Below, piece after piece: positions 1 through 64,000 of a stretch of DNA of 64,000 nucleotides; positions within the stretch are counted from its first letter, which is position 1; each line of letters starts with the position of its first letter. The stretch is from positions 302,151 to 366,150 of the forward strand of contig NW_025064897.1 in NCBI RefSeq assembly GCF_019112545.1. The letters are read 5' to 3'. This DNA is from Guyanagaster necrorhizus (Eukaryota > Basidiomycota > Agaricomycetes > Agaricales > Physalacriaceae). Both the position numbers and the translations under genes were made by a program. A model generated the notes under the pieces. The model had not been told where the DNA came from, ran no database searches, and saw only the letters and a program-made list of their open reading frames with translations.

Positions 1-1740
1 TTGCTATCTGTGCCCGATTTCCGTCTCTTGGAGCTGTGGCGACGACGACGGGTATGTCCATAGGCGCACTAACAGATTGAATCCGTCGTCTCCATTAACT
101 CTGCCATCTCGTCCCCTGGAATGAGGAGATATCAACATAATCCATACGACGGACACCCATGGATGGCTGCTTGGTCACCAAAAGGAGTCCTTCCCGAAGG
201 TCAATTATAGGTGAGCAGCAGCGTAGGCTATAGCACACATTCAGGTTGGGATCTCAGATATCTATGCGATCCAGGTGACTTTTCGTCGTTTGTGGCACAT
301 ATGAAGGAGATAGCAATCGTGAGTCTGTCATGGTCCGCCTTTTCTCGTTAATGGTGTGTGTTTGCCTAGGACAAAGGTGTCGACATTTTGCTCGTAGACT
401 CCAGAGACATACACGATGGTGAGGACGGAGAGAATTTTTCTGACGTATTTCAACATGCATCTTTTAGGTACCGGTCTATCTGACGGTTATTTGCCCGGCG
501 GTGTCGATGGCCGTGAGGTCAACTTGACCAGCTCTTCGAGCTCAAAGTGCTAACACAGCTTACTTCACACAAACCACTCAATTTTTAGCCCAACTCCTTA
601 CGATGTTATGGCCATCGAAAGTGGGTGCTTTTCTTGCTATGTTTTCGGCAATCTGACCTCCATTTTAGCCATGAACTCTATGTTTATGCTACATTCAGTC
701 TGCCCAATTGAGTCTAATTGTCCGCAGCAACTAACTTCCTGAATATTCAGGTATCAGAATTTAGCACCGAAGCTTAACGGGCGATACCTTTCATCGAATG
801 TCGATATCACTGTTGCCGATCAGAATCGATCTGCCTGTAGATAGTACGTACCACTTTTTTTCTAGCAATGGTGATGGGGGTAGTGATACCCCCAACCCTT
901 AGATCGGTTCGCCAAGTTCAAGATGCGAAAGTTAGTCTTCACTAGGAAGGCCACGACAGAAGATTTTATTAACGTACCATAATGCTGGAGGTCGATCAGT
1001 CACTGCTCTGGGAGTCATATTCGACTTCACCGGGAACGACTATAACACTACTGTTCAGAAGGTTGAGGATATGGTGAATGAGCCCCGGTAATTCTTCCCA
1101 TAATTACATCGAAGACGATGTACTTAAAAATATCAAAGTTTTTAGGAGGCATTCAAAAAGAACCTGACCTCTTGTTGGTGTTGAGATTCAGTTTTCACGG
1201 CTTTAATATCATATTCTATTTATATATATTTTACTGCTTACCTTATACTTTGACATTTTTTTTGTACCTTATTGACTTGACTCGGAACCACCACTGTCCT
1301 TACTTTATACGACGAAGTATACCCTTCCTTCGAGTCCAATACGCCTTCCTCCGAATCGCCAGCACCTAAATTCCAACAGTTGGCTGGTAGGTCCAGTCCC
1401 GTATTCGTAAGAAAGAGTTGTCCGGATCATTATGATAGACACATGCCTGTTGCTCGTGACAAATGTTGATATTATTGGATGTCTCTTTCTGTCAGTGTCT
1501 CCGGTACTGATCCACATCTGGCTCATAGGGCCTTTCGTTTTCGATGCTGTACGCGCTGTTCATCCAATGACAACCATTATTACTCTCGGCGGTTAGTGAT
1601 GTCTGTTGTTCGATTATCCGACCTAAAATCTAACATGTACAATTCCAGGTCACACTCATATCCGAGATTGCCTCAGGGTTTTACGTGGTCATAAACTCCG
1701 GTTCACAAGCCCCCAGGAACACCGAGTTCAACTGATGGAG
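1..1740 (+). pseudogene. Smn1-like 5'-nucleotidase/metallophosphatase, copy 1, broken and cut by the window edge
   Basis: This stretch aligns exon by exon with the intact gene that starts at 2144. It begins inside the signal-peptide exon and runs to the GHTHIRDC metal-binding exon near 1650-1670, after which the similarity fades. The Trp codon before the first metal motif has become TGA near 121-126 (TGG in the intact copy). One base is missing at the exon end that precedes the NHE motif (near 616-620). Exon sequences such as THGWLLGH and NHELYVYA are still readable, so it decayed after being a working gene. About a third of the family length, including the C-terminal domain, is absent. It lies in direct tandem with copy 2, which points to unequal crossing-over or local duplication. 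I am fairly sure it is a pseudogene; the left boundary cannot be seen. Confidence 0.8.
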
Positions 1741-2072
1741 ACATTGAATATACTCGTAAGATAGATATGGCACTGTTTCACTTTGTTACGGTCTGGAATC
1801 ATGTACCGTTACACTTCTAGAAAGCACGTCAGCCAGCAAGACTCTTCTTTTGCCCTGTCCTGATTAGACATAGGAACACAATCATTGAATCACCGGCCAT
1901 TCGACTTGAATTTCCCACTGAAGCCCGATAATTGCAATTTCCTCAAGGACTCTATGGACTACTGACGAAGCGGTAGAGGAAGTGGCACATCGCAAGTCAG
2001 TGTCCCGATCAAACAACTTCAACTTGTGCTCAGGGTCAGGGCCCTGAGCGGAATGACGCGAATACCCACACC

Positions 2073-2084
2073 CATGTGCACGTA
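2073..2084 (+). promoter_or_regulatory. Conserved CATGTGCACGTA element upstream of nucleotidase copy 2
   Basis: The 12-mer lies about 60 bases before the ATG at 2144. The same 12-mer is found upstream of the inverted copy 3 (minus strand, 16956-16967), although the sequence between it and the start codon has diverged between the copies. It contains an E-box-like GCACGT core resembling, but not matching, the CACGTG/T sites of Pho4-type bHLH factors. A regulatory role is inference. Confidence 0.3.
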
Positions 2085-2143
2085 AGGATCATGCCCATAA
2101 AGCGCTTGAACAGTGCTCCGTGTCAATACAGTCGACTTTCGTC

Positions 2144-4987
2144 ATGCTGATACAACTCTCGGCTGTCTTTGCTGTCATTTCCACCGCTTGGGCCTGTGCT
2201 GACGGCGATGGGCACGTCCATGAACATCCTAGGAGAGCAAATCCTTCGTCTCCACTAACCCCACCGACTCGACCATTGGAATGGGGCGATATCAATATCA
2301 TTCACACCACGGACAGTCATGGATGGCTTCTCGGTCACCAAAAGGCTTCGTTCCCAGAGCCTAACTACAGGTGAGTAGCTAGTATATCTAGGAATTCTGT
2401 ATGGTATCTTATATGGGGCCGTGCCAGTGGTGACCTAGGTGACTTTGCGTCGTTCGTGTCACATATGAAGAAGATAGCAGTCGTGAATAGGTGCCATCTA
2501 TGACTCTTCCAACTGATCATGATTCTCGTTTATGCTAGGAGAAAGATGTGGACCTTCTGCTCGTGGACTCCGGGGACCTACACGATGGTGAGTACGAAAC
2601 GAGTCACATCAGAATTATTTCGACCAACCTCAAATGAACAGGCACCGGTTTATCGGATGGTTACCCTCCCGGCGGTGTCGATGGTCATGAAGTCAGTTCG
2701 ACTGTTGTCATTCTCTTGTGTAACTAGTGACACTTTTCATTTCCTCAGACTACTAAGTTTCTCGCCGAACTTCCTTACGATGTCATGGCCATTGGAAAGT
2801 ACGCGACTCGTGAATCATTACATCATGGACTTTCTGATCGAACGTAGCCACGAATTATACGTTTATGCTGACACTCTTGACATGTCAGTCTGCCTAGTTG
2901 AATACCGCCTTTAGTAACCGCTCACTTCTCGTATTCACACAGGCATCTAAATCTGGCACCGAAGCTGAACGGTCGATATCTTTCGTCCAATGTCAACATT
3001 ACTTTGGCCGATCAGAACAACAACACTGTCGATGTACCTGTGGGTAGTACGTACAATGCTATTATTATGATAAGGTATAAAATGAATTAACATCTGTCTC
3101 CCTCAGGCCGATTTGCCAAGTTCAAGACGCAGAAGTAAGTCCCACTGAAGAGATTAGGTCTTTAAACGGAAGCGACTGTTAATGTTTCGTAACGTCATAT
3201 TAGGGGTCGAACGGTTACTGCGCTTGGAGTTATCTATGACTTCACCGGAAATGATCAAAACACCACTGTCCAGAAGGTCGAAGATATGGTCAAAGAGTCA
3301 TGGGTGCGTCTTCGTCACACCGAAAAGAATATACTGATGCACTTTTCATAGTTCTTGGAAGCTATCAAGGATGAACCTGACTTTTTTCTGCTAGCCGGGT
3401 CAGTCGCACCACCTCACTTTGCGAAAGGTACTGATCATTGCATCAATGACATAGACACATGCCCGTTTCTCGTGACAATTGTTGGTGCTTCTCGATGTGT
3501 CACCTCGTGCAAGAAAACTCTGTACTGATTCTAGGAACGGCCTCCAGGGCCTTTGGTTTTCAATGCCGTACGCGCCGTTCATGCAACAACGCCTATTCTC
3601 ATTCTCGGCGGTCAGTAATCTCCCTCACCCTATACTCAATACTTCCAAGATTATTTATATGGTGGCAGGTCACACTCACATCCGGGACTGCCGTGAGTGA
3701 TCAACGTTCTTCCGATCGTGTTACGCATGAGGTTAATGCATTGAGTACATTACTAGTTCAACTTGACGGCCGATCTATGTCACTGGAAAGCGGGCGTTAT
3801 ATGGAGACTGTTGGTTGGATGAGTACGTCAGTCGCGCCGTTTCGGCCTGTCATAATTCATGTGTTTCCATTCAGGTGTTAAGCTTGACGGCACGAATGGG
3901 TCCAACAATCTTACTTTTAGCCGACGCTACTTAGATACTAATCGTGTCACTTATGAGGTACAATTTTTATTCTCACTCATGTCCCTCCTGACTTGGCTTT
4001 CAGTATCACACCCAAGAAAACCAGGCTTCTTTCGATACAAAGAAAGGACAAGCAATCACTGCGGGACTGCTTCAGCTCGCTGTTGACTTTGACTTAAACT
4101 TTACATTCGGAATAGCCCCACATGACTTTACACTCACCCGGTACGTGTTTCGTGTCATCAATATTCCAATGAAAGTCCTCATACTTTGACTATCATAGGG
4201 CGCCATATCCCTCCAACGACTCACAATTATCCCTCTTTGCTGAATTGGTATGAACTATTTCGTCTCCAACATCCAGCATCACAGAAAGACTTTTAGGCTA
4301 CACCGTATGCGTTATCTGTCAACAACAGTCGTGCCAACAACCCCAACTATATGCTCGTCAACTCCGGTTCGCAGCGCTTCGATATTTATGCCGGAACGTT
4401 CACCAAGAATGATCAGCTTACTGCATCTCCGTTCACGGACATATTCTTCTACATACCTGAGGTTCCGCTTTCTGTGGCCCTGGATACTCTGCAGATAATG
4501 AATGAGAATGGTTCAGAAAATCGGAAGAGAAGCTTGGGGCGGGAGGAAGAGCTATACAGACGAGGAGATGTCCGAGCCAGGTATATGGACTGGCTAAGCG
4601 AAATGGGGCAACGATCCATCGATCTAGGAAGGCGCGATACAAATAATTTGACGTTGGGATATGTTACTACTGATGTAAGTCCTCATTATCCTCGCTTCCT
4701 CGCCATTCTCATTCCCATTCCAGTCCTGCCCGGGTGTTGGCGACGATATCATTCACACACCACTTCCCTTTTACTCTATACCTGACTTTATCGCGTCCAT
4801 CCCACCGGACGTCTCGAACGACACACTTATCGACTTCGTCTTCGTCGACTTCGTAGTGGATCAGGTGGTGGAGACTTTGAATATTGTACAGTCGGACAAG
4901 GAATATGTGTCGGGTGACGTGGGGACATATAGTACGCTTGAGACAAGCGAAGTCCTAGGTATATACGCGCAGTTTGCGTGGAACTAG
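2144..4987 (+). CDS. Secreted 5'-nucleotidase-like calcineurin-type metallophosphatase (yeast Smn1/YHR202W family), intact copy
   Basis: I resolved 19 exons: 2144-2370, 2428-2482, 2539-2587, 2642-2691, 2749-2798, 2848-2883, 2943-3046, 3107-3134, 3204-3303, 3352-3398, 3455-3480, 3548-3610, 3669-3692, 3757-3822, 3875-3957, 4004-4140, 4199-4247, 4297-4674 and 4724-4987. All introns are GT-AG. The exons sum to 1836 bases, giving 611 residues plus TAG, close to the yeast family member. The protein opens with a hydrophobic signal peptide ([17 protein letters not shown]). The binuclear-metal motifs follow in the usual order: [26 protein letters not shown]...DNWPLVFNA and GGHTHIRDC. The C-terminal part is the nucleotidase-type substrate domain. 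The expected reaction is hydrolysis of nucleoside monophosphates or related phosphoesters, outside the cell or in the vacuole. The ATG at 2144 is chosen because it gives the signal peptide. The family call is firm; the exact substrate is inferred. Confidence 0.9.
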
Positions 4988-5847
4988 AGATGTCTTCGTT
5001 TAGCTGGATCGCTGTTGTCCCTCTTGGTGCCATTCTGTTCTCTAACATTTCTCGGGTATACTACTTAGTCGAATACAATGCAAACAAATGAGCTGATGGA
5101 ACAACGCCGTCTAGTTATAAGTATTCAAACAATGTACTGTTAGGACGATACCGAAGTCATGACAGTTACCTCATCCAACTAAACACCTTGGTCTGCAGTT
5201 GCAACCCATCCTCTCTTCATCTTCCCAGCATCCTTGACTCATTTCTTCCATACATGAGTCAGTCCACCTCTGCTCCCTTCTACCTTTTCTTGTCTTCTTC
5301 CGTTGCCGTTCTATGAAAGCCATCAGTTGAACATAGAGACGTTGTCCAGTGTTTCAATCGAGTGACATCGATTATTTAAGTTTTTCACCCTTGGTCTAGA
5401 CGCAGAAAGTTCCAAAGTGGGGGAGGAAGATGGTAATAGGAAGAGGGATGGTTTTTTGGAGGTGAGGACCAGATGGAACAATGCTGAATGGAAGAAGGAA
5501 CAATTTCAACGGTTGGGAGCGTCTCCGGTACTGGTATTTCCGCCACTGCCTGACGCAGGCGGCAGTCGTCAGCTCTGTACGTATAAATAGGAAGATGTAA
5601 CCTTCATCTGCACGAGGTGGAGACAAATCAGTTTTATCTTTATGGTATTCACAGCAGCCTCCATTTCTATGGTGGATTCTTCTGCTGAAGAAGGTTGGTT
5701 TGGTTTCTCCTGTGTCGTGTCTAATGGGACCACCTCATAGTCCAGCCTCACTGTCGCCCTCCAGCAAATGTTATTCATTTATGTCGATATCAGAGGCAAT
5801 GCTCTCGGCGGCGCCCCAGGGCTTTATGAACCTATGCTCTTACCTTT
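4988..5847. other. Intergenic, no supported gene
   Basis: About 860 bases between the nucleotidase and the next, minus-strand, gene. The first part is presumably 3' UTR. Only short open stretches without recognisable motifs are present on either strand (for example a 69-codon minus-strand stretch at 5569-5778). I see no repeat or RNA gene that I could support. Confidence 0.5.
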
Positions 5848-6317
5848 TCATTCCTTCGTATTGTCACCGCTACCGAAGAGAGATTGCAGTAGATCAAGGG
5901 TTTCACGGTTTTCCGCAGTCAAATCAAAAGGCGTGTCAGGAAGAGATTGAGATTGAGATTGAGACGGCGCTGTCGGTGTCATCTTCTGTACAGCTGAAGA
6001 GGAAGGCTGGCCGAAACGTTCCTGGAATCCTCCCCCAAAGATGTGTCGCGACTCGCGAACGGCATTCTGCTGTTTCTCCAGATAATCCTCAGCGTCGTCT
6101 CTTTCCTCCAAAGGAACTCTGCCTCCCAAAAAGACACCCGCCAGGTGTTCTCCTTCCCACCGTCTCGTATCGATAGTTCTCCGAGCGCGAACAAGTATGC
6201 ATGGGCACCCTTTCCTCTGTGGGACCCATGATTGCCAGATTCATGACTTACTTTGGATGCGATATACACTACTAGTATCCTCTTCGGCCTACCGTCCGTT
6301 AAAACGGCACGTGCCAT
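5848..6317 (-). CDS. Small hypothetical protein, about 145 residues, two exons
   Basis: Reading leftward from an ATG at 6317, a short first exon encodes MARAVLTDGRPKRILVVY and ends at a GTAAGT donor. A 35-base intron ending in CCACAG restores an open frame that runs to TGA at 5848-5850. The second exon carries a segment rich in Glu, Asp and Gln (VPLEERDDAEDYLEKQQNAV), then a Ser/Gln repeat (QSQSQS), and ends with a short helical tail. No signal peptide or membrane segment is visible, and I do not recognise the family. The 35-base intron is short even for a basidiomycete, so the first exon is the uncertain part. The gene is divergent from the F-box locus, with only about 20 bases between the two ATGs, so they may share a promoter. 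Confidence 0.5.
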
Positions 6318-6337
6318 CCGAGTCTCGCTCTTTCACC

Positions 6338-7292
6338 ATGACTACGTTTCCTCCAGAGCTTGTAGAGATAATCGTACATCAAGTCTGGTACTCTCAAATG
6401 CCGTCCACCATCCGAAAGTCGTTCATGGCCGCTTGCCTCAGCATCAACCGAACGTGGAAAGCCGTATATGGCCCTATTGCCTCTCAAGATATGTATATCA
6501 CCAACCTCACATTCCTGGACTATCTGTGCGACATCGCCCAGTCCAGGAAATCCATTATCTACCATGACTTCATCCCCCGGCTTACCCGTACCATTACTTG
6601 CTTCGTCGACCTCCGAGAAAACGAAAGGGAAGGAGCAGTGAAAGAGGTGTATGCGCTACCTAGCATCCGTGGTTTCTAAGCTCTGTTTCCGCTTGTTCCG
6701 TATATATCTTTCAAAATCGTTTGGATCGGCATTGGGTGGTATTCATCTTTACAGTTCCTCCGTGGTATTCCCATTCGTACCTGTTACGACCGATTCCTGT
6801 TTGATGTCTCCCCCAAACGCTGGAGGAGGTGAATGGACGTGTATGTTTCCATCATAGACTTGGACCCTTCGGCGGTCATACACGACTGTGACTGGTCTGA
6901 CGTGTTTTGCAAATTGCTCAGAGTCGGTGTTCCCGACCTCAATTTTTGGCTTTTTCTAACACTGGAACTTGACGTGGGGCAGTATGATGGGTTGGTAATT
7001 GACGGAGCCCGACACTTCCGTCAAACTACATATATAGCTGAAAGCAAGATTGGAGGCTGGGATTCGAAGGAGATTGATCAGTGCTTGTGGATGGCTTCCA
7101 AAGGGCATCACTGTACGTGATTAGAGTCAGTTCCATCTAAATTGTCTAACATCCTCGCCAGGGTTCCGCCGTCTTACCAGTCGCTTCTGCCGCTGGGAGT
7201 ATGAAAACCGTGCAGAGTTTTTTTTACCTTACCCACGTCTCTGGGCTAGGAATGGTGTAGAGTCCCTCCTCGAGAGGGAGAATTTGGGCTGA
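6338..7292 (+). pseudogene. F-box-like protein gene, probably inactivated by frameshifts
   Basis: The ATG at 6338 opens with MTTFPPELVEIIVHQVW, the usual F-box N-terminus of agaricomycete F-box proteins, which act as substrate adaptors of SCF ubiquitin ligases. The first frame stops at about 6679. Plausible continuation lies in a second frame near 6655-6700, a third frame near 6700-6828 (RTCYDRFLFDVSPKRWRR) and the original type of coding again from 6833 (DLDPSAVIHDCDWSDVF). A clean GT-AG intron (7113-7161) joins GHHW to FRRLTSRFCRWEYENRAEFF, ending at TGA 7290-7292. Introns do not explain the middle part, because the needed spans are too short. I therefore favour two or three frameshifts in an otherwise recent gene. 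It could still be functional if I have missed an unusual splice. Confidence 0.55.
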
Positions 7293-7310
7293 AGAAATGC
7301 TATGCTTCTA

Positions 7311-8775
7311 GTACGTATGGAGCTGCTATACATGTAGAGCTATTGTTCACTGGCACCCGTTGCGGTCCTTGCTATGGCCGGATCCATCTCGGTTCTTGAT
7401 TGCCGAATATGCCAATGTTTTCTGTTACATGTCGGTGTTGTAAGAATATCTGTCTAATTGTAAGGCCTTGAAGCTGGAATTTGGTGCTCATTCCTGTACA
7501 AGAAGAATTTTCATCTATACGCTATTCGGATTAGTCCTCTTAGTAAATCACGATGCAGCACACGTCACGACAACAGTCCTTTTCAGCGTAGTGCTACTGG
7601 TCACATTTTAAAACCTGTCAGCTAAAATTCTCGAGCTGGGACAATGCTCATCGACATTATTCTCCCTCTCTTTCTCTTTCCTGCCCTCACGGCGCTCGAG
7701 GTGACAAACATTTTGCCCAGTTTACAATTCCTTGGCCCAGCAATCCGACCTTATTGCAAGTCGGGCTCACCTTATTTCATTCCTCACACCAACATCGCTT
7801 TCTTCGACACTCGGCTTTGCGGTATAGTCTCTGTGTTCCATGTCGTCATGAAACCAGAGCTCATGCCTTTCCTCGTCTACTTCCTCGCAACTATGGCTCC
7901 AGTTGCCGTCCTCTATCAATCCTTCGAGTCTGCGAGAAAAGGCCGTCGGTTCACCACCAGTCATTCAGCCCTCTTATTCGGCACCCTTGGTCAGTTGGTA
8001 ACATTCGCAGCTGTGATGCCGTTCTACTGGATATGCGAAATCTTGTCGGGTCGCGCTGAGAGACAGAAGGGCGGGAAGGTCACTCAGGCGCATGCAGAGG
8101 CGGCGGTCTTTGGACTTTTCGTGGGATGGATCATCCCCACGGTGGTAATGGTCGCCATGCAGGATCCAGGAATTACAGGACTCTGGCAGTTCGCACCTAT
8201 CATCGGCTTCATCTCAGGCAGCGTCCATCTCCTCTTCCGCCCTCCTACTGTGCACTCGCAGTCAGGCTTCCGTACCGTCCAAGCAGCCTATATCGGCGCG
8301 TTTCTCGTGGCATCATCCCTCCATCTTTCCACTGTCTCCAAGTTCAAGTCGCTGGATGACATTCTCGCCTTCTTTCTCCCAGCATCATATGCAATAGCGC
8401 CGACCGAAGCTCTTTTGTGGCATACCGCGAACCTCTTCCAATGGGATTTCGCTGTAGGAGCTGGGAGCTGTCTTCTTGGTGCTCTGTGGTTTGCTCGGAG
8501 CGTATCGCAGTTGATAGGGCTAGCAGCGTGGATTATGGTTGGCTCTGTGGCTGTTGGGCCTGGTGCAGCGTTTGCGGCCATCGCGTTATGGAGGGAGTCA
8601 CGGCTGAGCGAGTCATATCATTATGAAGAGAGACGGAAAACATTGTGATATCTATAGATACGAAAGCAAAAGCTTATAGGGACACTTGTTCTCCCCGCCT
8701 GACATTCTCGTCGTTCGCTTCTGTATATCCAACGATCTCAGCCTCCAGAGCATATACATCGTTGCACCTGAGCAA
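7311..8775 (+). repeat. Left copy of duplicated segment B (inverted relative to 18147-19533)
   Basis: From the GTACGTATG at about 7311 to GAGCAAT at about 8774 this segment matches the reverse complement of 18147-19533. It includes the whole membrane-protein gene, its upstream region and the last codons of the convergent neighbour. Coding identity is nearly complete (two residue differences in 334). The left copy has about 75 extra bases near 7370-7447 that the right copy lacks. The sequences part abruptly at 8775/18147, inside the convergent gene. Confidence 0.85.
7644..8648 (+). CDS. Polytopic membrane protein, 334 residues, single exon (left copy)
   Basis: One uninterrupted frame from ATG 7644 to TGA 8648. 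The first 18 residues are hydrophobic, followed by a soluble loop. Roughly seven to eight further hydrophobic segments lie near residues 72-95, 106-130, 150-170, 178-197, 213-232, 240-260 and 275-320. The C-terminus is short, charged and cytoplasm-like (YHYEERRKTL). There are no ATP-binding or transporter signatures that I can name. Proteins of this size and layout occur in fungi, some near secondary-metabolite genes, but I cannot assign a function. Unlike nearly every neighbour it has no introns. The upstream region is part of the duplicated block, so both copies should share regulation. The two copies differ at only two residues (I/V in CGIVS, M/V in AAWIMVG), so at least one is probably under constraint or very recently made. 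Confidence 0.8.
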   Translation: MLIDIILPLFLFPALTALEVTNILPSLQFLGPAIRPYCKSGSPYFIPHTNIAFFDTRLCGIVSVFHVVMKPELMPFLVYFLATMAPVAVLYQSFESARKGRRFTTSHSALLFGTLGQLVTFAAVMPFYWICEILSGRAERQKGGKVTQAHAEAAVFGLFVGWIIPTVVMVAMQDPGITGLWQFAPIIGFISGSVHLLFRPPTVHSQSGFRTVQAAYIGAFLVASSLHLSTVSKFKSLDDILAFFLPASYAIAPTEALLWHTANLFQWDFAVGAGSCLLGALWFARSVSQLIGLAAWIMVGSVAVGPGAAFAAIALWRESRLSESYHYEERRKTL

Positions 8776-9119
8776 TTTCCTAAGCATGGGAATGGACACA
8801 TTCAAAATTTTAAAAAAGGAAGCCTGCTGCAGTAGATTTCTACCAGGCAGTGGGGCGAGCATCCAGCGGAGGTAGGTGGGGATCGATGGCACAAGAGGAT
8901 AGCCTTGGCAACGAGGGAAGCGATGTCGGTCAAGTAAAAATGCTCGACAGCGCTGATGACGCTCTCCACATCTCCGGGGAGCGACATGGAAAACCTGACG
9001 TCGGCAGTAAGAAGATCTTCAGACATGTATTCCACCAGCCAGGATGTTCCAAGGGCGAAGGTGTCAAGGACATTGGAAATAGCAGGTTCATGGTTGGTGG
9101 TAGTGATGGAAGAGGGCAA
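8674..9119 (-). CDS. Hypothetical protein; 3' end is a transplanted fragment
   Basis: On the minus strand a frame at 9119-8802 encodes a segment with no stop for about 105 codons (SNVLDTFALGTSWLVEYMSE and further), which I do not recognise. A second, overlapping minus-strand frame ends at 8674 with RCNDVYALEAEIVGYTEAND. That tail is identical to the C-terminus of the hypothetical gene at 17754-18247, because segment B carries the end of that gene. The junction at 8775 therefore lies inside what looks like coding sequence. Whether an intron joins the two frames, or the tail is simply debris, cannot be decided by reading. No in-frame ATG is visible for the upstream part (it opens from a TTG), so a further 5' exon may exist around 9120-9240. 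Confidence 0.35.
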
Positions 9120-9310
9120 TCAATGCTGCGCTGTGTTTGTCTTTCCAGGCCGTTCCTCCTTTTCCTTTCGGAATTCGAATAGAGCCAGAACAGTTGTTCC
9201 ATCGATCCTTTGCATGTACAATGACGAACGTTTCTCGTCGAGCTAGCCCGCGGTTCCCATCCGTATCCCTTCCGTTGTCCTTCTCTATCTCTCAGGCCCG
9301 TCTTCCGGTG

Positions 9311-9318
9311 TATAAAAG
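9311..9318 (+). promoter_or_regulatory. TATA box of the histidine acid phosphatase gene
   Basis: TATAAAAG lies 35 bases before the ATG at 9353, in a pyrimidine-rich stretch. This is the usual core-promoter layout of well expressed basidiomycete genes. Confidence 0.6.
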
Positions 9319-9352
9319 TCGTATGGAAATTTAGTTGTCGCCCAGGCCCGTG

Positions 9353-11055
9353 ATGCCCTCCTTCACCGCTTTCGCGCTGTCTCTCTTCTTCGTTTCGGTC
9401 GCTCACGGTATTCCGTTCAACCCCCTTCATCATTCCGGGCCGGCATCGCCGTATTTCGACGCGCCTTCGCAGTTTGGCATCTCAAAGGAAACGCCTGAAG
9501 GATGTGTTGTTGATCAGGCCGCATATATCCTTCGGCACGGCTCGTACGTCCAACTTCTTGGCTTGTTATCTCAGACTGACGTGCAGGATAGTCGGTATCC
9601 TGAGCCAGGCTCTTACACAGGCTGGCAGGACCTTTACAACAAGTTCCAGAACCATACCTACTCTGCGCGGGGACCTCTCAAATTCATCTCGTCTTGGGTT
9701 CCACCGATTGACGACGAAGACCATCAGCCTCTGTACCTGTCGAGTACCGGTGCTGGTGAAGCTTTCGCCCTTGGCGTGGATCTGCGAAAACGATATAAAT
9801 TCACCCCAGGTGGGGAGAACTTCACCGCCTGGTAAGTTGCAAACCGCTGTATCTCCAATGACTTCCTAACGATATCCTACATAGGTCTGCTGGTCAACAA
9901 CGATGCGTAGATACAACTACCTATTTCCTGCGAGGTTATCTCTCTCAAGGAAACTACATCAACGACACAAACTCCAACCGAGGGTACATTGTTACCCTTC
10001 CGGACTCTGTGAACGATACCTACGCTGACTCGCTGACCACGTCTGCATCGTGCCCTGCATATTCCAATGCAAGTAATGGATCTGCCATCAGTACTGCATA
10101 CAGGGCTCTGTATCAGAGTACAATGGCAGAGAGGCTGAATCAGTTCCTGGAAGGAGACCTGGTTCTGGACGCAACCGATGTTGGGGTAATGGGCGACCTC
10201 TGTGGCTTTCTCTACGAGGTTAGCGGTGATCGTAGATTCTGCGACGTATTTGAGGGTACAACAATCTCCCCCATTCAACTTGCTTACTGACATGTTCTCC
10301 AGAATCGGAATGGCTGGACTACGAATACGCCCACGACTTGAATTATTATTATGGGTTTGTCGTTTATTCTGCTCACGCAGCCGAAAGCTAATGCTTTCTA
10401 GGTCCGGGCCAGGGAATGCTTTATCGGCTACTGTTGGTTACTCATGGGTGAAGGCTATTTCGGACCTCTTCGAAGTTGGCCCCAACAATACGGTAGAAGG
10501 TGGCACTGTGGTTCCGCCTCCACTCATTATGGGTTTCACGGTATGGTTAATTAACCGTATCCAGCTTCAGTCCTAACTAAACATCGTTCGTAGCATGACA
10601 ACAATCTCCCTCCTATCATATCTGCCCTTGGCTTGTGGAACACGTCGAACTCTGGCATCTACCCTCTATCCAAGACTCAGCGGCGACCGGACCGGATGTT
10701 CCGCTCTTCATATCTTGTAGCGTTCCGCGGATACGTCGCTCTCGAGAGATTGGCCTGCTCGACTGGGAATAGCAGTGATACCGTGTACCATGTCGCCAAC
10801 CAGACGACGGCCACAGGTCATGAAAGTGTGTACGTACGAGTAAGAGTGAACAGTGCACCTGTTCCCATTCCTGGATGTGCTTATGGTCCCGGATCGATGT
10901 GTCCTTTGGATCATTTTGTGTCCTATGTGAATGTGGATATGAAGGCCGTGGCAGGTGATTTTGGCGAAAGGTGTGGGCTGGAAGAATCCGTTGATACTTT
11001 GCAGTTTTTGACCCAGGATAGTGATAGCTATGGTCATCAGATCGTGTCGATATAG
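9353..11055 (+). CDS. Secreted histidine acid phosphatase (phytase-like branch), intact
   Basis: Six exons are clear: 9353-9543, 9592-9831, 9885-10255, 10303-10354, 10402-10540 and 10594-11055. They sum to 1455 bases, giving 484 residues, the normal size for the family. A signal peptide (MPSFTAFALSLFFVSVAHG) opens the protein. The catalytic RHGSRYPE motif, whose His forms the phospho-intermediate, is split by the first intron and restored exactly by splicing. The proton-donor pair FTHDNN follows in the last exon, along with family-typical YEYAHDLNYYY and GPGNALSATVGY segments. Cysteines are paired as expected for a secreted glycoprotein, with several N-glycosylation sites (NHT, NDT, NAS, NGS). 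The likely role is extracellular release of phosphate from phosphomonoesters, possibly phytate. The phytase-versus-acid-phosphatase assignment is open. The ATG at 9353 gives the signal peptide and follows a TATA box. Confidence 0.92.
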
Positions 11056-11497
11056 CAGTATATGTATACAAAATGTTACTGTAGTTCCGCAAGGAGAATG
11101 TGTCATGACCGTTGTTGTACGAAATGCACAGCTTGCCCTTGGTTTATTTTCAATCAATATTACTTACGGATAGGAAATCTGGCAAATCGTGGATAGAAGC
11201 CGACAGCCAAGAAGTGCAGCCAATGGTGTCTAGAAGTAAGACCGTTCCTTGTTCTAGAAGCGATATCAGATGAGTTCCAGAAGATGACGCATTAGCCTGG
11301 CTGAATCTCAACAGGACGAAAAAACCAACATCTCATACAAGAAAGTAGTAGAAGAGCGTGCGTGACAGAGCAGTCTCAAGCCTTTATGATATTTCAGCAG
11401 ATACATAGGCGAGGAGCAATGCTGAAATAGATCAACAGGAGTATATGAACTGAGCGTAAAATGTCGCCACGACTCATGTCAAGAACAATCACGACGA
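11056..11497. other. Intergenic between convergent HAP and P450 loci
   Basis: About 440 bases holding the 3' ends of two convergent loci. I see no further gene or repeat. Confidence 0.5.
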
Positions 11498-13890
11498 TCA
11501 AGCTTCAGGTAAGGACCTCAGTTCAACGACGAGCTCATCGTGGACCCAAATATTGTGTTCCTATGCAAGATCAGGAAAATACGTGACTAGTGGTTAAGTT
11601 ACTGACCTCATAAGATGCGTCGAATTTGTTCACATCAAAGCCAGCCGGGAAGCTAACTTCAAACGATCTGATGATGCTTGCAGCCAACCACCTAGCTTTT
11701 GTATGAGCAAAAGGGTTTTATGACAAGCAGCATATATGAAGAACGTACTTCATATTAAAAATCGCAACGGGCTTACCGATGCACACTCCAGGGCCATAGC
11801 AAAAGGGAATGTATGCTTCCGTGCAGTGTGGACCACCAATACCTCCATTTAACCATCTCTCAGGACGAAAGGAGTCAGGATCAACAAAGTTACAAGCTAG
11901 GATGAATCCGAGGTGAAGTAAAAGCTTAACTATAAAAGAAACACGACTTACGGTCACGATACATTGCGAAAACGGGACAGGCTGCAGAGGTACCAGAAGG
12001 GATATACTGGTCCAAAACATGTGTACCACTTTCGCCGTTCCAACGTGGAGGACCTATACATAATGTATCAGAGGGCCAAGGTCAATTGAAAGGAAGGAAG
12101 AGAGATATAACTTGCCGCAACCGGTGGTACAATCCGAAGTGCTTCTTGAATGCAGGCATTAAGGTAGGGAAGCCTTGAGAGTGTAAATTCATCCATACCC
12201 TCGATAGGACCACCAAATGAGCTGTTGAGTTCAGCACGCAACGTTGCCTGAACTTAGGGTCGCCAACGAGGTATCTCATCAAAGAGACCATGGCCTCACT
12301 GATGGTGTCAGATCCAGCCAGCACGATAAAAGAAGCATCCGCAGACGCTTGGAGTTTCGAAAGTTTAAGGCCACCGGAACTTTCATCTTTCTTGGGGTAC
12401 GGTCATTGTCTCGAGCATAGCAGACTGAAATCGTACTTACAATTATGCTCAAAATGTCCTGACGCATCCCGGAATTCTTTTGACTCGTCTCCTCAGCCTT
12501 TCTACCAGCAAACTGAAGTGCGATCAGTTAACAGAACATGCCAATGATCATAACATACCTGCTGAAAAGTGATGATGGGTCCTGGGGAGGGTGCCAAGGC
12601 AATAATATCTTGCATCCAAGGAACCTGTCCTAGCACTAGATGGCACTATTATCATTCTAGTAGACATTGAAGACCTAGACAACATACCACCGACAAATAG
12701 GGCTCCCATATGCAACTATTACTGTGATTTAACCCAGCAGCACCGAGATAAATAGAACAACGTACCACCTCTATCCAACCTTCAGTGTCTTTTCCAGCTG
12801 CCATGGTCTCGAAGCCACCAGAAAACGACATGTCGCTCATGATATCACTGCAAGTGACATCAGATATGGTACATCGAGATTGGAGAACATGGTTTCTGAA
12901 CTCACATCGCCCAGAGAGATATTCAATGTGAAAGAGAGATCTTATTATTATCAGCGGAAGCAGACTTGAGGATGTCCAGCAGCTGAGTAATACGAATCTA
13001 AGAGCAACCCGTTTGAGCAAATTGGTTGACGGGTATTGATGAGAGAAGTAGTCGCACTTTAGTTAAAGCCCGAAACCTTTTCAAGTTTTCAATTGAAAAG
13101 GCTTTATTCCATGACTAGGAAGGACATAAGCAGGTAATCAGATGGAGAAGAAGAAAACCTACAATGAGTCTGCTGGCATGTTCGGTTCTGTCAGTTGTGG
13201 TAATCAAGGCATCTGCATCTTGAGGAGCACCTAAATGGACCCAAGTTATGCTAGAATAGCAGCGGAAAGACAAAGGCCACCTATCCTGATAGAAGTGAGA
13301 CCGAAACATCTGTCCGTAGAGAGGATGTATTGCTGCAGGATCATCGATAGAGTTCATTTGGTCCTAGGCATCATCATTGGTTGATCTCATGACTTGGAAA
13401 TGACTCGATGACTTACCTATTCGCACCCAAGGCCCGTATATGCGATGCAGTCTGATGAGAAAATGAGCCACGTAAATGGAGCATGCCATGAGAACTCGCT
13501 TCTGAAGCTTCCGGTGCCTATTCCCTTTCGCGACCCAGTAGCTCATATACCATTTGCTGATTTTTGCAAGAGTAGGACGTGGGTACTTGGATAGCGGATG
13601 CCACGGGGAGAGTCGATATACACCAATAGACACAGAAAGACCAGCGAAGAAATCATTGACTGCCACAAATGCAAAGATATTGCTATACAGAACATCTCTA
13701 GTCTCGAAAAGAGCAAAAAGGAACGCAGAGACAAAGTATGCAATCACAAGAGAGAAGAATGGAAGAACTCTAGGTTCGAATCTCTTGAAGAAAATGTGAG
13801 AACCCTACAGCACTTGCGTAAGTCTGATGCTAGGAGAGCACTGATAATGAAGCGCACGGAGCCAATGAGCGTCAAAAGGAGTGAGGCTGG
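11498..13890 (-). pseudogene. Cytochrome P450, multi-exon, inactivated
   Basis: Read leftward, the locus gives the P450 order: an N-terminal membrane region, the proline-rich hinge (SPWHPLSKYPRPTLAK), GPWVRIG, a segment with SDMSFSGGFETM, the I-helix region (AGSDTISEAMVSLMRY), the pre-heme PDSFRPERW, the heme ligand loop PFCYGPGVCIGKPVA, and a last exon ending at 11498. Lesions are visible. The first 34 codons from the ATG at about 13890 are out of frame with the membrane region. Two bases are missing between the GPNEL and DDPAAIHPLYG parts near 13340. An in-frame TGA occurs before ISLWAM near 12925. The heme Cys and flanking glycines are retained, so decay is recent. It probably derives from the large CYP expansion typical of agaricomycetes. 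The substrate is unknown. Confidence 0.75.
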
Positions 13891-14080
13891 AGAAAAAGAA
13901 GTCATTGTTGAATAAACTTTGTCGTCAGAGTTTGTAAGAGGAGAGAGTCTGCCAGAAAGTGTGCGATGCGCCCTTATCTTAAGCGACGGGTGTCTGTAAA
14001 AACATCAAATGATAGAAGCCAGGTAACATATAGTCTCGCCGAAAAGACCGAATTGTAGACTTATTACGAAGGAAATATAC

Positions 14081-16897
14081 CTAGTTCCACGCAAACTGCG
14101 CGTACATGCCCAGGATTTCGTTTGTCTCAAGCGTACTATATGCCCCCACATCATCCGACGTATATTCCTTATCCGACTGTACAATATTCAAAGTCTCCAC
14201 CACCTGATTCACCAAGAAGTCGACGAAGACAAAATCAATGAGTGTGTCGTTCGAGACGTTCGGTGGGTTGGACCCAACGAAGTCGGGTATAGAGTAAAAT
14301 GGAAGCAGCGTGTGAATGATATCGTCGCCAACACCCGGGCAGGACTGGAATGAGAATGAGAATGAGGAGTGAGGATAAGGAGGACTTACATCAGTAGTAA
14401 CATATCCCAATGTCAAATTATTCGTATCATGTCTTCCCATCTCGATAAATCTTTGATTCATTTCGCTGATCCAGTCCATGTACCTGGCCCACACATCTCC
14501 TCGTCTGTACATCTCCTCCCACTCCAGGCTCCTCTTCCGACGCTCTTCACCATTCTCATTCATAGTCTTCAGGGTATCCAGTGCCACAGAAAGCGGCACC
14601 TCAGACACATAGAAGAACGTATTAGTGTATGGAGCAACGGTAAACTGATCGTTCTTGGTGAATGGTCCGGCGTAGATGTCGAAACGCTGCCCACCGGAGT
14701 TGATGAGTATGTAGTTGGGGACGTCGGCACGGCTGTTGTTGACAGATAATGCATACGGTGTAGCCTAGAAGTACTTTTAGGTGACACTAGATGCTGGACA
14801 CGAAAAGTCCATACCAATTCAGCAAAGTGGGATAATTGAGAGTCGTTGGAGGGATATGGTGCCCTATGATAGTCAAAGTATGAAGACTTTTACTGGGATA
14901 TTGATGACACGAAACGCGTACCGGGTGATTGTAAAGTCATGTGGGGCTATTCCAAATGTAAAGTTTAAGTCAAAGTCAACAGCGAGTTGAGTCAATCCCG
15001 TAGTTATTGCTTGTCCTTTCTTTGTATCGAAAGAAGACTGGCTTTCTTGGGTGTGATACTGAAAGCCAAGTCAGTAGGGACATGAGTGAGAATAAAACCT
15101 GTACCTCATAAGTGACACGATTAGCATCCAAGTAGCGTCGGCTAAAAATAAGAATGTTGGAACCATTCTGAGCGTCAAGCTTAACACCTGAATGGAATTA
15201 CATGAACTATGACAAGCCAAAAGGGCGTGACTGACGTACTCATCCAACCGACGGTCTCCATACAACGTCCGCTTTCAAGTGACATAGATCGGCCGTCAAG
15301 CTGAACTAGCAATGTACTCAGCATATTACTCTCATGGGTATGATTAGATTGCTCACCGCAGTCCCGGATGTGAGTGTGACCTGACATCGTATAAATAAAA
15401 TTGAAAGTATTTACTGGTGAGAGAGATCACTGACCACCGAGAATGAGAATAGGTGTTGTTGCATGAACGGCGCGAATAGCATTGAAAACCAACGGCCCTG
15501 GAAGCAGTGCCTAGAATCAGCAAAGAGCTTTTTTGCATGAGGTGACGCGTCGAGAGACACCAACAATTATCACGAGAAACTGGCATGTGTCTGTTATTGA
15601 TACGATGATCAGTACCTTTCGCAAAGTGGGTTGTTGCGACTGACCCGGTTAACAGGAAAAAGTCAGGTTCATCATTGATAGCTTCCATGAGCTATGAAAA
15701 GAACATCAGTATATTCTTTTCGGTGTGACGAAGACGCACCCACGACTCTTTGACCATATCTTCGACTTTCTGGACAGTGGTGTTTTGATCATTTCCGGTG
15801 AAGTCAAAGATAACTCCAAGTGCGGTAACCGTTCGGCCCCTAACATGCAATTACGAAATGTTAGCACTTTCGTTTCAGGACGTATTCGGTAACAGTGGGA
15901 CTTACTTCCGTGTCTTGAACTTGGCAAATCGGCCTGAGGGAGACAGATGTCAACTCATATTATATCTCATCATAATAATAGCGATAGTACGTACTACCCA
16001 CGGGAACATCAACAGTGTTGTTGTTCTGATCGGCCAAAGTAATATTGACATTGGACGAAAGATATCGACCGTTCAGCTTCGGTGCCAGATATTGATGCCT
16101 GTATACAAGAATTGTGCAGTAGCAAAAGACCATATTCGGCTGGGCAGACCGACATGTCAAGAGTGTTAGCGTAAGAGTATAGCCCGTGGCTACGTCCGAA
16201 GGTCAGAAAGTCCATTGTGTAGTAATTCACAAGTCGCGTACTTTCCAATGGCCATGACATCGTAAGGAAGTTCGGCGAGAAACTTAGTAGTCTGAGGAAA
16301 TGAAAAGTGTCACTAGTTACACAAGAGAATGACAACAGTCGAACTGACTTCATGACCATCGACACCGCCGGGAGGGTAACCATCCGATAAACCGGTGCCT
16401 GTTCATTTGAGGTTGGTCGAAATAATTCTGATGTGACTCGTTTCGTACTCACCATCGTGTAGGTCCCCGGAGTCCACGAGCAGAAGGTCCACATCTTTCT
16501 CCTAGCATAAACGAGAATCATGATCAGTTGGAAGAATCATAGATGGCACCTATTCACGACTGCTATCTTCTTCATATGCGACACGAACGACGAAAAGTCA
16601 CCTAGGTCACCACTGGCACGGCCCCATATAAGATACCGTACAGAATTCCTAGATATACTAGCTACTCACCTGTAGTTGGGCTCCGGGAACGAAGCCTTTT
16701 GGTGACCGAGAAGCCATCCGTGACTGTCCGTGGTATGAATGATATTGATATCGCCCCATTCCAATGGTCGAGTCGGTGGGTTTAGTGGAGACGAAGGATT
16801 TGCTCTTCTAGGATGTTCATGGACGTGTCCGACGCCATAAGCAGGCCCAAGGGACGGAAATGGTAGCAAAGACAGTCAGAAGTCGCGTCAGCATCAT
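14081..16897 (-). pseudogene. Smn1-like 5'-nucleotidase/metallophosphatase, copy 3, inverted, frameshifted near the N-terminus
   Basis: All 19 exons of the 2144-4987 gene can be traced on the minus strand, with the same splice sites and the stop at 14081-14083. Near 16825-16830 two bases are missing just after the signal peptide, so the ATG at 16897 reads into a stop within about 25 codons. The correct frame has no upstream ATG. The conserved GNHE motif reads NHG here (near 16195), removing a conserved acidic residue. The other metal motifs, including GHMPV, DNWPLVFNA and GGHTHIRDC, are intact, and no further stop was found in the exons I read. The 5' half is nearly identical to copy 2, introns included; the 3' exons differ more (SRADVPNYILINSGG versus [15 protein letters not shown]). 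It is probably non-functional, unless an unseen upstream exon supplies a start. Confidence 0.7.
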
Positions 16898-16955
16898 GGA
16901 TGAAAGTCGACCGTAAAGAGACCCTCAGACGTTCCAAATGGGAAAAACAAATAGA

Positions 16956-16967
16956 TACGTGCACATG
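16956..16967 (-). promoter_or_regulatory. Conserved CATGTGCACGTA element upstream of copy 3
   Basis: Same 12-mer as at 2073-2084, here about 60 bases upstream of the former ATG at 16897 on the minus strand. It is retained although the sequence between the element and the gene differs. Confidence 0.3.
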
Positions 16968-16997
16968 TGCGTGGGCAATTCGCATCACTTATCAAGG

Positions 16998-17700
16998 GCA
17001 GTCGTGGACTACCCTGGCTCGGTGTACTTCTTATTTGATGGTAATCCTTTGTGACCTCGCATGAACGACGGCCCCGATTTTGTGGCGTGTCGCAGCCGCC
17101 ATTTTCTCCGCTGCCACTGCATCTTCAAGTCTCCAGTACAATGATGCGTGAAATGATTATAAGAAAACAAGAATTGGGTGTGCCGTATGAATGACAGTGG
17201 AAGGCATAAGCACAACTACGTGGTTCAAATTTAAATTTAGGTGCCGCGGGACCCTGCCACGCTTCCGCGGCTTCGCTCGTTCAACGTTCAACGAGTAGTC
17301 TTTAGTAGTTTGCCCAAAGTCCGCCAGGGGGACTTGTGTACTAATAAGAGAATCCGATCGGTATCTTGAGCAAATTTCGAGACCTCCTTGTATGGGGATG
17401 GTCATCCCTCCCCAAGGGCAAGTCTGGGCAGTCATTTCTTCCAAAGTCACCTTCTACACCAATATGAGATATTCCAGCTTTCATAGAACTGTGTATCTGT
17501 CAGTCGTGGTTTGTCAGGCTACACATCCGGTGCAAGGAAGTTGAATGAATCCGACGATGTAGGCCGTTGTAAAAACAATAACCCTGGGAATTGAATTGAA
17601 GGGGAACAATGAACATAAAACTTAGAACTTAATGCCTATCATCTCCTCATCGTCGTCCTCGTATGTAGTAGCGTTAGCTATTCGTGATTTACCAAGTAGG
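16998..17700. other. Intergenic, no supported gene
   Basis: About 700 bases with short open stretches only (for example 17157-17450 on the minus strand). I could not attach them to any family. Confidence 0.45.
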
Positions 17701-17753
17701 TTACCGGGTTATTAATAATTACCGGATTTTGCATTACTATAATTCCACCACCT

Positions 17754-18247
17754 TTGACTCCAGGAGAAATCTACGCCATCCTCAATTCACGAGGCAATGG
17801 AAGGTCCCACTGGACGTTCAGTCTCTGTCTAACGCCAACAAAAATGATGAAGATCCACGCGACGGCGCCATCTCCTGATCAACAATGGCTCTTGGAAGCT
17901 GTCGAGCACGACATCACTGGTAGGGATTTTGTGGATTGTGTGGCGTACGGACAAGTAGATTTCGTGGACAACGTTTTATTTGATCCTAACAATATACAGG
18001 CACGATGCCGGTCCCTTCAGACAATATCATTGACCTGCTTTGTACGGTACCTCTCGAGATGCCAGCAATAGATGTGGACATTGAGCCAAAGTTTTCATGT
18101 CGGGTGTGGCGGAAGCAGGCTGTACATATGCTCAGTGGTGCTGGATTGCTCAGGTGCAACGATGTATATGCTCTGGAGGCTGAGATCGTTGGATATACAG
18201 AAGCGAACGACGAGAATGTCAGGCGGGGAGAACAAGTGTTCCTATAA
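17754..18247 (+). CDS. Agaricomycete-type hypothetical protein (start not resolved)
   Basis: The first exon reads from about 17760 with GEIYAILNSRGNGRSHWTFS; a 3' exon from about 18003 reads MPVPSDNIIDLLCTVPLEMP and ends at TAA 18245-18247 with YTEANDENVRRGEQVFL. This resembles a small family often annotated as hypothetical in mushroom genomes: a beta-rich N-terminus, then a helical C-terminus of the RVWRKQAVHMLSGAGLL type. No catalytic function is known to me. No ATG is in frame with the first segment, so a short upstream exon or a lost start is likely. The GT-AG pair that would join the two parts (near 17957-18000) does not keep frame in my reading, so decay is possible. The last 100 bases were copied to the left locus at 8674-8775. 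Confidence 0.45.
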
Positions 18248-19533
18248 GCTTTTGCTTTCGTATCTATAGATATCACAATGTTTTCCGTCTCTCTTCATAA
18301 TGATATGACTCGCTCAGCCGTGACTCCCTCCATAACGCGATGGCCGCAAACGCTGCACCAGGCCCAACAGCCACAGAGCCAACCACAATCCACGCTGCTA
18401 GCCCTATCAACTGCGATACGCTCCGAGCAAACCACAGAGCACCAAGAAGACAGCTCCCAGCTCCTACAGCGAAATCCCATTGGAAGAGGTTCGCGGTATG
18501 CCACAAAAGAGCTTCGGTCGGCGCTATTGCATATGATGCTGGGAGAAAGAAGGCGAGAATGTCATCCAGCGACTTGAACTTGGAGACAGTGGAAAGATGG
18601 AGGGATGATGCCACGAGAAACGCGCCGATATAGGCTGCTTGGACGGTACGGAAGCCTGACTGCGAGTGCACAGTAGGAGGGCGGAAGAGGAGATGGACGC
18701 TGCCTGAGATGAAGCCGATGATAGGTGCGAACTGCCAGAGTCCTGTAATTCCGGGATCCTGCATGGCGACCATTACCACCGTGGGGATGATCCATCCCAC
18801 GAAAAGTCCAAAGACCGCCGCCTCTGCATGCGCCTGAGTGACCTTCCCGCCCTTCTGTCTCTCAGCGCGACCCGACAAGATTTCGCATATCCAGTAGAAC
18901 GGCATCACAGCTGCGAATGTTACCAACTGACCAAGGGTGCCGAATAAGAGGGCTGAATGACTGGTGGTGAACCGACGGCCTTTTCTCGCAGACTCGAAGG
19001 ATTGATAGAGGACGGCAACTGGAGCCATAGTTGCGAGGAAGTAGACGAGGAAAGGCATGAGCTCTGGTTTCATGACGACATGGAACACAGAGACTACACC
19101 GCAAAGCCGAGTGTCGAAGAAAGCGATGTTGGTGTGAGGAATGAAATAAGGTGAGCCCGACTTGCAATAAGGTCGGATTGCTGGGCCAAGGAATTGTAAA
19201 CTGGGCAAAATATTTGTCACCTCGAGCGCCGTGAGGGCAGGAAAGAGAAAGAGAGGGAGAATAATGTCGATGAGCATTGTCCCAGCTCGAGAATTTTAGC
19301 TGACAGGTTTTAAAATGTGACCAGTAGCACTACGCTGAAAAGGACTGTTGTCGTGACGTGTGCTGCATCGTGATTTACCTAAGGGGACGAATCCGAATAG
19401 CGTATAGATGAAAATTCTCCTTGTACAGGAATGAGCACCAAAATTCCCGCCTCGGGGTTACAATTAGATAGATATTACGCAACGGGTGCCAGTGAACAAG
19501 AGCTCTACATGTATAGCAGCTTCATACGTACAG
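18147..19533 (-). repeat. Right copy of duplicated segment B
   Basis: Reverse complement of 7311-8775. It holds the complete membrane-protein gene plus the tail of the gene at 17754-18247. Because that neighbour continues beyond 18147 here but is cut at 8775 on the left, the right copy is probably the source and the left copy the derivative. Confidence 0.85.
18273..19277 (-). CDS. Polytopic membrane protein, 334 residues, single exon (right copy)
   Basis: Uninterrupted frame from ATG 19277 down to TGA 18273-18275, 334 residues. It differs from the left copy (7644-8648) at only two positions (V for I in CGVVS and V for M in AAWIVVG). The layout is the same: a short hydrophobic N-terminus, about seven to eight membrane-spanning segments and a charged C-terminus. 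It is convergent with the hypothetical gene at 17754-18247; the two stop codons are about 25 bases apart. The upstream region is shared with the left copy for about 250 bases, so promoters are likely equivalent. Function unknown. Confidence 0.8.
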   Translation of the reverse strand: MLIDIILPLFLFPALTALEVTNILPSLQFLGPAIRPYCKSGSPYFIPHTNIAFFDTRLCGVVSVFHVVMKPELMPFLVYFLATMAPVAVLYQSFESARKGRRFTTSHSALLFGTLGQLVTFAAVMPFYWICEILSGRAERQKGGKVTQAHAEAAVFGLFVGWIIPTVVMVAMQDPGITGLWQFAPIIGFISGSVHLLFRPPTVHSQSGFRTVQAAYIGAFLVASSLHLSTVSKFKSLDDILAFFLPASYAIAPTEALLWHTANLFQWDFAVGAGSCLLGALWFARSVSQLIGLAAWIVVGSVAVGPGAAFAAIALWRESRLSESYHYEERRKTL

Positions 19534-20089
19534 TCGAAGCCCTTCTAACCCATATCGATGATTCGTCGTTGGATCCTCGTCCTACTGGTCGTGACACAAT
19601 GCAAGCTGTCATAACCAGTCAAATATTTTGTCGAGAGCATGGATGACCCATTTGCTTGACAATTGGAGGCCCTTTTGACTTTTTCTGGGCACAAGACTAA
19701 CTCTACATCGAAACTGATCCTGCTCGGATCCTCTTCATCTCACAATACCTCCACTGGGTCAAGTCCCCTTCTGCCTCTTTTGTTCCTCTGGATCTTTGAG
19801 GCTTCTCACATCTCTCATGGCTTGGGTTGTCCCCTTACAGGCTCCCAAGAACTCGGTATCTCTGAATGCCATTATCATTGATCCCAAAACCTCATCCCTA
19901 TCATGTCCTCTCATTGAGGATCAGTTTATCCTTCCTCTCCATCTTCGGAGACCGATTACTTTATTCGCCAATAGCTGCTGCATATTACAAGCTCACCTCC
20001 AGAATTGACCTATAACGGCATCTATCCAATTCCATACTCTTCAGTACCCGTTCTAGCTCGGAGGCTAGCTTCGACTGTATAGTGTGTGT
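19534..20089. other. Intergenic, no supported gene; short TATAGTGTGTG tandem at its right end
   Basis: No gene could be supported. Near 20076-20100 the motif TATAGTGTGTG is repeated twice, right where the cofactor-binding end of the SDR pseudogene should start. Confidence 0.4.
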
Positions 20090-21272
20090 ATAGTGTGTGT
20101 GGCGAGTAAGCCGCCAAACATTTTGCTACAATGAATCCAGGAAGAATTATCTTGGCGTGCTGGAGCGAGGAACGAGGACAGGCTGCTTTGGAGGGTATGT
20201 TGTCTTGATCTGGAAAAATATTTAAGCTAATTTTCATACTGTTAATAGGGCCGAGGAACGACACAGGCTATCAGAAAGCTGAGCTCTGGCTGGTTGACCT
20301 GAGTCGTTTCTCATCTGTCACCGCTTTTGCGAACAAGTTCGAAGCCGACGGTGGTCATCTGGATATCCATGTTCTCAATGCCGGTATTGCTCCCGATAAG
20401 ATATATCGTCCCACTTCTGACGGATGGGAATCCTCGTATGTCTATTCTGCGACCCTGTCAACGCTTTCCTCATGTTTCATACAGGCTACAAATTAACAAC
20501 ATCGCGTCCTCTTTACTTGCAGTACGTCTGCTTCCTTGCATGTTACACACGGCTAAAGAACACAATACCACACCACGCATCTGCATCATACCTATCGACG
20601 GTCATTATTGGGCGAATCTGCCACGAAACGTTACGTCCGGCGATATTCTGGCCACACTCTCAAGCAATGAGTATTCTACACCGAAGTATCTCTCACTTAT
20701 TTTCATCAATTGCAATATTTTCAACTGCACGACCAGCAACATGCTGGGCGAGGTTACAACATGACAAAACGTAGTCTCAGAATAATTTCCCTCATACCAG
20801 ATAACTAATTATTCGGTATAGTCGTCGACATATTTTTTTGTCACTCCCTTCAGACTCGTCCACCAGAGTCAATCATCGTCAATGCCATCCGGGTTTCGTG
20901 AGTCAGAGTTGCGCCGAGGCGTAAAAGATACCTGGTATATGGCCCTTGCGGAATGGACCATGGTTGAGTTGATTGGTTCCTCGACGGAAGAGGGTAGCCG
21001 ACAGCCGTTTGGGCTGCCGTTGGAAGTGGAGAGGATGAGAAGCGTCTGAGCGGCGGTTATGTATCTTTATCAGACATCGTAGAGGTCAGTGATTATGCGA
21101 TAAGTGAACAGGGACTCAAAGCGCAGGAGAAAATATGGGTGAGCATCTTTGATTCTTCCTCCGTTACATTATTACTGATAGAATCATAACACAAGCCGAG
21201 TCGATTGATATTTCGTCCAAGGTCGATGACAAGATTCCGAATGTCATCGAATCATGCTTGAGCAATGACTAG
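20090..21272 (+). pseudogene. Short-chain dehydrogenase/reductase, N-terminally broken
   Basis: Readable exons give the SDR order. AAKHFATMNPGRIILAC corresponds to the region after the glycine-rich loop. Next come ELWLVDLSRFSSVTAF, the VLNAGIAPDK segment with the conserved NAG, LQINNIASSLLAVRLLP, the YSTPK version of the catalytic YxxxK near 20670, and a C-terminal part (SELRRGVKDTWYMALAEW) ending at TAG 21270-21272. Introns such as the one starting GTATGT near 20194 are visible. The cofactor loop (TGxxxGxG) is missing, replaced by a short GT-rich tandem, and an in-frame TAA precedes AAKHF. Closest in type to retinol-dehydrogenase-like SDRs of basidiomycetes. The missing loop makes an active enzyme unlikely. 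Confidence 0.7.
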
Positions 21273-23540
21273 ATAGCAGTCCGCACAAACACGAGTTATC
21301 CTTATTTTTAATCGATTACCGTAAACGTTTTTAAAAGTATGCAATGTGTGTCGACTTTGTTTTCTATTCTTACTCAAAAGCATCTTGTCGTCCCCCCGAA
21401 AAGCATAATCTATACAGCCCCGCCAAAGCCATGCGTCCTGTACACTTGTGCTTTCATCGAGAAGGTGTCACGGTAGGCAGAGTTACAGAAGTCGATGTTA
21501 AACCGTAAGATGAACTGCACCGATAGTGGAGTATTTAATCCAAAGTTCGCAAAACCTTGGTGAATGCGAAAGAGGGAAATTTCGAAAAGACGTACCGGGC
21601 AGGAATAACTTCCGTATACGTAGCCATATCCACAATATAAGTACTAAGGAATCACCACTTGAAGGCTTCCACCATCCAAAAGGAAGTCCTGGTCGTAGAA
21701 TTAACAACAAACATGATCACCTAGCCAGTTCGGCACTTCGGATGGAGACACGAGTGCATGGCACCACACCCCAACTTGGTACATTGCAGTCATCAAAAAC
21801 GGCAACCAATTTTTGGGGAAAGCATGATAACAAACGCGAATAAGGGATACGGATTCAACCTCTTAAGTGAAGGAATCAGGATAGAGCAGCGAGACACTAA
21901 TCGTCGGTCCTAACTTTCAGGTATTCAAATTGGAGTCTATTCCTGAAAATATCATCCTCTGTCAACCTCACAGTACTCTCATGCACAACTGCGATCCGAC
22001 AAGGTGACCGGTCTAACGCAAATCGAGAAGGACCGCATGACAGATAGATATTCGAACGCGGAAGTCTCAGTAACTGTAAACCGACCCAGGCCGCATTCTT
22101 CGTCAGACCATATGATCTGTTATAAAGGCAGCGAAGCGAAGCAGTAATCGGAGAAAAAGCCCCCGAATGAACACAAGGCTCCAAAAAGGTGACCCGATGA
22201 CAAGGACGCGGGAACAAGACGTACAGCTAGACCAGTCAGCATTTATAGATCAATGGGCTTGTGCGTAAACATGGTGCAGAGCCAATTGAACTTACGCACC
22301 CGCGGCGAGGCGTTGCGTGGCAAATGTAGTAATGTCATAACCCGATGGACGTAAGGCATGTTGGCAGCAAGGCAAGAAGACACACAGCATAGGTTCGAAA
22401 ACCGCATCGAGACAGCTGAACCGAAGTAAGTCCTGCCTTCTCTCTCCCAGATCGATTGCCCTTGCAGAAGGAATGTGAGCTTGTGCGACGATTGATGTAG
22501 GTGAGGGTATGAAATGAGAGAGGTGGGGGGCCTCATGTTTGCGTTCAATGATATATCATACAGTATTCTATCTTCAACAATACAGTAAACATTATTAGGA
22601 CCACGGCCTGCACAAAACCATCAGAAATACTGTGCGGACCATGGTGGGTTGAATACGCACCCATATCCCTAAATGAAAAAAGGTAAAATTCTCGATTTGT
22701 CCACCGAGCAGTTCAATATTGATCGTAGGGTTCGTGCATCGGGAGCCTTAAAGTCGGTGTAGAAGGATGAGGATAACTGTATATCGATCCGACTGGTTTT
22801 GGCTTCCTCGATACAAGGCGAGCAAACCATCGAGTAGGAGATAGACTAACAAAAAAACTGAGCTTCCTGTAGACGACTCGAGTGCAACTAGCCCTCACCG
22901 AATGGATCTTCTCCTATGTCTAGGTTTCGAGAGTTCACCTGGTAGACGGATGCGCCTAGGCGTGAGGATAATGTACGAGAGACTGAGCATGAAAAAAAAA
23001 GAGGGCGAGTGAGGATCCTGAGGATCTGTTGCCTTCTTTTACAGTATCACCTTGACCTTCCAGAACAGTTGAAAGTGACATTACTCATGGCCGCACTGCT
23101 GGCCCATTGTTCACAGAAGACGTATCGAGAACAAAGTGATAGGCGGTGCGTTGCTAGGCTGGAGAGTGATGGGCGTCAGCATCCGTCCACCTTGTTTCCA
23201 CTTGCTTCCCGGGGCTGGGCTGCAGTAAGCCGAAAGGTAGTAGGTACAGCCTTCTGGACTCAGTCGGCTAATGCCGCCTATTTCCTTCTCTCGAGCGCCT
23301 AGCTAATAGTAACAACGATATTTCAACGAGTTTCCACCAATGTTCATCAGTATTTTTCCCCAGATAGGAACGACAAGTTAAAAATGCAGTTATGTTATTT
23401 TATACAGGTCCTTAGCAGAGCGTTTTCTGGCATTTATCCTACAGCCTTTCGTTCTTTCATATCGAAAGCTTGGCGATGCCGCGTCCGAAGTATGTCTCCT
23501 GTTTAGGCCTCCAGTCTTGTTCACATCTAAACGATATTTC
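21273..23540. other. Gene-poor host stretch
   Basis: No gene could be firmly supported in 2.2 kb. The best candidate is a minus-strand open segment from about 21555 to a TAG near 21412 (FGLNTPLSVQFILRFNIDF and on), which looks like the end of a coding exon of an unrecognised protein. Minus-strand open stretches at 21897-22217 and 22243-22548 lack homology that I recognise, although a GTGCGTAAGT donor-like site follows the second. I see no tRNA or repeat. Confidence 0.4.
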
Positions 23541-23544
23541 GGAT

Positions 23545-24350
23545 AGCAGCACGACCCTATCAAGCATCTCACCGACTCAGACATAATCAAGCTATGGACA
23601 GAGTGTCCTAAAATCGACACCAATACATTTCAGACGATCTTAGGCTTCCCGAATCCAGGAAATGTCGCGTCCATTGGATTTGGCACGGTTGTTAAACGTT
23701 TTCCAGGTGCCCAAGAGTCACGGGCCATAGAACTTGTCCGAAAAGAAACAGCTATTCCCGTCCCGCCATGTTATCGCTTCATCGACTCAGTTTCTCCTCA
23801 CTATCTAGCTATGCCTCTTATTGAGGGTCAAACTGTCGCGTCTGTATGGGACAAACTCGGACTTTGGATGCGCTTTCGCATCATTGTATCGCTATGGCAT
23901 TATGTGTACTAGCTCCATGGCATCACACGACGAAATCCTCATTTGTGCAAATTTCCTGGTCCCTTTGGAAGAGTGGGACCGGAAAGATGTACAGGTAGTC
24001 TCTTCAACGATTCTGGTGTGGGTCCATTCCGGTCATATGCCCACATGGCGGCATGGTATCGCAACAGGCTACTTGTTATGCAAAGGTTTCATCTCAACTT
24101 CGAGGTGTTCAAGACAATAGATCCATTTTTTGATGATACCCGGCCCCTGGTGTTTACTCACCAAGACTTGCATATGCGAAAATTGATACTCGGAAAGGAT
24201 GGACAGCTTTGGGTGATAGACTGGGATGATGCTGGATTTTATCCTGAATGGTTTGAGGGTGTGAATATGAGGGAAGTGTACCATTTACATGGGGATAGCG
24301 GGTCATGGAATAAGTTGAACTCGGGGATTTTTGGAGACTCTAATTCTTGA
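23545..24350 (+). pseudogene. Aminoglycoside-phosphotransferase/kinase-like (APH family) protein, disrupted
   Basis: One frame carries the APH fold typical of many agaricomycete proteins: GFGTVVKRFPGAQESRAIEL with the putative ATP-site Lys, AIPVPPCYRFIDSVSPHYL, the hinge AMPLIEGQTV, PFRSYAHMAAWYRNRLLVMQ, and the catalytic region LVFTHQDLHMRKLILG followed by WVIDWDDAGFYPEW. Two problems stand out. An in-frame TAG occurs after SLWHYVY near 23910. The catalytic Asn of the loop (HxDLxxRNL in relatives) is Lys here. The frame stops at 24350, shortly before the retroelement nest. An upstream TAG near 23545 also limits the N-terminus. A short intron spanning the internal TAG cannot be excluded, but the Asn loss argues for a pseudogene or pseudokinase. 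Confidence 0.7.
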
Positions 24351-24399
24351 GGCCAATGGTCTTATGTCGATGTGATTCAATTTTCTCTTGTCTCGATGA

Positions 24400-25515
24400 G
24401 TGCTGTTGTACCACCACATTTCGGTCGACATGATCATGGAGCTATCAGAATGCAATGGTTATGATGCCATCATTGTCATCATCAATTGTTTCTCTAAAGC
24501 AATCATTCTAATCATGTGTTCAACAGAGTTGATGTTGGAAGGATGGGTGAAGATTCTATATGATAAGGTATATGCCAAATACAGAATGCCTCAAGTGGTC
24601 ATCTCAGATTGAGGACCACAGCTTGTCTCTAAGTTTCTTAACAACCTGTACTATCTCCTGAATATCCAATGAAATACATCCACCATCTATCATCCACAGA
24701 CAGATGGTCAAGCAGAGTGTGTCAATCAGAAGATCAAGAAGTATCTTTGACTCTTCATTAATTATTGACAAGATGATTGGATAGAATGGCTTGCTCTTAT
24801 CATGTTCCAACACAATAATCATGTTCATTTGGCAACAGGAAAAATGTTCTTCTTTGTCAACTATGGCCATCATTCTAATGTCTCACACACCAAGTGTGCT
24901 CACACTATGACCTCAGCCTCCTCTGACTTTGCATCCACTATGACCAAGATCCATAATGAAACTCAGATCACCCTTGACAAGGCAGCCATTTCCATGAAGA
25001 AATTGTATAATAAGCATCACACCTCAGCCTATATGTATAATATTAATGACAAAGTCTGGTTGGATACAATCAATCTCCACCTTCCTTGCCCTAAGCAAAA
25101 GCTTGCTGATAAACATATGAGACTATTCCCTATTATTGCTAAAGTCAGAAACTCCACCTACAAACTCTGTCTGCTGCCTCACTGGAAGATCCACAATGTT
25201 TTCAATGAATCACTCCTGATGCCATTTATTGCTTCTGTCTTTCCCAATCAAGACTGCCCTCCTCCTCCTCCTGATCTCATCAATGATGAGAAACACTATA
25301 AAATTGATCCAATATTAAATTATAAACTGCAAAAGGTCAAAGCCCATAGTGGCAGGATCACAACAATAGTCAATTATCTGGTCAGCTGGAAGGGCTATAG
25401 TCCTGAGTCTAACCAGTGGGTTAATGAAAAACAAATGAATGCTGATAATATGATATATAACTACAAATTATCCCTAAATTAAGCCATCAGGATGATAGTT
25501 TTAAGAAGGGGATAA
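24400..25515 (+). pseudogene. Family 1 Ty3/Gypsy pol fragment: integrase core and chromodomain
   Basis: 5'-truncated element joined to host sequence at about 24400. The integrase core is readable (MIMELSECNGYDAIIVII, VVISD then a stop then GPQLVSKFL, HPQTDGQAECVNQ). The C-terminal part is open from 24802 to 25482, ending in a chromodomain (YLVSWKGYSPESNQWVNEKQ). Several TGA/TAA codons replace Arg, Trp or Gln. The polypurine stretch AAGAAGGGGATAA (about 25503-25515) abuts the 3' LTR. RT, protease and gag are missing. CpG is almost absent, unlike the host DNA to the left. Confidence 0.85.
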
Positions 25516-25974
25516 TGTTATGATTTTTCCTCTTTTTCTTTGTATTAACCTCTATTTATGCTTAGTCAGAGTGCTAGACCAGTGCTTAAGACTGTGGGAC
25601 TAGCTTAGTCATCACAACAACTCCAGTCAGTCATTGTCTTTTGATGCAACAGTGTTGCCTGACAATGCACAACAAGACTTTTGTAGATAATAATGACACT
25701 CAAGGACACAGAGTACAAAAGCCATAAAGGACATAATTAATAGTAATATTTATATTATTGAGTACAAACTGTATATAAGTAAGATAGCTCTCACTGGTAT
25801 AACTTCAGCTTTGAGCTAAAGTTTATATTCTACCATTCTACCTCAAGCTAAATTGCATTGGTCTTGAGACATAGTGCCATATAAACACAAACAGTGAACT
25901 TAGGAGTGACTGTATAAAGGTGATACAGCTTCTATTTATTATGTGTTTAAGTCATATGTCACTTAGGCTTAACA
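25516..25974 (+). repeat. Family 1 LTR (3' LTR of the plus-strand fragment), 459 bp
   Basis: Starts TGTTATGATT and ends TTAACA. It contains TATATAAG at 25772-25779 and, 35 bases further on, the presumed mRNA start AGCTTTGAGCTAA (25807-25819). Related LTRs lie at 45070-45482, 45950-46404 and 55371-55661 on the other strand. Confidence 0.85.
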
Positions 25975-26630
25975 GTTTCTTATGTTGTTGATTCTTGCAA
26001 TGTGCTCAATATAGTTGTAGACAAGAGTATATTCAAATGCATGTAAATATTGGTTACTACAGGAGGTACATAAGTCTGTCCAGCAGCTATGTGAGATACA
26101 CTGCTAAGTTCTTTGGCTGACCAAGTGAGATCATTCACTCATTGGCCTCATTTTTTACTTTCTCAACTTTTGTATTCTTGTCTAATTTCTCAAGTCTGTC
26201 AGCTTCCTTCTGTAACTTGGCAATCTGCATTCAGATATCTTTTCTCATGCACTTCTTCTTTAGATAGCTCCATGAAAAATGTCTCTTTTCTCTACAATTG
26301 AAACACTTCCCTTCTTTCTTGAGATAATCTATGTCTATCAGCTTCTCAATCTCAGTGTATATAGTCCCAGTATCAGTCTTCTGTGTTCTGTATGTTGGAG
26401 TGGAGAAGATATTAGTTTTAGTCATAGAAGTGTTATTGGCAGGCTTTTAGTTGGTCAAGTAGTTTGGCTTCTAGTTGCTTTGCAGATTGGCATTCTCTGC
26501 CTTCTGCCACTGTCATTCCTTGTTTATTTCTGTGATTTATTCCTTCTACACATTGTATTCTTTCAGGATATTAACATCTATATCTGAGATTATCTTTGTG
26601 TAAGAGAAAGGTGCCTCTTTCTTGAGTATC
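25975..26630 (-). pseudogene. Family 1 gag/protease fragment of an old minus-strand element, left part
   Basis: Minus-strand similarity to 52040-52640 of the better preserved element. The nucleocapsid knuckle can be read at about 26270-26310 (CFNCREKRHFSWSYL; the final Cys of CCHC is changed to Tyr). The fragment stops at 25975 against a plus-strand LTR. On the right it is interrupted at 26630 by family 2 element II and resumes at 34476. Confidence 0.75.
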
Positions 26631-27130
26631 TGTTAGGAACATGCCAATTAAGTGGGTTTGAGTGTATGCACAGAGACTAGTAGAGTGTATGAGTATCAAT
26701 GAAGCTATTAGCAACATCACCCCTGAGTCAGAGTCTAAGAATTTGGATGGACAGAACAGAGTTTCATTAGAGAAGTGAAGAGGAGTATCCTTCAGAGTGG
26801 AATCTGATGGATGAGGTAAGAAAGAGTTGAAGTGAGTATGAAGTGTAGATGACTATCCAAGTTGATATTTAAACTGAGTATTTACAATGATTATACATGG
26901 CTTTATATACTAATGGTAGCTAATTCTGAGTCAGATTTCATTGAGTTCTAGTGTCAATATTCACTACTGAGTTCAGGATCTAGATATTACAATGTAAAAT
27001 ACAGATGTGAAATGATAATGGTGAAAATGAAATTAATAGGTAATGGGAAGTGGCTGGAGTCTGGTGGATTTTAGTGATTGAATCCATGGTTGGTTGAGAT
27101 GACATAGAAGCTGATGGCATATATGTAACA
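26631..27130 (-). repeat. 3' LTR of element II, 500 bp
   Basis: Plus-strand reading begins TGTTAGGAAC and ends ATATGTAACA, so the ends are the inverted TGTTA/TAACA pair. The mRNA-start motif has decayed to the TA form (AGTTTAAATAT in sense). Confidence 0.9.
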
Positions 27131-27269
27131 GTATCCCTCTGTTAGCATTCTTGCCCTCAAGAGCACAGATTCTAATGGCTGGTGGAGTCATATAGAAGAT
27201 TGTTAGTGGCTGTGGAAAATTTTGCAACTTAATCAAATACTATCACCATTGCCTAAACTTTTTGAAACT

Positions 27270-28466
27270 ATGTTGTCTCTCACTGTATATCATTGCTCAT
27301 ACACTCCTAAGCCTTTAGTGAGGGAACCCACCTCTAATAGCCCTAAAGAGGCTAAGAAATCATTTCATCTGAAATGGCAAGCCAGGGAGGAAGAGTATGC
27401 AGAGGCCATAGAAGTTTACTTGCAGTGGAAAAGGGAGCAGAAGAGAGAGGAGAAGATCTGACAGACAGTGGAGAGGTGGGTGAAGGAGATAGAGGAGGTA
27501 TTAAGAGAGGCAGCTTGAAGAGAGGCTGAGAAAAGGGAGGCCACAGAGGCTGCAGTAAGAGCTGCAGCCTCAGAGGTAGGGCAAGGGAGGATAGTTACAG
27601 AGAGTGAGTTGCAAATGACTTCTGCAAAGGCTATTGATTTTCAGCTGTGTCAAATACTGGCAGAATAATTTGATCCTAGCTCCAGTTTTTGCTTCAAGAG
27701 AGTGACTGGCTATATATCTCTGGAGTCTGATGATGAGCAGGACAAGAGGACTAAGAAAGATAATAAGTCAGAAGAATCTGAGAGAATTCTAGAGAGGAGA
27801 AAGAGAGTGTGAAAGAGAAAGAGGAGAGAAGTGGTTTTGATAGAATAGGGTTAAAAAAGGAAATTTAAGTCTCAGAGTGTGGTGGGTGACAGTGAGACAG
27901 AGATAGTGGCTAGTCCCAAGAAGAGGGTGAAGTTGGAGGTTGTGAGGCCAGTAGAGAATAAGGAGAAATTGAGCAGTGAAAGTAAGTGTCTTATTGTTTT
28001 CTGTTATACATGCCTAGTAACTGAAGATGCTAGCTATAGGTAGACTTGTGCCTATTGCAAGGTTAAGAAGACTGCCTGTTCATTCAACAAGGGCATCACT
28101 GCAAGTGAGGTGGTCAGCAGTGTGGAGGTCTCCACTGATCTCCACCAACTTTCAAAGTTAATGTGCAAGTTGATACATTATGTGGATGAGTTGGCAGATG
28201 AGATGGCAGATGTCTGCAGTACCATAGCAGGTCTCCAGGATGATTATAGGTCAGATGATATGTCATCTCTCTCAGAGTTGTTTTTGGAGTCTAAATTAGA
28301 GGCCTAAAAGAAGGCTCATCTGCTTTTTAAGGATGAGAAGGATCAGGAGATAGAAGATCTATAGAAGGCAATGTTGAAGAGGCTGGATGAGGATATAGAG
28401 GAGTTGAAGAGGCAGAGAGAGAGTTTGAATTTTAGTGTGGGTCTATCAGGTTCTGCTTCCTTATAA
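27270..28466 (+). pseudogene. Antisense gene of family 2, copy in element II
   Basis: Runs opposite to gag-pol of element II, from an ATG at 27270 (about 140 bases inside the 3' LTR) to TAA 28464-28466. It is tail-to-tail with pol, which ends at 28644. The reading frame can be followed through about eight stop codons. In order it shows a short N-terminal segment (YTPKPLVREP), a long Lys/Glu coiled coil, an acidic stretch (ESDDEQDKRTKKDNKSEES), a basic KRKR-type patch, a Cys group (CAYCKVKKTACSFNKG near 28045-28090) and a Leu/Asp/Glu-rich C-terminal coiled coil (HQLSKLMCKLIHYVDELADE). The last part, 28110-28307, is still open. A GTAAGTGTC donor remains near 27985, but the following part of the intron and next exon is partly deleted. 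Dead here; the conservation of order with the other two copies is what counts. Confidence 0.75.
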
Positions 28467-28643
28467 AGATTTTATACAAAATATATATAGAAAAAAATAT
28501 CAGATGTTGATAGTGGTAAAAAAAATGTAAATACAAGATTTTTGACTTTGAAAGTGTAAAAGAAGTGATTAAAATAGTAGTAATTAGTGGTTAAAATTGA
28601 AATAGTAAGGTGGAGCATCAGTGGTGTCTAGAGTAGTGTTGTA

Positions 28644-31600
28644 TTAGGAATATAATATTTGAATGACTTTGGATAAGAGTCTTGGTTTGTCTGAGTATCA
28701 ATGATGGAATTCTTTGATAAATTCATTGGCAGAGAACTCAGAGGCTGGTAACCAAGCAAATTCTTCATTGGTATCTTTGTAGCCTAGCCACTGGATCTTG
28801 TACAGCAGTAGATAGCAGAACTGGTGGTCTAGCTTAGAGTTGAGGATTTGGGCTATTTCAAAATGTTCTTCTCTGTTGATTTTGACTGGAGATAGTGGTG
28901 GTTGGATTCAGTTAGGAATGGTGTTTTCTTCTACAGGTTCTAATTGTGATACATAGAAGACTGGATGAATAGAATAAAGATCTAATGAAAGTCTCAGTGT
29001 GAAGGAGTGAGAACCAGATTAGGCTATGATTTCAAAAGGACTGAGGTATTTCTCTAAGAATTTTCTGATTAGGCAGGTGGTTTTGATATATTTGAAACTG
29101 AGATAGACCTTGTTACCCACTGTGAATAGAAGTGCTAGAATCTGATGCCTGTCTGCTTGGATCTTGTAGCAAGCCTAAGTCTTAGAGATTTTGTCTTTTA
29201 ATATTTGATAGAGAGTTCATCAAGATTGACTGCAAAGTCTTGGGCCTGAGTGAAGGCAATGTCCCTTTCAGGGTGAACAGTGATATTAGAGTGATAACTT
29301 TTATTAACAAAGAATGGAGAAGTTCCAGTGAATGCATTAGAGGCATTGTTGTAAGCAAACTCAGCAATGGGTAAGAGGGTGTCCCAGTTGTCCTGCTGAT
29401 AGAAGCAGTAGATGTGAATGTATTGTTCTAGAGTTTGGTTTGCCCATTTGGTTTGTCTATCAGCCTCTGGATGATAACCCAAAGTAAGGTGAAGTTCTAT
29501 ATTAAGGGTGGTAGCTAGAGCATGAGTAAACTGGGAGATAAATTCAGAACTGTGATCAGATATGATGTGACTGGATACTCCATGTTTGGAGAAGACATGG
29601 ATAAGGAAAAGTTGGGCAAGCTCTGTAGAGTTAATGGTGTCATGAGTGGGGATGAAGATGGCTTGCTTGCTAGCTCAGTTTATGACTATTAAGATGATGG
29701 TAAATCTATTAGAGTCCAGTAGTTGTTCAATAAAATCTATGGAAATGGAATCTCATAGCTGTTTGGGGACTGGTAGAGGTTTGAGTAATCCATAGGGATG
29801 ATGTCTAGGTGTCTTATTGTGCCCACAAACTGTGTAGAACTTAACATAGTATTGAACATATTCATGTGTCTTTGGCTAAGTATAGTTCTGCTGGACTAGT
29901 TCCAATGTCCAGTTTTGACCAAAATGACCTGCTAAGATATAGTCATGATTGTTTTATAGTATATGGAGATGGAGATTGTCAGAGTCTGAAATGTAGATAT
30001 GGCCTTCAAACCAAAGGATATTGGATTCATTGATAGACCACTGAGAGAGAGAGGATTCAAAAGTGGCCTTAGCCTGACAGAGACCATTAGAGCATATAGA
30101 ATCAGAGAATTATGCTTATTTGATATCAGTGTGGAGTTTATTGATATCTATGATGGCACTAGCCTATAAAGTGGGGCCTTTAAGGTAGATTGTATAGAGT
30201 AATACAGAAAGTTGTTCTTGAGTGAACATGGGTTGAAAATTGTAGAGGTTGACTTGGACATATTAGCTATCCCTCTCTTTAGAGTAGAGATCTCATCATC
30301 TAGTGAGTGCATCTGGTTTCTCTCCAAGTTTTCCAGGGTAGAACTGGATTACTAGGTTGAATTAGGATAGATATTCAGATCAGTGGACCTGTCAGCAGAT
30401 TAGAATCTTGGTGGTAGCAAAGTATTCAAGATTCTTGTGGTCTGTTATAATATTGATAGAGTCTGTGGAGTCTTCAAGGTAGTGCTGCCAATGTTTAAAG
30501 GCCTCAAAAATGACTAGAAACTCTTTGTTATAGGTGTCATAGTTGTGTTCAGCATTGTGGAGACTCTAAGAGTAGATGACAATGGGGTGAATTTTGCTAT
30601 CTTCAAGATAGATGGAGAGGATAGCTGCAATTGCATAATCAGAAATGTCAGTTTTCACCACTATCTTTTGATTGGAGACTCAGTGAATAAGGATGAGAGC
30701 ATATATAAAGACCTGTTTCAACTCATTGAAGATGGCCAAGCATTTATCATCAAATTTCTATGAAGTTCTCTTATGGGTAAGTTGTGTAAGAGAAAGAATG
30801 ATATTGCTATATTCATATATGAAGCAATGGTAGAAGTTAGTGAAGCTGAAAAAAGATTGGATGTCCTTGATCTTTTGCAGCACTAGTCAGTCAATAATAG
30901 CCTTGACTTTTTCTTCAGACATGTGAAGTCCTTCAGATAATAGGATATAGCCTAGGTATTCCATGAAATAGTGATTGAATTTGCATTTGAAACCTTTGCA
31001 GTAGAGTTCATTAGCTTTAAGCCTGTGTAGGACCTCTCAAACATATTTCTGATGATCTCCTGGATTGTTAGAATATATGAGAATGTTGTCAAGGTAAACT
31101 ACTATTAATATATCAAGTATGTCAGAGAATATATCATTCACAAATCATTGAAATACCACTGAAGCATTTATGAGGCCAAAAGATATGACATGCTATTCAA
31201 AGGAACTATAACAGAGTCAGAAGGCTGTTTTGCATTCATTTTCTTTGGCTATGCAAACAAGATGATAGGTATGTCATAGATCAAGCTTGGTGTAGATGTG
31301 TATAGAGCAGACAGAGTTGAGGAGATTGGAAATAAGGGGAAGAGGGTAGCAATCCTTCTTGGAGATTTTGTTTAGGCCATAGTAGTCAATACAAAGTTGG
31401 AGTTCACTGGTCTTCTTCTTGACAAATAGAACTGGAGCCTTATGCAGAGAGTGAGACAGAGTAATAAACCTATTGTATAGGTTATCATCAATAAACTTTC
31501 ATAGGGCCTTGAGTTCAGATTCTGAAAGAGAATAAATAGGTCCAAGTAGTAGAGATATTCCTTTCTCAAGGTTGATTTTGAGATTATATGGCCTGTGTTT

Positions 31601-32470
31601 GAGTAGCTTTTTGGAGAGAGTATCACAGAAGACATCTGCAAAATCATGATACTCTACTGGTACTGATGAAAGGTCTGCTGGTTCCACAGATATAGCTTTG
31701 GCTCTAATTTTAGGCAAGGAAGACTGCAGTATAAACTGCTGAGTGTCTTCTTCTGCACTGATTTGGACAAATATAACAGCAGATATGATGGAGATCTTTA
31801 GATGTGCTTTCATATTAAAAGACTTTGAGAGAGGATAGAAATAGATGAGTTCACACAGAAATAGAGCCTACCTGCTACTCAGAAGGGATTTTAAATGGAG
31901 TGAAGCTTCCAGAGGTTGGACTGATAGAGTCTGGTGGGCACAGAAGTCCTGAAGTTGAGCTGGAAGGCTCTAAGAGGGGTGGACTGTTATCTTGTGGGCA
32001 TGAAAGTCCTTGGAATGTGGTGGAGGCTATGAAATTGGTTGAAGTGAGATTCTGATAGCTTGAGCAGAAAGTGATACTGTTCTCAGCCCAGTCAATCAGT
32101 GGATTGTAGCAGGAGAGCCAGTTGTATCCTAGGACAAGATTACAAGACAAATCCAGAGGAGTGATATAAAAGTCAATGAGGAAGATGTCTCTGGATGGGA
32201 AATAGATGGGGATAATTGTGATTTGAGATATATGGCTCTTGATAGAGCTATCAAATAATTGAAGTTGCATATTAGGGATGGCTTTAATAAAGATTTCATT
32301 GGCAGCTATATACTTAGTGTCAACAAAGTAGTAGCTAGAACCAGAATCAATATAAGGGCAAGAAAACACAGAATGATACAAGTTGAGAAACTATCAGGTT
32401 CTATGGTAGTTGGTAATTCTGCTGAAAGAGAGATGTGAAAGAAGTGATTGGAAAGGAATGTTGTATTGAG
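28644..32470 (-). pseudogene. Element II pol polyprotein, decayed
   Basis: Minus-strand order: protease (about 32381-31875, [19 protein letters not shown]), RT (about 31810-31000), RNase H (about 30960-30300), integrase (about 30250-29200, with FVNKSYHSNITVHPERDIAF) and chromodomain (about 28900-28700). The RT active site reads YLDN, not YLDD, near 31090, so it would be inactive even without the stops. A conserved Arg codon before LCIDY is CAA here and TGA in the other copies, as expected if an ancestral CGA decayed on either strand. Confidence 0.85.
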
Positions 32471-32515
32471 AGTGATGATCTCTGGTATGTGAATAGAGTT
32501 GCTTTCTAGTTTTCT

Positions 32516-33930
32516 GACTCTGCTGGAGCTGGCTCCACAGAAGCAGTGTCTACTTTAGCTGCACAACTCTTAGCAGTCACTGCAGCCTTTCATTTGTTGC
32601 AATTCTTGATCTTGTGTTTGGCTCCACAGAATATGCAGAGATTGTTCTGATATTGGTGGTCTTTTTCTTTCTAGATCAGATGGTCATCTTTGCCTAGCTT
32701 GTCAGCATAGGGCTTAGCAGTGGTGGATTTTGATGTAGAGCTGGAGTCTGAGGAATTAGATTTCTTAGATTTGAGATTGGAGGATTAGTTAGAGATCTTA
32801 TTGTCCTAGTTTTTATGGACAATTTTGGTCTTTCAGGTCCAGTAATGAGCATTGAGTTCTTGGATGAGGAGGCACATATCATGGAGGTTGCTGGGCTTCT
32901 CATAGTGAGCCATATCATTCTTGATGTGAGTACAGAGGCCATGGTAGAAGGCATGGCAGAGGGAGATGTCTCTATATCTGATTTGCAAGGCATACTGGTT
33001 GAATTGGACTATGTACTTCATGATTCACTCTCTATCACACATCTAAAGATGTTTTAATGCATTTTTAGCATCTCTGATGGTGTTGAAGAAGCCAAAGTTG
33101 CTATGAAGCTCATCCAAGAAAGCTGTATAAGAGAATTGCCAGACTAGTAGATTCTATGGATTAGAGTTAAGAATGTCTGATTTGAACCAGTTAAGTGCAG
33201 TGCCAGCCAGAAAGGAAATAGCATAGTTGATCTTGCTAGCATCTGTTGCAAATGTGGTAGATCTGTCATTGAAGTTTAACTGAAGGGAGACAATGAAAGC
33301 CTTCAGTTTGCAAAAGTTAGAGCCATCAAATGATTCTGGTTCCTTGACTTTGGTGTGAATAGTGGCTGGTTTAGGGTTATTGAGAGAAGTGGAGACTTCT
33401 CATAACAGGTTCATGAATTCTAGAAATATATCCTGCTGATTTGGATTGTTGCTTCCTGTGAGGCTATCAGAGCTGCCTAGGCCATTGAGACTGCTTGGTC
33501 CTTCTGGAAAAGGGTTTGGTGAGTTACCACCTAGTTTTCATCAGATGAGAGTATGAGTGGGGGTGTCTTCACCTCTGCCCTCTAAGTCTGGGCTGTCTGA
33601 ATTCCCATACATGTTGCTCAGGAATAAAGAGTCTAGAGAGTCAGTTCAGGCACTATACATCAGGCTGGCCTGTTGAGCTCTGTTGGTTGGGATGCTGGTG
33701 ACATAAAAAGGGTTAGAAGAATCATTGTAATTAGGTTGGTGGGCAGTGAAGCTAGAGTGATTGTAGGTTTCTCTATGAGAAGATTGTCCTCCACTGGAGG
33801 CCAATCTGAAAAGGCCTGGTTGTTTCTTTGAGGCAGAGGCTGAGATGTCTTCCATGAAAAACATGTTGTGATAGGTAGACTGGGTTTGTTCAGAGTCAGC
33901 TTCTGTGGATTAGGTAAATGTGATGGACAT
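32516..33930 (-). pseudogene. Element II gag, decayed
   Basis: Starts at the ATG 33930 (MSITFT) and ends TAG 32516. Includes the capsid-like segment and a C-terminal nucleocapsid knuckle (CIFCGAKHKIKNC) with three instead of four residues between the second Cys and His. Several stops interrupt it. Confidence 0.8.
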
Positions 33931-33956
33931 GATAAAAATTTTCAACTCAAGGGTTT

Positions 33957-33970
33957 GAGTTTAAATATAC
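33957..33970 (-). other. Primer-binding site of element II (self-priming type)
   Basis: Sense reading GTATATTTAAACTC directly after the 5' LTR. Its complement corresponds to the predicted mRNA start AGTTCAAATAT inside the LTR, with the central CG of the presumed original now TA. Confidence 0.6.
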
Positions 33971-34470
33971 TGTTAGGAATGTGCCAATTGAGTGGGTTTG
34001 AGTGCATGCACAAAGACCAGTGGAGTGCATGAGTGTCAACAAAGCTATTGGCAATATCATCTCTGAGTCAAGGCCCAAGAATTTGGATGGACAGAATAGA
34101 GTTCCATTGGAGAAGTGAAGAGGAATATCCTTTGGAGCAGAATCTGATAGATGAAGTAAGGAGGAGTTGAAGTGAGTACAAAATGTAGATAGCTATCTAA
34201 GTTGATATTTGAACTGAGTAGTTACAGTGATTATATATGGCTTTATATACTAATAGTAGCTGATTCTGAGTCAGGTTCCATTGGGTTCCAGTGTTAATAT
34301 TCACTATCAAGTTTGAGGTCTAGATATTACAATGTGAAATATAGATGTGAAATGATAATGGTGAAAATAAAATTAATAGGTAATAGAAAGTGGCTGGAGT
34401 CAAGTGGGTTTTGGTGATTGAATCCATGGTTGATTAGAATGACATGGAGGCCAGTAGCATGCACATAACA
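33971..34470 (-). repeat. 5' LTR of element II, 500 bp
   Basis: Plus-strand reading begins TGTTAGGAAT and ends GCACATAACA. It pairs with 26631-27130 and is followed by the right-hand GTATC duplication. Confidence 0.9.
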
Positions 34471-34475
34471 GTATC

Positions 34476-36986
34476 TTGACCATTTTTTTATTGTTGGCAA
34501 TATCATTCCAAATGTCTATAAGCTTTCTGAGTCACTTTAATTCATCAAAGTACTCATTGGCCATTTTATCTCCCATCTGCAGCCCCTTCATCTTGTTTTT
34601 GTGTACTTTCTGGACTGCTAGGTTAATGAACTTATTGTGAACCATTTGTTTGAACACTGGCCAGGATGGCAGTCAGTGGTGCTATCTGGTCATCAAATAG
34701 AAGTCTGAGAAAATGAGGGTCTATCATATTTTTGCCTTGTTCTCAAGGTAGGATGCAGCAAATAATATATGGTAGATGTCAAAGGAGAGATATATAGAGT
34801 ATACCTTGAAGTATTGTTCATAGTCAATCAGAAATTGGTCAATGTCATCTGATGCTCCTTTGAAGGGTCAGGGCTTCTGTAAAAGATCAGATTTGCATTA
34901 GATCATTGCTGTGTCTGTAGGCAGTGCTCTTATCAGATTTGGGTATTCATGAAATAATAGTCACTTTCATTCAGCAGGTGGTCTGAAAAAGGAGTGGAGT
35001 GAGTTATCATTGGCTATAGGACTGCTGGTTGGTCTGGCCTTCTTGCATATAATACACCTATTTTGCATAGTGAAGCTCAGTTTGATTGCTTTGGAGTTGT
35101 CTTCTTCAGGGGTCTTGCTGCTCATGCTAGCCTCATCAGATAGTGGCTGTCTGCTAAAAAGATGGCTTTCTTGGTCAGTCTAGGGATTTTGAAATTTGGT
35201 AGGCCATTTTATTGGCTGAGACATTAGCCAGGTAGGCCAAATTCAGATACTTCAGATAGAGGGTGCCATATAAGTGTATCAAGTGCTGATGGTTTAGATT
35301 AATAATGCTGTGTAAACAGCCTATTTCAGAGTGATAGATAGGGTGTTTAGCATTAGTTGGGGCTGAAATCTGGATCAGTATACTGGCATCTTTATTAGTA
35401 GGTTTTTGGGATGTATTCTGTTATACATAAAAATTGCTTGCTTAATAGCAGCATACTGTAAAATGTCAATTTTTTCCAACTCATCTGCTGCTGTATAATC
35501 CTATCCCATAGGTGTCATTCTTTAAGTGACATCCTGAGTAAGTGTGACTGCTCATTTCCAGTAAAATTGTAGGTATTCTTTTTCTTGTTCACACTGTATC
35601 TTCTCCTTCAGTGCTTCTTTGTCTGTTGATTCTGCTCTGTGTTTTCAATCTCTCTATTTAAAAGGTATCTTCATCTCTTTGTTCTTGTCCTTCTCATTCT
35701 CTTTGCTCTCTTCACTGTCCTTGACAGGGTAGCTGGCAGGCTGGTTGAAGATGAATAAGGCATGAGGCTGCAATGTCACTGGAGAGCTGCTCTTTGTTTC
35801 AGCTGATACTGGGTCCAGCTCTAGTAGAAGACTTGGTTTAAAGTCAGTAAGTCCTAACTTTGAGTCTTTCTTTACTGCTGCTGCTGTGCTCTCTGCTTTC
35901 CTTCAGTTCTCAGTGATACTGGCAGAAGTTTCCATAGAACTGGTTATTAAGGAAGAGGGCAGCAATATTTCCTTATAAAAATCATTGGAGGACTCATTCA
36001 CTGACTCAGATGCTAAAAGAGGCTCATAGCCTATAGGCTCTGAGAATAGAGCTGGTGTCTGAGAAAATAGAATTCCTGGAGTTGATACTTCTGATGAGTA
36101 GAGGGGGGTATGAGTTTTGCTATGCTGCTTTACTAGTGGTGATGGTTTTTGCAGGTCTGATTCATGGGTCTGTTGTGGTTGTTCTAATGCTTGGCTTCCA
36201 GAATAGAGAGCTTAGAGTGTCTGCATGAAGCTTATACCATCTGAGATCATCTGAGTCCTAGTTGATGGCTTTGAGATCTCATTATTGCCACTGAAACTCT
36301 GCATTATACCAGGTAGCCTTGTAGGCCTCTTGCTTTATTATCTGATATTTATCAAGTCTCATGTATATGGTCTCATAGTCAATGATATTCCTGATAGTGG
36401 ATTTCCTGAGAGCATAGTCAGACTTATAGTTGCTGAAGTCATTTCTATAGTGAGTGTAAATAGAGAGAGTGAGACTCCCTTCCAGAGTTGTATAGAAGAG
36501 GCTGTTATTAGAGCCTGTAGCTATCTGAGAGGCATCAAGAGAGTCTCAGGCATGGTCACCAATTGTGTACTCAGGTAGAGCAGTAAAAGAGTCAGAGGAT
36601 GGCTCAGCATTTAAGAAGTCTTTGAGAAGGTCCTCATTCTTATAGTCTGAGACTGGAGAGAGGTTCATCAGATACTAGTAGTTGTGAGTGTTGCTATTTC
36701 TGCTGCTTTGAGAGGTTCTTAGAGAATATCAATGTTCTTCTTCCTCTGAATGAACCCTCAAGCCTAAGCTGCCAGGTTGGGTTTCTGATATGGCTTTAGG
36801 CAGGAACTGATAGGAGATTCTGGTAGAGGCTGGGATGTCATAGAAGAAAAAGACTAGTGAGACATTATAGATAATTTGTTGTACAGTTCTAAAAGCATAA
36901 TAGTTCCTGACTACCCAAGTGGTTACAGATTATCATCTTCAATAAAGATAGATAATTGTGAGGAGTCCAAAAAGAGTTTTTATCAC
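34476..36986 (-). pseudogene. Family 1 gag of the old minus-strand element, middle part
   Basis: Resumes the gag interrupted at 26630 and matches 52650-55110 of the better preserved copy in order and orientation. It is broken by many stops with practically no CpG left. At 36986 it is interrupted again by element III; the leader continues at 44943. Confidence 0.75.
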
Positions 36987-37484
36987 TGTTATGTGCATGC
37001 TGCCAGCCTCCATGTCACCTCAACCAATCATGGATTTAATCATGGAAACCCACCAGACTCCAGCTGCCCCCATTACCTATTAATTTCATTTTCACCATTA
37101 TCATTTCACATCTATATTTCACATTGTAATATCTAGACCCTGAACTTGGTAGCAAATATTGACATCAGAACCCAATGGAATCTGACTCAGAATTAGCTAC
37201 CATTAGTATATAAAGCTATGTATAACCATTGTAACTACTCAGTTCAAATATCAACTTGGATAGCCATCTACACTTTGTACTCACTTCAACTCCTTCTTTC
37301 TCATCTATCAGATTTCACTCTAAAGGATACTCCTCTTCACTTCTCTGATGGAACTCTGTTCTATCCATCCAAATCTTTGAGCTCTGACTCAAGAGTGATA
37401 TTGTCAATAGCTTCATTGATGCCTATACATGCTATCAGTCTCTGCATATGCATTCAAACCCACTCAATTGGCATATTTCTAACA
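36987..37484 (+). repeat. 5' LTR of element III, 498 bp
   Basis: TGTTATGTGC at the start, TTCTAACA at the end. TATATAAA at 37207-37214 and the presumed mRNA start AGTTCAAATAT at 37241-37251, 34 bases apart. Confidence 0.9.
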
Positions 37485-37498
37485 GTATATTTGAACTC
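37485..37498 (+). other. Primer-binding site of element III (self-priming type)
   Basis: GTATATTTGAACTC directly after the LTR. The 11 bases ATATTTGAACT are the exact complement of AGTTCAAATAT at 37241-37251. No tRNA-type TGG start is present. Confidence 0.7.
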
Positions 37499-37524
37499 AA
37501 ACCCTTGAGTCAAAAATTTTTATT

Positions 37525-38967
37525 ATGTCCACCACATTTACTCAACTCACAGAAACCAATCCTGAACAAACTCAGACTACCCATCACAACATGTTTTCTA
37601 TGGAAGACATCCCAGCCTCCACCTCAAAGAAACAATCAGGCCTTTTCAGATTGGCCTTCAGTAGAGGACAACCTTTCTGTAGAGAAATCTACAATCACTC
37701 TAGCTTCACTATCTGCCAATCTAATTACAACAATTCCTCTAACCCTTTTGATGCCACCAGCATCTCAACCAATAGAGTCTGATAGGCCAGCCTGATGTAT
37801 GGTGCCCAAACTGACCCTCCAATAGACCCTTTATCCTTAAGCAATATGTATGACAGCCCAGACTCAGAGAGCAGAGATGAAGACATCTCTACTCATACTC
37901 TCATCCAACAGAAATCAGGTGGTAATCTACCAAACTCTTTTTCAGAAGGGCCAGATGGACCAGGCAGACCAGATGGTTCCAATGGCCTAGACAGCTCTGA
38001 TGGCTTTGCAGGAAGCAACATTCCAAATCAGCAGGACATATTTCTAGAATTCATGAACCTGTTATAAGGAGTCTCTGCTTCTCTCAATAACCCTAAACCA
38101 GCCACTATTTGTACCAAAGTCAAGAAACCAAAACCATTTGATGGCTCTGACCTCTATAAACTGAAGGTCTTTATCATCTTCCTTCAGTTAAACTTCAATA
38201 ACAGACTTACTGCATTTGCAACAGATGCTAATAAGGTTAACTATGCTATTTTCTTCCTGGCCAGCACTGTGCTTAACTGGTTCAAACTAGACATTCTTAA
38301 TCCCAATCTGCAGAATCTACCAGTCTAGCAATTCTCCTATGTGGCTTTCTTAGATGAGCTTTGTAGCAACTTTGGCCCTTTTGATGCTATCAGAGATGCC
38401 AAAGATGCATTAGAACATCTTTAGATGTGTGATAGAGATTGGATCATAAAGTATATGGTCCAATTCAACCAGTATGCCTCATAAATTGGGTATGGAGATA
38501 ACTCCCTCCACTATGCCTTTTACTGTAGCCTCTGCACCTGTATCAAGAATGACATGGCACACCATGGGAAGCCAAACAACCTTCATGATATGCACTTCCT
38601 TGCCTAAGAACTTGATGCTCACTATTGGATCCAGAAGACTGAAATTGCTCATGAAAACTGAGACAATACAATCTTCAATCAATCCTCTAACCCCAAATCC
38701 AAGGAGTCCAACCTTTCTTCCTTGGACTCCAGCTTTACACTGAAATCTACCACCTCTAAGCCCTATGCTGACAAGCTAAGCAAAGATGGTTGTCTTACTC
38801 AGGAAGAAAAAGACTGCTGGTGCCAGAACAATCTTTGCATATTCTGTAGAGCCAAACACAAGATCAAGGATTGCAACAAATGAAAGGCTGCAGTGACTGC
38901 TAAGGGTTGTGCAGCTGAAGTAGATACTGCTTCTATGGAGCCAGCTCTAGCAGAGTCAGAAAACTAG
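37525..38967 (+). pseudogene. Element III gag, decayed
   Basis: From ATG 37525 (MSTTFTQLTE) to TAG 38967, in the same frame as element IV gag and with the same landmarks (MFSMEDIPAS near the start, PQPF/KPFDGSD type capsid start, LCIFCRAKHKIKDC knuckle at the end). Interrupted by at least six stops, mostly at former CGA, CAA or TGG codons. Confidence 0.8.
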
Positions 38968-38987
38968 AAAGCAACTCTATTCCCTCC

Positions 38988-41900
38988 ATGTGCATTCAGG
39001 GTTTCATTGACTCTATTCACATACCAGAGATCATCACCCTCAATGCAACATTCCTTTCCAATCACTTCTTTCATATCTCTCTTTCAGCAGAATTACCAAC
39101 TACCATGGAATCTGATAGTTTCTCAACTTGTATCATTCTGTGTTTTCTTGCCTTTATTGATTCTGGTTCTAGCTACTACTTTGTTGACACTAAGTATGTA
39201 GCTGCCAATGAAATCTCTATTAAAGCCATCCCTAGTATGCAACTTCAATTATTTAATGGCTCTATTGAGAGCCATATATCTCAAATCACAATTATCCCCA
39301 TCTATTTCCTATTCAGAGACACCTTTCTCATTGGCTTCTATATCACTTCTCTGGATTTGTCTTGTAATCTTGTCCTAGGATACAACTGGCTCTCCTGCTA
39401 CAATCCACTGATTGACTGGGCTGAGAACAGTATTACTTTCTGCTCAAGCTATCAGAATCTCACTCTAACCAATTTTATAGCCTCCACTACATTCTAGAGA
39501 CTTTCATGCATACAGAACAACAGTCTACCCCTCTCTGAGCCCTCCAGCTCAACTCTGGGACTTCTGTGCCCACCAGACTCTATCAGTCCAACTTCTGAGG
39601 CTTCACTCTATTCTAAGTCCACTTTAGGTAGCTGGCAGACTCCATTCCTATATGAACCCATCTATTCCTATCCTCTCTCAGAGTCTTTTACTATGAAAGC
39701 ACACCTAAAGATCTCCATCATATCTGCTGCCACATTTGTCTAAGCTAGTGCAGAAGAAAACACTCAGCAGTTCACACTGCAGCTTTTTTTGTTTAAAATT
39801 GAAGCTAAAGCTGCATCCACAGAACCAGCAGACCTTTTATCAGTGCCAGTAGAGTACTATAATTTTGCAGATATCTTCAGTGATACTCTCTCTAAAAAGC
39901 TACCTGAACACAGGCTGTACAACCTCAAAATCAACCTTGAGAAAGAAACATCTTCACTGCTTGGACCTATTTATTCTCTTTTGGAATCTGAACTCAAGGC
40001 CCTATGAGAGTTTATTGATGATAACCTATGCAATGGGTTCATTATTCTATCTTGCTCTCTGCATGAGGCTTCAGTTCTATTTGTCAAGAAGAAGACTGGT
40101 GAACTCTGATTTTGTATTGACTACTATAGCCTAAACAAAATCTCCAAGAAGGATTGCTATCCTCTTCCCCTCATTTCTGATCTCTTTGACTCTGCTTGCT
40201 CTGCATGTATCTATACTAAGCTTAACCAATGACATGCCTACTATCTCATGTGCATAGCCAAAGGAGATGAATGGAAAACAGCCTTTTGAACCCATTATAG
40301 TTCCTTCAAATGATATGTCATGCCTTTTGGCATCACAAATGCTCTGGCAGCATTCCAATGATTTGTGAACAATATATTCTCTGACATGCTTGATATATTA
40401 GTAGTAATCTACCTTGATAACATCCTCATATATTCTGACAACCCAGAAGATCACCAGAAACATGTTTGAGAGGTCCTACACAGGCTTAGAGCTAATAGAC
40501 TCTATTGCAAAGGTTCTAAATGCAAATTTAACTGGGATTCTGTAGAATACCTAGGCTATATCCTATTACCTGAAGGACTTTACATGTCTGAAGAAAAAGT
40601 CAAGGCCATTGTTGACTGGCTGATGCCACAAAAAGTCAAGAACATCCAATCATTTCTTGGCTTTGCCAACTTCTACTGTCACTTTATATATGAATATAGT
40701 GATATCATTCTTCCTATTATATAACTTATCTGCAAGGAAACTCCATGGAAATTTGATAATAAATACTTGGTAATCTTCAACAAGTTGAAACAGGCTTTTA
40801 CACATGCCTCCATCCTTATCCACTAGGTCCCTGATTGAAAGATAGTGATGGAAACTGACACCTCCAATTATACAATTGCAGCTATTCTCTCTATCTATCA
40901 TGAAATTCACCTCATTGCCTTCCACTTCTGGAGCCTCCATAATACTGAACTTAACTATGATACTCATGACAAAGAGCTTCTAGCCGTTTTTAAAGTCTTT
41001 AAACATTGGTGGCACTATCTTGAAGACTCTGCAGACTCCATTGATATTGTAACAGACTATAAGAACTTTGGATACTTCACTACCACTAAGATTCTAATCT
41101 GCTGACAGGTCTGCTAATCTGAATACCTATCTCAGTTCAACTTAATAATTCAGTTCTACTCTGGAAAACTTGGTGGAAAACTGGATGTGCTCACCAGATG
41201 ATGGGACATCTATTTTAAAGAGAGAGATAGTCAATATGCCTAAGTCAACTCTCATAATTTCTGATCTGTGTTCATCCAAGGACAACTTTCTGCATCACTC
41301 TGCATAATCTATCTCAAGAGCCCTATTCTATGGGCTAGTGCTATCATGAATATTGACAAACTTCACACTGATATCAAACAAGCATAATTCTCTGACCCTA
41401 CATCCTCTGATAGTCTCCACTAGGCCAAAGTCACTTCTGAATCCTCTCTCTCTCAGTAATCTATTAATGAATCCAACATCCTTTGGTTTGAAGGCTGCAT
41501 CTATATCCTGGACTCTGATGATCTCTGTCTCCATATACTTCAGAACAATTACAACTATATCTTGGTAGGCCACTTTGGTCAAAACTAAACATTAGAGCTA
41601 GTCTGATAGGACTACACCTAGTCAAAGATATGTGAATATGTTTGACACTATGTTAAGTTCTGCACAGTTTATGGGTGCAATAAGACACCTAGACACTACT
41701 CCTATAGATTACTCAAACCTCTACTGGTTCCTGAATAGCTATGAGATTCCATTTCCATAGATTTCATTGAACAACTACTGGACTCCAATAGATTTACCAT
41801 CATCTTAGTAGTCATAAACTAAGCTAGCAAGCAAGCCATCTTCATCCCCACTCATGACACCATTAACTCTACAGAGCTTGCCCAACTTTTTCTTATCTAT

Positions 41901-42802
41901 ATGTTCTCCAAACATGAGGCACTTAGTCATATTATCTCAGATCACAGCTCTAAATTTGTTTCCCAATTTACTCATGCCTTAGCTATAGCTCTTGACATGA
42001 AACTCCATCTTACTTCTGGTTATCATTCAGAGGCTGACAGACAAACTGAATGGGCAAACCAAACTCTGGAACAGTACAATTGGGACACTTTTCTACCCAT
42101 TACCAAGTTCATCTACAACAATGCTTCTAATATGTCCACCAGAATCTCCTCATTTTTTGCTAACAAGAGTTACCACTCCAACATCACTGTTCATCCTGAA
42201 AGAGATATCACTTTGCAGTTAATCTTGATGAGCTCTATCAAATACTGAAAGATGAAATTTCTAAAGCTCAGTCTTATTACAAGGTCCAAGCAGACAAGCA
42301 TTGGATTTTGGTGCCTTCATTCACAGTGGGCAACAAGGTCTACCTCAGTGCCAAATATATCAAAACCACCTGTTCAACCAGAAAATTCTCAGAGAAATAT
42401 CTTGGTCTCTTCAAAATTATAGTCTAATCTAGTTCTCACTCCTTCACTCTGAGGCTTCCACTGGATCTCTGGTCCATTCACCTGGTCTTTCATGTGTCAC
42501 AATTGGAACCTATAAAAGAAAACACCATTTCTAACTGAATCCAACCACTGCCACCTCCAGTTGAAGTCAATAGAGAAGAACATTTCAAAATAGCCCAAAT
42601 TCTTGACTCTAAACTGAACTGCTGGTTCTGCTGCCCACTGCTGTACAAGATCCAGTGGCTAGGCTATAAAGATACTAATGAAGAGTTCACTTGGTTACTG
42701 ACCTTCAAGTTCTTCACCAATGAATTTATTGAAGAATTCCACTATTGATACCCAGGCAAACCAAAATCCTTATCCAAAGTCACTCAATCATTCCATTCTT
42801 GA
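38988..42802 (+). pseudogene. Element III pol polyprotein, decayed
   Basis: Protease ([19 protein letters not shown] near 39160), RT near 39790-40700, RNase H near 40750-41200, integrase near 41500-42250 and chromodomain near 42590-42790, ending TGA 42800-42802. The RT active site reads YLDN near 40410. A short deletion in the integrase removes about ten residues between LEQY and NWDTFLP. Stops are numerous but the frame shifts little. Confidence 0.85.
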
Positions 42803-42978
42803 TACAATGCAACTCTGGATGCCACTGATGCCCCCACCTTACTAGTTCAATTTTAACCACTAATTACTACCATTCCAATCATCTCTTTCACACTTTCAAA
42901 GTCAAAATCTTGTATTTACATTTTTTTTTCACTATCAATATCTGACATTTTTTTCTATATACATTTCATACAAAATTT

Positions 42979-44314
42979 TTACAGAAAAGCGAAACCTGCT
43001 AGGCCTACACCAGAATCCAAACTCTTCTCTTGCTTCTTCAACTCCTCTATATTCTCATCCAGCCTCTTCAACATCACCTTCTGAATATCTTCCACCTCCT
43101 AATCTCTCTTATTTTTAAAAATCAGCTGGGCCTTCTTCCAGGCCTTCACTTTAGATTCTAAAAACAGCTCTGAGAGAGATGACATGTCATTAGAACTATA
43201 GTCATCCTGAAGACTCACTATCATACTACAGATATCTGCCAGCTCTTCTGTCAACTCATCTATATGATGCATCAACTTGCAAATTAATCTTGGGACTTGG
43301 TGAAGGCCAGCAGAGACCTCTGCACTGCTGATCATCTTACTTGTGGTGACACTCTTGTTAAACAAACAAGCAGTTTTCTTAACCTTGCAGCAAGCACAAA
43401 TTCACCCTCGACTGGCATCTTCAGTTACTAGTCACATGTAGCACTATGTGCTATCTTGACAATAGTGCACACAATTTCCTGAAAGCAAAAGCTAAGTCAA
43501 ACCATGCAAGAAAACTAAGATACTTACTTTCACCATCCAACAACTCTTCACTCTCCACTAGCTCCATCACTTTCAACTTTGCCCACTTTTTGAGACTAGT
43601 GACCACCTCTATCTCACTGCCATCCACTATGCTTCTCAATCTGAACTTGTGTTTATGGCCCTTCTCCACTAGACCCACTGCTCTTCTCTTCCCCTCTTGC
43701 ACTCTCTTTCTTCTCTCTAAGGTCTTCTCAGATTCTTCTGACTCATCATCCTCTTTAGTCTCCTTGTGTGGCTCATCATCGGACTCTGGAGGTGTGCAGC
43801 TAGTCACCTTCTTGAAGTGAAGATTAGGGCCAGAACTAAACCATTCTGCTAGCACTTGATGCAGATAAAAATCAATGGCTGATATGAGGGTCATCTACAA
43901 CTCATCCTCCATAATCATCTCCTCCTGCTCTACCTCTAGAGCCTCAGCTCTTGCCATGGTCTCTATGGCCTCCCTCTCTTCAGCCTCCCTCTGAGCTGCC
44001 TCTCTCAATGTCTTCTCCACCTCTTTTACCCACCTCTCTACTGCCTGCCAGACCTCCTCCCTCTTCTTCTTCAATTCCTCTTGCTGCTTCTTTCTCTGTG
44101 CCTTCCAGGCCACATAGTCCACTCAGACCTTCTCCTCTCTCTCTCACTCTCTGTTCTACTCCAAGTGGACTTCTATGGCCTCTGCATAGTCTTCCTCTAT
44201 GGTCTGCCATTCCAGACAAAATAATTCCTTGGCCTCTTCATAGCCATTAGGAGTGGGTTCTCTCACCAAAGGCTCAGGAGTATATGAGCAATGATATGCA
44301 GTGGGAGGCAACAT
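42979..44314 (-). pseudogene. Antisense gene of family 2, copy in element III
   Basis: Opposite to gag-pol, from an ATG at 44314 (MLPPTAYHCSYTPEPLV), about 130 bases from the 3' LTR, to TAA at 42979-42981. Pol ends tail-to-tail at 42802. The N-terminal coiled coil (MDYVAWKAQRKKQQEELKKK; 44122-43895), the acidic/basic middle (43894-43530) and the C-terminal coiled coil (43365-43099) are separated by only a few stops. The intron is preserved: GTAAGTATCTTAG just after GATGGTGAAA and a TTTGCTTTCAG acceptor near 43480, followed by the Cys-rich exon. Better preserved than the pol of the same element. Confidence 0.78.
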
Positions 44315-44444
44315 AGTTAGGGTGATAGTGATAGTATCTGACTAAGTTGTAAAAAATTCTCATGGCCATCAATAATCTTCTATGTGGCCCCATCAGCCAT
44401 TGGGATCTGCACTCTTGAGGGCAAGAATGCTAATGTGGGAATAC

Positions 44445-44942
44445 TGTTACATGCATGCTGCCAGCCTCTGTGTCACCTCAACTAACCATAGATTCAATTA
44501 TGGAAACCCACCAGACTCTGGCTGCTCTCATTACCTATTAATTTTATTTTCAACATTATCATTTCACATTCATATTTCACATTGTAATATCTGGGCTCTG
44601 AACTTGGTAGCAAATATTGACATTGGAATCCAATAGAACCTGACTCAGAATTAGCTACCATTAGTATATAAAGCCATGTATAACCATTGTAACTACTCAG
44701 TTTGAATATCAACTTGGATAGCCATTTACACTTCATACTCACTTCAACTCCTTCTTCCTTGTCCATTGGATTCTGCTCTGAAGGATACTTCTCTTCACTT
44801 TTCTGATGGAACTCCATTCCATCCATCCAAATCCTTAGGCCCTAACTTAAGAATGATGTTGCTAATAGCTTCATTGATGCCCATGCATGCTGCTGGTCTC
44901 TGCATGTGCACCCAAACCCACTCAATTAGCATGTTTCTAACA
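44445..44942 (+). repeat. 3' LTR of element III, 498 bp
   Basis: TGTTACATGC to TTTCTAACA. The mRNA-start motif here is the TG form AGTTTGAATAT (44699-44709), whereas the 5' LTR has the CA form. Confidence 0.9.
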
Positions 44943-45069
44943 ATCACAGAGGCTAAAAGCCTAAAGAAGTTGTCAGTGAGATCAGAAGTTGATGTAGATG
45001 ATAGTGGCATTCAGTTTCTTTCACACTAGTTATGCATAAAGAAAGAGAAGTTAGAAGCTTTGAGCTAAT
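44943..45069 (-). other. Leader and primer-binding site of the old family 1 element
   Basis: Continues the family 1 sequence after the ATCAC duplication. The PBS (plus strand AGCTTTGAGCTAA, 45056-45068) lies one base before the LTR. Confidence 0.6.
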
Positions 45070-45482
45070 TATTAAGCTCAAGTCACACATAATGAGAATA
45101 TATGATAAACTGATACTGTATTGAGTTCATAAGTTATGTCAGAGTTCATTTAATGCATTTGTGAAGTCATATGCTTTAAGGCCAAGACAGTCAGCTCAAG
45201 ATAAAGTGGTGAAGAATAAACTTTAGCTTAAAGCTGAAGATATACAGTGAGAGCTATACTATTTATATACTATTTATGTTCTAGCTAAATATACATCTAC
45301 TAATTGTGCATTCTTGTGCTAAGATACTCATTGTCCTTAGAGCATTGTTACTACCTACAAAAGAGTATTATCTATTGTTAAAGGATGTTATCATCATTGA
45401 AAGACAATGGCTAACTCTGCCTATTATAGTGACTAAGCATAAATAGAGGTTAATAAGAAAGAAAAATGAAAAAATTATAACA
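45070..45482 (-). repeat. 5' LTR of the old family 1 element, 413 bp
   Basis: Plus-strand reading TATTAAGCTC to AATTATAACA, that is TGTTA/TAATA-type ends in sense. Contains TTAGCTTAAAGCT (45223-45235), the decayed complement of the PBS. Confidence 0.75.
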
Positions 45483-45949
45483 CTCTCCTCAAGAGTCCAT
45501 CCTGCCTCTTTGTTGTCAAGAGCCAATTGTACTGAGTCCTCTATGAATTTCTTTTCTCTTTGCATCTTTTTCAAGATTTCAGAGGCTGTCAGAAAGATCA
45601 TGGCATTTATATAGAACATTTTTGGCTTGAGCATTACTATTTCTTCATTATCCTTTTCCTCTTGGTCATAGTCTGCTCTTCTGCTGAGTAGGTCTGCCTT
45701 TTTATTGGCAGCATCTAGTTTATAATAGAGACTAAAGTGGTATTTGGCCAGTTCTATTACCTATTATACTTATCATCAATTCAGTTTTTGTGGTTTTTTA
45801 AAATATTAGAGATTTTAGTAATCAGTCTATATTTTAAAATTATATTTGGCTCTCATCAGATAATGATGCTATTCATCTAAGGCTGTCATTATTGCAAGCA
45901 GCTTCTTATCATAGATTTCATAATTTCATTCTGTGATGAAGAGTGTCTT
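45483..45949 (-). pseudogene. Older family 1 pol fragment (RNase H to integrase linker)
   Basis: Minus-strand reading gives the linker MLKPKMFYINAMIFLTASEI at 45634-45560 and, nearer 45900, RNase H similarity to 50030-50060. It lies between two family 1 LTRs of different elements, so it is what remains of the copy into which they inserted. Confidence 0.6.
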
Positions 45950-46404
45950 TATTAGGTTTAAGCATCATATGAATCAATACATGTGATGAACAGGTGTCCC
46001 TTCACACTTTGAGGGATCAACTGGGTCCACCTGATGTATATTGGGTTCAGTGTGTCACAAGATCAGGAATTGACTTGGAGTAGAATGGTGATTATAAACT
46101 TTAGCTCGAAGCTGGGGTTTCCAGCAAGAGCAAGCCTTTTTAAATACTGTACATGTTTTGCTATTAATACCTGTTATTTATTGTGCATTTCTCTACTTCA
46201 GCTGCTTGTTGTTCTTGAGCATCATTACTGTATATAAAAGGCTGATTGTGTGTTTGTTGTTAGGCATTGGTAGCATCGGAAAACCATGATGAAGTGACTT
46301 GTTATAATGACTAAGCTGTTCCCACAATCTTCTGCACTTATTCTTGATGCTCTGACTAAGTGTGAATAGAGGTCAAAATGAGAAAATAAGAAAAAATTGT
46401 AATA
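45950..46404 (-). repeat. 3' LTR of the larger family 1 element
   Basis: Plus-strand reading starts TATTAGGTTT and ends ATTGTAATA, next to the sense PPT GGAGGGGATAAT. The motif TTAGCTCGAAGCT at 46101-46113 retains the CG lost elsewhere. Confidence 0.8.
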
Positions 46405-47206
46405 TTATCCCCTCCTTAAGACCATCATCCCAATGGCTTAATTTAGAGATAATTCATAGTTATGGATTGCATCATTGGTGTCCATTAGTTTCTCATTGAT
46501 CCATTGGTTAGATTCTAGGCTATAACCTTTCTAGCTGATAAGGTAATCCACTATTGTTGTTGTTCTATCCCCTTTGGCCTTGACTTTTCACAGTTTGTGG
46601 TTTAACACTTGATTGATTTTGTAGTGTTTCTCATCATCGATCAGGTCTGATGGGAGCAGTGGTGGTTTCTCTTGATTGGGAAAGACAAGCATGATATAGA
46701 GTGAAAGCAGTGTTTTATTGAATATATTGTGGATTTTTCAGATGATGGGGAGGCAAAGTTTATAAGCACTTGCACTGATCTTTTCAATTATGAGGAAGAG
46801 GCCTGTTCATTTATCAGTGAGTTGCTGTTTTGGTCTCTGTAAGTGAAGGTTTGTGGTATCTAGCCAGACTTTATCATTGATAGAGTACTCATGGGCTGGT
46901 CAGCAATGTTTGTCATACTGTGCCTTCATCATGATGGCTGCTTTTTCCAGTGCTGTTTTGATCTCTGTATGGATTTTGGCCATCATGGTGGCAAAGTCCA
47001 TTGATACTGGTGTGGTCACACAGTATCATTCTGTTTGAGCAATGTTTGGATGTCATCCATGATTGATAAAGAATGGAGTTTTCCCTGGTGCCAAATGGAC
47101 TCAGTTATTGTGTTGAAAAGTGGTAAGAGCCAGCCATTCAACCTAATTGTCTTGTCTATAGTTAATGAAGAGTCAAAGATATTTTTTGACTTCTTGATTA
47201 ACCCAT

Positions 47207-49035
47207 TGACATGCCCTCTCCTTGTTCAGGCATGTAAAATTGTGAAAATTGTGAATACATGGGCCACATTCCAGGCCAGTAAGCATGTAACAGAAAATAG
47301 GACTAGAGCACACAGAAACCTCACTATCATAATGATAAACTGAAGTAACAATGAGCAGAGTGCATGGCCTAGTAACAGACTAATACCAGAGGGGTTAGGC
47401 TGCATGTGAGATCCCAGCACTTGGCCCTAAGTGCACCAATACTATTACAAGAGGACATACTAAAAATAAAAAGACTATGATTGAAATATGATTGGCAATT
47501 CTGATCACATTGATCAAAGATGCACAGCCATTGATGCACTGATGAGACATGCCTTAGAACAGAGAACTGAGACCCAAAGAAAGGTATCTGAGTAAATGGG
47601 TACCAAATAGAGAGATAGCATGATAACAACAAGCTAACAAGTAGAGAAATATTACCCCAGGAATGAATAGCACAGATACTGTTCTGAGCCTTATGTGCAT
47701 ACATATGGTGCCTTAGTGTGCATAACACAGTGAGGGACTCTGCATTGTACCAAGAAGTGGCACCTTTAGTGAGTCAGATGGAATGACTGGTTGGACACAG
47801 GAAAGCAGAACATAGCCATTGTGGCTGGCTCCTAGCATGAGAAATAACTCTGGGAGTCTGAGACAGTTTACTGCTGTTAGAAATATCACCAGGAAGATAA
47901 GAAAGTGAGTAGACCTGGCAAGGCCAGCTAGCTGATGTCAGCTAGTAAAGGAACAGCAGGCACAGTCATTGTCCAGAAGAGAATAAGCATGGCAACTGCA
48001 ACATGTGCATGAATAATACCAGCAGGATCTAGCATAGAGTCCCACACTTTGAGGATACCATAGTAGGATTGTATTAGTAAGTATCCTAGTAGAGTATTTA
48101 AATATGGCATTGTATGGCTGGAGAGGCAAGTTTCTGTCCCCCACAGTTGCAGTGTATTGGGCACAGAAAGCCTTGCACTCTAGCTCTGGGTTTGTGTTTA
48201 TAACTTTGGGTGAGAGAATAAACCTATTATTGAATACTCTTGAGAGAGCTGTGAGAACTAAGTGAGGCATCAAAGCTCATAAAGGACTTAAGCCTAGTTT
48301 GATAAGAAGTTTTTTGGATTGCACTCTAACCTGAGAATAAAAGAGTGGTGTCTGAAGGGCATCATCTTGAGTTTTTGAGGTATTTGTGATGTGCAGTGCT
48401 ACAGGTGGCAGAGGTTCAAACCCTTTGGCTTGATTAGTGTGTGCTGTTGTGTTATTTCTACAGATTGGCAGAGGTTCAAACCCTCTGGTCTGTCAGATGG
48501 AGTTTTATTGTGTTTGTGTCTCTGGATCACATAGGTTTGAATCCTGTGGGTCTACAATCAGTTTGGAAACTTGTGAACAGGGATCTGTGCTTTTGGTCAC
48601 TTGTGGACATGTTTGTAATTAGTTTTTGGCTTAGAGCACAAAGCTTTGAGTTGTGTATTGTGTGTGTTAGGGAATTGAGTTGATCTGAGCTGTGCTTGGA
48701 ACCATTTGAGAGTTTTGAAGGAGTGTTTCAATGTATTATATCGAGTTGCAGTACCCCTTGCTTTGAGGTCTGGCAACACTAGTTGCCACCTCTTGTTTTG
48801 ATAAAATGAAAAGCTTTGAGACTTAGAAAGACCTCGAACTGTCATAAGTGCACTATTGCTATTTGCACACTGTGATCTCATTAAAGAAGACAATTATATT
48901 TGTTGATTGCTACTTTTATTGCATTGTAATCCCTCTATGAACTAAGAGATTTGTGTGTATATTGGTGTGAGTGTGGTCAGTGGAAAATGCTCTGCTGTCT
49001 CCATTCTCATATTGTGCATGCTTGGAACCTCTTCA
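47207..49035 (+). repeat. R3 repeat, 1829 bp, TG...CA ends, inserted in the family 1 integrase
   Basis: Starts TGACATGCCC and ends ACCTCTTCA, flanked by CCAT on both sides (47203-47206 and 49036-49039). Excising it with one CCAT restores the integrase frame, which fixes both ends. No coding capacity is visible. The TG/CA ends and short duplication suggest a solo LTR or a non-autonomous LTR element, but its length is high for a solo LTR. A second copy starts at 63250. Contains a 60-bp degenerate tandem repeat at about 48400-48580. Confidence 0.8.
48401..48580 (+). repeat. 60-bp degenerate tandem repeat inside R3
   Basis: GAGGTTCAAACCC appears at 48411 and again exactly 60 bases on at 48471; a variant AGGTTTGAATCC follows 60 bases later near 48533. 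Units resemble each other only in part. Confidence 0.55.
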
Positions 49036-52000
49036 CCATTCTGTCTGTCCATCGGTCTGCAGATGGTATGCAGTTGAAGCATTTTATTTAATGTATAGGA
49101 GTCAGTATAGGTTATCCAAAAATTTGAAAACAAATTGTGGTCCTCTATCTGAGATAACAACTTGTGGCATGCCATACTTTACATAAACCTCATCTTATAG
49201 AATTTTTGCCCATCCTTCTGAGGTTAATTCAGTGGAGCAGGCAATTAGAATGATCACTTTTAAGAATTGATTGATGATGATGATGATTGCATTATACCTA
49301 TTACAGTCCAGTAATCTGGTAATCATGTCGATCAAAATATGAGTCCACAGTGTGAATGGGATTTCATTTGGGTGTAAGAGGGCAGGCTGAGCTTGTGTCA
49401 ATGACTTTCCTCTTTGACAGACCTCACATGTCTTAACATACTTGATAATATCGTTGCTTATCTTCAGCCACCAATATTCCTATAAGGCCAGTTATTTAGT
49501 TTTGGCTATGCTAGAGTGACCCACAGTGGAGTGATCATGGCAGGTTGTGATGATCTCACCATGGAGTCCTTAGTCCCTCGGGATATAGATCCATCCATCA
49601 TAGCAGATCAACCCCTCTTTCTGTGTCATCTCTCTCTCATAGTTAAGTAAGGGCACTATTTGCTGGTCCCATTTGTGACTATTGCATATCATGCTTTTGA
49701 TTTGTTTGTGTATCTCTTCTTTGGTCAGCATTATTATAGCCCTGAAATGCTCTGAACATAATAGTGTTACTTCTTCATTGTTGGTCTCCCCTTGGTCATA
49801 GTCTGCTCTTTGGCTGAGAAGGTCAGCCTTCTTGCTAGTGGTGCCTGCTTTGTGATAGAGCATGTATTGGTACTGGCTTAGCTCTGTGACCCATCTTGCT
49901 TGTCGGTGGTTTAGCTTCTGGAGTTGATAAAAGTATCAAAGATTCTGGTGGTTGGTCCAGATCTCAAAGACCTCAGCCACCTCTATCAGATAGTGTTGCC
50001 ATTCTTCCAGAGTGAGCATGATGGTGAGGAGTTTCTTGTTATAGATTTCATAATTTCATTCTATAATGGTGAGTGCTTTTGACAGGAACATGACTGGTCA
50101 CCACTTATTGTCCTGTTCTTGGGACAATATAGCTCCAATGGCTCCTTCACTCGAGTCAGCTTCGACTCTGAATTTTCCCTCCTGTATTGGGATGGTGAGG
50201 ATGATATCCTTGGCTAGTTGATGCTTTAAGTCATTAAAGATGACTTGTTGGGAGGCTCTCCAGGTTCAGGGGGTATTGCCAGTCAGCTATATCATTGGGC
50301 AGACTACCTTGCTGTAGTCTTAGATGAAGCATCAGTAAAAGTTTATGAATCCAAGGAATGATTGTAGTTCCTTCTTTTTAGTTGGAACTGGCCAATCTGT
50401 TACCCTCACAACCTTGATTGAGTCTATTTGAATATTCCCTTCTGCGATGATGACTTCTAAGTACTCCATTTTGAGTATCTCAAATTCACATTTCTTGGCT
50501 TTGAGGAATAACTTGTATTTCCTCATAAGAGCTAACACTTATTGTACCAGTTTGTGGTGTTCCTCTCTTGTTTTGGACATTATTAGAATGTCATTGAGAT
50601 AAATGGTGACTTTTCCAGTAGTGATGAGATCCTTAAAGATGTCATTCATCATCTACTAAAAGGTGGTGAGGGAGTTGGTCAGTCCAAAGAACATGACAGT
50701 TGGTTTAAATAACCCTCAGTTCATCCTGAATGCTGCCTTCCATTTGTCTCTCTCTTTAATGCAAATATTGTTGTATCCCCATTGAATGTCAAGCTTTGTG
50801 TAATACTTGGCTCTCTAGAGTTTATCCATCAATTCAGAGATAAGTGATAGAGGGTATCGGTTTTTGATGGTCATTTCATTCAGCTTTTGATAATCTTGGA
50901 CTGGTTGGAGCTTGCCATCCTTTTTTTTGATGAAGAAGAATGGGGAGGCTATAGGGGATTTGGAAGGTCAAATTCTTCCACTGAACAGGTTTTCATCGAG
51001 GAACTTGTCAAGTTCCTGCTGCTCATTAATCCCCAGTAGGTAGGTCTTGCAATCAAAGTTTGCATTGACATTTGAGATAAGTTCAATGGCATGGTCCTAG
51101 GGTTTGAGCCCTGGGAGTTCATCAAAGCTTTCTTTTTTGAACAGATCCTGATAATCTCAGACCTATTCCGGTACTATTTCTTCAAACATCTTTTCTTCCT
51201 TCTGTTTATTGGCCTTGGTGGCCAGATTATTGGCATAGTGAACAGCCTGGATGCATATTTCTTATTGGAGGTCAATTGCTAGGATGGTTTCCCCATCCTC
51301 CATTTCCTCATCTCACCTGTCCTCCAGATCTTCATTTGGCAACTCGAAGGGGATTTTTCTGCATCAACATCTTGCAAATATGATTCATCTGATTTTCCAA
51401 TTGATTAGTGGATTATGATGTATCAGTCAGTCATAACCTAGGAAGATTTCTTTTGTTCTAAGATCTGTGACTGCTAGGTCAATCCACTCTGAATAATCTC
51501 TGATTGTTAATCATAGTTCTATGAATTCAGTTATCAAGCTGGCTTGGTTCTTTGTCCTATCAGCATTGTAAATGGGTATTGGGGCAGCTGTGGCTCAGGT
51601 TGGAAGTTTGTGCTTGTTGATGAAGGCATGATTAATAGAGCTTCCAGTACATCTGCTGTTGATGAGAGCTATTACTGCATGAGTTGTTTGAGATGAGAGG
51701 GTCTTGATCTGGGCCTTAGTGATGAGGTCCTGCTCTGTGGTTTTAGTTTGTTGGATAAACTTTCATGGTCCTTGTAGTTTGTTGAGCCACTCCAGAGCTC
51801 AGAAGCATTTGGCCTTTTTTATTCCTTCTATTATCTTGTCAATCACTTCTTCTACTCGGGTCTTGTAGACTCAGTTTCTGAGTATAGCTTTTGCTGCAGT
51901 CTCATTCTTGGCATCTTTGATTGCCCTTCATGTCCATTCGGTGTCAAATGGTTTGAGCCAAGTATTGGGATTCTCCACTCTTGTTCAGCCCAGAGGTATT

Positions 52001-52160
52001 TGAGTTTCTTTTGGTGATTCTTCAGTGTGTGTTTTAAGAGTCTAGAGTATATTCAAATGCTTTGATACAGATATAGGAGTAACTATAGAGACTTTATCAG
52101 TTCAACTAGTGGCTACTGATCGCACACCATAAAAGTTCTTGGCCAGCTCAGTAGAATTGC

Positions 52161-55109
52161 TCACTGGTAGGCCCTCTCTTTTATCTCCTCTACCTTCATA
52201 TCTTTGCCAAGTTTCTCATCTTCTTTTTGTAGCTCAGCTATCTGTGCCCAGATGTCTTCCCTGGTTTGTTTCTTCTTCAGGCAGTCTTTGGCTATGTGGT
52301 CCTTCTGACTACAATTGAAACACTTTCCTTCTTTCTTCATGCAGTCAATGTCCATGGGCTTTCCTGTCCTGGTATATGTGGTTCCTGTCCTGATCTTGTA
52401 GAAAGTCAGAGCCATAGAGGTTTCCTGTGGTTTCCTGGCAGTTGTCCCCAAGCCCTTATTTGGGGTTGGTGGAGTTGATTTCTTGACATAATCCTGTAAG
52501 GTCGATGATTCTGCTTTCTGCCTTTGCTGCTCCTTGTACAGCTTGACAATTCTTTCCTTTCACTTATTGTATCTTACTGGCATTAACATTTTAACACTAA
52601 TTGCAGAAATCATCATGATGTAGGAGGAGGGGACACTTCGCTTGAGAGCCTCGACCATTCAGCCATCATTGGCCATGTCCTCCCAGATTCCTGCTAGTTT
52701 GGCAAGCTATTCTAACTCATCAAAGTAGGCTATGGCTGCCTTGTCTCCTATTTTGTATTCTTTGATCTTCTGCTTATATACTTTTTGTACTGCTGGATCA
52801 ATAAATTTGTTGTTCAGCATTTGTTTAAATACTGGCCATGAAGAGTACCAGTAATGCTGTCAGGTGGTTGATCGAAAGTTAGAGAAGATGAGAGTCTACT
52901 ATGTCTTCACTTTTTCTTCCAGATAAGAGGCAGCAAAGACTACTTTGTTCATGTCAGTCTCTAAATATGTGATGTATACCTTAAAGTATTGTTCGCAGTC
53001 AATGAGGAAGCAGTCAATGTCATCAGAGGCCCCTTTAAAGAGGTGGAGTTTTCATAGAAAGTTGGATCAGCATTGAAGGATAGCTGCATCATGAGGTAAT
53101 ATGCCCATTGGATTAGGTCATTCAGAGAATGAGAGTTGGTTCCATTCATATGGTGGCTGTGGAAACAAATGGAGGGAGTTGTCATCAGCGATAAGACTCC
53201 TACAAGGTAACTCATCTCTTCAGACAATTACTCCATCTCAGATTGTGAATCCCAACTGTGCCACTTCCAGGTCATTCTGGATCAGTTTTTTTCCAGTATT
53301 ACTTCCTGTGGCTTCATCAGGTGGGGGCTGTGCTCCAAGAAGCCTACTCCCCTTGCTGGTCCAGGAATTCCAGTAGCCAGTGGGCCTTTCTTTCAGCAAT
53401 GGCTGCATTCAGGATAGCTGGGTTGCCATTGATCAGAATGAGGGGGCAAAGTATGAAAAAGTGCTTCAGATTGATGGGGCTGTGTATATAGCTTGTTTTG
53501 GAGTTACAGCTGGGAATCACAGTATGGGTTGTATGGGTATCAGCATTTGGTATGTCAGTGGTCTTTGGACCTGATCTTCAGAATGTTGGCTATTGTACTA
53601 GATTGTGGCATAGTTGGTTGCCACATACCTTAGGATCTCTGTTCTTTGATCAGTCATAGATTTTAGATATAATTGTTCTAACTGCGATACTACTCAAGTA
53701 GCATCATGCCATAGAAAGTTTACCCCACACAGGTAATACTCCTGGTATTTCTATGTCCTCACCTTTTTTATCTCCAGTTCTAGTTCTTCTTTATCTGTCA
53801 ACTTGAGTAGTCCATAGTCGAGGACTCCTCCTGGTCATGGTTGTTCACTGCTTTCAGTTCCCTCCTCCTCTGTTTTCTCATCATTCTCTTCCTCCTTGAG
53901 AAGGGAATCAGCAGGTGGGTCATAAAAACTCTCTACCTCTCTCAGCTGTATTGTTGTCATGCTGCTTTGACTTGGTGCTCAGCCCAGCAGCTGCAGGACC
54001 TGGTGTATTATTATAGGTGGCAGAGAGCTGACTGCTGATCTTGGAATTGTACCAGTTGCCATCAGTTGCTCATGCTGCCTTCACTTGCTTGCAATAGAGG
54101 TGGACATTTTGTCAGTAGTCATTGTTGATAAGTTGTCTGATGACCCAACTTCCAAGAAATCCTTGGAGTACACAGGCAGGGATGTGAGCATTTCCAAGGG
54201 TTTGAAGTCTGTAGTGGCTGAGAATAGACTTGTTGCTTCTGAAAGTGGAGTCCATGCTGGGAGTTCATCGAGAAAGGGGATACTGAGGGGTTGGAAGGCA
54301 GTGAGTCCTCCTAGTCTGGGTGCTGTCAGCCCAGTACTCAGGGGTCCTGCTTTGTGATGTACTGGGTTCTCTGAAAATGGGAGATGAGAGAGAGAGGTCC
54401 ACTCATACAGGTGCGAGTACACTGGTGACTTCTGAGTGGAGCCCATACCAGTTGGAGATATCAGCCCTGGCCAGTCAGTCCCTCTCTACTTCCCACTGGC
54501 AGTCTCAGTTCTGCTCATTGTACTCAGCAGCCATCCTTCTTTGTAACTCCTCTTCTATGTGTTGGCTCTCAGATTCACCACATGCTGGCTGTGGCTCACT
54601 GTGCTGTTTATACTCCTCCTGTCTGATGGCCTCATCATAGTTAAAGAGGATGGCAAAGTCCCAGGTAGAGAAGTAGTGGTAGATGGTTTCTTTCTATATC
54701 TGTTATCATTGTTCTTCATTGCTTTAGAGGATCCTCCCTATCTCTAAGCTGGTTCTGGTTGAGGGCTGAGGGCTGTGAGACTGGCTGTGAGGAGTTGAGG
54801 TGTGGGATCTTTGAGCCATCTGAGAGGCAGTAAAAGAGTCTCTGGCATGGTTGGCAATCCCATGGGTATGAGAGGTGGAAGAGGGGGAGGAAGACTGGCA
54901 GAAGAAATTCTCTAGGAGATCCTCATCTTCATGGTTAGGAATGGCATTGGATACAAAGATTCCATGTCTCCTTGAGATGCTAGAGTCTCAGTTTCCAGAT
55001 TGAGAGACATGTTGTTCTCTCTCTTCTTCTTGATCATCTCTCTGATGCACACTGCTAGGCCTGGCTTCTGGAGGCTGGTAGGTCGTTCTTTGGGATTTGG
55101 AGATGTCAT
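52161..55109 (-). pseudogene. Family 1 gag, decayed
   Basis: Starts at ATG 55109 (MTSPNPKERPTSLQKPGLAV), continues through broken frames, and ends with the nucleocapsid domain at 52451-52161. There a proper CX2CX4HX4C knuckle can be seen (CFNCSQKDHIAKDC), followed by a Lys/Glu-rich tail. The central segment around 53227-52961 corresponds to the capsid. Codons are interrupted by several stops. The mate of the fragments at 25975-26630 and 34476-36986. Confidence 0.75.
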
Positions 55110-55356
55110 GAAGGGGAAGATTGGGGGTTACGTTTTATAGTATATGCTGGATGTTTTGAAATTCTTGATAATGTCTGAGAATCTAGGTGGTGATAGAATG
55201 GCATTCTTGGTACAGCTGAATGATCACCAATAAACCAATCAATATTCTGATGATAGAAGTAAGGAGTTCAAAGAACTCATGATTGAAGTCGGAGTTGTTA
55301 CTAGAGGGGGGCATTTGGTTTCTCAGCACAATTGGGCTTGAGAAAGAGAAGGAAAT

Positions 55357-55369
55357 AGCTTCAAGCTAA
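55357..55369 (-). other. Primer-binding site of the larger family 1 element (self-priming type)
   Basis: Plus strand AGCTTCAAGCTAA, immediately inside the LTR. The inverse sequence TTAGCTTGAAGCT lies at 55522-55534 in the LTR, so the PBS is complementary over 13 bases to the presumed mRNA start. Confidence 0.7.
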
Positions 55370-55370
55370 T

Positions 55371-55661
55371 TGTTAGGCCCAAGCATCACATGAACTAATA
55401 CACATGATAAACAGATGTCCCTTTGCACTTCGAGGGATCAACTGGATTTACCTGATGTATATTGAATTTGGTGTGTCATAAGGTCAAAAATTAACTTGAG
55501 GTAGAATGGTGGTTATAAACTTTAGCTTGAAGCTGGAGTTTTTAGCAAGAGTGAGCCTTCTTAAATACTGTACATGTTTTGCTATTAATACCTGTTACTT
55601 ATTGTGCATTTCTCTACTTCAGCTGCTTGTTGTCCTTGAGCGTTGTTACTGTATATAAAAG
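55371..55661 (-). repeat. 5' LTR of the larger family 1 element, interrupted by element IV
   Basis: Begins TGTTAGGCCC on the plus strand. It aligns with 45950-46239 up to TATATAAAAG, where element IV starts. The rest of this LTR should lie beyond the right edge. Confidence 0.8.
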
Positions 55662-56153
55662 TGTTACGTGCATGCCACTGGCCTCTGTGTCACCTCAACC
55701 AACTGCGAATCCAATCACACTACCCACCAGACTCCGACCGCTTCCCATTACCTACTAATTTCATTTCACCGGTATCATTTCACATCCGTATTTCACATTG
55801 TAATATCTAGACCCCGAACTTGGTAATGAATACCGACACCAGAACCCAATGGAACCCGACTCAGAATTAGCTACCATTAGTATATAAAGCCATGTACATC
55901 ATCGTAGCTACTCAGTTCAAATATCAACTTGGATAAGCCATCTACACTTCATACTCACCCCTCTCTATCTCATCCATCGGATTCCGCTCTGAAGGATACT
56001 CCTGTTCACTTCTCTGACAGAACTCTGTTCTATCCATCCAGATCCTTAGGCTCCAACTCAAGGGTGATGTTGCCAATAGCTTCGTCAATGCCCACGCACT
56101 CCATTGGACTCTGCACGTGCACTCAAGTCCACTCGATTGGCACGTTCCTAACA
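55662..56153 (+). repeat. 5' LTR of element IV, 492 bp
   Basis: TGTTACGTGC to GTTCCTAACA. TATATAAAGC at 55881-55890 and the presumed mRNA start AGTTCAAATAT at 55914-55924, 33 bases apart. Confidence 0.9.
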
Positions 56154-56167
56154 GTATATTCAAACTC
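56154..56167 (+). other. Primer-binding site of element IV (self-priming type)
   Basis: GTATATTCAAACTC. It differs from the element III site only at two bases (CA for TG), as expected if an original CG decayed on opposite strands. Confidence 0.6.
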
Positions 56168-56192
56168 AAACCCTTCAGTCAAAAATTTTATC

Positions 56193-57605
56193 ATGTCCAC
56201 CACATTTATCGAACCCACAGAAACCGATCTCGAACAAAGGCAGCCCACCCATCCAAACATGTTTTCCATGGAAGACATTCCAGCCTCTGCCTCAAAGGAA
56301 CAACCAGGCCTGTTCGGATCAGCCTCCAGTGGGGGACAACCTTCCCGTAGGAAAACCTACAATCACTCTAGCTTCACTGCCCGCTAACCTAATTACGACG
56401 ATTCCCCTAACTCTTTCAACACTACCAGCATTCTAACCAACAGGGCCCAATGGGCCAGCCTGATGTATGGCATCTGAACCGACCCTCCAATAGACCCCCT
56501 ATTCCTGGGCAACAACCATGGGAATCCAGACAGCCTAGACTCAGAGGGCAGAGATGAAGACACCCCTACTCATACTCTCATCTGATGGGAACCAGCTGGC
56601 AATCCACCAAACCCTTTCCCAGGTGGTCCCAATGGTCCAAGCAGCGCCGATGGCCCCACAGGAAGTAACAATCCAAACCAGCAAGACATGTTCCTAGAAT
56701 TCATGAACCTGTTACAAGGAGTCTCCACCTCCCTCAACAATCCTAAACCAGCCACTGTCCATACCAAGGTCAAGGAACCAGAACCATTTGATGGCTCTGA
56801 CCCTCGCAAACTGAAGGCTTTCATTGTCTCCCTTCAGTTGAACTTCAATGACAGACCTACCGTATTTGCAACGGATGCTAACAAAGTTAACTACGCCATT
56901 TCATTCCTGGCCGGCACCACGCTCAACTGGTTCAAACCAGACATTCTTAACCCCAATCCGCGGAATCCACCAGCCTGGCAATTCTCCTATGCAGCCTTTT
57001 TAGATGAGCTTCGTAGCAACTTCGGCCCCTTTGATGCTATTGGAGATGCTGAAGATGCATTAGAACACCTTCAGATGCACAATGGTGATCAGATCATGAA
57101 GTATATGGTCCAATTCAACCAGTATGCTTTGCAAATTGGGTATGGAGATAACTCCCTCTGCCACACCTTTTACCATGGCCTCTGCACCTGTATCAAGGAT
57201 GACATGGCACACCATGGGAAGCCAAACAACCTTCGTGATATGCACTTCCTTGCCCAAGAACTTGATGCTCACTACTGGACCTGGAAGACTGAAATTGCCC
57301 ATGAAAACCAGGACAATAAATTCCCCAACCCCAAATCCAAGGGGTCTAACACTTCTTCCTCAGACTCCAGCTCCACACCAAAATCTACCGCCCCTAAGCC
57401 CTATGCTGACAAACTAGGCAAAGATGGCTGTCTTACTCAGGAAGAAAAAGACCACTGGCATCAGAACAACCTTTGCATGTTCTGTGGAGCCAAACACAAG
57501 ACCGAGGACTGCAACAAGTGGAAGGCAGCAGCCTCTACCAAGGGGTGTGCAGCAGAGGTCGACACTGCTCTCATGGAATCGGCTCCGACAGAGTCGGAAA
57601 ACTAG
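56193..57605 (+). pseudogene. Element IV gag, nearly intact
   Basis: One frame from ATG 56193 (MSTTFIEPTETDLEQ) to TAG 57603-57605, about 470 codons. It is interrupted only by a few stops: TAA after SSFTAR at 56385, a TGA near 56475 and another near 56583. The segment 56688-57605 is open for 305 codons and contains the capsid (EPEPFDGSDPRKLKAFIVSL, QFNQYALQIGYGDNSLCHTF) and the nucleocapsid knuckle CMFCGAKHKTEDC near 57475. The knuckle has three residues between the second Cys and the His in all three copies, instead of the usual four. Gag would form the particle and package the RNA. Three point reversions would give an open gag, so it decayed recently. Confidence 0.88.
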
Positions 57606-60600
57606 GAAGCAACCCTGTTCCCTCTGTGCGAGTTCAGGGTTGCATCGACTATATTCGCACACTGGAGGTCATCACTCTCAATGCAACATCCTTTCCAATC
57701 ACTCCTTCCACATTCCTCTCTCAGCAGAATTACCGACTACTACAGAACCTGATGGTTCTCCAACTTGTATCATCCTACATTTTCTTGCCCTTATTGATTC
57801 TGGCTCTAGCCACTGCTTTGTTGACACTAAGTATGTAGCTGCCAATGAAATCCCCATTAAAACCATCCCTAGTGTGCAACTTCGATTATTTGATGGCTCC
57901 ATTGGGAGCCATATATCTCAAATCACAACCATCCCCATCTGTTTCCCATCCGGAGACACCTTCCCCATCGACTTCTATGTCACTCCTCTGGATTCGTCTT
58001 GCAATCTTGTCCTAGGATACAACTGGCTCTCCTGCTACAATCCACTGATTGACTGGGCTGAGAACAGTATCATTTTCCGCTCAAGCCACCAGGATCCCAC
58101 TCCAATCAATTCCATGGCCTCCACCACATCTCAGAGACTTTCGTGCCCACAGGACAACAGTCCACCCCTCTCTGAGCCTTCCAGCTCAATTCTGGGACTT
58201 CCGTGCCCACCAGACTCCACCAGTCCAACTCCCGGGGCTTCACCCCATTCCAAATCAACTCCGGGTAACCGGCAGACTCTGTTCCCATATGAACCCATCT
58301 ACTCCTATCCTCCCTCAGAGTCTTTTACTACGAAAGCACATCCAAAGATCTCCATCATATCCACTGCCACATTTGTCTGAGCCAGTGCAGAAGAAGGTGC
58401 TCAGCAGTTCACACTGCAGCCTTCCTTGCCTAATATTGGAGCCAAAGCTGCATCTGCGGAACCAGCAGATCTTTCACCAGTGCCAGTAAAGTACCACGAT
58501 TTTGCAGACATCTTCAGCAATACCCTCTCTGAAAAACTACCTGAACACAGGCCATACGACCTCAAAATCAACCTCGAGGAAGGAATCTCTCTACCACTTG
58601 GACTCATTTATTCTCTCTCAGAATCTGAACTCAAGGCCCTATGAGAGTTTATTGATGATAATCTGCACAATGGGTTCATTACTCCATCCCACTCTCCACA
58701 CAGGGCTCAAGTTCTATTTGTCAAGAAAAAGACCAGTGAACTCTGACTTTGCATTGACTACCATAGCCTAAACAAAATCTTCAAGAAGGATCGCTACTCT
58801 CTTCCCCTCATTTCTGATCTCCTCAACTCTGCCTGCTCCACACACATCTACACCAAGCTCGACCTTTGGCATGCCTACCATTTTGTTTGCATAGCTAAGG
58901 GGGATGAATGGAAAACAGCCTTCTGGACCCATTACAGTTCCTTCGAATGGCACGTCATGCCTTTTGGCCTCACAAATGCTCCAGCAGCATTCCAACGATT
59001 TGTGAATGATATATTCTCTAACATGCTCGACATATCAGTAGTGGTCTACCTCGATGACATCCTCATATATTCTGACAACCCAGAAGATCACCAGAAACAT
59101 GTTTGTGAGGTCCTATATAGGCTTAGAGCTAATGGACTCTATTGCAAAGGATCCAAATGCAAATTCAACCAGGATTCCATGGAATATCTAGACTACATCC
59201 TATCACCTGAAGGACTTTGCATGTCTGAAGAAAAAGTCAAGGCCATTGTCGACTGGCCGGTGCCGCAAAAAGTCAAGGACATCCAATCTTTTCTTGGCTT
59301 TGCCAACTTCTACCGTCGCTTCATACACGAATATAGTGATATCGTCCTCTCCTTTACATGACTCACCCGCAAGGGAACCCCATGGAAATTTGATGACAAA
59401 TGCTTGGCCACCTTCAATGAGTTGAAACAGGCCTTTACACACGCCCCCATCCTTACCCACTGGGTCCCCGATCGAAAGATAGTGGTGGAAACCAATGCCT
59501 CCAACTATGCAATTGCAGCTATCCTCTCCATCTATCTTGAAGATGGCAAAATTCACCTCATCGCTTTCCGCTCCTGGAGCCTCCACAATGCTGAACTCAA
59601 CTATGACACCCATGACAAAGAGCTTCTAGCCATTTTTGAAGCCTTTAAATATTGGCAGCACTACCTTGAAGGCTCTGCAGACTCCATCGATGTCATAACA
59701 GACCACAAGAACCTTGAATACTTCGCCACCACTAAAATTCTAACCCACCGACAGATCTGCTGGTCCAAATACCTATCCCAGTTCAACCTAGTAATCTGGT
59801 TCTACCCTGGAAAACTTGGTGGGAAACCGGATGTGCTCACTAGATGATGGGATGTCTACCCTAAAGAGGGGGATAGCCAATATGCCCAAATCAACCCGCA
59901 CAATTTCCAACCCGTGTTCACCCAAGAACAACTCTCTGTATCACTCCAAGCAACCTATCTCGAAGGCTCCACCCTACAGGCTAGTGCTATCATGGATATC
60001 AACAAACTCCACACCGATATCAGACAAGCACAATCCTCTGATGCTATATCCTCTGACGGCCTCCGCCAGACCAAGGCTGCTTCCGAATCCTCTCCCTCTC
60101 AATGGTCTATTGACGAATCCAACATCCTTCGCTTCGAAGGCTGCATCCACATCCTGGACTCCGATGATCTCCATCTTCATATACTACAGAACAATCATGA
60201 CCACATCTTGGCAGGTCACTTTGGTCAAAACTGGACATTAGAACTAGTCCAGCAGAACTACACCTGGCCAAAGATGCGTGAATATGTCTGACACTATATT
60301 AAGTCCTGCACAGTTTGTGGATGCAACAAGGCACTCAGACACCGCCCCTATGGGTTACTGAAACCTCTGCCAGTTCCCGAATGGCCATGGGATTCCATTT
60401 CCATAGACTTCATTGAACAACTACCAGACTCCAATGGATTCACCACCATCTTAGTAGTCATAGACTGAGCTAGCAAGCAAGCCATCTTCATTCTCACTCA
60501 TAGCATTATTAACTCTGTGGAGCTCATCCAACTTTTCTTTATTCATGTATTCTCCAAACATGGGGTATCCAGTCACATCACATCTGACCATGGCTCTGAA

Positions 60601-61497
60601 TTTGTCTCCCAATTTACTCATACCTTAGCTGTGACCCTTGACATGGAGCTCCACCTTATCTCTAGTTACCATCCAGAGGCCGACGGCCAAACTGAATGAG
60701 CAAACCAAACTCTGGAATAATACATCCACATCTACTGCTCCTACCAGCAGGACAACTGAGACACTCTCTTACCCATTGCTGAATTTGCCTACAATAATGC
60801 CCCTAACGCATCCACCAGAATTTTCCCATTCTTCGCTAACAAGGGTTACCACCCCAACATCACTGTTCACTCTGAAAGGGATATTGCCTCCGCCCGGGCT
60901 CAAGATTTTGCAGTCAACCTTGATGAACTCCATCAATTACTGAAGGATGAAATTTCTGAAGCCCAGTCTCGCTATAAGACTCAAGCAGACAAGCACTGGA
61001 TTCCAGCACCTCCATTCACAGTGGGGGACAAGGTCTACCTCAGCTCCAAACATATCAAAACCACCTGCCCAACCAGAAAATTCTCGGAGAAATACCTTGA
61101 TCCTTTCAAAATCATAGCCCAACCTGGTACCCACTCCTTTACCCTGAGGCTTCTGCCAGACCTCCAGTCCATTCACCCCGTCTTCCATGTGTCACAATTG
61201 GAACCCATAGAAGAAAACACCATTTCTAACCAAATCCAACCACCACTGCCTCCAATCGAAGTTGACAGAGAAGAACATTTCGAAATAGCCCAAATCCTCG
61301 ACTCTAAACTGGACCACCAGTTCCGCTGCCCACTGCTGTACAAAATCCAGTGGCTAGGATATGAAGGTACCAACAAAGAATTTGCTTGGTTACCGGCCTC
61401 CGAGTTCTCCACCGATGAATTTATTGAAGAATTCCACCACCGATACCCAGACAAACCAGAACCCTTGTCCAAAGTTATTCAAACATCCCATTTTTAA
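57424..61497 (+). pseudogene. Element IV pol polyprotein, single frame with about ten nonsense codons
   Basis: Pol lies in the +1 frame relative to gag and overlaps it by about 180 bases. Order: retroviral-type protease (ALIDSGSSHCFVDTKY near 57790), RT (58450-59300, with MPFGLTNAPAAFQRF and [17 protein letters not shown]), RNase H (59400-59850, VETNASNYAIAAIL, where the first catalytic Asp reads Asn), the integrase zinc finger (60180-60340, HILAGHF, CTVCGCNK), the integrase core (60380-60760, DFIEQLPDSNGF, TSDHGSEFVSQF, HPEADGQTE) and a chromodomain (61300-61440, YKIQWLGYEGTNKEFAWLPA). Stops stand at 58378, 58642, 58744, 59359, 59845, 60289, 60466, 60697, 60718 and 60757. Most are TGA where relatives have Arg, that is former CGA. 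No frameshift was found. The chromodomain would guide integration to heterochromatin, which fits the nest. Confidence 0.88.
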
Positions 61498-61676
61498 TAC
61501 AGTGCTACTCTAGATACCACCATTGCCCCACCTTACCATTTCAATTCTAACCACTAATTACCACCGATCGATCACCCTTTCTACACTTTCAAAGTCAAAA
61601 AAAAATTTTGCATTTATATTTTTATCCACCACCAACATCCGATGCCCTTTTCTATATACATTTTGTATAAAATATT

Positions 61677-63000
61677 TTACAAAGAAGCAGAATCCGATGG
61701 ACCCACACCGGAACCTGAACTCTCCCCCCACTCCTTCAACTCCTCTATATCCTCATCCAGCCCCTTCAACATCACCTCCCAAAGATCCTCCACCTCCTGA
61801 TCCCTCTCATCCTTGAAAATCAGTCGGGCCTTCTTCCAGGCCTCCACCTTGGACTCCAAAAACAGCTCCGAAGGAGATGACATATCATCGGAACCGTAGT
61901 CATCTTGAAGACCTGCCACAGTATCGCGAACATCTGCCACCTCATCTGCCAACTCATCCACGCGACGCATCAACTTGCATATCAATTTTGAAAGTTGGTG
62001 GAGACTGGTGGAGACCTCCACACTGCTGATCACCTCACTCATGGTGACGCCCTTGTTGAACAAACAGGTGGTTTTCTTGACCTTACAGTGAGAGCAAGTC
62101 CACTCTCGACTGGCGCCTTCAGTTACCAGACTTGCATAACACCAGGCACCATCTTGACAACAGCACACACAACTCCCTAAAAACAAAAAAGCTAAGTTGA
62201 GCCATGAAAGAAAACCAAGACACTTACTTTCATCATCCAACAATTTCTTGCCCCCCGCCGGTCCTGCTACTTCTAACTTTGCCCACTTTTTGGGGCTAAC
62301 AACCACCTCTGTCCCACTGCCATCTACTACACTCCTCGACCTGAACTTGCATTTATGGCCTTTCTCCACTGGATCCGCTGCTCTTCTCTTCTCCTCCTGC
62401 ACCCTCTTCCTCCTCTCTAGAGTCCCCTTGGATTCCTCAGACTCATCATCCCTCTCAGTCCCCTTGTCCTGTTCATCATTGGATTCCAGAGACGTAGGGT
62501 GAGTCACCTTCTTGAAGTGAAGACCAGGGCCAGGACCAAACCATTCCGCCAACACCTGATGCAGCTGAAAATCAACAGCCTCCACAGGGGTCATCTGCAA
62601 TCCATCCTTCATAACCATCCCCTCCAGCTCTACCTCCTCAGCCTCAGCCCTCGCCACTGCCTCCACTGCCTCCCTCTCCTCAGCTTCCCTCTGAGCCGCC
62701 CCTTTCAATGCCTCCTCTGCCTCCTTAGCCTGCCTCTCCATGGCCTGCCGAACCTCCTCCCTCTTCCTCTCCAACTCCTCCTTCTGCTCCTTTTTTCATG
62801 CTTCCTGGGCCACATGGTCCACCCAGACCCTCTCCTCCTGCTCCTGCTCCCCTTGCCATTCCAAATGGCTCTCCACGGCCTCTGCATATTCCTCCTCCGC
62901 AGTTCGCCATTCCAGACGAAACAATTCCTTGGCCTCTTCAGGGCCATCGGAGGTGGATCCCGTCACCAAAGGCTCGGGAGTGCGTGAGTGATGACATAGA
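61677..63000 (-). CDS. Antisense, intron-containing gene carried by family 2 (copy in element IV)
   Basis: On the strand opposite to gag-pol, between pol (ends 61497) and the 3' LTR (63122). The frame can be read from about 63000 (TPEPLVTGSTSDGPEEAKEL) to TAA 61677-61679, with one TGA near 62795. Downstream of that, 62774-61677 is completely open for 365 codons even through the intron. A canonical intron lies at 62177-62227 (GTAAGTG donor, TTTTTAG acceptor, 51 bases, branch-like CTCAAC) and keeps frame. The product has a Glu/Lys/Arg coiled coil, an acidic stretch, a basic patch (KCKFRSRS), a Cys group (CVCCCQDGAWC, CSHCKVKKTTCLFNK), then a heptad-rich C-terminus (HQLSKLICKLMRRVDELADE). The Cys group recalls Zn-binding clusters of unnamed agaricomycete proteins, but the spacing is not a standard Zn2Cys6. 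No ATG is left at the start in this copy (MLPPT in element III). Function unknown; perhaps a captured host gene. Confidence 0.7.
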
Positions 63001-63105
63001 CGAAGATAGTGGTTTCAGATCAAGCTGAAAAAACTCCCACAGCCACCAACAATCTTCCATGTGGCCCCACCAGCTATCGGGATCTGTGCTCTTGAGGGCA
63101 AGAAC

Positions 63106-63121
63106 GCTAAGAGGGGGATAC
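63106..63121 (+). other. Polypurine tract of element IV
   Basis: GCTAAGAGGGGGATAC directly before the 3' LTR; the same position carries GCTAATGTGGGAATAC in element III and GCTAACAGAGGGATAC in element II. Confidence 0.8.
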
Positions 63122-63249
63122 TGTTACATGCATGCCACTGGCCTCCGTGTCACCTCAACCAACCGCGAATCCAATCATACTACCCACTGGACTCCGACCG
63201 CTTCCCATTACCTACTAATTTCATTTCACCGATATCATTTCACATCCGT
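63122..63249 (+). repeat. 3' LTR of element IV, first 128 bases
   Basis: TGTTACATGC onward, matching 55662-55789 until CATTTCACATCCG, where R3 starts. Confidence 0.88.
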
Positions 63250-64000
63250 TGACACGCCCTCTCCTCGTTCAGGCATGTAAAATTGTGAAAATTGCGAATA
63301 CATGGGCTGCATTCCAGGCCAGTAAGCATGTAACAGAAAATAGGACTAGAGCACACAGAAACCTCGCTATCATAATGATAAACTGGAGTAACAATAAGCA
63401 GAGTGCATGGCCTAGTAACAGACTAATACCAGAGGGGTTAGGCTGCATGTGAGGTCCCAGCACTTGGCCCTAAATACACTAATACTATTACAAGAGAACA
63501 TGCTAAAAATAAAAAGACTATAATCGAAATATGATCAGCAAGTCTGATCACATTGATCAAAGATGCACAGCCATTGATGTGCTGATGGGACATGCCTTTA
63601 GAACAGAGAACTGAGACCCAAAGAAAGGTATCTGAGTAAATGGGTACCGAACGGAGAGATAGCATGATGACAACAAGCTAACAAGTAGAGGAATATTACC
63701 CCAGGAATGAATAGCACGGATACTGCCCTGAACCTTGCGTGCATACATATGGTGCCTTAGCGCACATAACACAGCGAGGGACTCCGCATCGTACCAAGAA
63801 GCGGCACCTTTAGTGAGTCAGATGGAATGACTGGTTGGACACAGGAAAGCAGAACATAGCCATTGTGGCTGGCTCTTGGCATAAGAAATAGCTCCGGGGG
63901 TCTGGGACAGTTTACTGCTGTCAGAAATGTCACCGGGGAGATAAGAAAGCGAGTAGACCTGGCGAGGCCAGCTAGCCGATGTCAGCTAGTAAAGGAACAG
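63250..64000 (+). repeat. R3 repeat, second copy, runs past the window edge
   Basis: Begins TGACACGCCC and matches 47207-47957 closely to the end of the window. This copy keeps CG where the first has TG or CA (for example GACACGCC versus GACATGCC), so it is younger or less exposed to decay. Confidence 0.85.

Follow-up and report, generated by a model that had tools for sequence, protein, structure and literature searches.

The stretch of DNA analyzed here (the window) comprises 64,000 nucleotides of Guyanagaster necrorhizus contig NW_025064897.1 and belongs to an assembly of 53.3 Mb in 109 contigs, in which all own-genome searches were performed. The window contains an LTR retrotransposon, element IV, in which a two-exon gene on the reverse strand occupies the region from pol to the 3' LTR and faces pol (Table 1). 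With its LTRs, its gag and pol genes and the order reverse transcriptase (RT), RNase H and integrase, element IV is a Ty3/Gypsy retrotransposon. An earlier reading of the sequence alone had called it a chromovirus. The integrase C-terminus has a Tf2-1-type SH3 domain that scores above its cut-off, but the Pfam Chromo match stays below the cut-off of 25.1 bits, scoring 20.9 bits for the window copy and 17.1 for a further one.

Table 1. Features of element IV and of its antisense gene, in window positions
Feature	Position	Strand	Remarks
5' LTR, element IV	55662..56160	+	3' boundary approximate
gag, element IV	56586..57605	+	Retrotrans_gag and Ty3_capsid matches
pol, element IV	58747..61497	+	RT, RNase H, integrase zinc-binding domain, Tf2-1-type SH3 domain, weak chromodomain; interrupted by stops
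AT-rich gap	61498..61676		separates the convergent pol and antisense stops
Antisense gene	61677..62997	-	two exons; window copy broken; about 428 codons in relatives with the start region
Exon 1	62228..62997	-	ATG at 62997-62995, long charged region, basic motif
In-frame stop of exon 1, window copy	62796..62798	-	
Basic motif, general form SPKK-x-AKLE	62271..62297	-	in exon 1
Intron	62177..62227	-	phase 1; GTAAGT, T-rich tract, TAG; branch-like site upstream of the T-rich tract
Exon 2	61677..62176	-	Cys cluster and heptad region; stop codon at 61679-61677
Cys cluster C-x2-C-x6-C-x14-C-x2-C-x6-C	62064..62171	-	
Heptad region, read as coiled coil	61899..61994	-	one copy analyzed
3' LTR remnant, element IV	63122..63249	+	128 nt, 95% identical to 5' LTR

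The position between pol and the 3' LTR was thus as described in the sequence-only reading, except that the 3' LTR is merely a remnant. A second repeat begins at 63246 and abuts the cut LTR (63246-64000 is 92.6% identical to 47203-47956), so that element IV is either interrupted or lies beside a nested insertion. The 5' LTR contains a TATATA motif at about 55881-55886, near position 220 of full LTRs, which reads alike on both strands; the truncated 3' LTR stops short of this site. A scan of the element against Rfam at gathering scores gave no matches. Elsewhere in the window, 7445-8776 and 18145-19476 are inverted copies of each other (98.7% identical), each with an open frame of 340 amino acids of membrane-like appearance.

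The antisense gene is repeated throughout the genome. A DNA search, in which the best 40 of 269 candidates were scored, returned 39 copies at 86-91% identity in addition to that of the window, and a protein search gave at least 101 matches (95 of 548 candidates scored). We read 61 fetched copies (L002-L062) together with the window's own. Two further copies lie within the window, at 36987-44445 on the forward strand and at about 27001-34470 on the reverse strand; the latter is rearranged within the antisense region and was excluded from the tallies of 55 and 63 copies used below. The convergent placement beside integrase was constant: an integrase C-terminus was found in convergent orientation within 900 nt at all 45 loci with a readable flank (45 of 62, the window's own included). 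Three of the remaining 17 loci were masked on the integrase side and 14 had been read without sufficient flank; a convergent integrase match adjoins nine of these 14 in a pol search with the best 150 of 2039 candidates scored. Eight further copies, picked because they had no scored pol match alongside, all proved to have integrase there when read with flank. No copy of the antisense gene outside the element was therefore seen among the 45 testable loci and the eight additional ones. The distance from the end of the pol match to the end of the antisense match had a median of 192 nt (range 20-561) at the matched loci.

Another Gypsy family, which is abundant and whose chromodomain scores above the cut-off, is represented at 24769-25482 of the window (best 150 of 2317 candidates scored). 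An antisense gene of the present kind was not seen beyond integrase in the six copies of this family that were read. In L063 and L064, two of the six, a short antisense frame rich in Cys matches exon 2 weakly (E 0.13 and 0.05). It is located at about 340-620 of the stretch in pol-sense orientation, and the match may be due to chance.

The window copy of the antisense gene is broken. The long frame noticed in the sequence-only reading is present, at 372 open codons (61677-62795) rather than 365. The ATG is in another frame than the main antisense frame owing to a loss of 17 nt immediately behind it, and this loss together with the in-frame stop of exon 1 identifies the window copy as a pseudogene. 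The same 17-nt deletion was found in 17 of the 55 copies that could be aligned over both exons, scattered over the copy tree and in each case with loss of the start frame. In the 38 copies without it, the joined exons have a median length of 428 codons, and an ATG is at the expected place in 31. When the joined exons are read from 62989 onwards, they are free of stops in 13 of the 55 copies, some of which lack the start frame. The deletion (window 62980-62997) sits between short direct repeats and recurs on many branches of the copy tree; the site may be a slippage hotspot during reverse transcription.

The 51-nt intron GTAAGT...TTTTTAG at 62227-62177 is present as proposed. In the window copy its length is a multiple of three and the frame runs through it, so that an open frame does not by itself indicate splicing. 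Evidence for splicing is provided by the other copies. Among 63 copies, the donor GTAAGT and the final AG are each present in 60, one of the three others looking like an alignment slip, and a branch-site pattern in its loose form occurs in 61. The lengths range from 48 to 56 nt, with 48 nt in 3 copies, 49 in 31, 51 in 14, 52 in 7, 53 in 3, 54 in 2, 55 in 1 and 56 in 2. In 44 of the 63 copies the length is not a multiple of three, and their exons therefore share a frame only if the intron is spliced. The effect is evident in the 38 such copies among the 55 aligned over both exons: joined exons contain a median of 2.5 stops and are stop-free in eight copies, as compared to a median of 9.5 stops and no stop-free copy when the sequence is read through. 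Donor, acceptor and branch-like site are kept while the interior of the intron changes.

These GT...AG ends, the branch-like site and a length that is free of the reading frame are the features of a spliceosomal intron. Exact matches to a pattern spanning the intron and both of its flanks were found at 90 places genome-wide and at none in the control. Precisely intronless junctions (at most two mismatches), which were sought genome-wide as direct proof of splicing, numbered three as compared to three in the control, and hence showed no excess. An intron in a gene on the retrotransposon's own RNA normally cannot be retained, whereas an antisense gene can keep one. Read in the sense of the element, the present intron is CT...AC; since this precludes splicing of the sense RNA at that site, the intron can survive, in agreement with the sequence-only reading of a coding gene antisense to gag-pol with a spliceosomal-type intron. 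The element has thus retained the intron, and in most copies the two exons are in a common frame only after its removal, which would be performed by the host.

Coding constraint was analyzed by comparing element IV with the two other window copies, leaving out codons with CpG. The dN/dS of the antisense frame was 0.25 (95% bootstrap 0.18-0.35) and 0.24 (0.17-0.34) in the two comparisons, similar to the values of gag (0.29 and 0.23) and pol (0.30 and 0.27). Values were 0.56-0.92 in the two remaining frames of the antisense strand and 0.39-0.98 in the three sense frames. The sequence-only reading had named divergence equal to that of non-coding sequence as counting against a gene; such divergence was not observed at the codon level, the antisense frame being at about 0.25 and the five remaining frames at 0.39-0.98. 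Because dN/dS is lowered by the mutation spectrum alone, base changes were permuted among like bases as a control. Observed dN/dS divided by the permuted mean was 0.57 and 0.54 in the antisense frame; pol gave 0.70 and 0.63 and gag 0.70 and 0.50. Taken separately, exon 1 (0.58 and 0.59) and exon 2 (0.56 and 0.46) were similar to the whole antisense frame. None of 300 shuffles reached the antisense dN/dS in either comparison, and the minimum of a separate run of 500 shuffles was 0.30 as compared to the observed 0.25. Stop counts in the antisense frame were no lower than in the permuted sequences (49 and 87 of 300 shuffles reached them).

Constraint at the protein level between the older copies is thus comparable to that on gag and pol, which argues that the gene serves the element. 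For the comparison of element IV with the copy at 36987-44445 we also noted that dS is higher in the antisense gene (0.72, 61680-62989) than in pol (0.41, 58411-61494).

The predicted protein begins with the highly charged exon 1, which carries a loose form of the SPKK-x-AKLE-type motif in 51 of the 55 copies; this motif presumably resembles a nuclear localisation signal. The Cys cluster and the coiled-coil-like heptads reported from the sequence alone were confirmed. The six Cys columns are individually conserved in 49-54 of the 55 copies, and the heptad region follows directly behind the cluster, with all a/d positions occupied by L, I, V, M or A in 28-residue windows (one copy). A profile search identified a single outside relative, P0001, as the one match among 2106 candidates (132 amino acids, 40% identity, E 7.9e-21). 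It is encoded on a 1183-base contig of the source 'lgn' and keeps all five Cys within the part it covers. A genome search with P0001 (150 of 254 candidates scored) gave matches of just 33-45% identity, and P0001 is therefore not derived from the present assembly. Other searches were negative: a single-sequence protein search with 371 amino acids found nothing at E 0.001 among 8000 scored candidates, a region search from a longer copy nothing at E 0.1 among 224 candidates, and none of 59 pattern matches in an IMG/VR scan was confirmed. Sequence searches of Pfam, NCBIfam and PDB gave no family or domain support (best PDB match E 0.21); the Zn2Cys6 domain PF00172 matched below the Pfam cut-off in 3 of 13 members (best E 8.4).

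Based on these results, we consider it reasonably probable that the antisense gene is an accessory gene owned by the element, whose protein acts as a nuclear regulator of the element. In complete copies, transcription probably starts from a promoter in the 3' LTR and proceeds backward into the element, the host spliceosome would remove the intron of 48-56 nt, and the antisense RNA would end in the AT-rich gap facing pol. The product of about 428 amino acids would consist of a charged N-terminal part, the basic nuclear-type motif, a Zn2Cys6-like and putatively zinc-binding Cys cluster, and then the coiled coil through which it may dimerise. Such a protein is most likely a nuclear dimer that binds nucleic acid, including DNA, or chromatin, and it may regulate the element's own transcription or its silencing in trans. 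The preservation of this additional antisense gene as a coding sequence suggests an element that produces its own regulator.

A narrower version of this proposal concerns the direction of the regulation. In columns of CpG sites, CG is kept in 30% of cells, as compared to 63% for GC in GpC control columns, and such a heavy loss of CpG suggests methylation of these copies by the host. An anti-silencing role, as for VANC, is therefore a fair alternative to repression. We regard it as possible, although rather unlikely, that the nuclear Cys-cluster/coiled-coil protein acts on the LTRs of the element against host CpG methylation, as an anti-silencing factor in a convergent layout resembling that of HBZ.

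The accessory gene could also be a relic that served the ancestors of the element, with selection gone in the youngest amplified subfamilies. This is a doubtful explanation. Private changes were compared with shared ones in the 55 copies, on the premise that private changes are near neutral and shared ones filtered; CpG columns were left out. The ratio of nonsynonymous to synonymous changes (N:S) in the whole antisense frame decreased from 2.18 for private changes to 1.52 for changes shared by at least three copies (p 0.03). The decrease was from 2.77 to 1.51 in exon 1 (p 0.007), and exon 2 gave no signal (1.53 and 1.56, p 0.58). With CpG columns included, the p value for the whole frame was 0.08, and a tree-based version, in which shared changes must fit the tree and few remain, was not significant (p 0.10). 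The integrase C-terminus of 36 copies displayed a clear signal, with an N:S of 2.41 for private changes, 0.97 for those shared by at least three copies and 0.25 for those shared by at least eight. Recent constraint on the antisense gene thus looks weaker than on pol, which counts against the preferred reading of an element-owned accessory gene and is as expected of a relic, and the recurrent 17-nt loss behind the ATG points in the same direction; the 17 copies that have lost the start frame in this way indicate that the gene is dispensable copy by copy. However, the joined frame is still stop-free in the 13 copies mentioned above, and the test is blurred by recurrent transitions, which are evident from the CpG columns and from the stop codons, since 132 of these 136 differ by a single transition from a sense codon found in another copy.

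The sequence-only reading had proposed instead that a host-type gene was captured in reverse and is carried as passive cargo, coding only by origin. Our results do not support this proposal, which we judge improbable. It would account for an intron like that of an ordinary nuclear gene, and for the lack of such an antisense gene beyond integrase in the six copies of the other Gypsy family. Passive cargo is at variance with a dN/dS between copies that equals those of gag and pol, and with the confinement of the gene to the element at the 45 testable loci and eight more. Nor was a host homologue found among the scored matches of the two genome searches (95 of 548 and 150 of 254 candidates), although a distant host gene could be missed because these searches score only the best candidates.

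It is quite improbable that the RNA rather than the protein matters, as a spliced non-coding antisense transcript that dampens gag-pol. The convergent placement and the weak amino-acid constraint in young copies would fit such a transcript, and regulation by antisense RNA is raised in the cited text of PMC7264820. However, dN/dS is low in the antisense frame. The ratio to the permuted mean was above 1 in four of the five other frames; the fifth is the sense frame that has its third codon positions in common with the antisense frame (0.69 and 0.64), and it has 18 and 19 stop-bearing codons as compared to 9 and 9 in the antisense frame. The insertions and deletions of 40 copies also follow the reading frame. 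Every exon gap class found in at least two copies is a multiple of three, and three of the 11 exon gap classes are not, each being restricted to one copy, whereas intron and flank gaps are unrestricted (lengths such as 1, 2, 4, 5, 7 and 17). Frame-shifting exon gaps occur in at least 3 of the 14 more divergent copies, which counts against the accessory gene. The conservation of a relative at 40% protein identity likewise argues against a function of the RNA alone. Finally, the view that there is no intron and that the 51 nt encode a hydrophobic stretch of the protein, which draws on the length being divisible by three in 17 of the 55 copies, the window copy included, is hardly credible given the 38 copies with other lengths, the stops met on reading through, and the splice signals kept around a changing interior.

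The proposed element-owned nuclear regulator can be compared with several known systems. In plant Ty3/Gypsy elements, antisense additional ORFs between pol and the 3' LTR are termed aORF-3R and include gene23 of Grande and those of RIRE2 and Retand (PMC7264820, PMC11963269). They share place, orientation and presence in many copies with the fungal gene, as described in the cited passages; they differ in belonging to plant lineages, Retand being a non-chromovirus, and in having no Pfam match in common with it. Specifically, the TRP28 domain (PF04195) of the Retand-lineage aORF-3R had no Pfam match in the antisense protein. According to the same passages, the Grande protein is nuclear, DNA binding is suggested for the TRP28 domain of Retand, and the role of the plant aORFs is stated to be unknown (PMC7264820, PMC11963269). 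The words 'intron' and 'fungi' are absent from the main texts of both papers, and 'antisense' occurs 0 times in the main texts of the fungal-element surveys PMC3248453 and PMC2864245. No antisense intron-bearing gene in fungal Gypsy elements was found among the open-licence papers searched.

The HBZ/APH genes of HTLV also lie antisense near the 3' LTR. The cited part of PMC3185765 describes an HBZ antisense transcript that starts in the 3' LTR and is spliced, and a protein with a dimerisation zipper that affects viral transcription; splicing of the fungal gene is predicted from its signals. HBZ is a bZIP protein rather than a Cys-cluster protein, its initiation codon lies inside the LTR exon and its source is a primate retrovirus; we claim no homology. 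The ORF3s of bdelloid rotifer LTR retrotransposons are similar in being extra captured genes in separate transcriptional units with spliced messages; their protein types differ from that of the antisense gene and include env, DEDDy, GDSL, CC and TM, and the cited part of the source does not describe them as antisense (PMC5408684). VANC of the VANDAL transposons is likewise an accessory protein encoded by an element and directed against silencing, and is compared here as a possible mode of action only; VANDALs are plant DNA transposons (PMC10398659, in the part cited).

Among protein families, the fungal Zn2Cys6 domain (GAL4-type, PF00172) has the same order of six Cys, C-x2-C-x6-C ... C-x2-C-x6-C, followed by a heptad region. 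The loop of Zn2Cys6 domains usually has 5-12 residues. The antisense protein fits in Cys order and departs in its longer loop of 14 residues, in having its basic residues in the second half and in a Pfam match at chance level.

The role of antisense accessory genes of LTR elements is treated as an open question in the cited plant literature (PMC7264820, PMC11963269). The intron of the fungal gene is a clean computational mark of a separately transcribed, host-spliced gene carried by an element, and it offers a simple RNA test in the form of junction reads from the antisense strand. In combination with a constraint between older copies that resembles that on gag and pol, it makes the fungal gene a good test case for this role. 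Antisense accessory genes of LTR elements are already known; what is new here is a gene with its own intron that encodes a Cys-cluster protein in a fungal Gypsy element.
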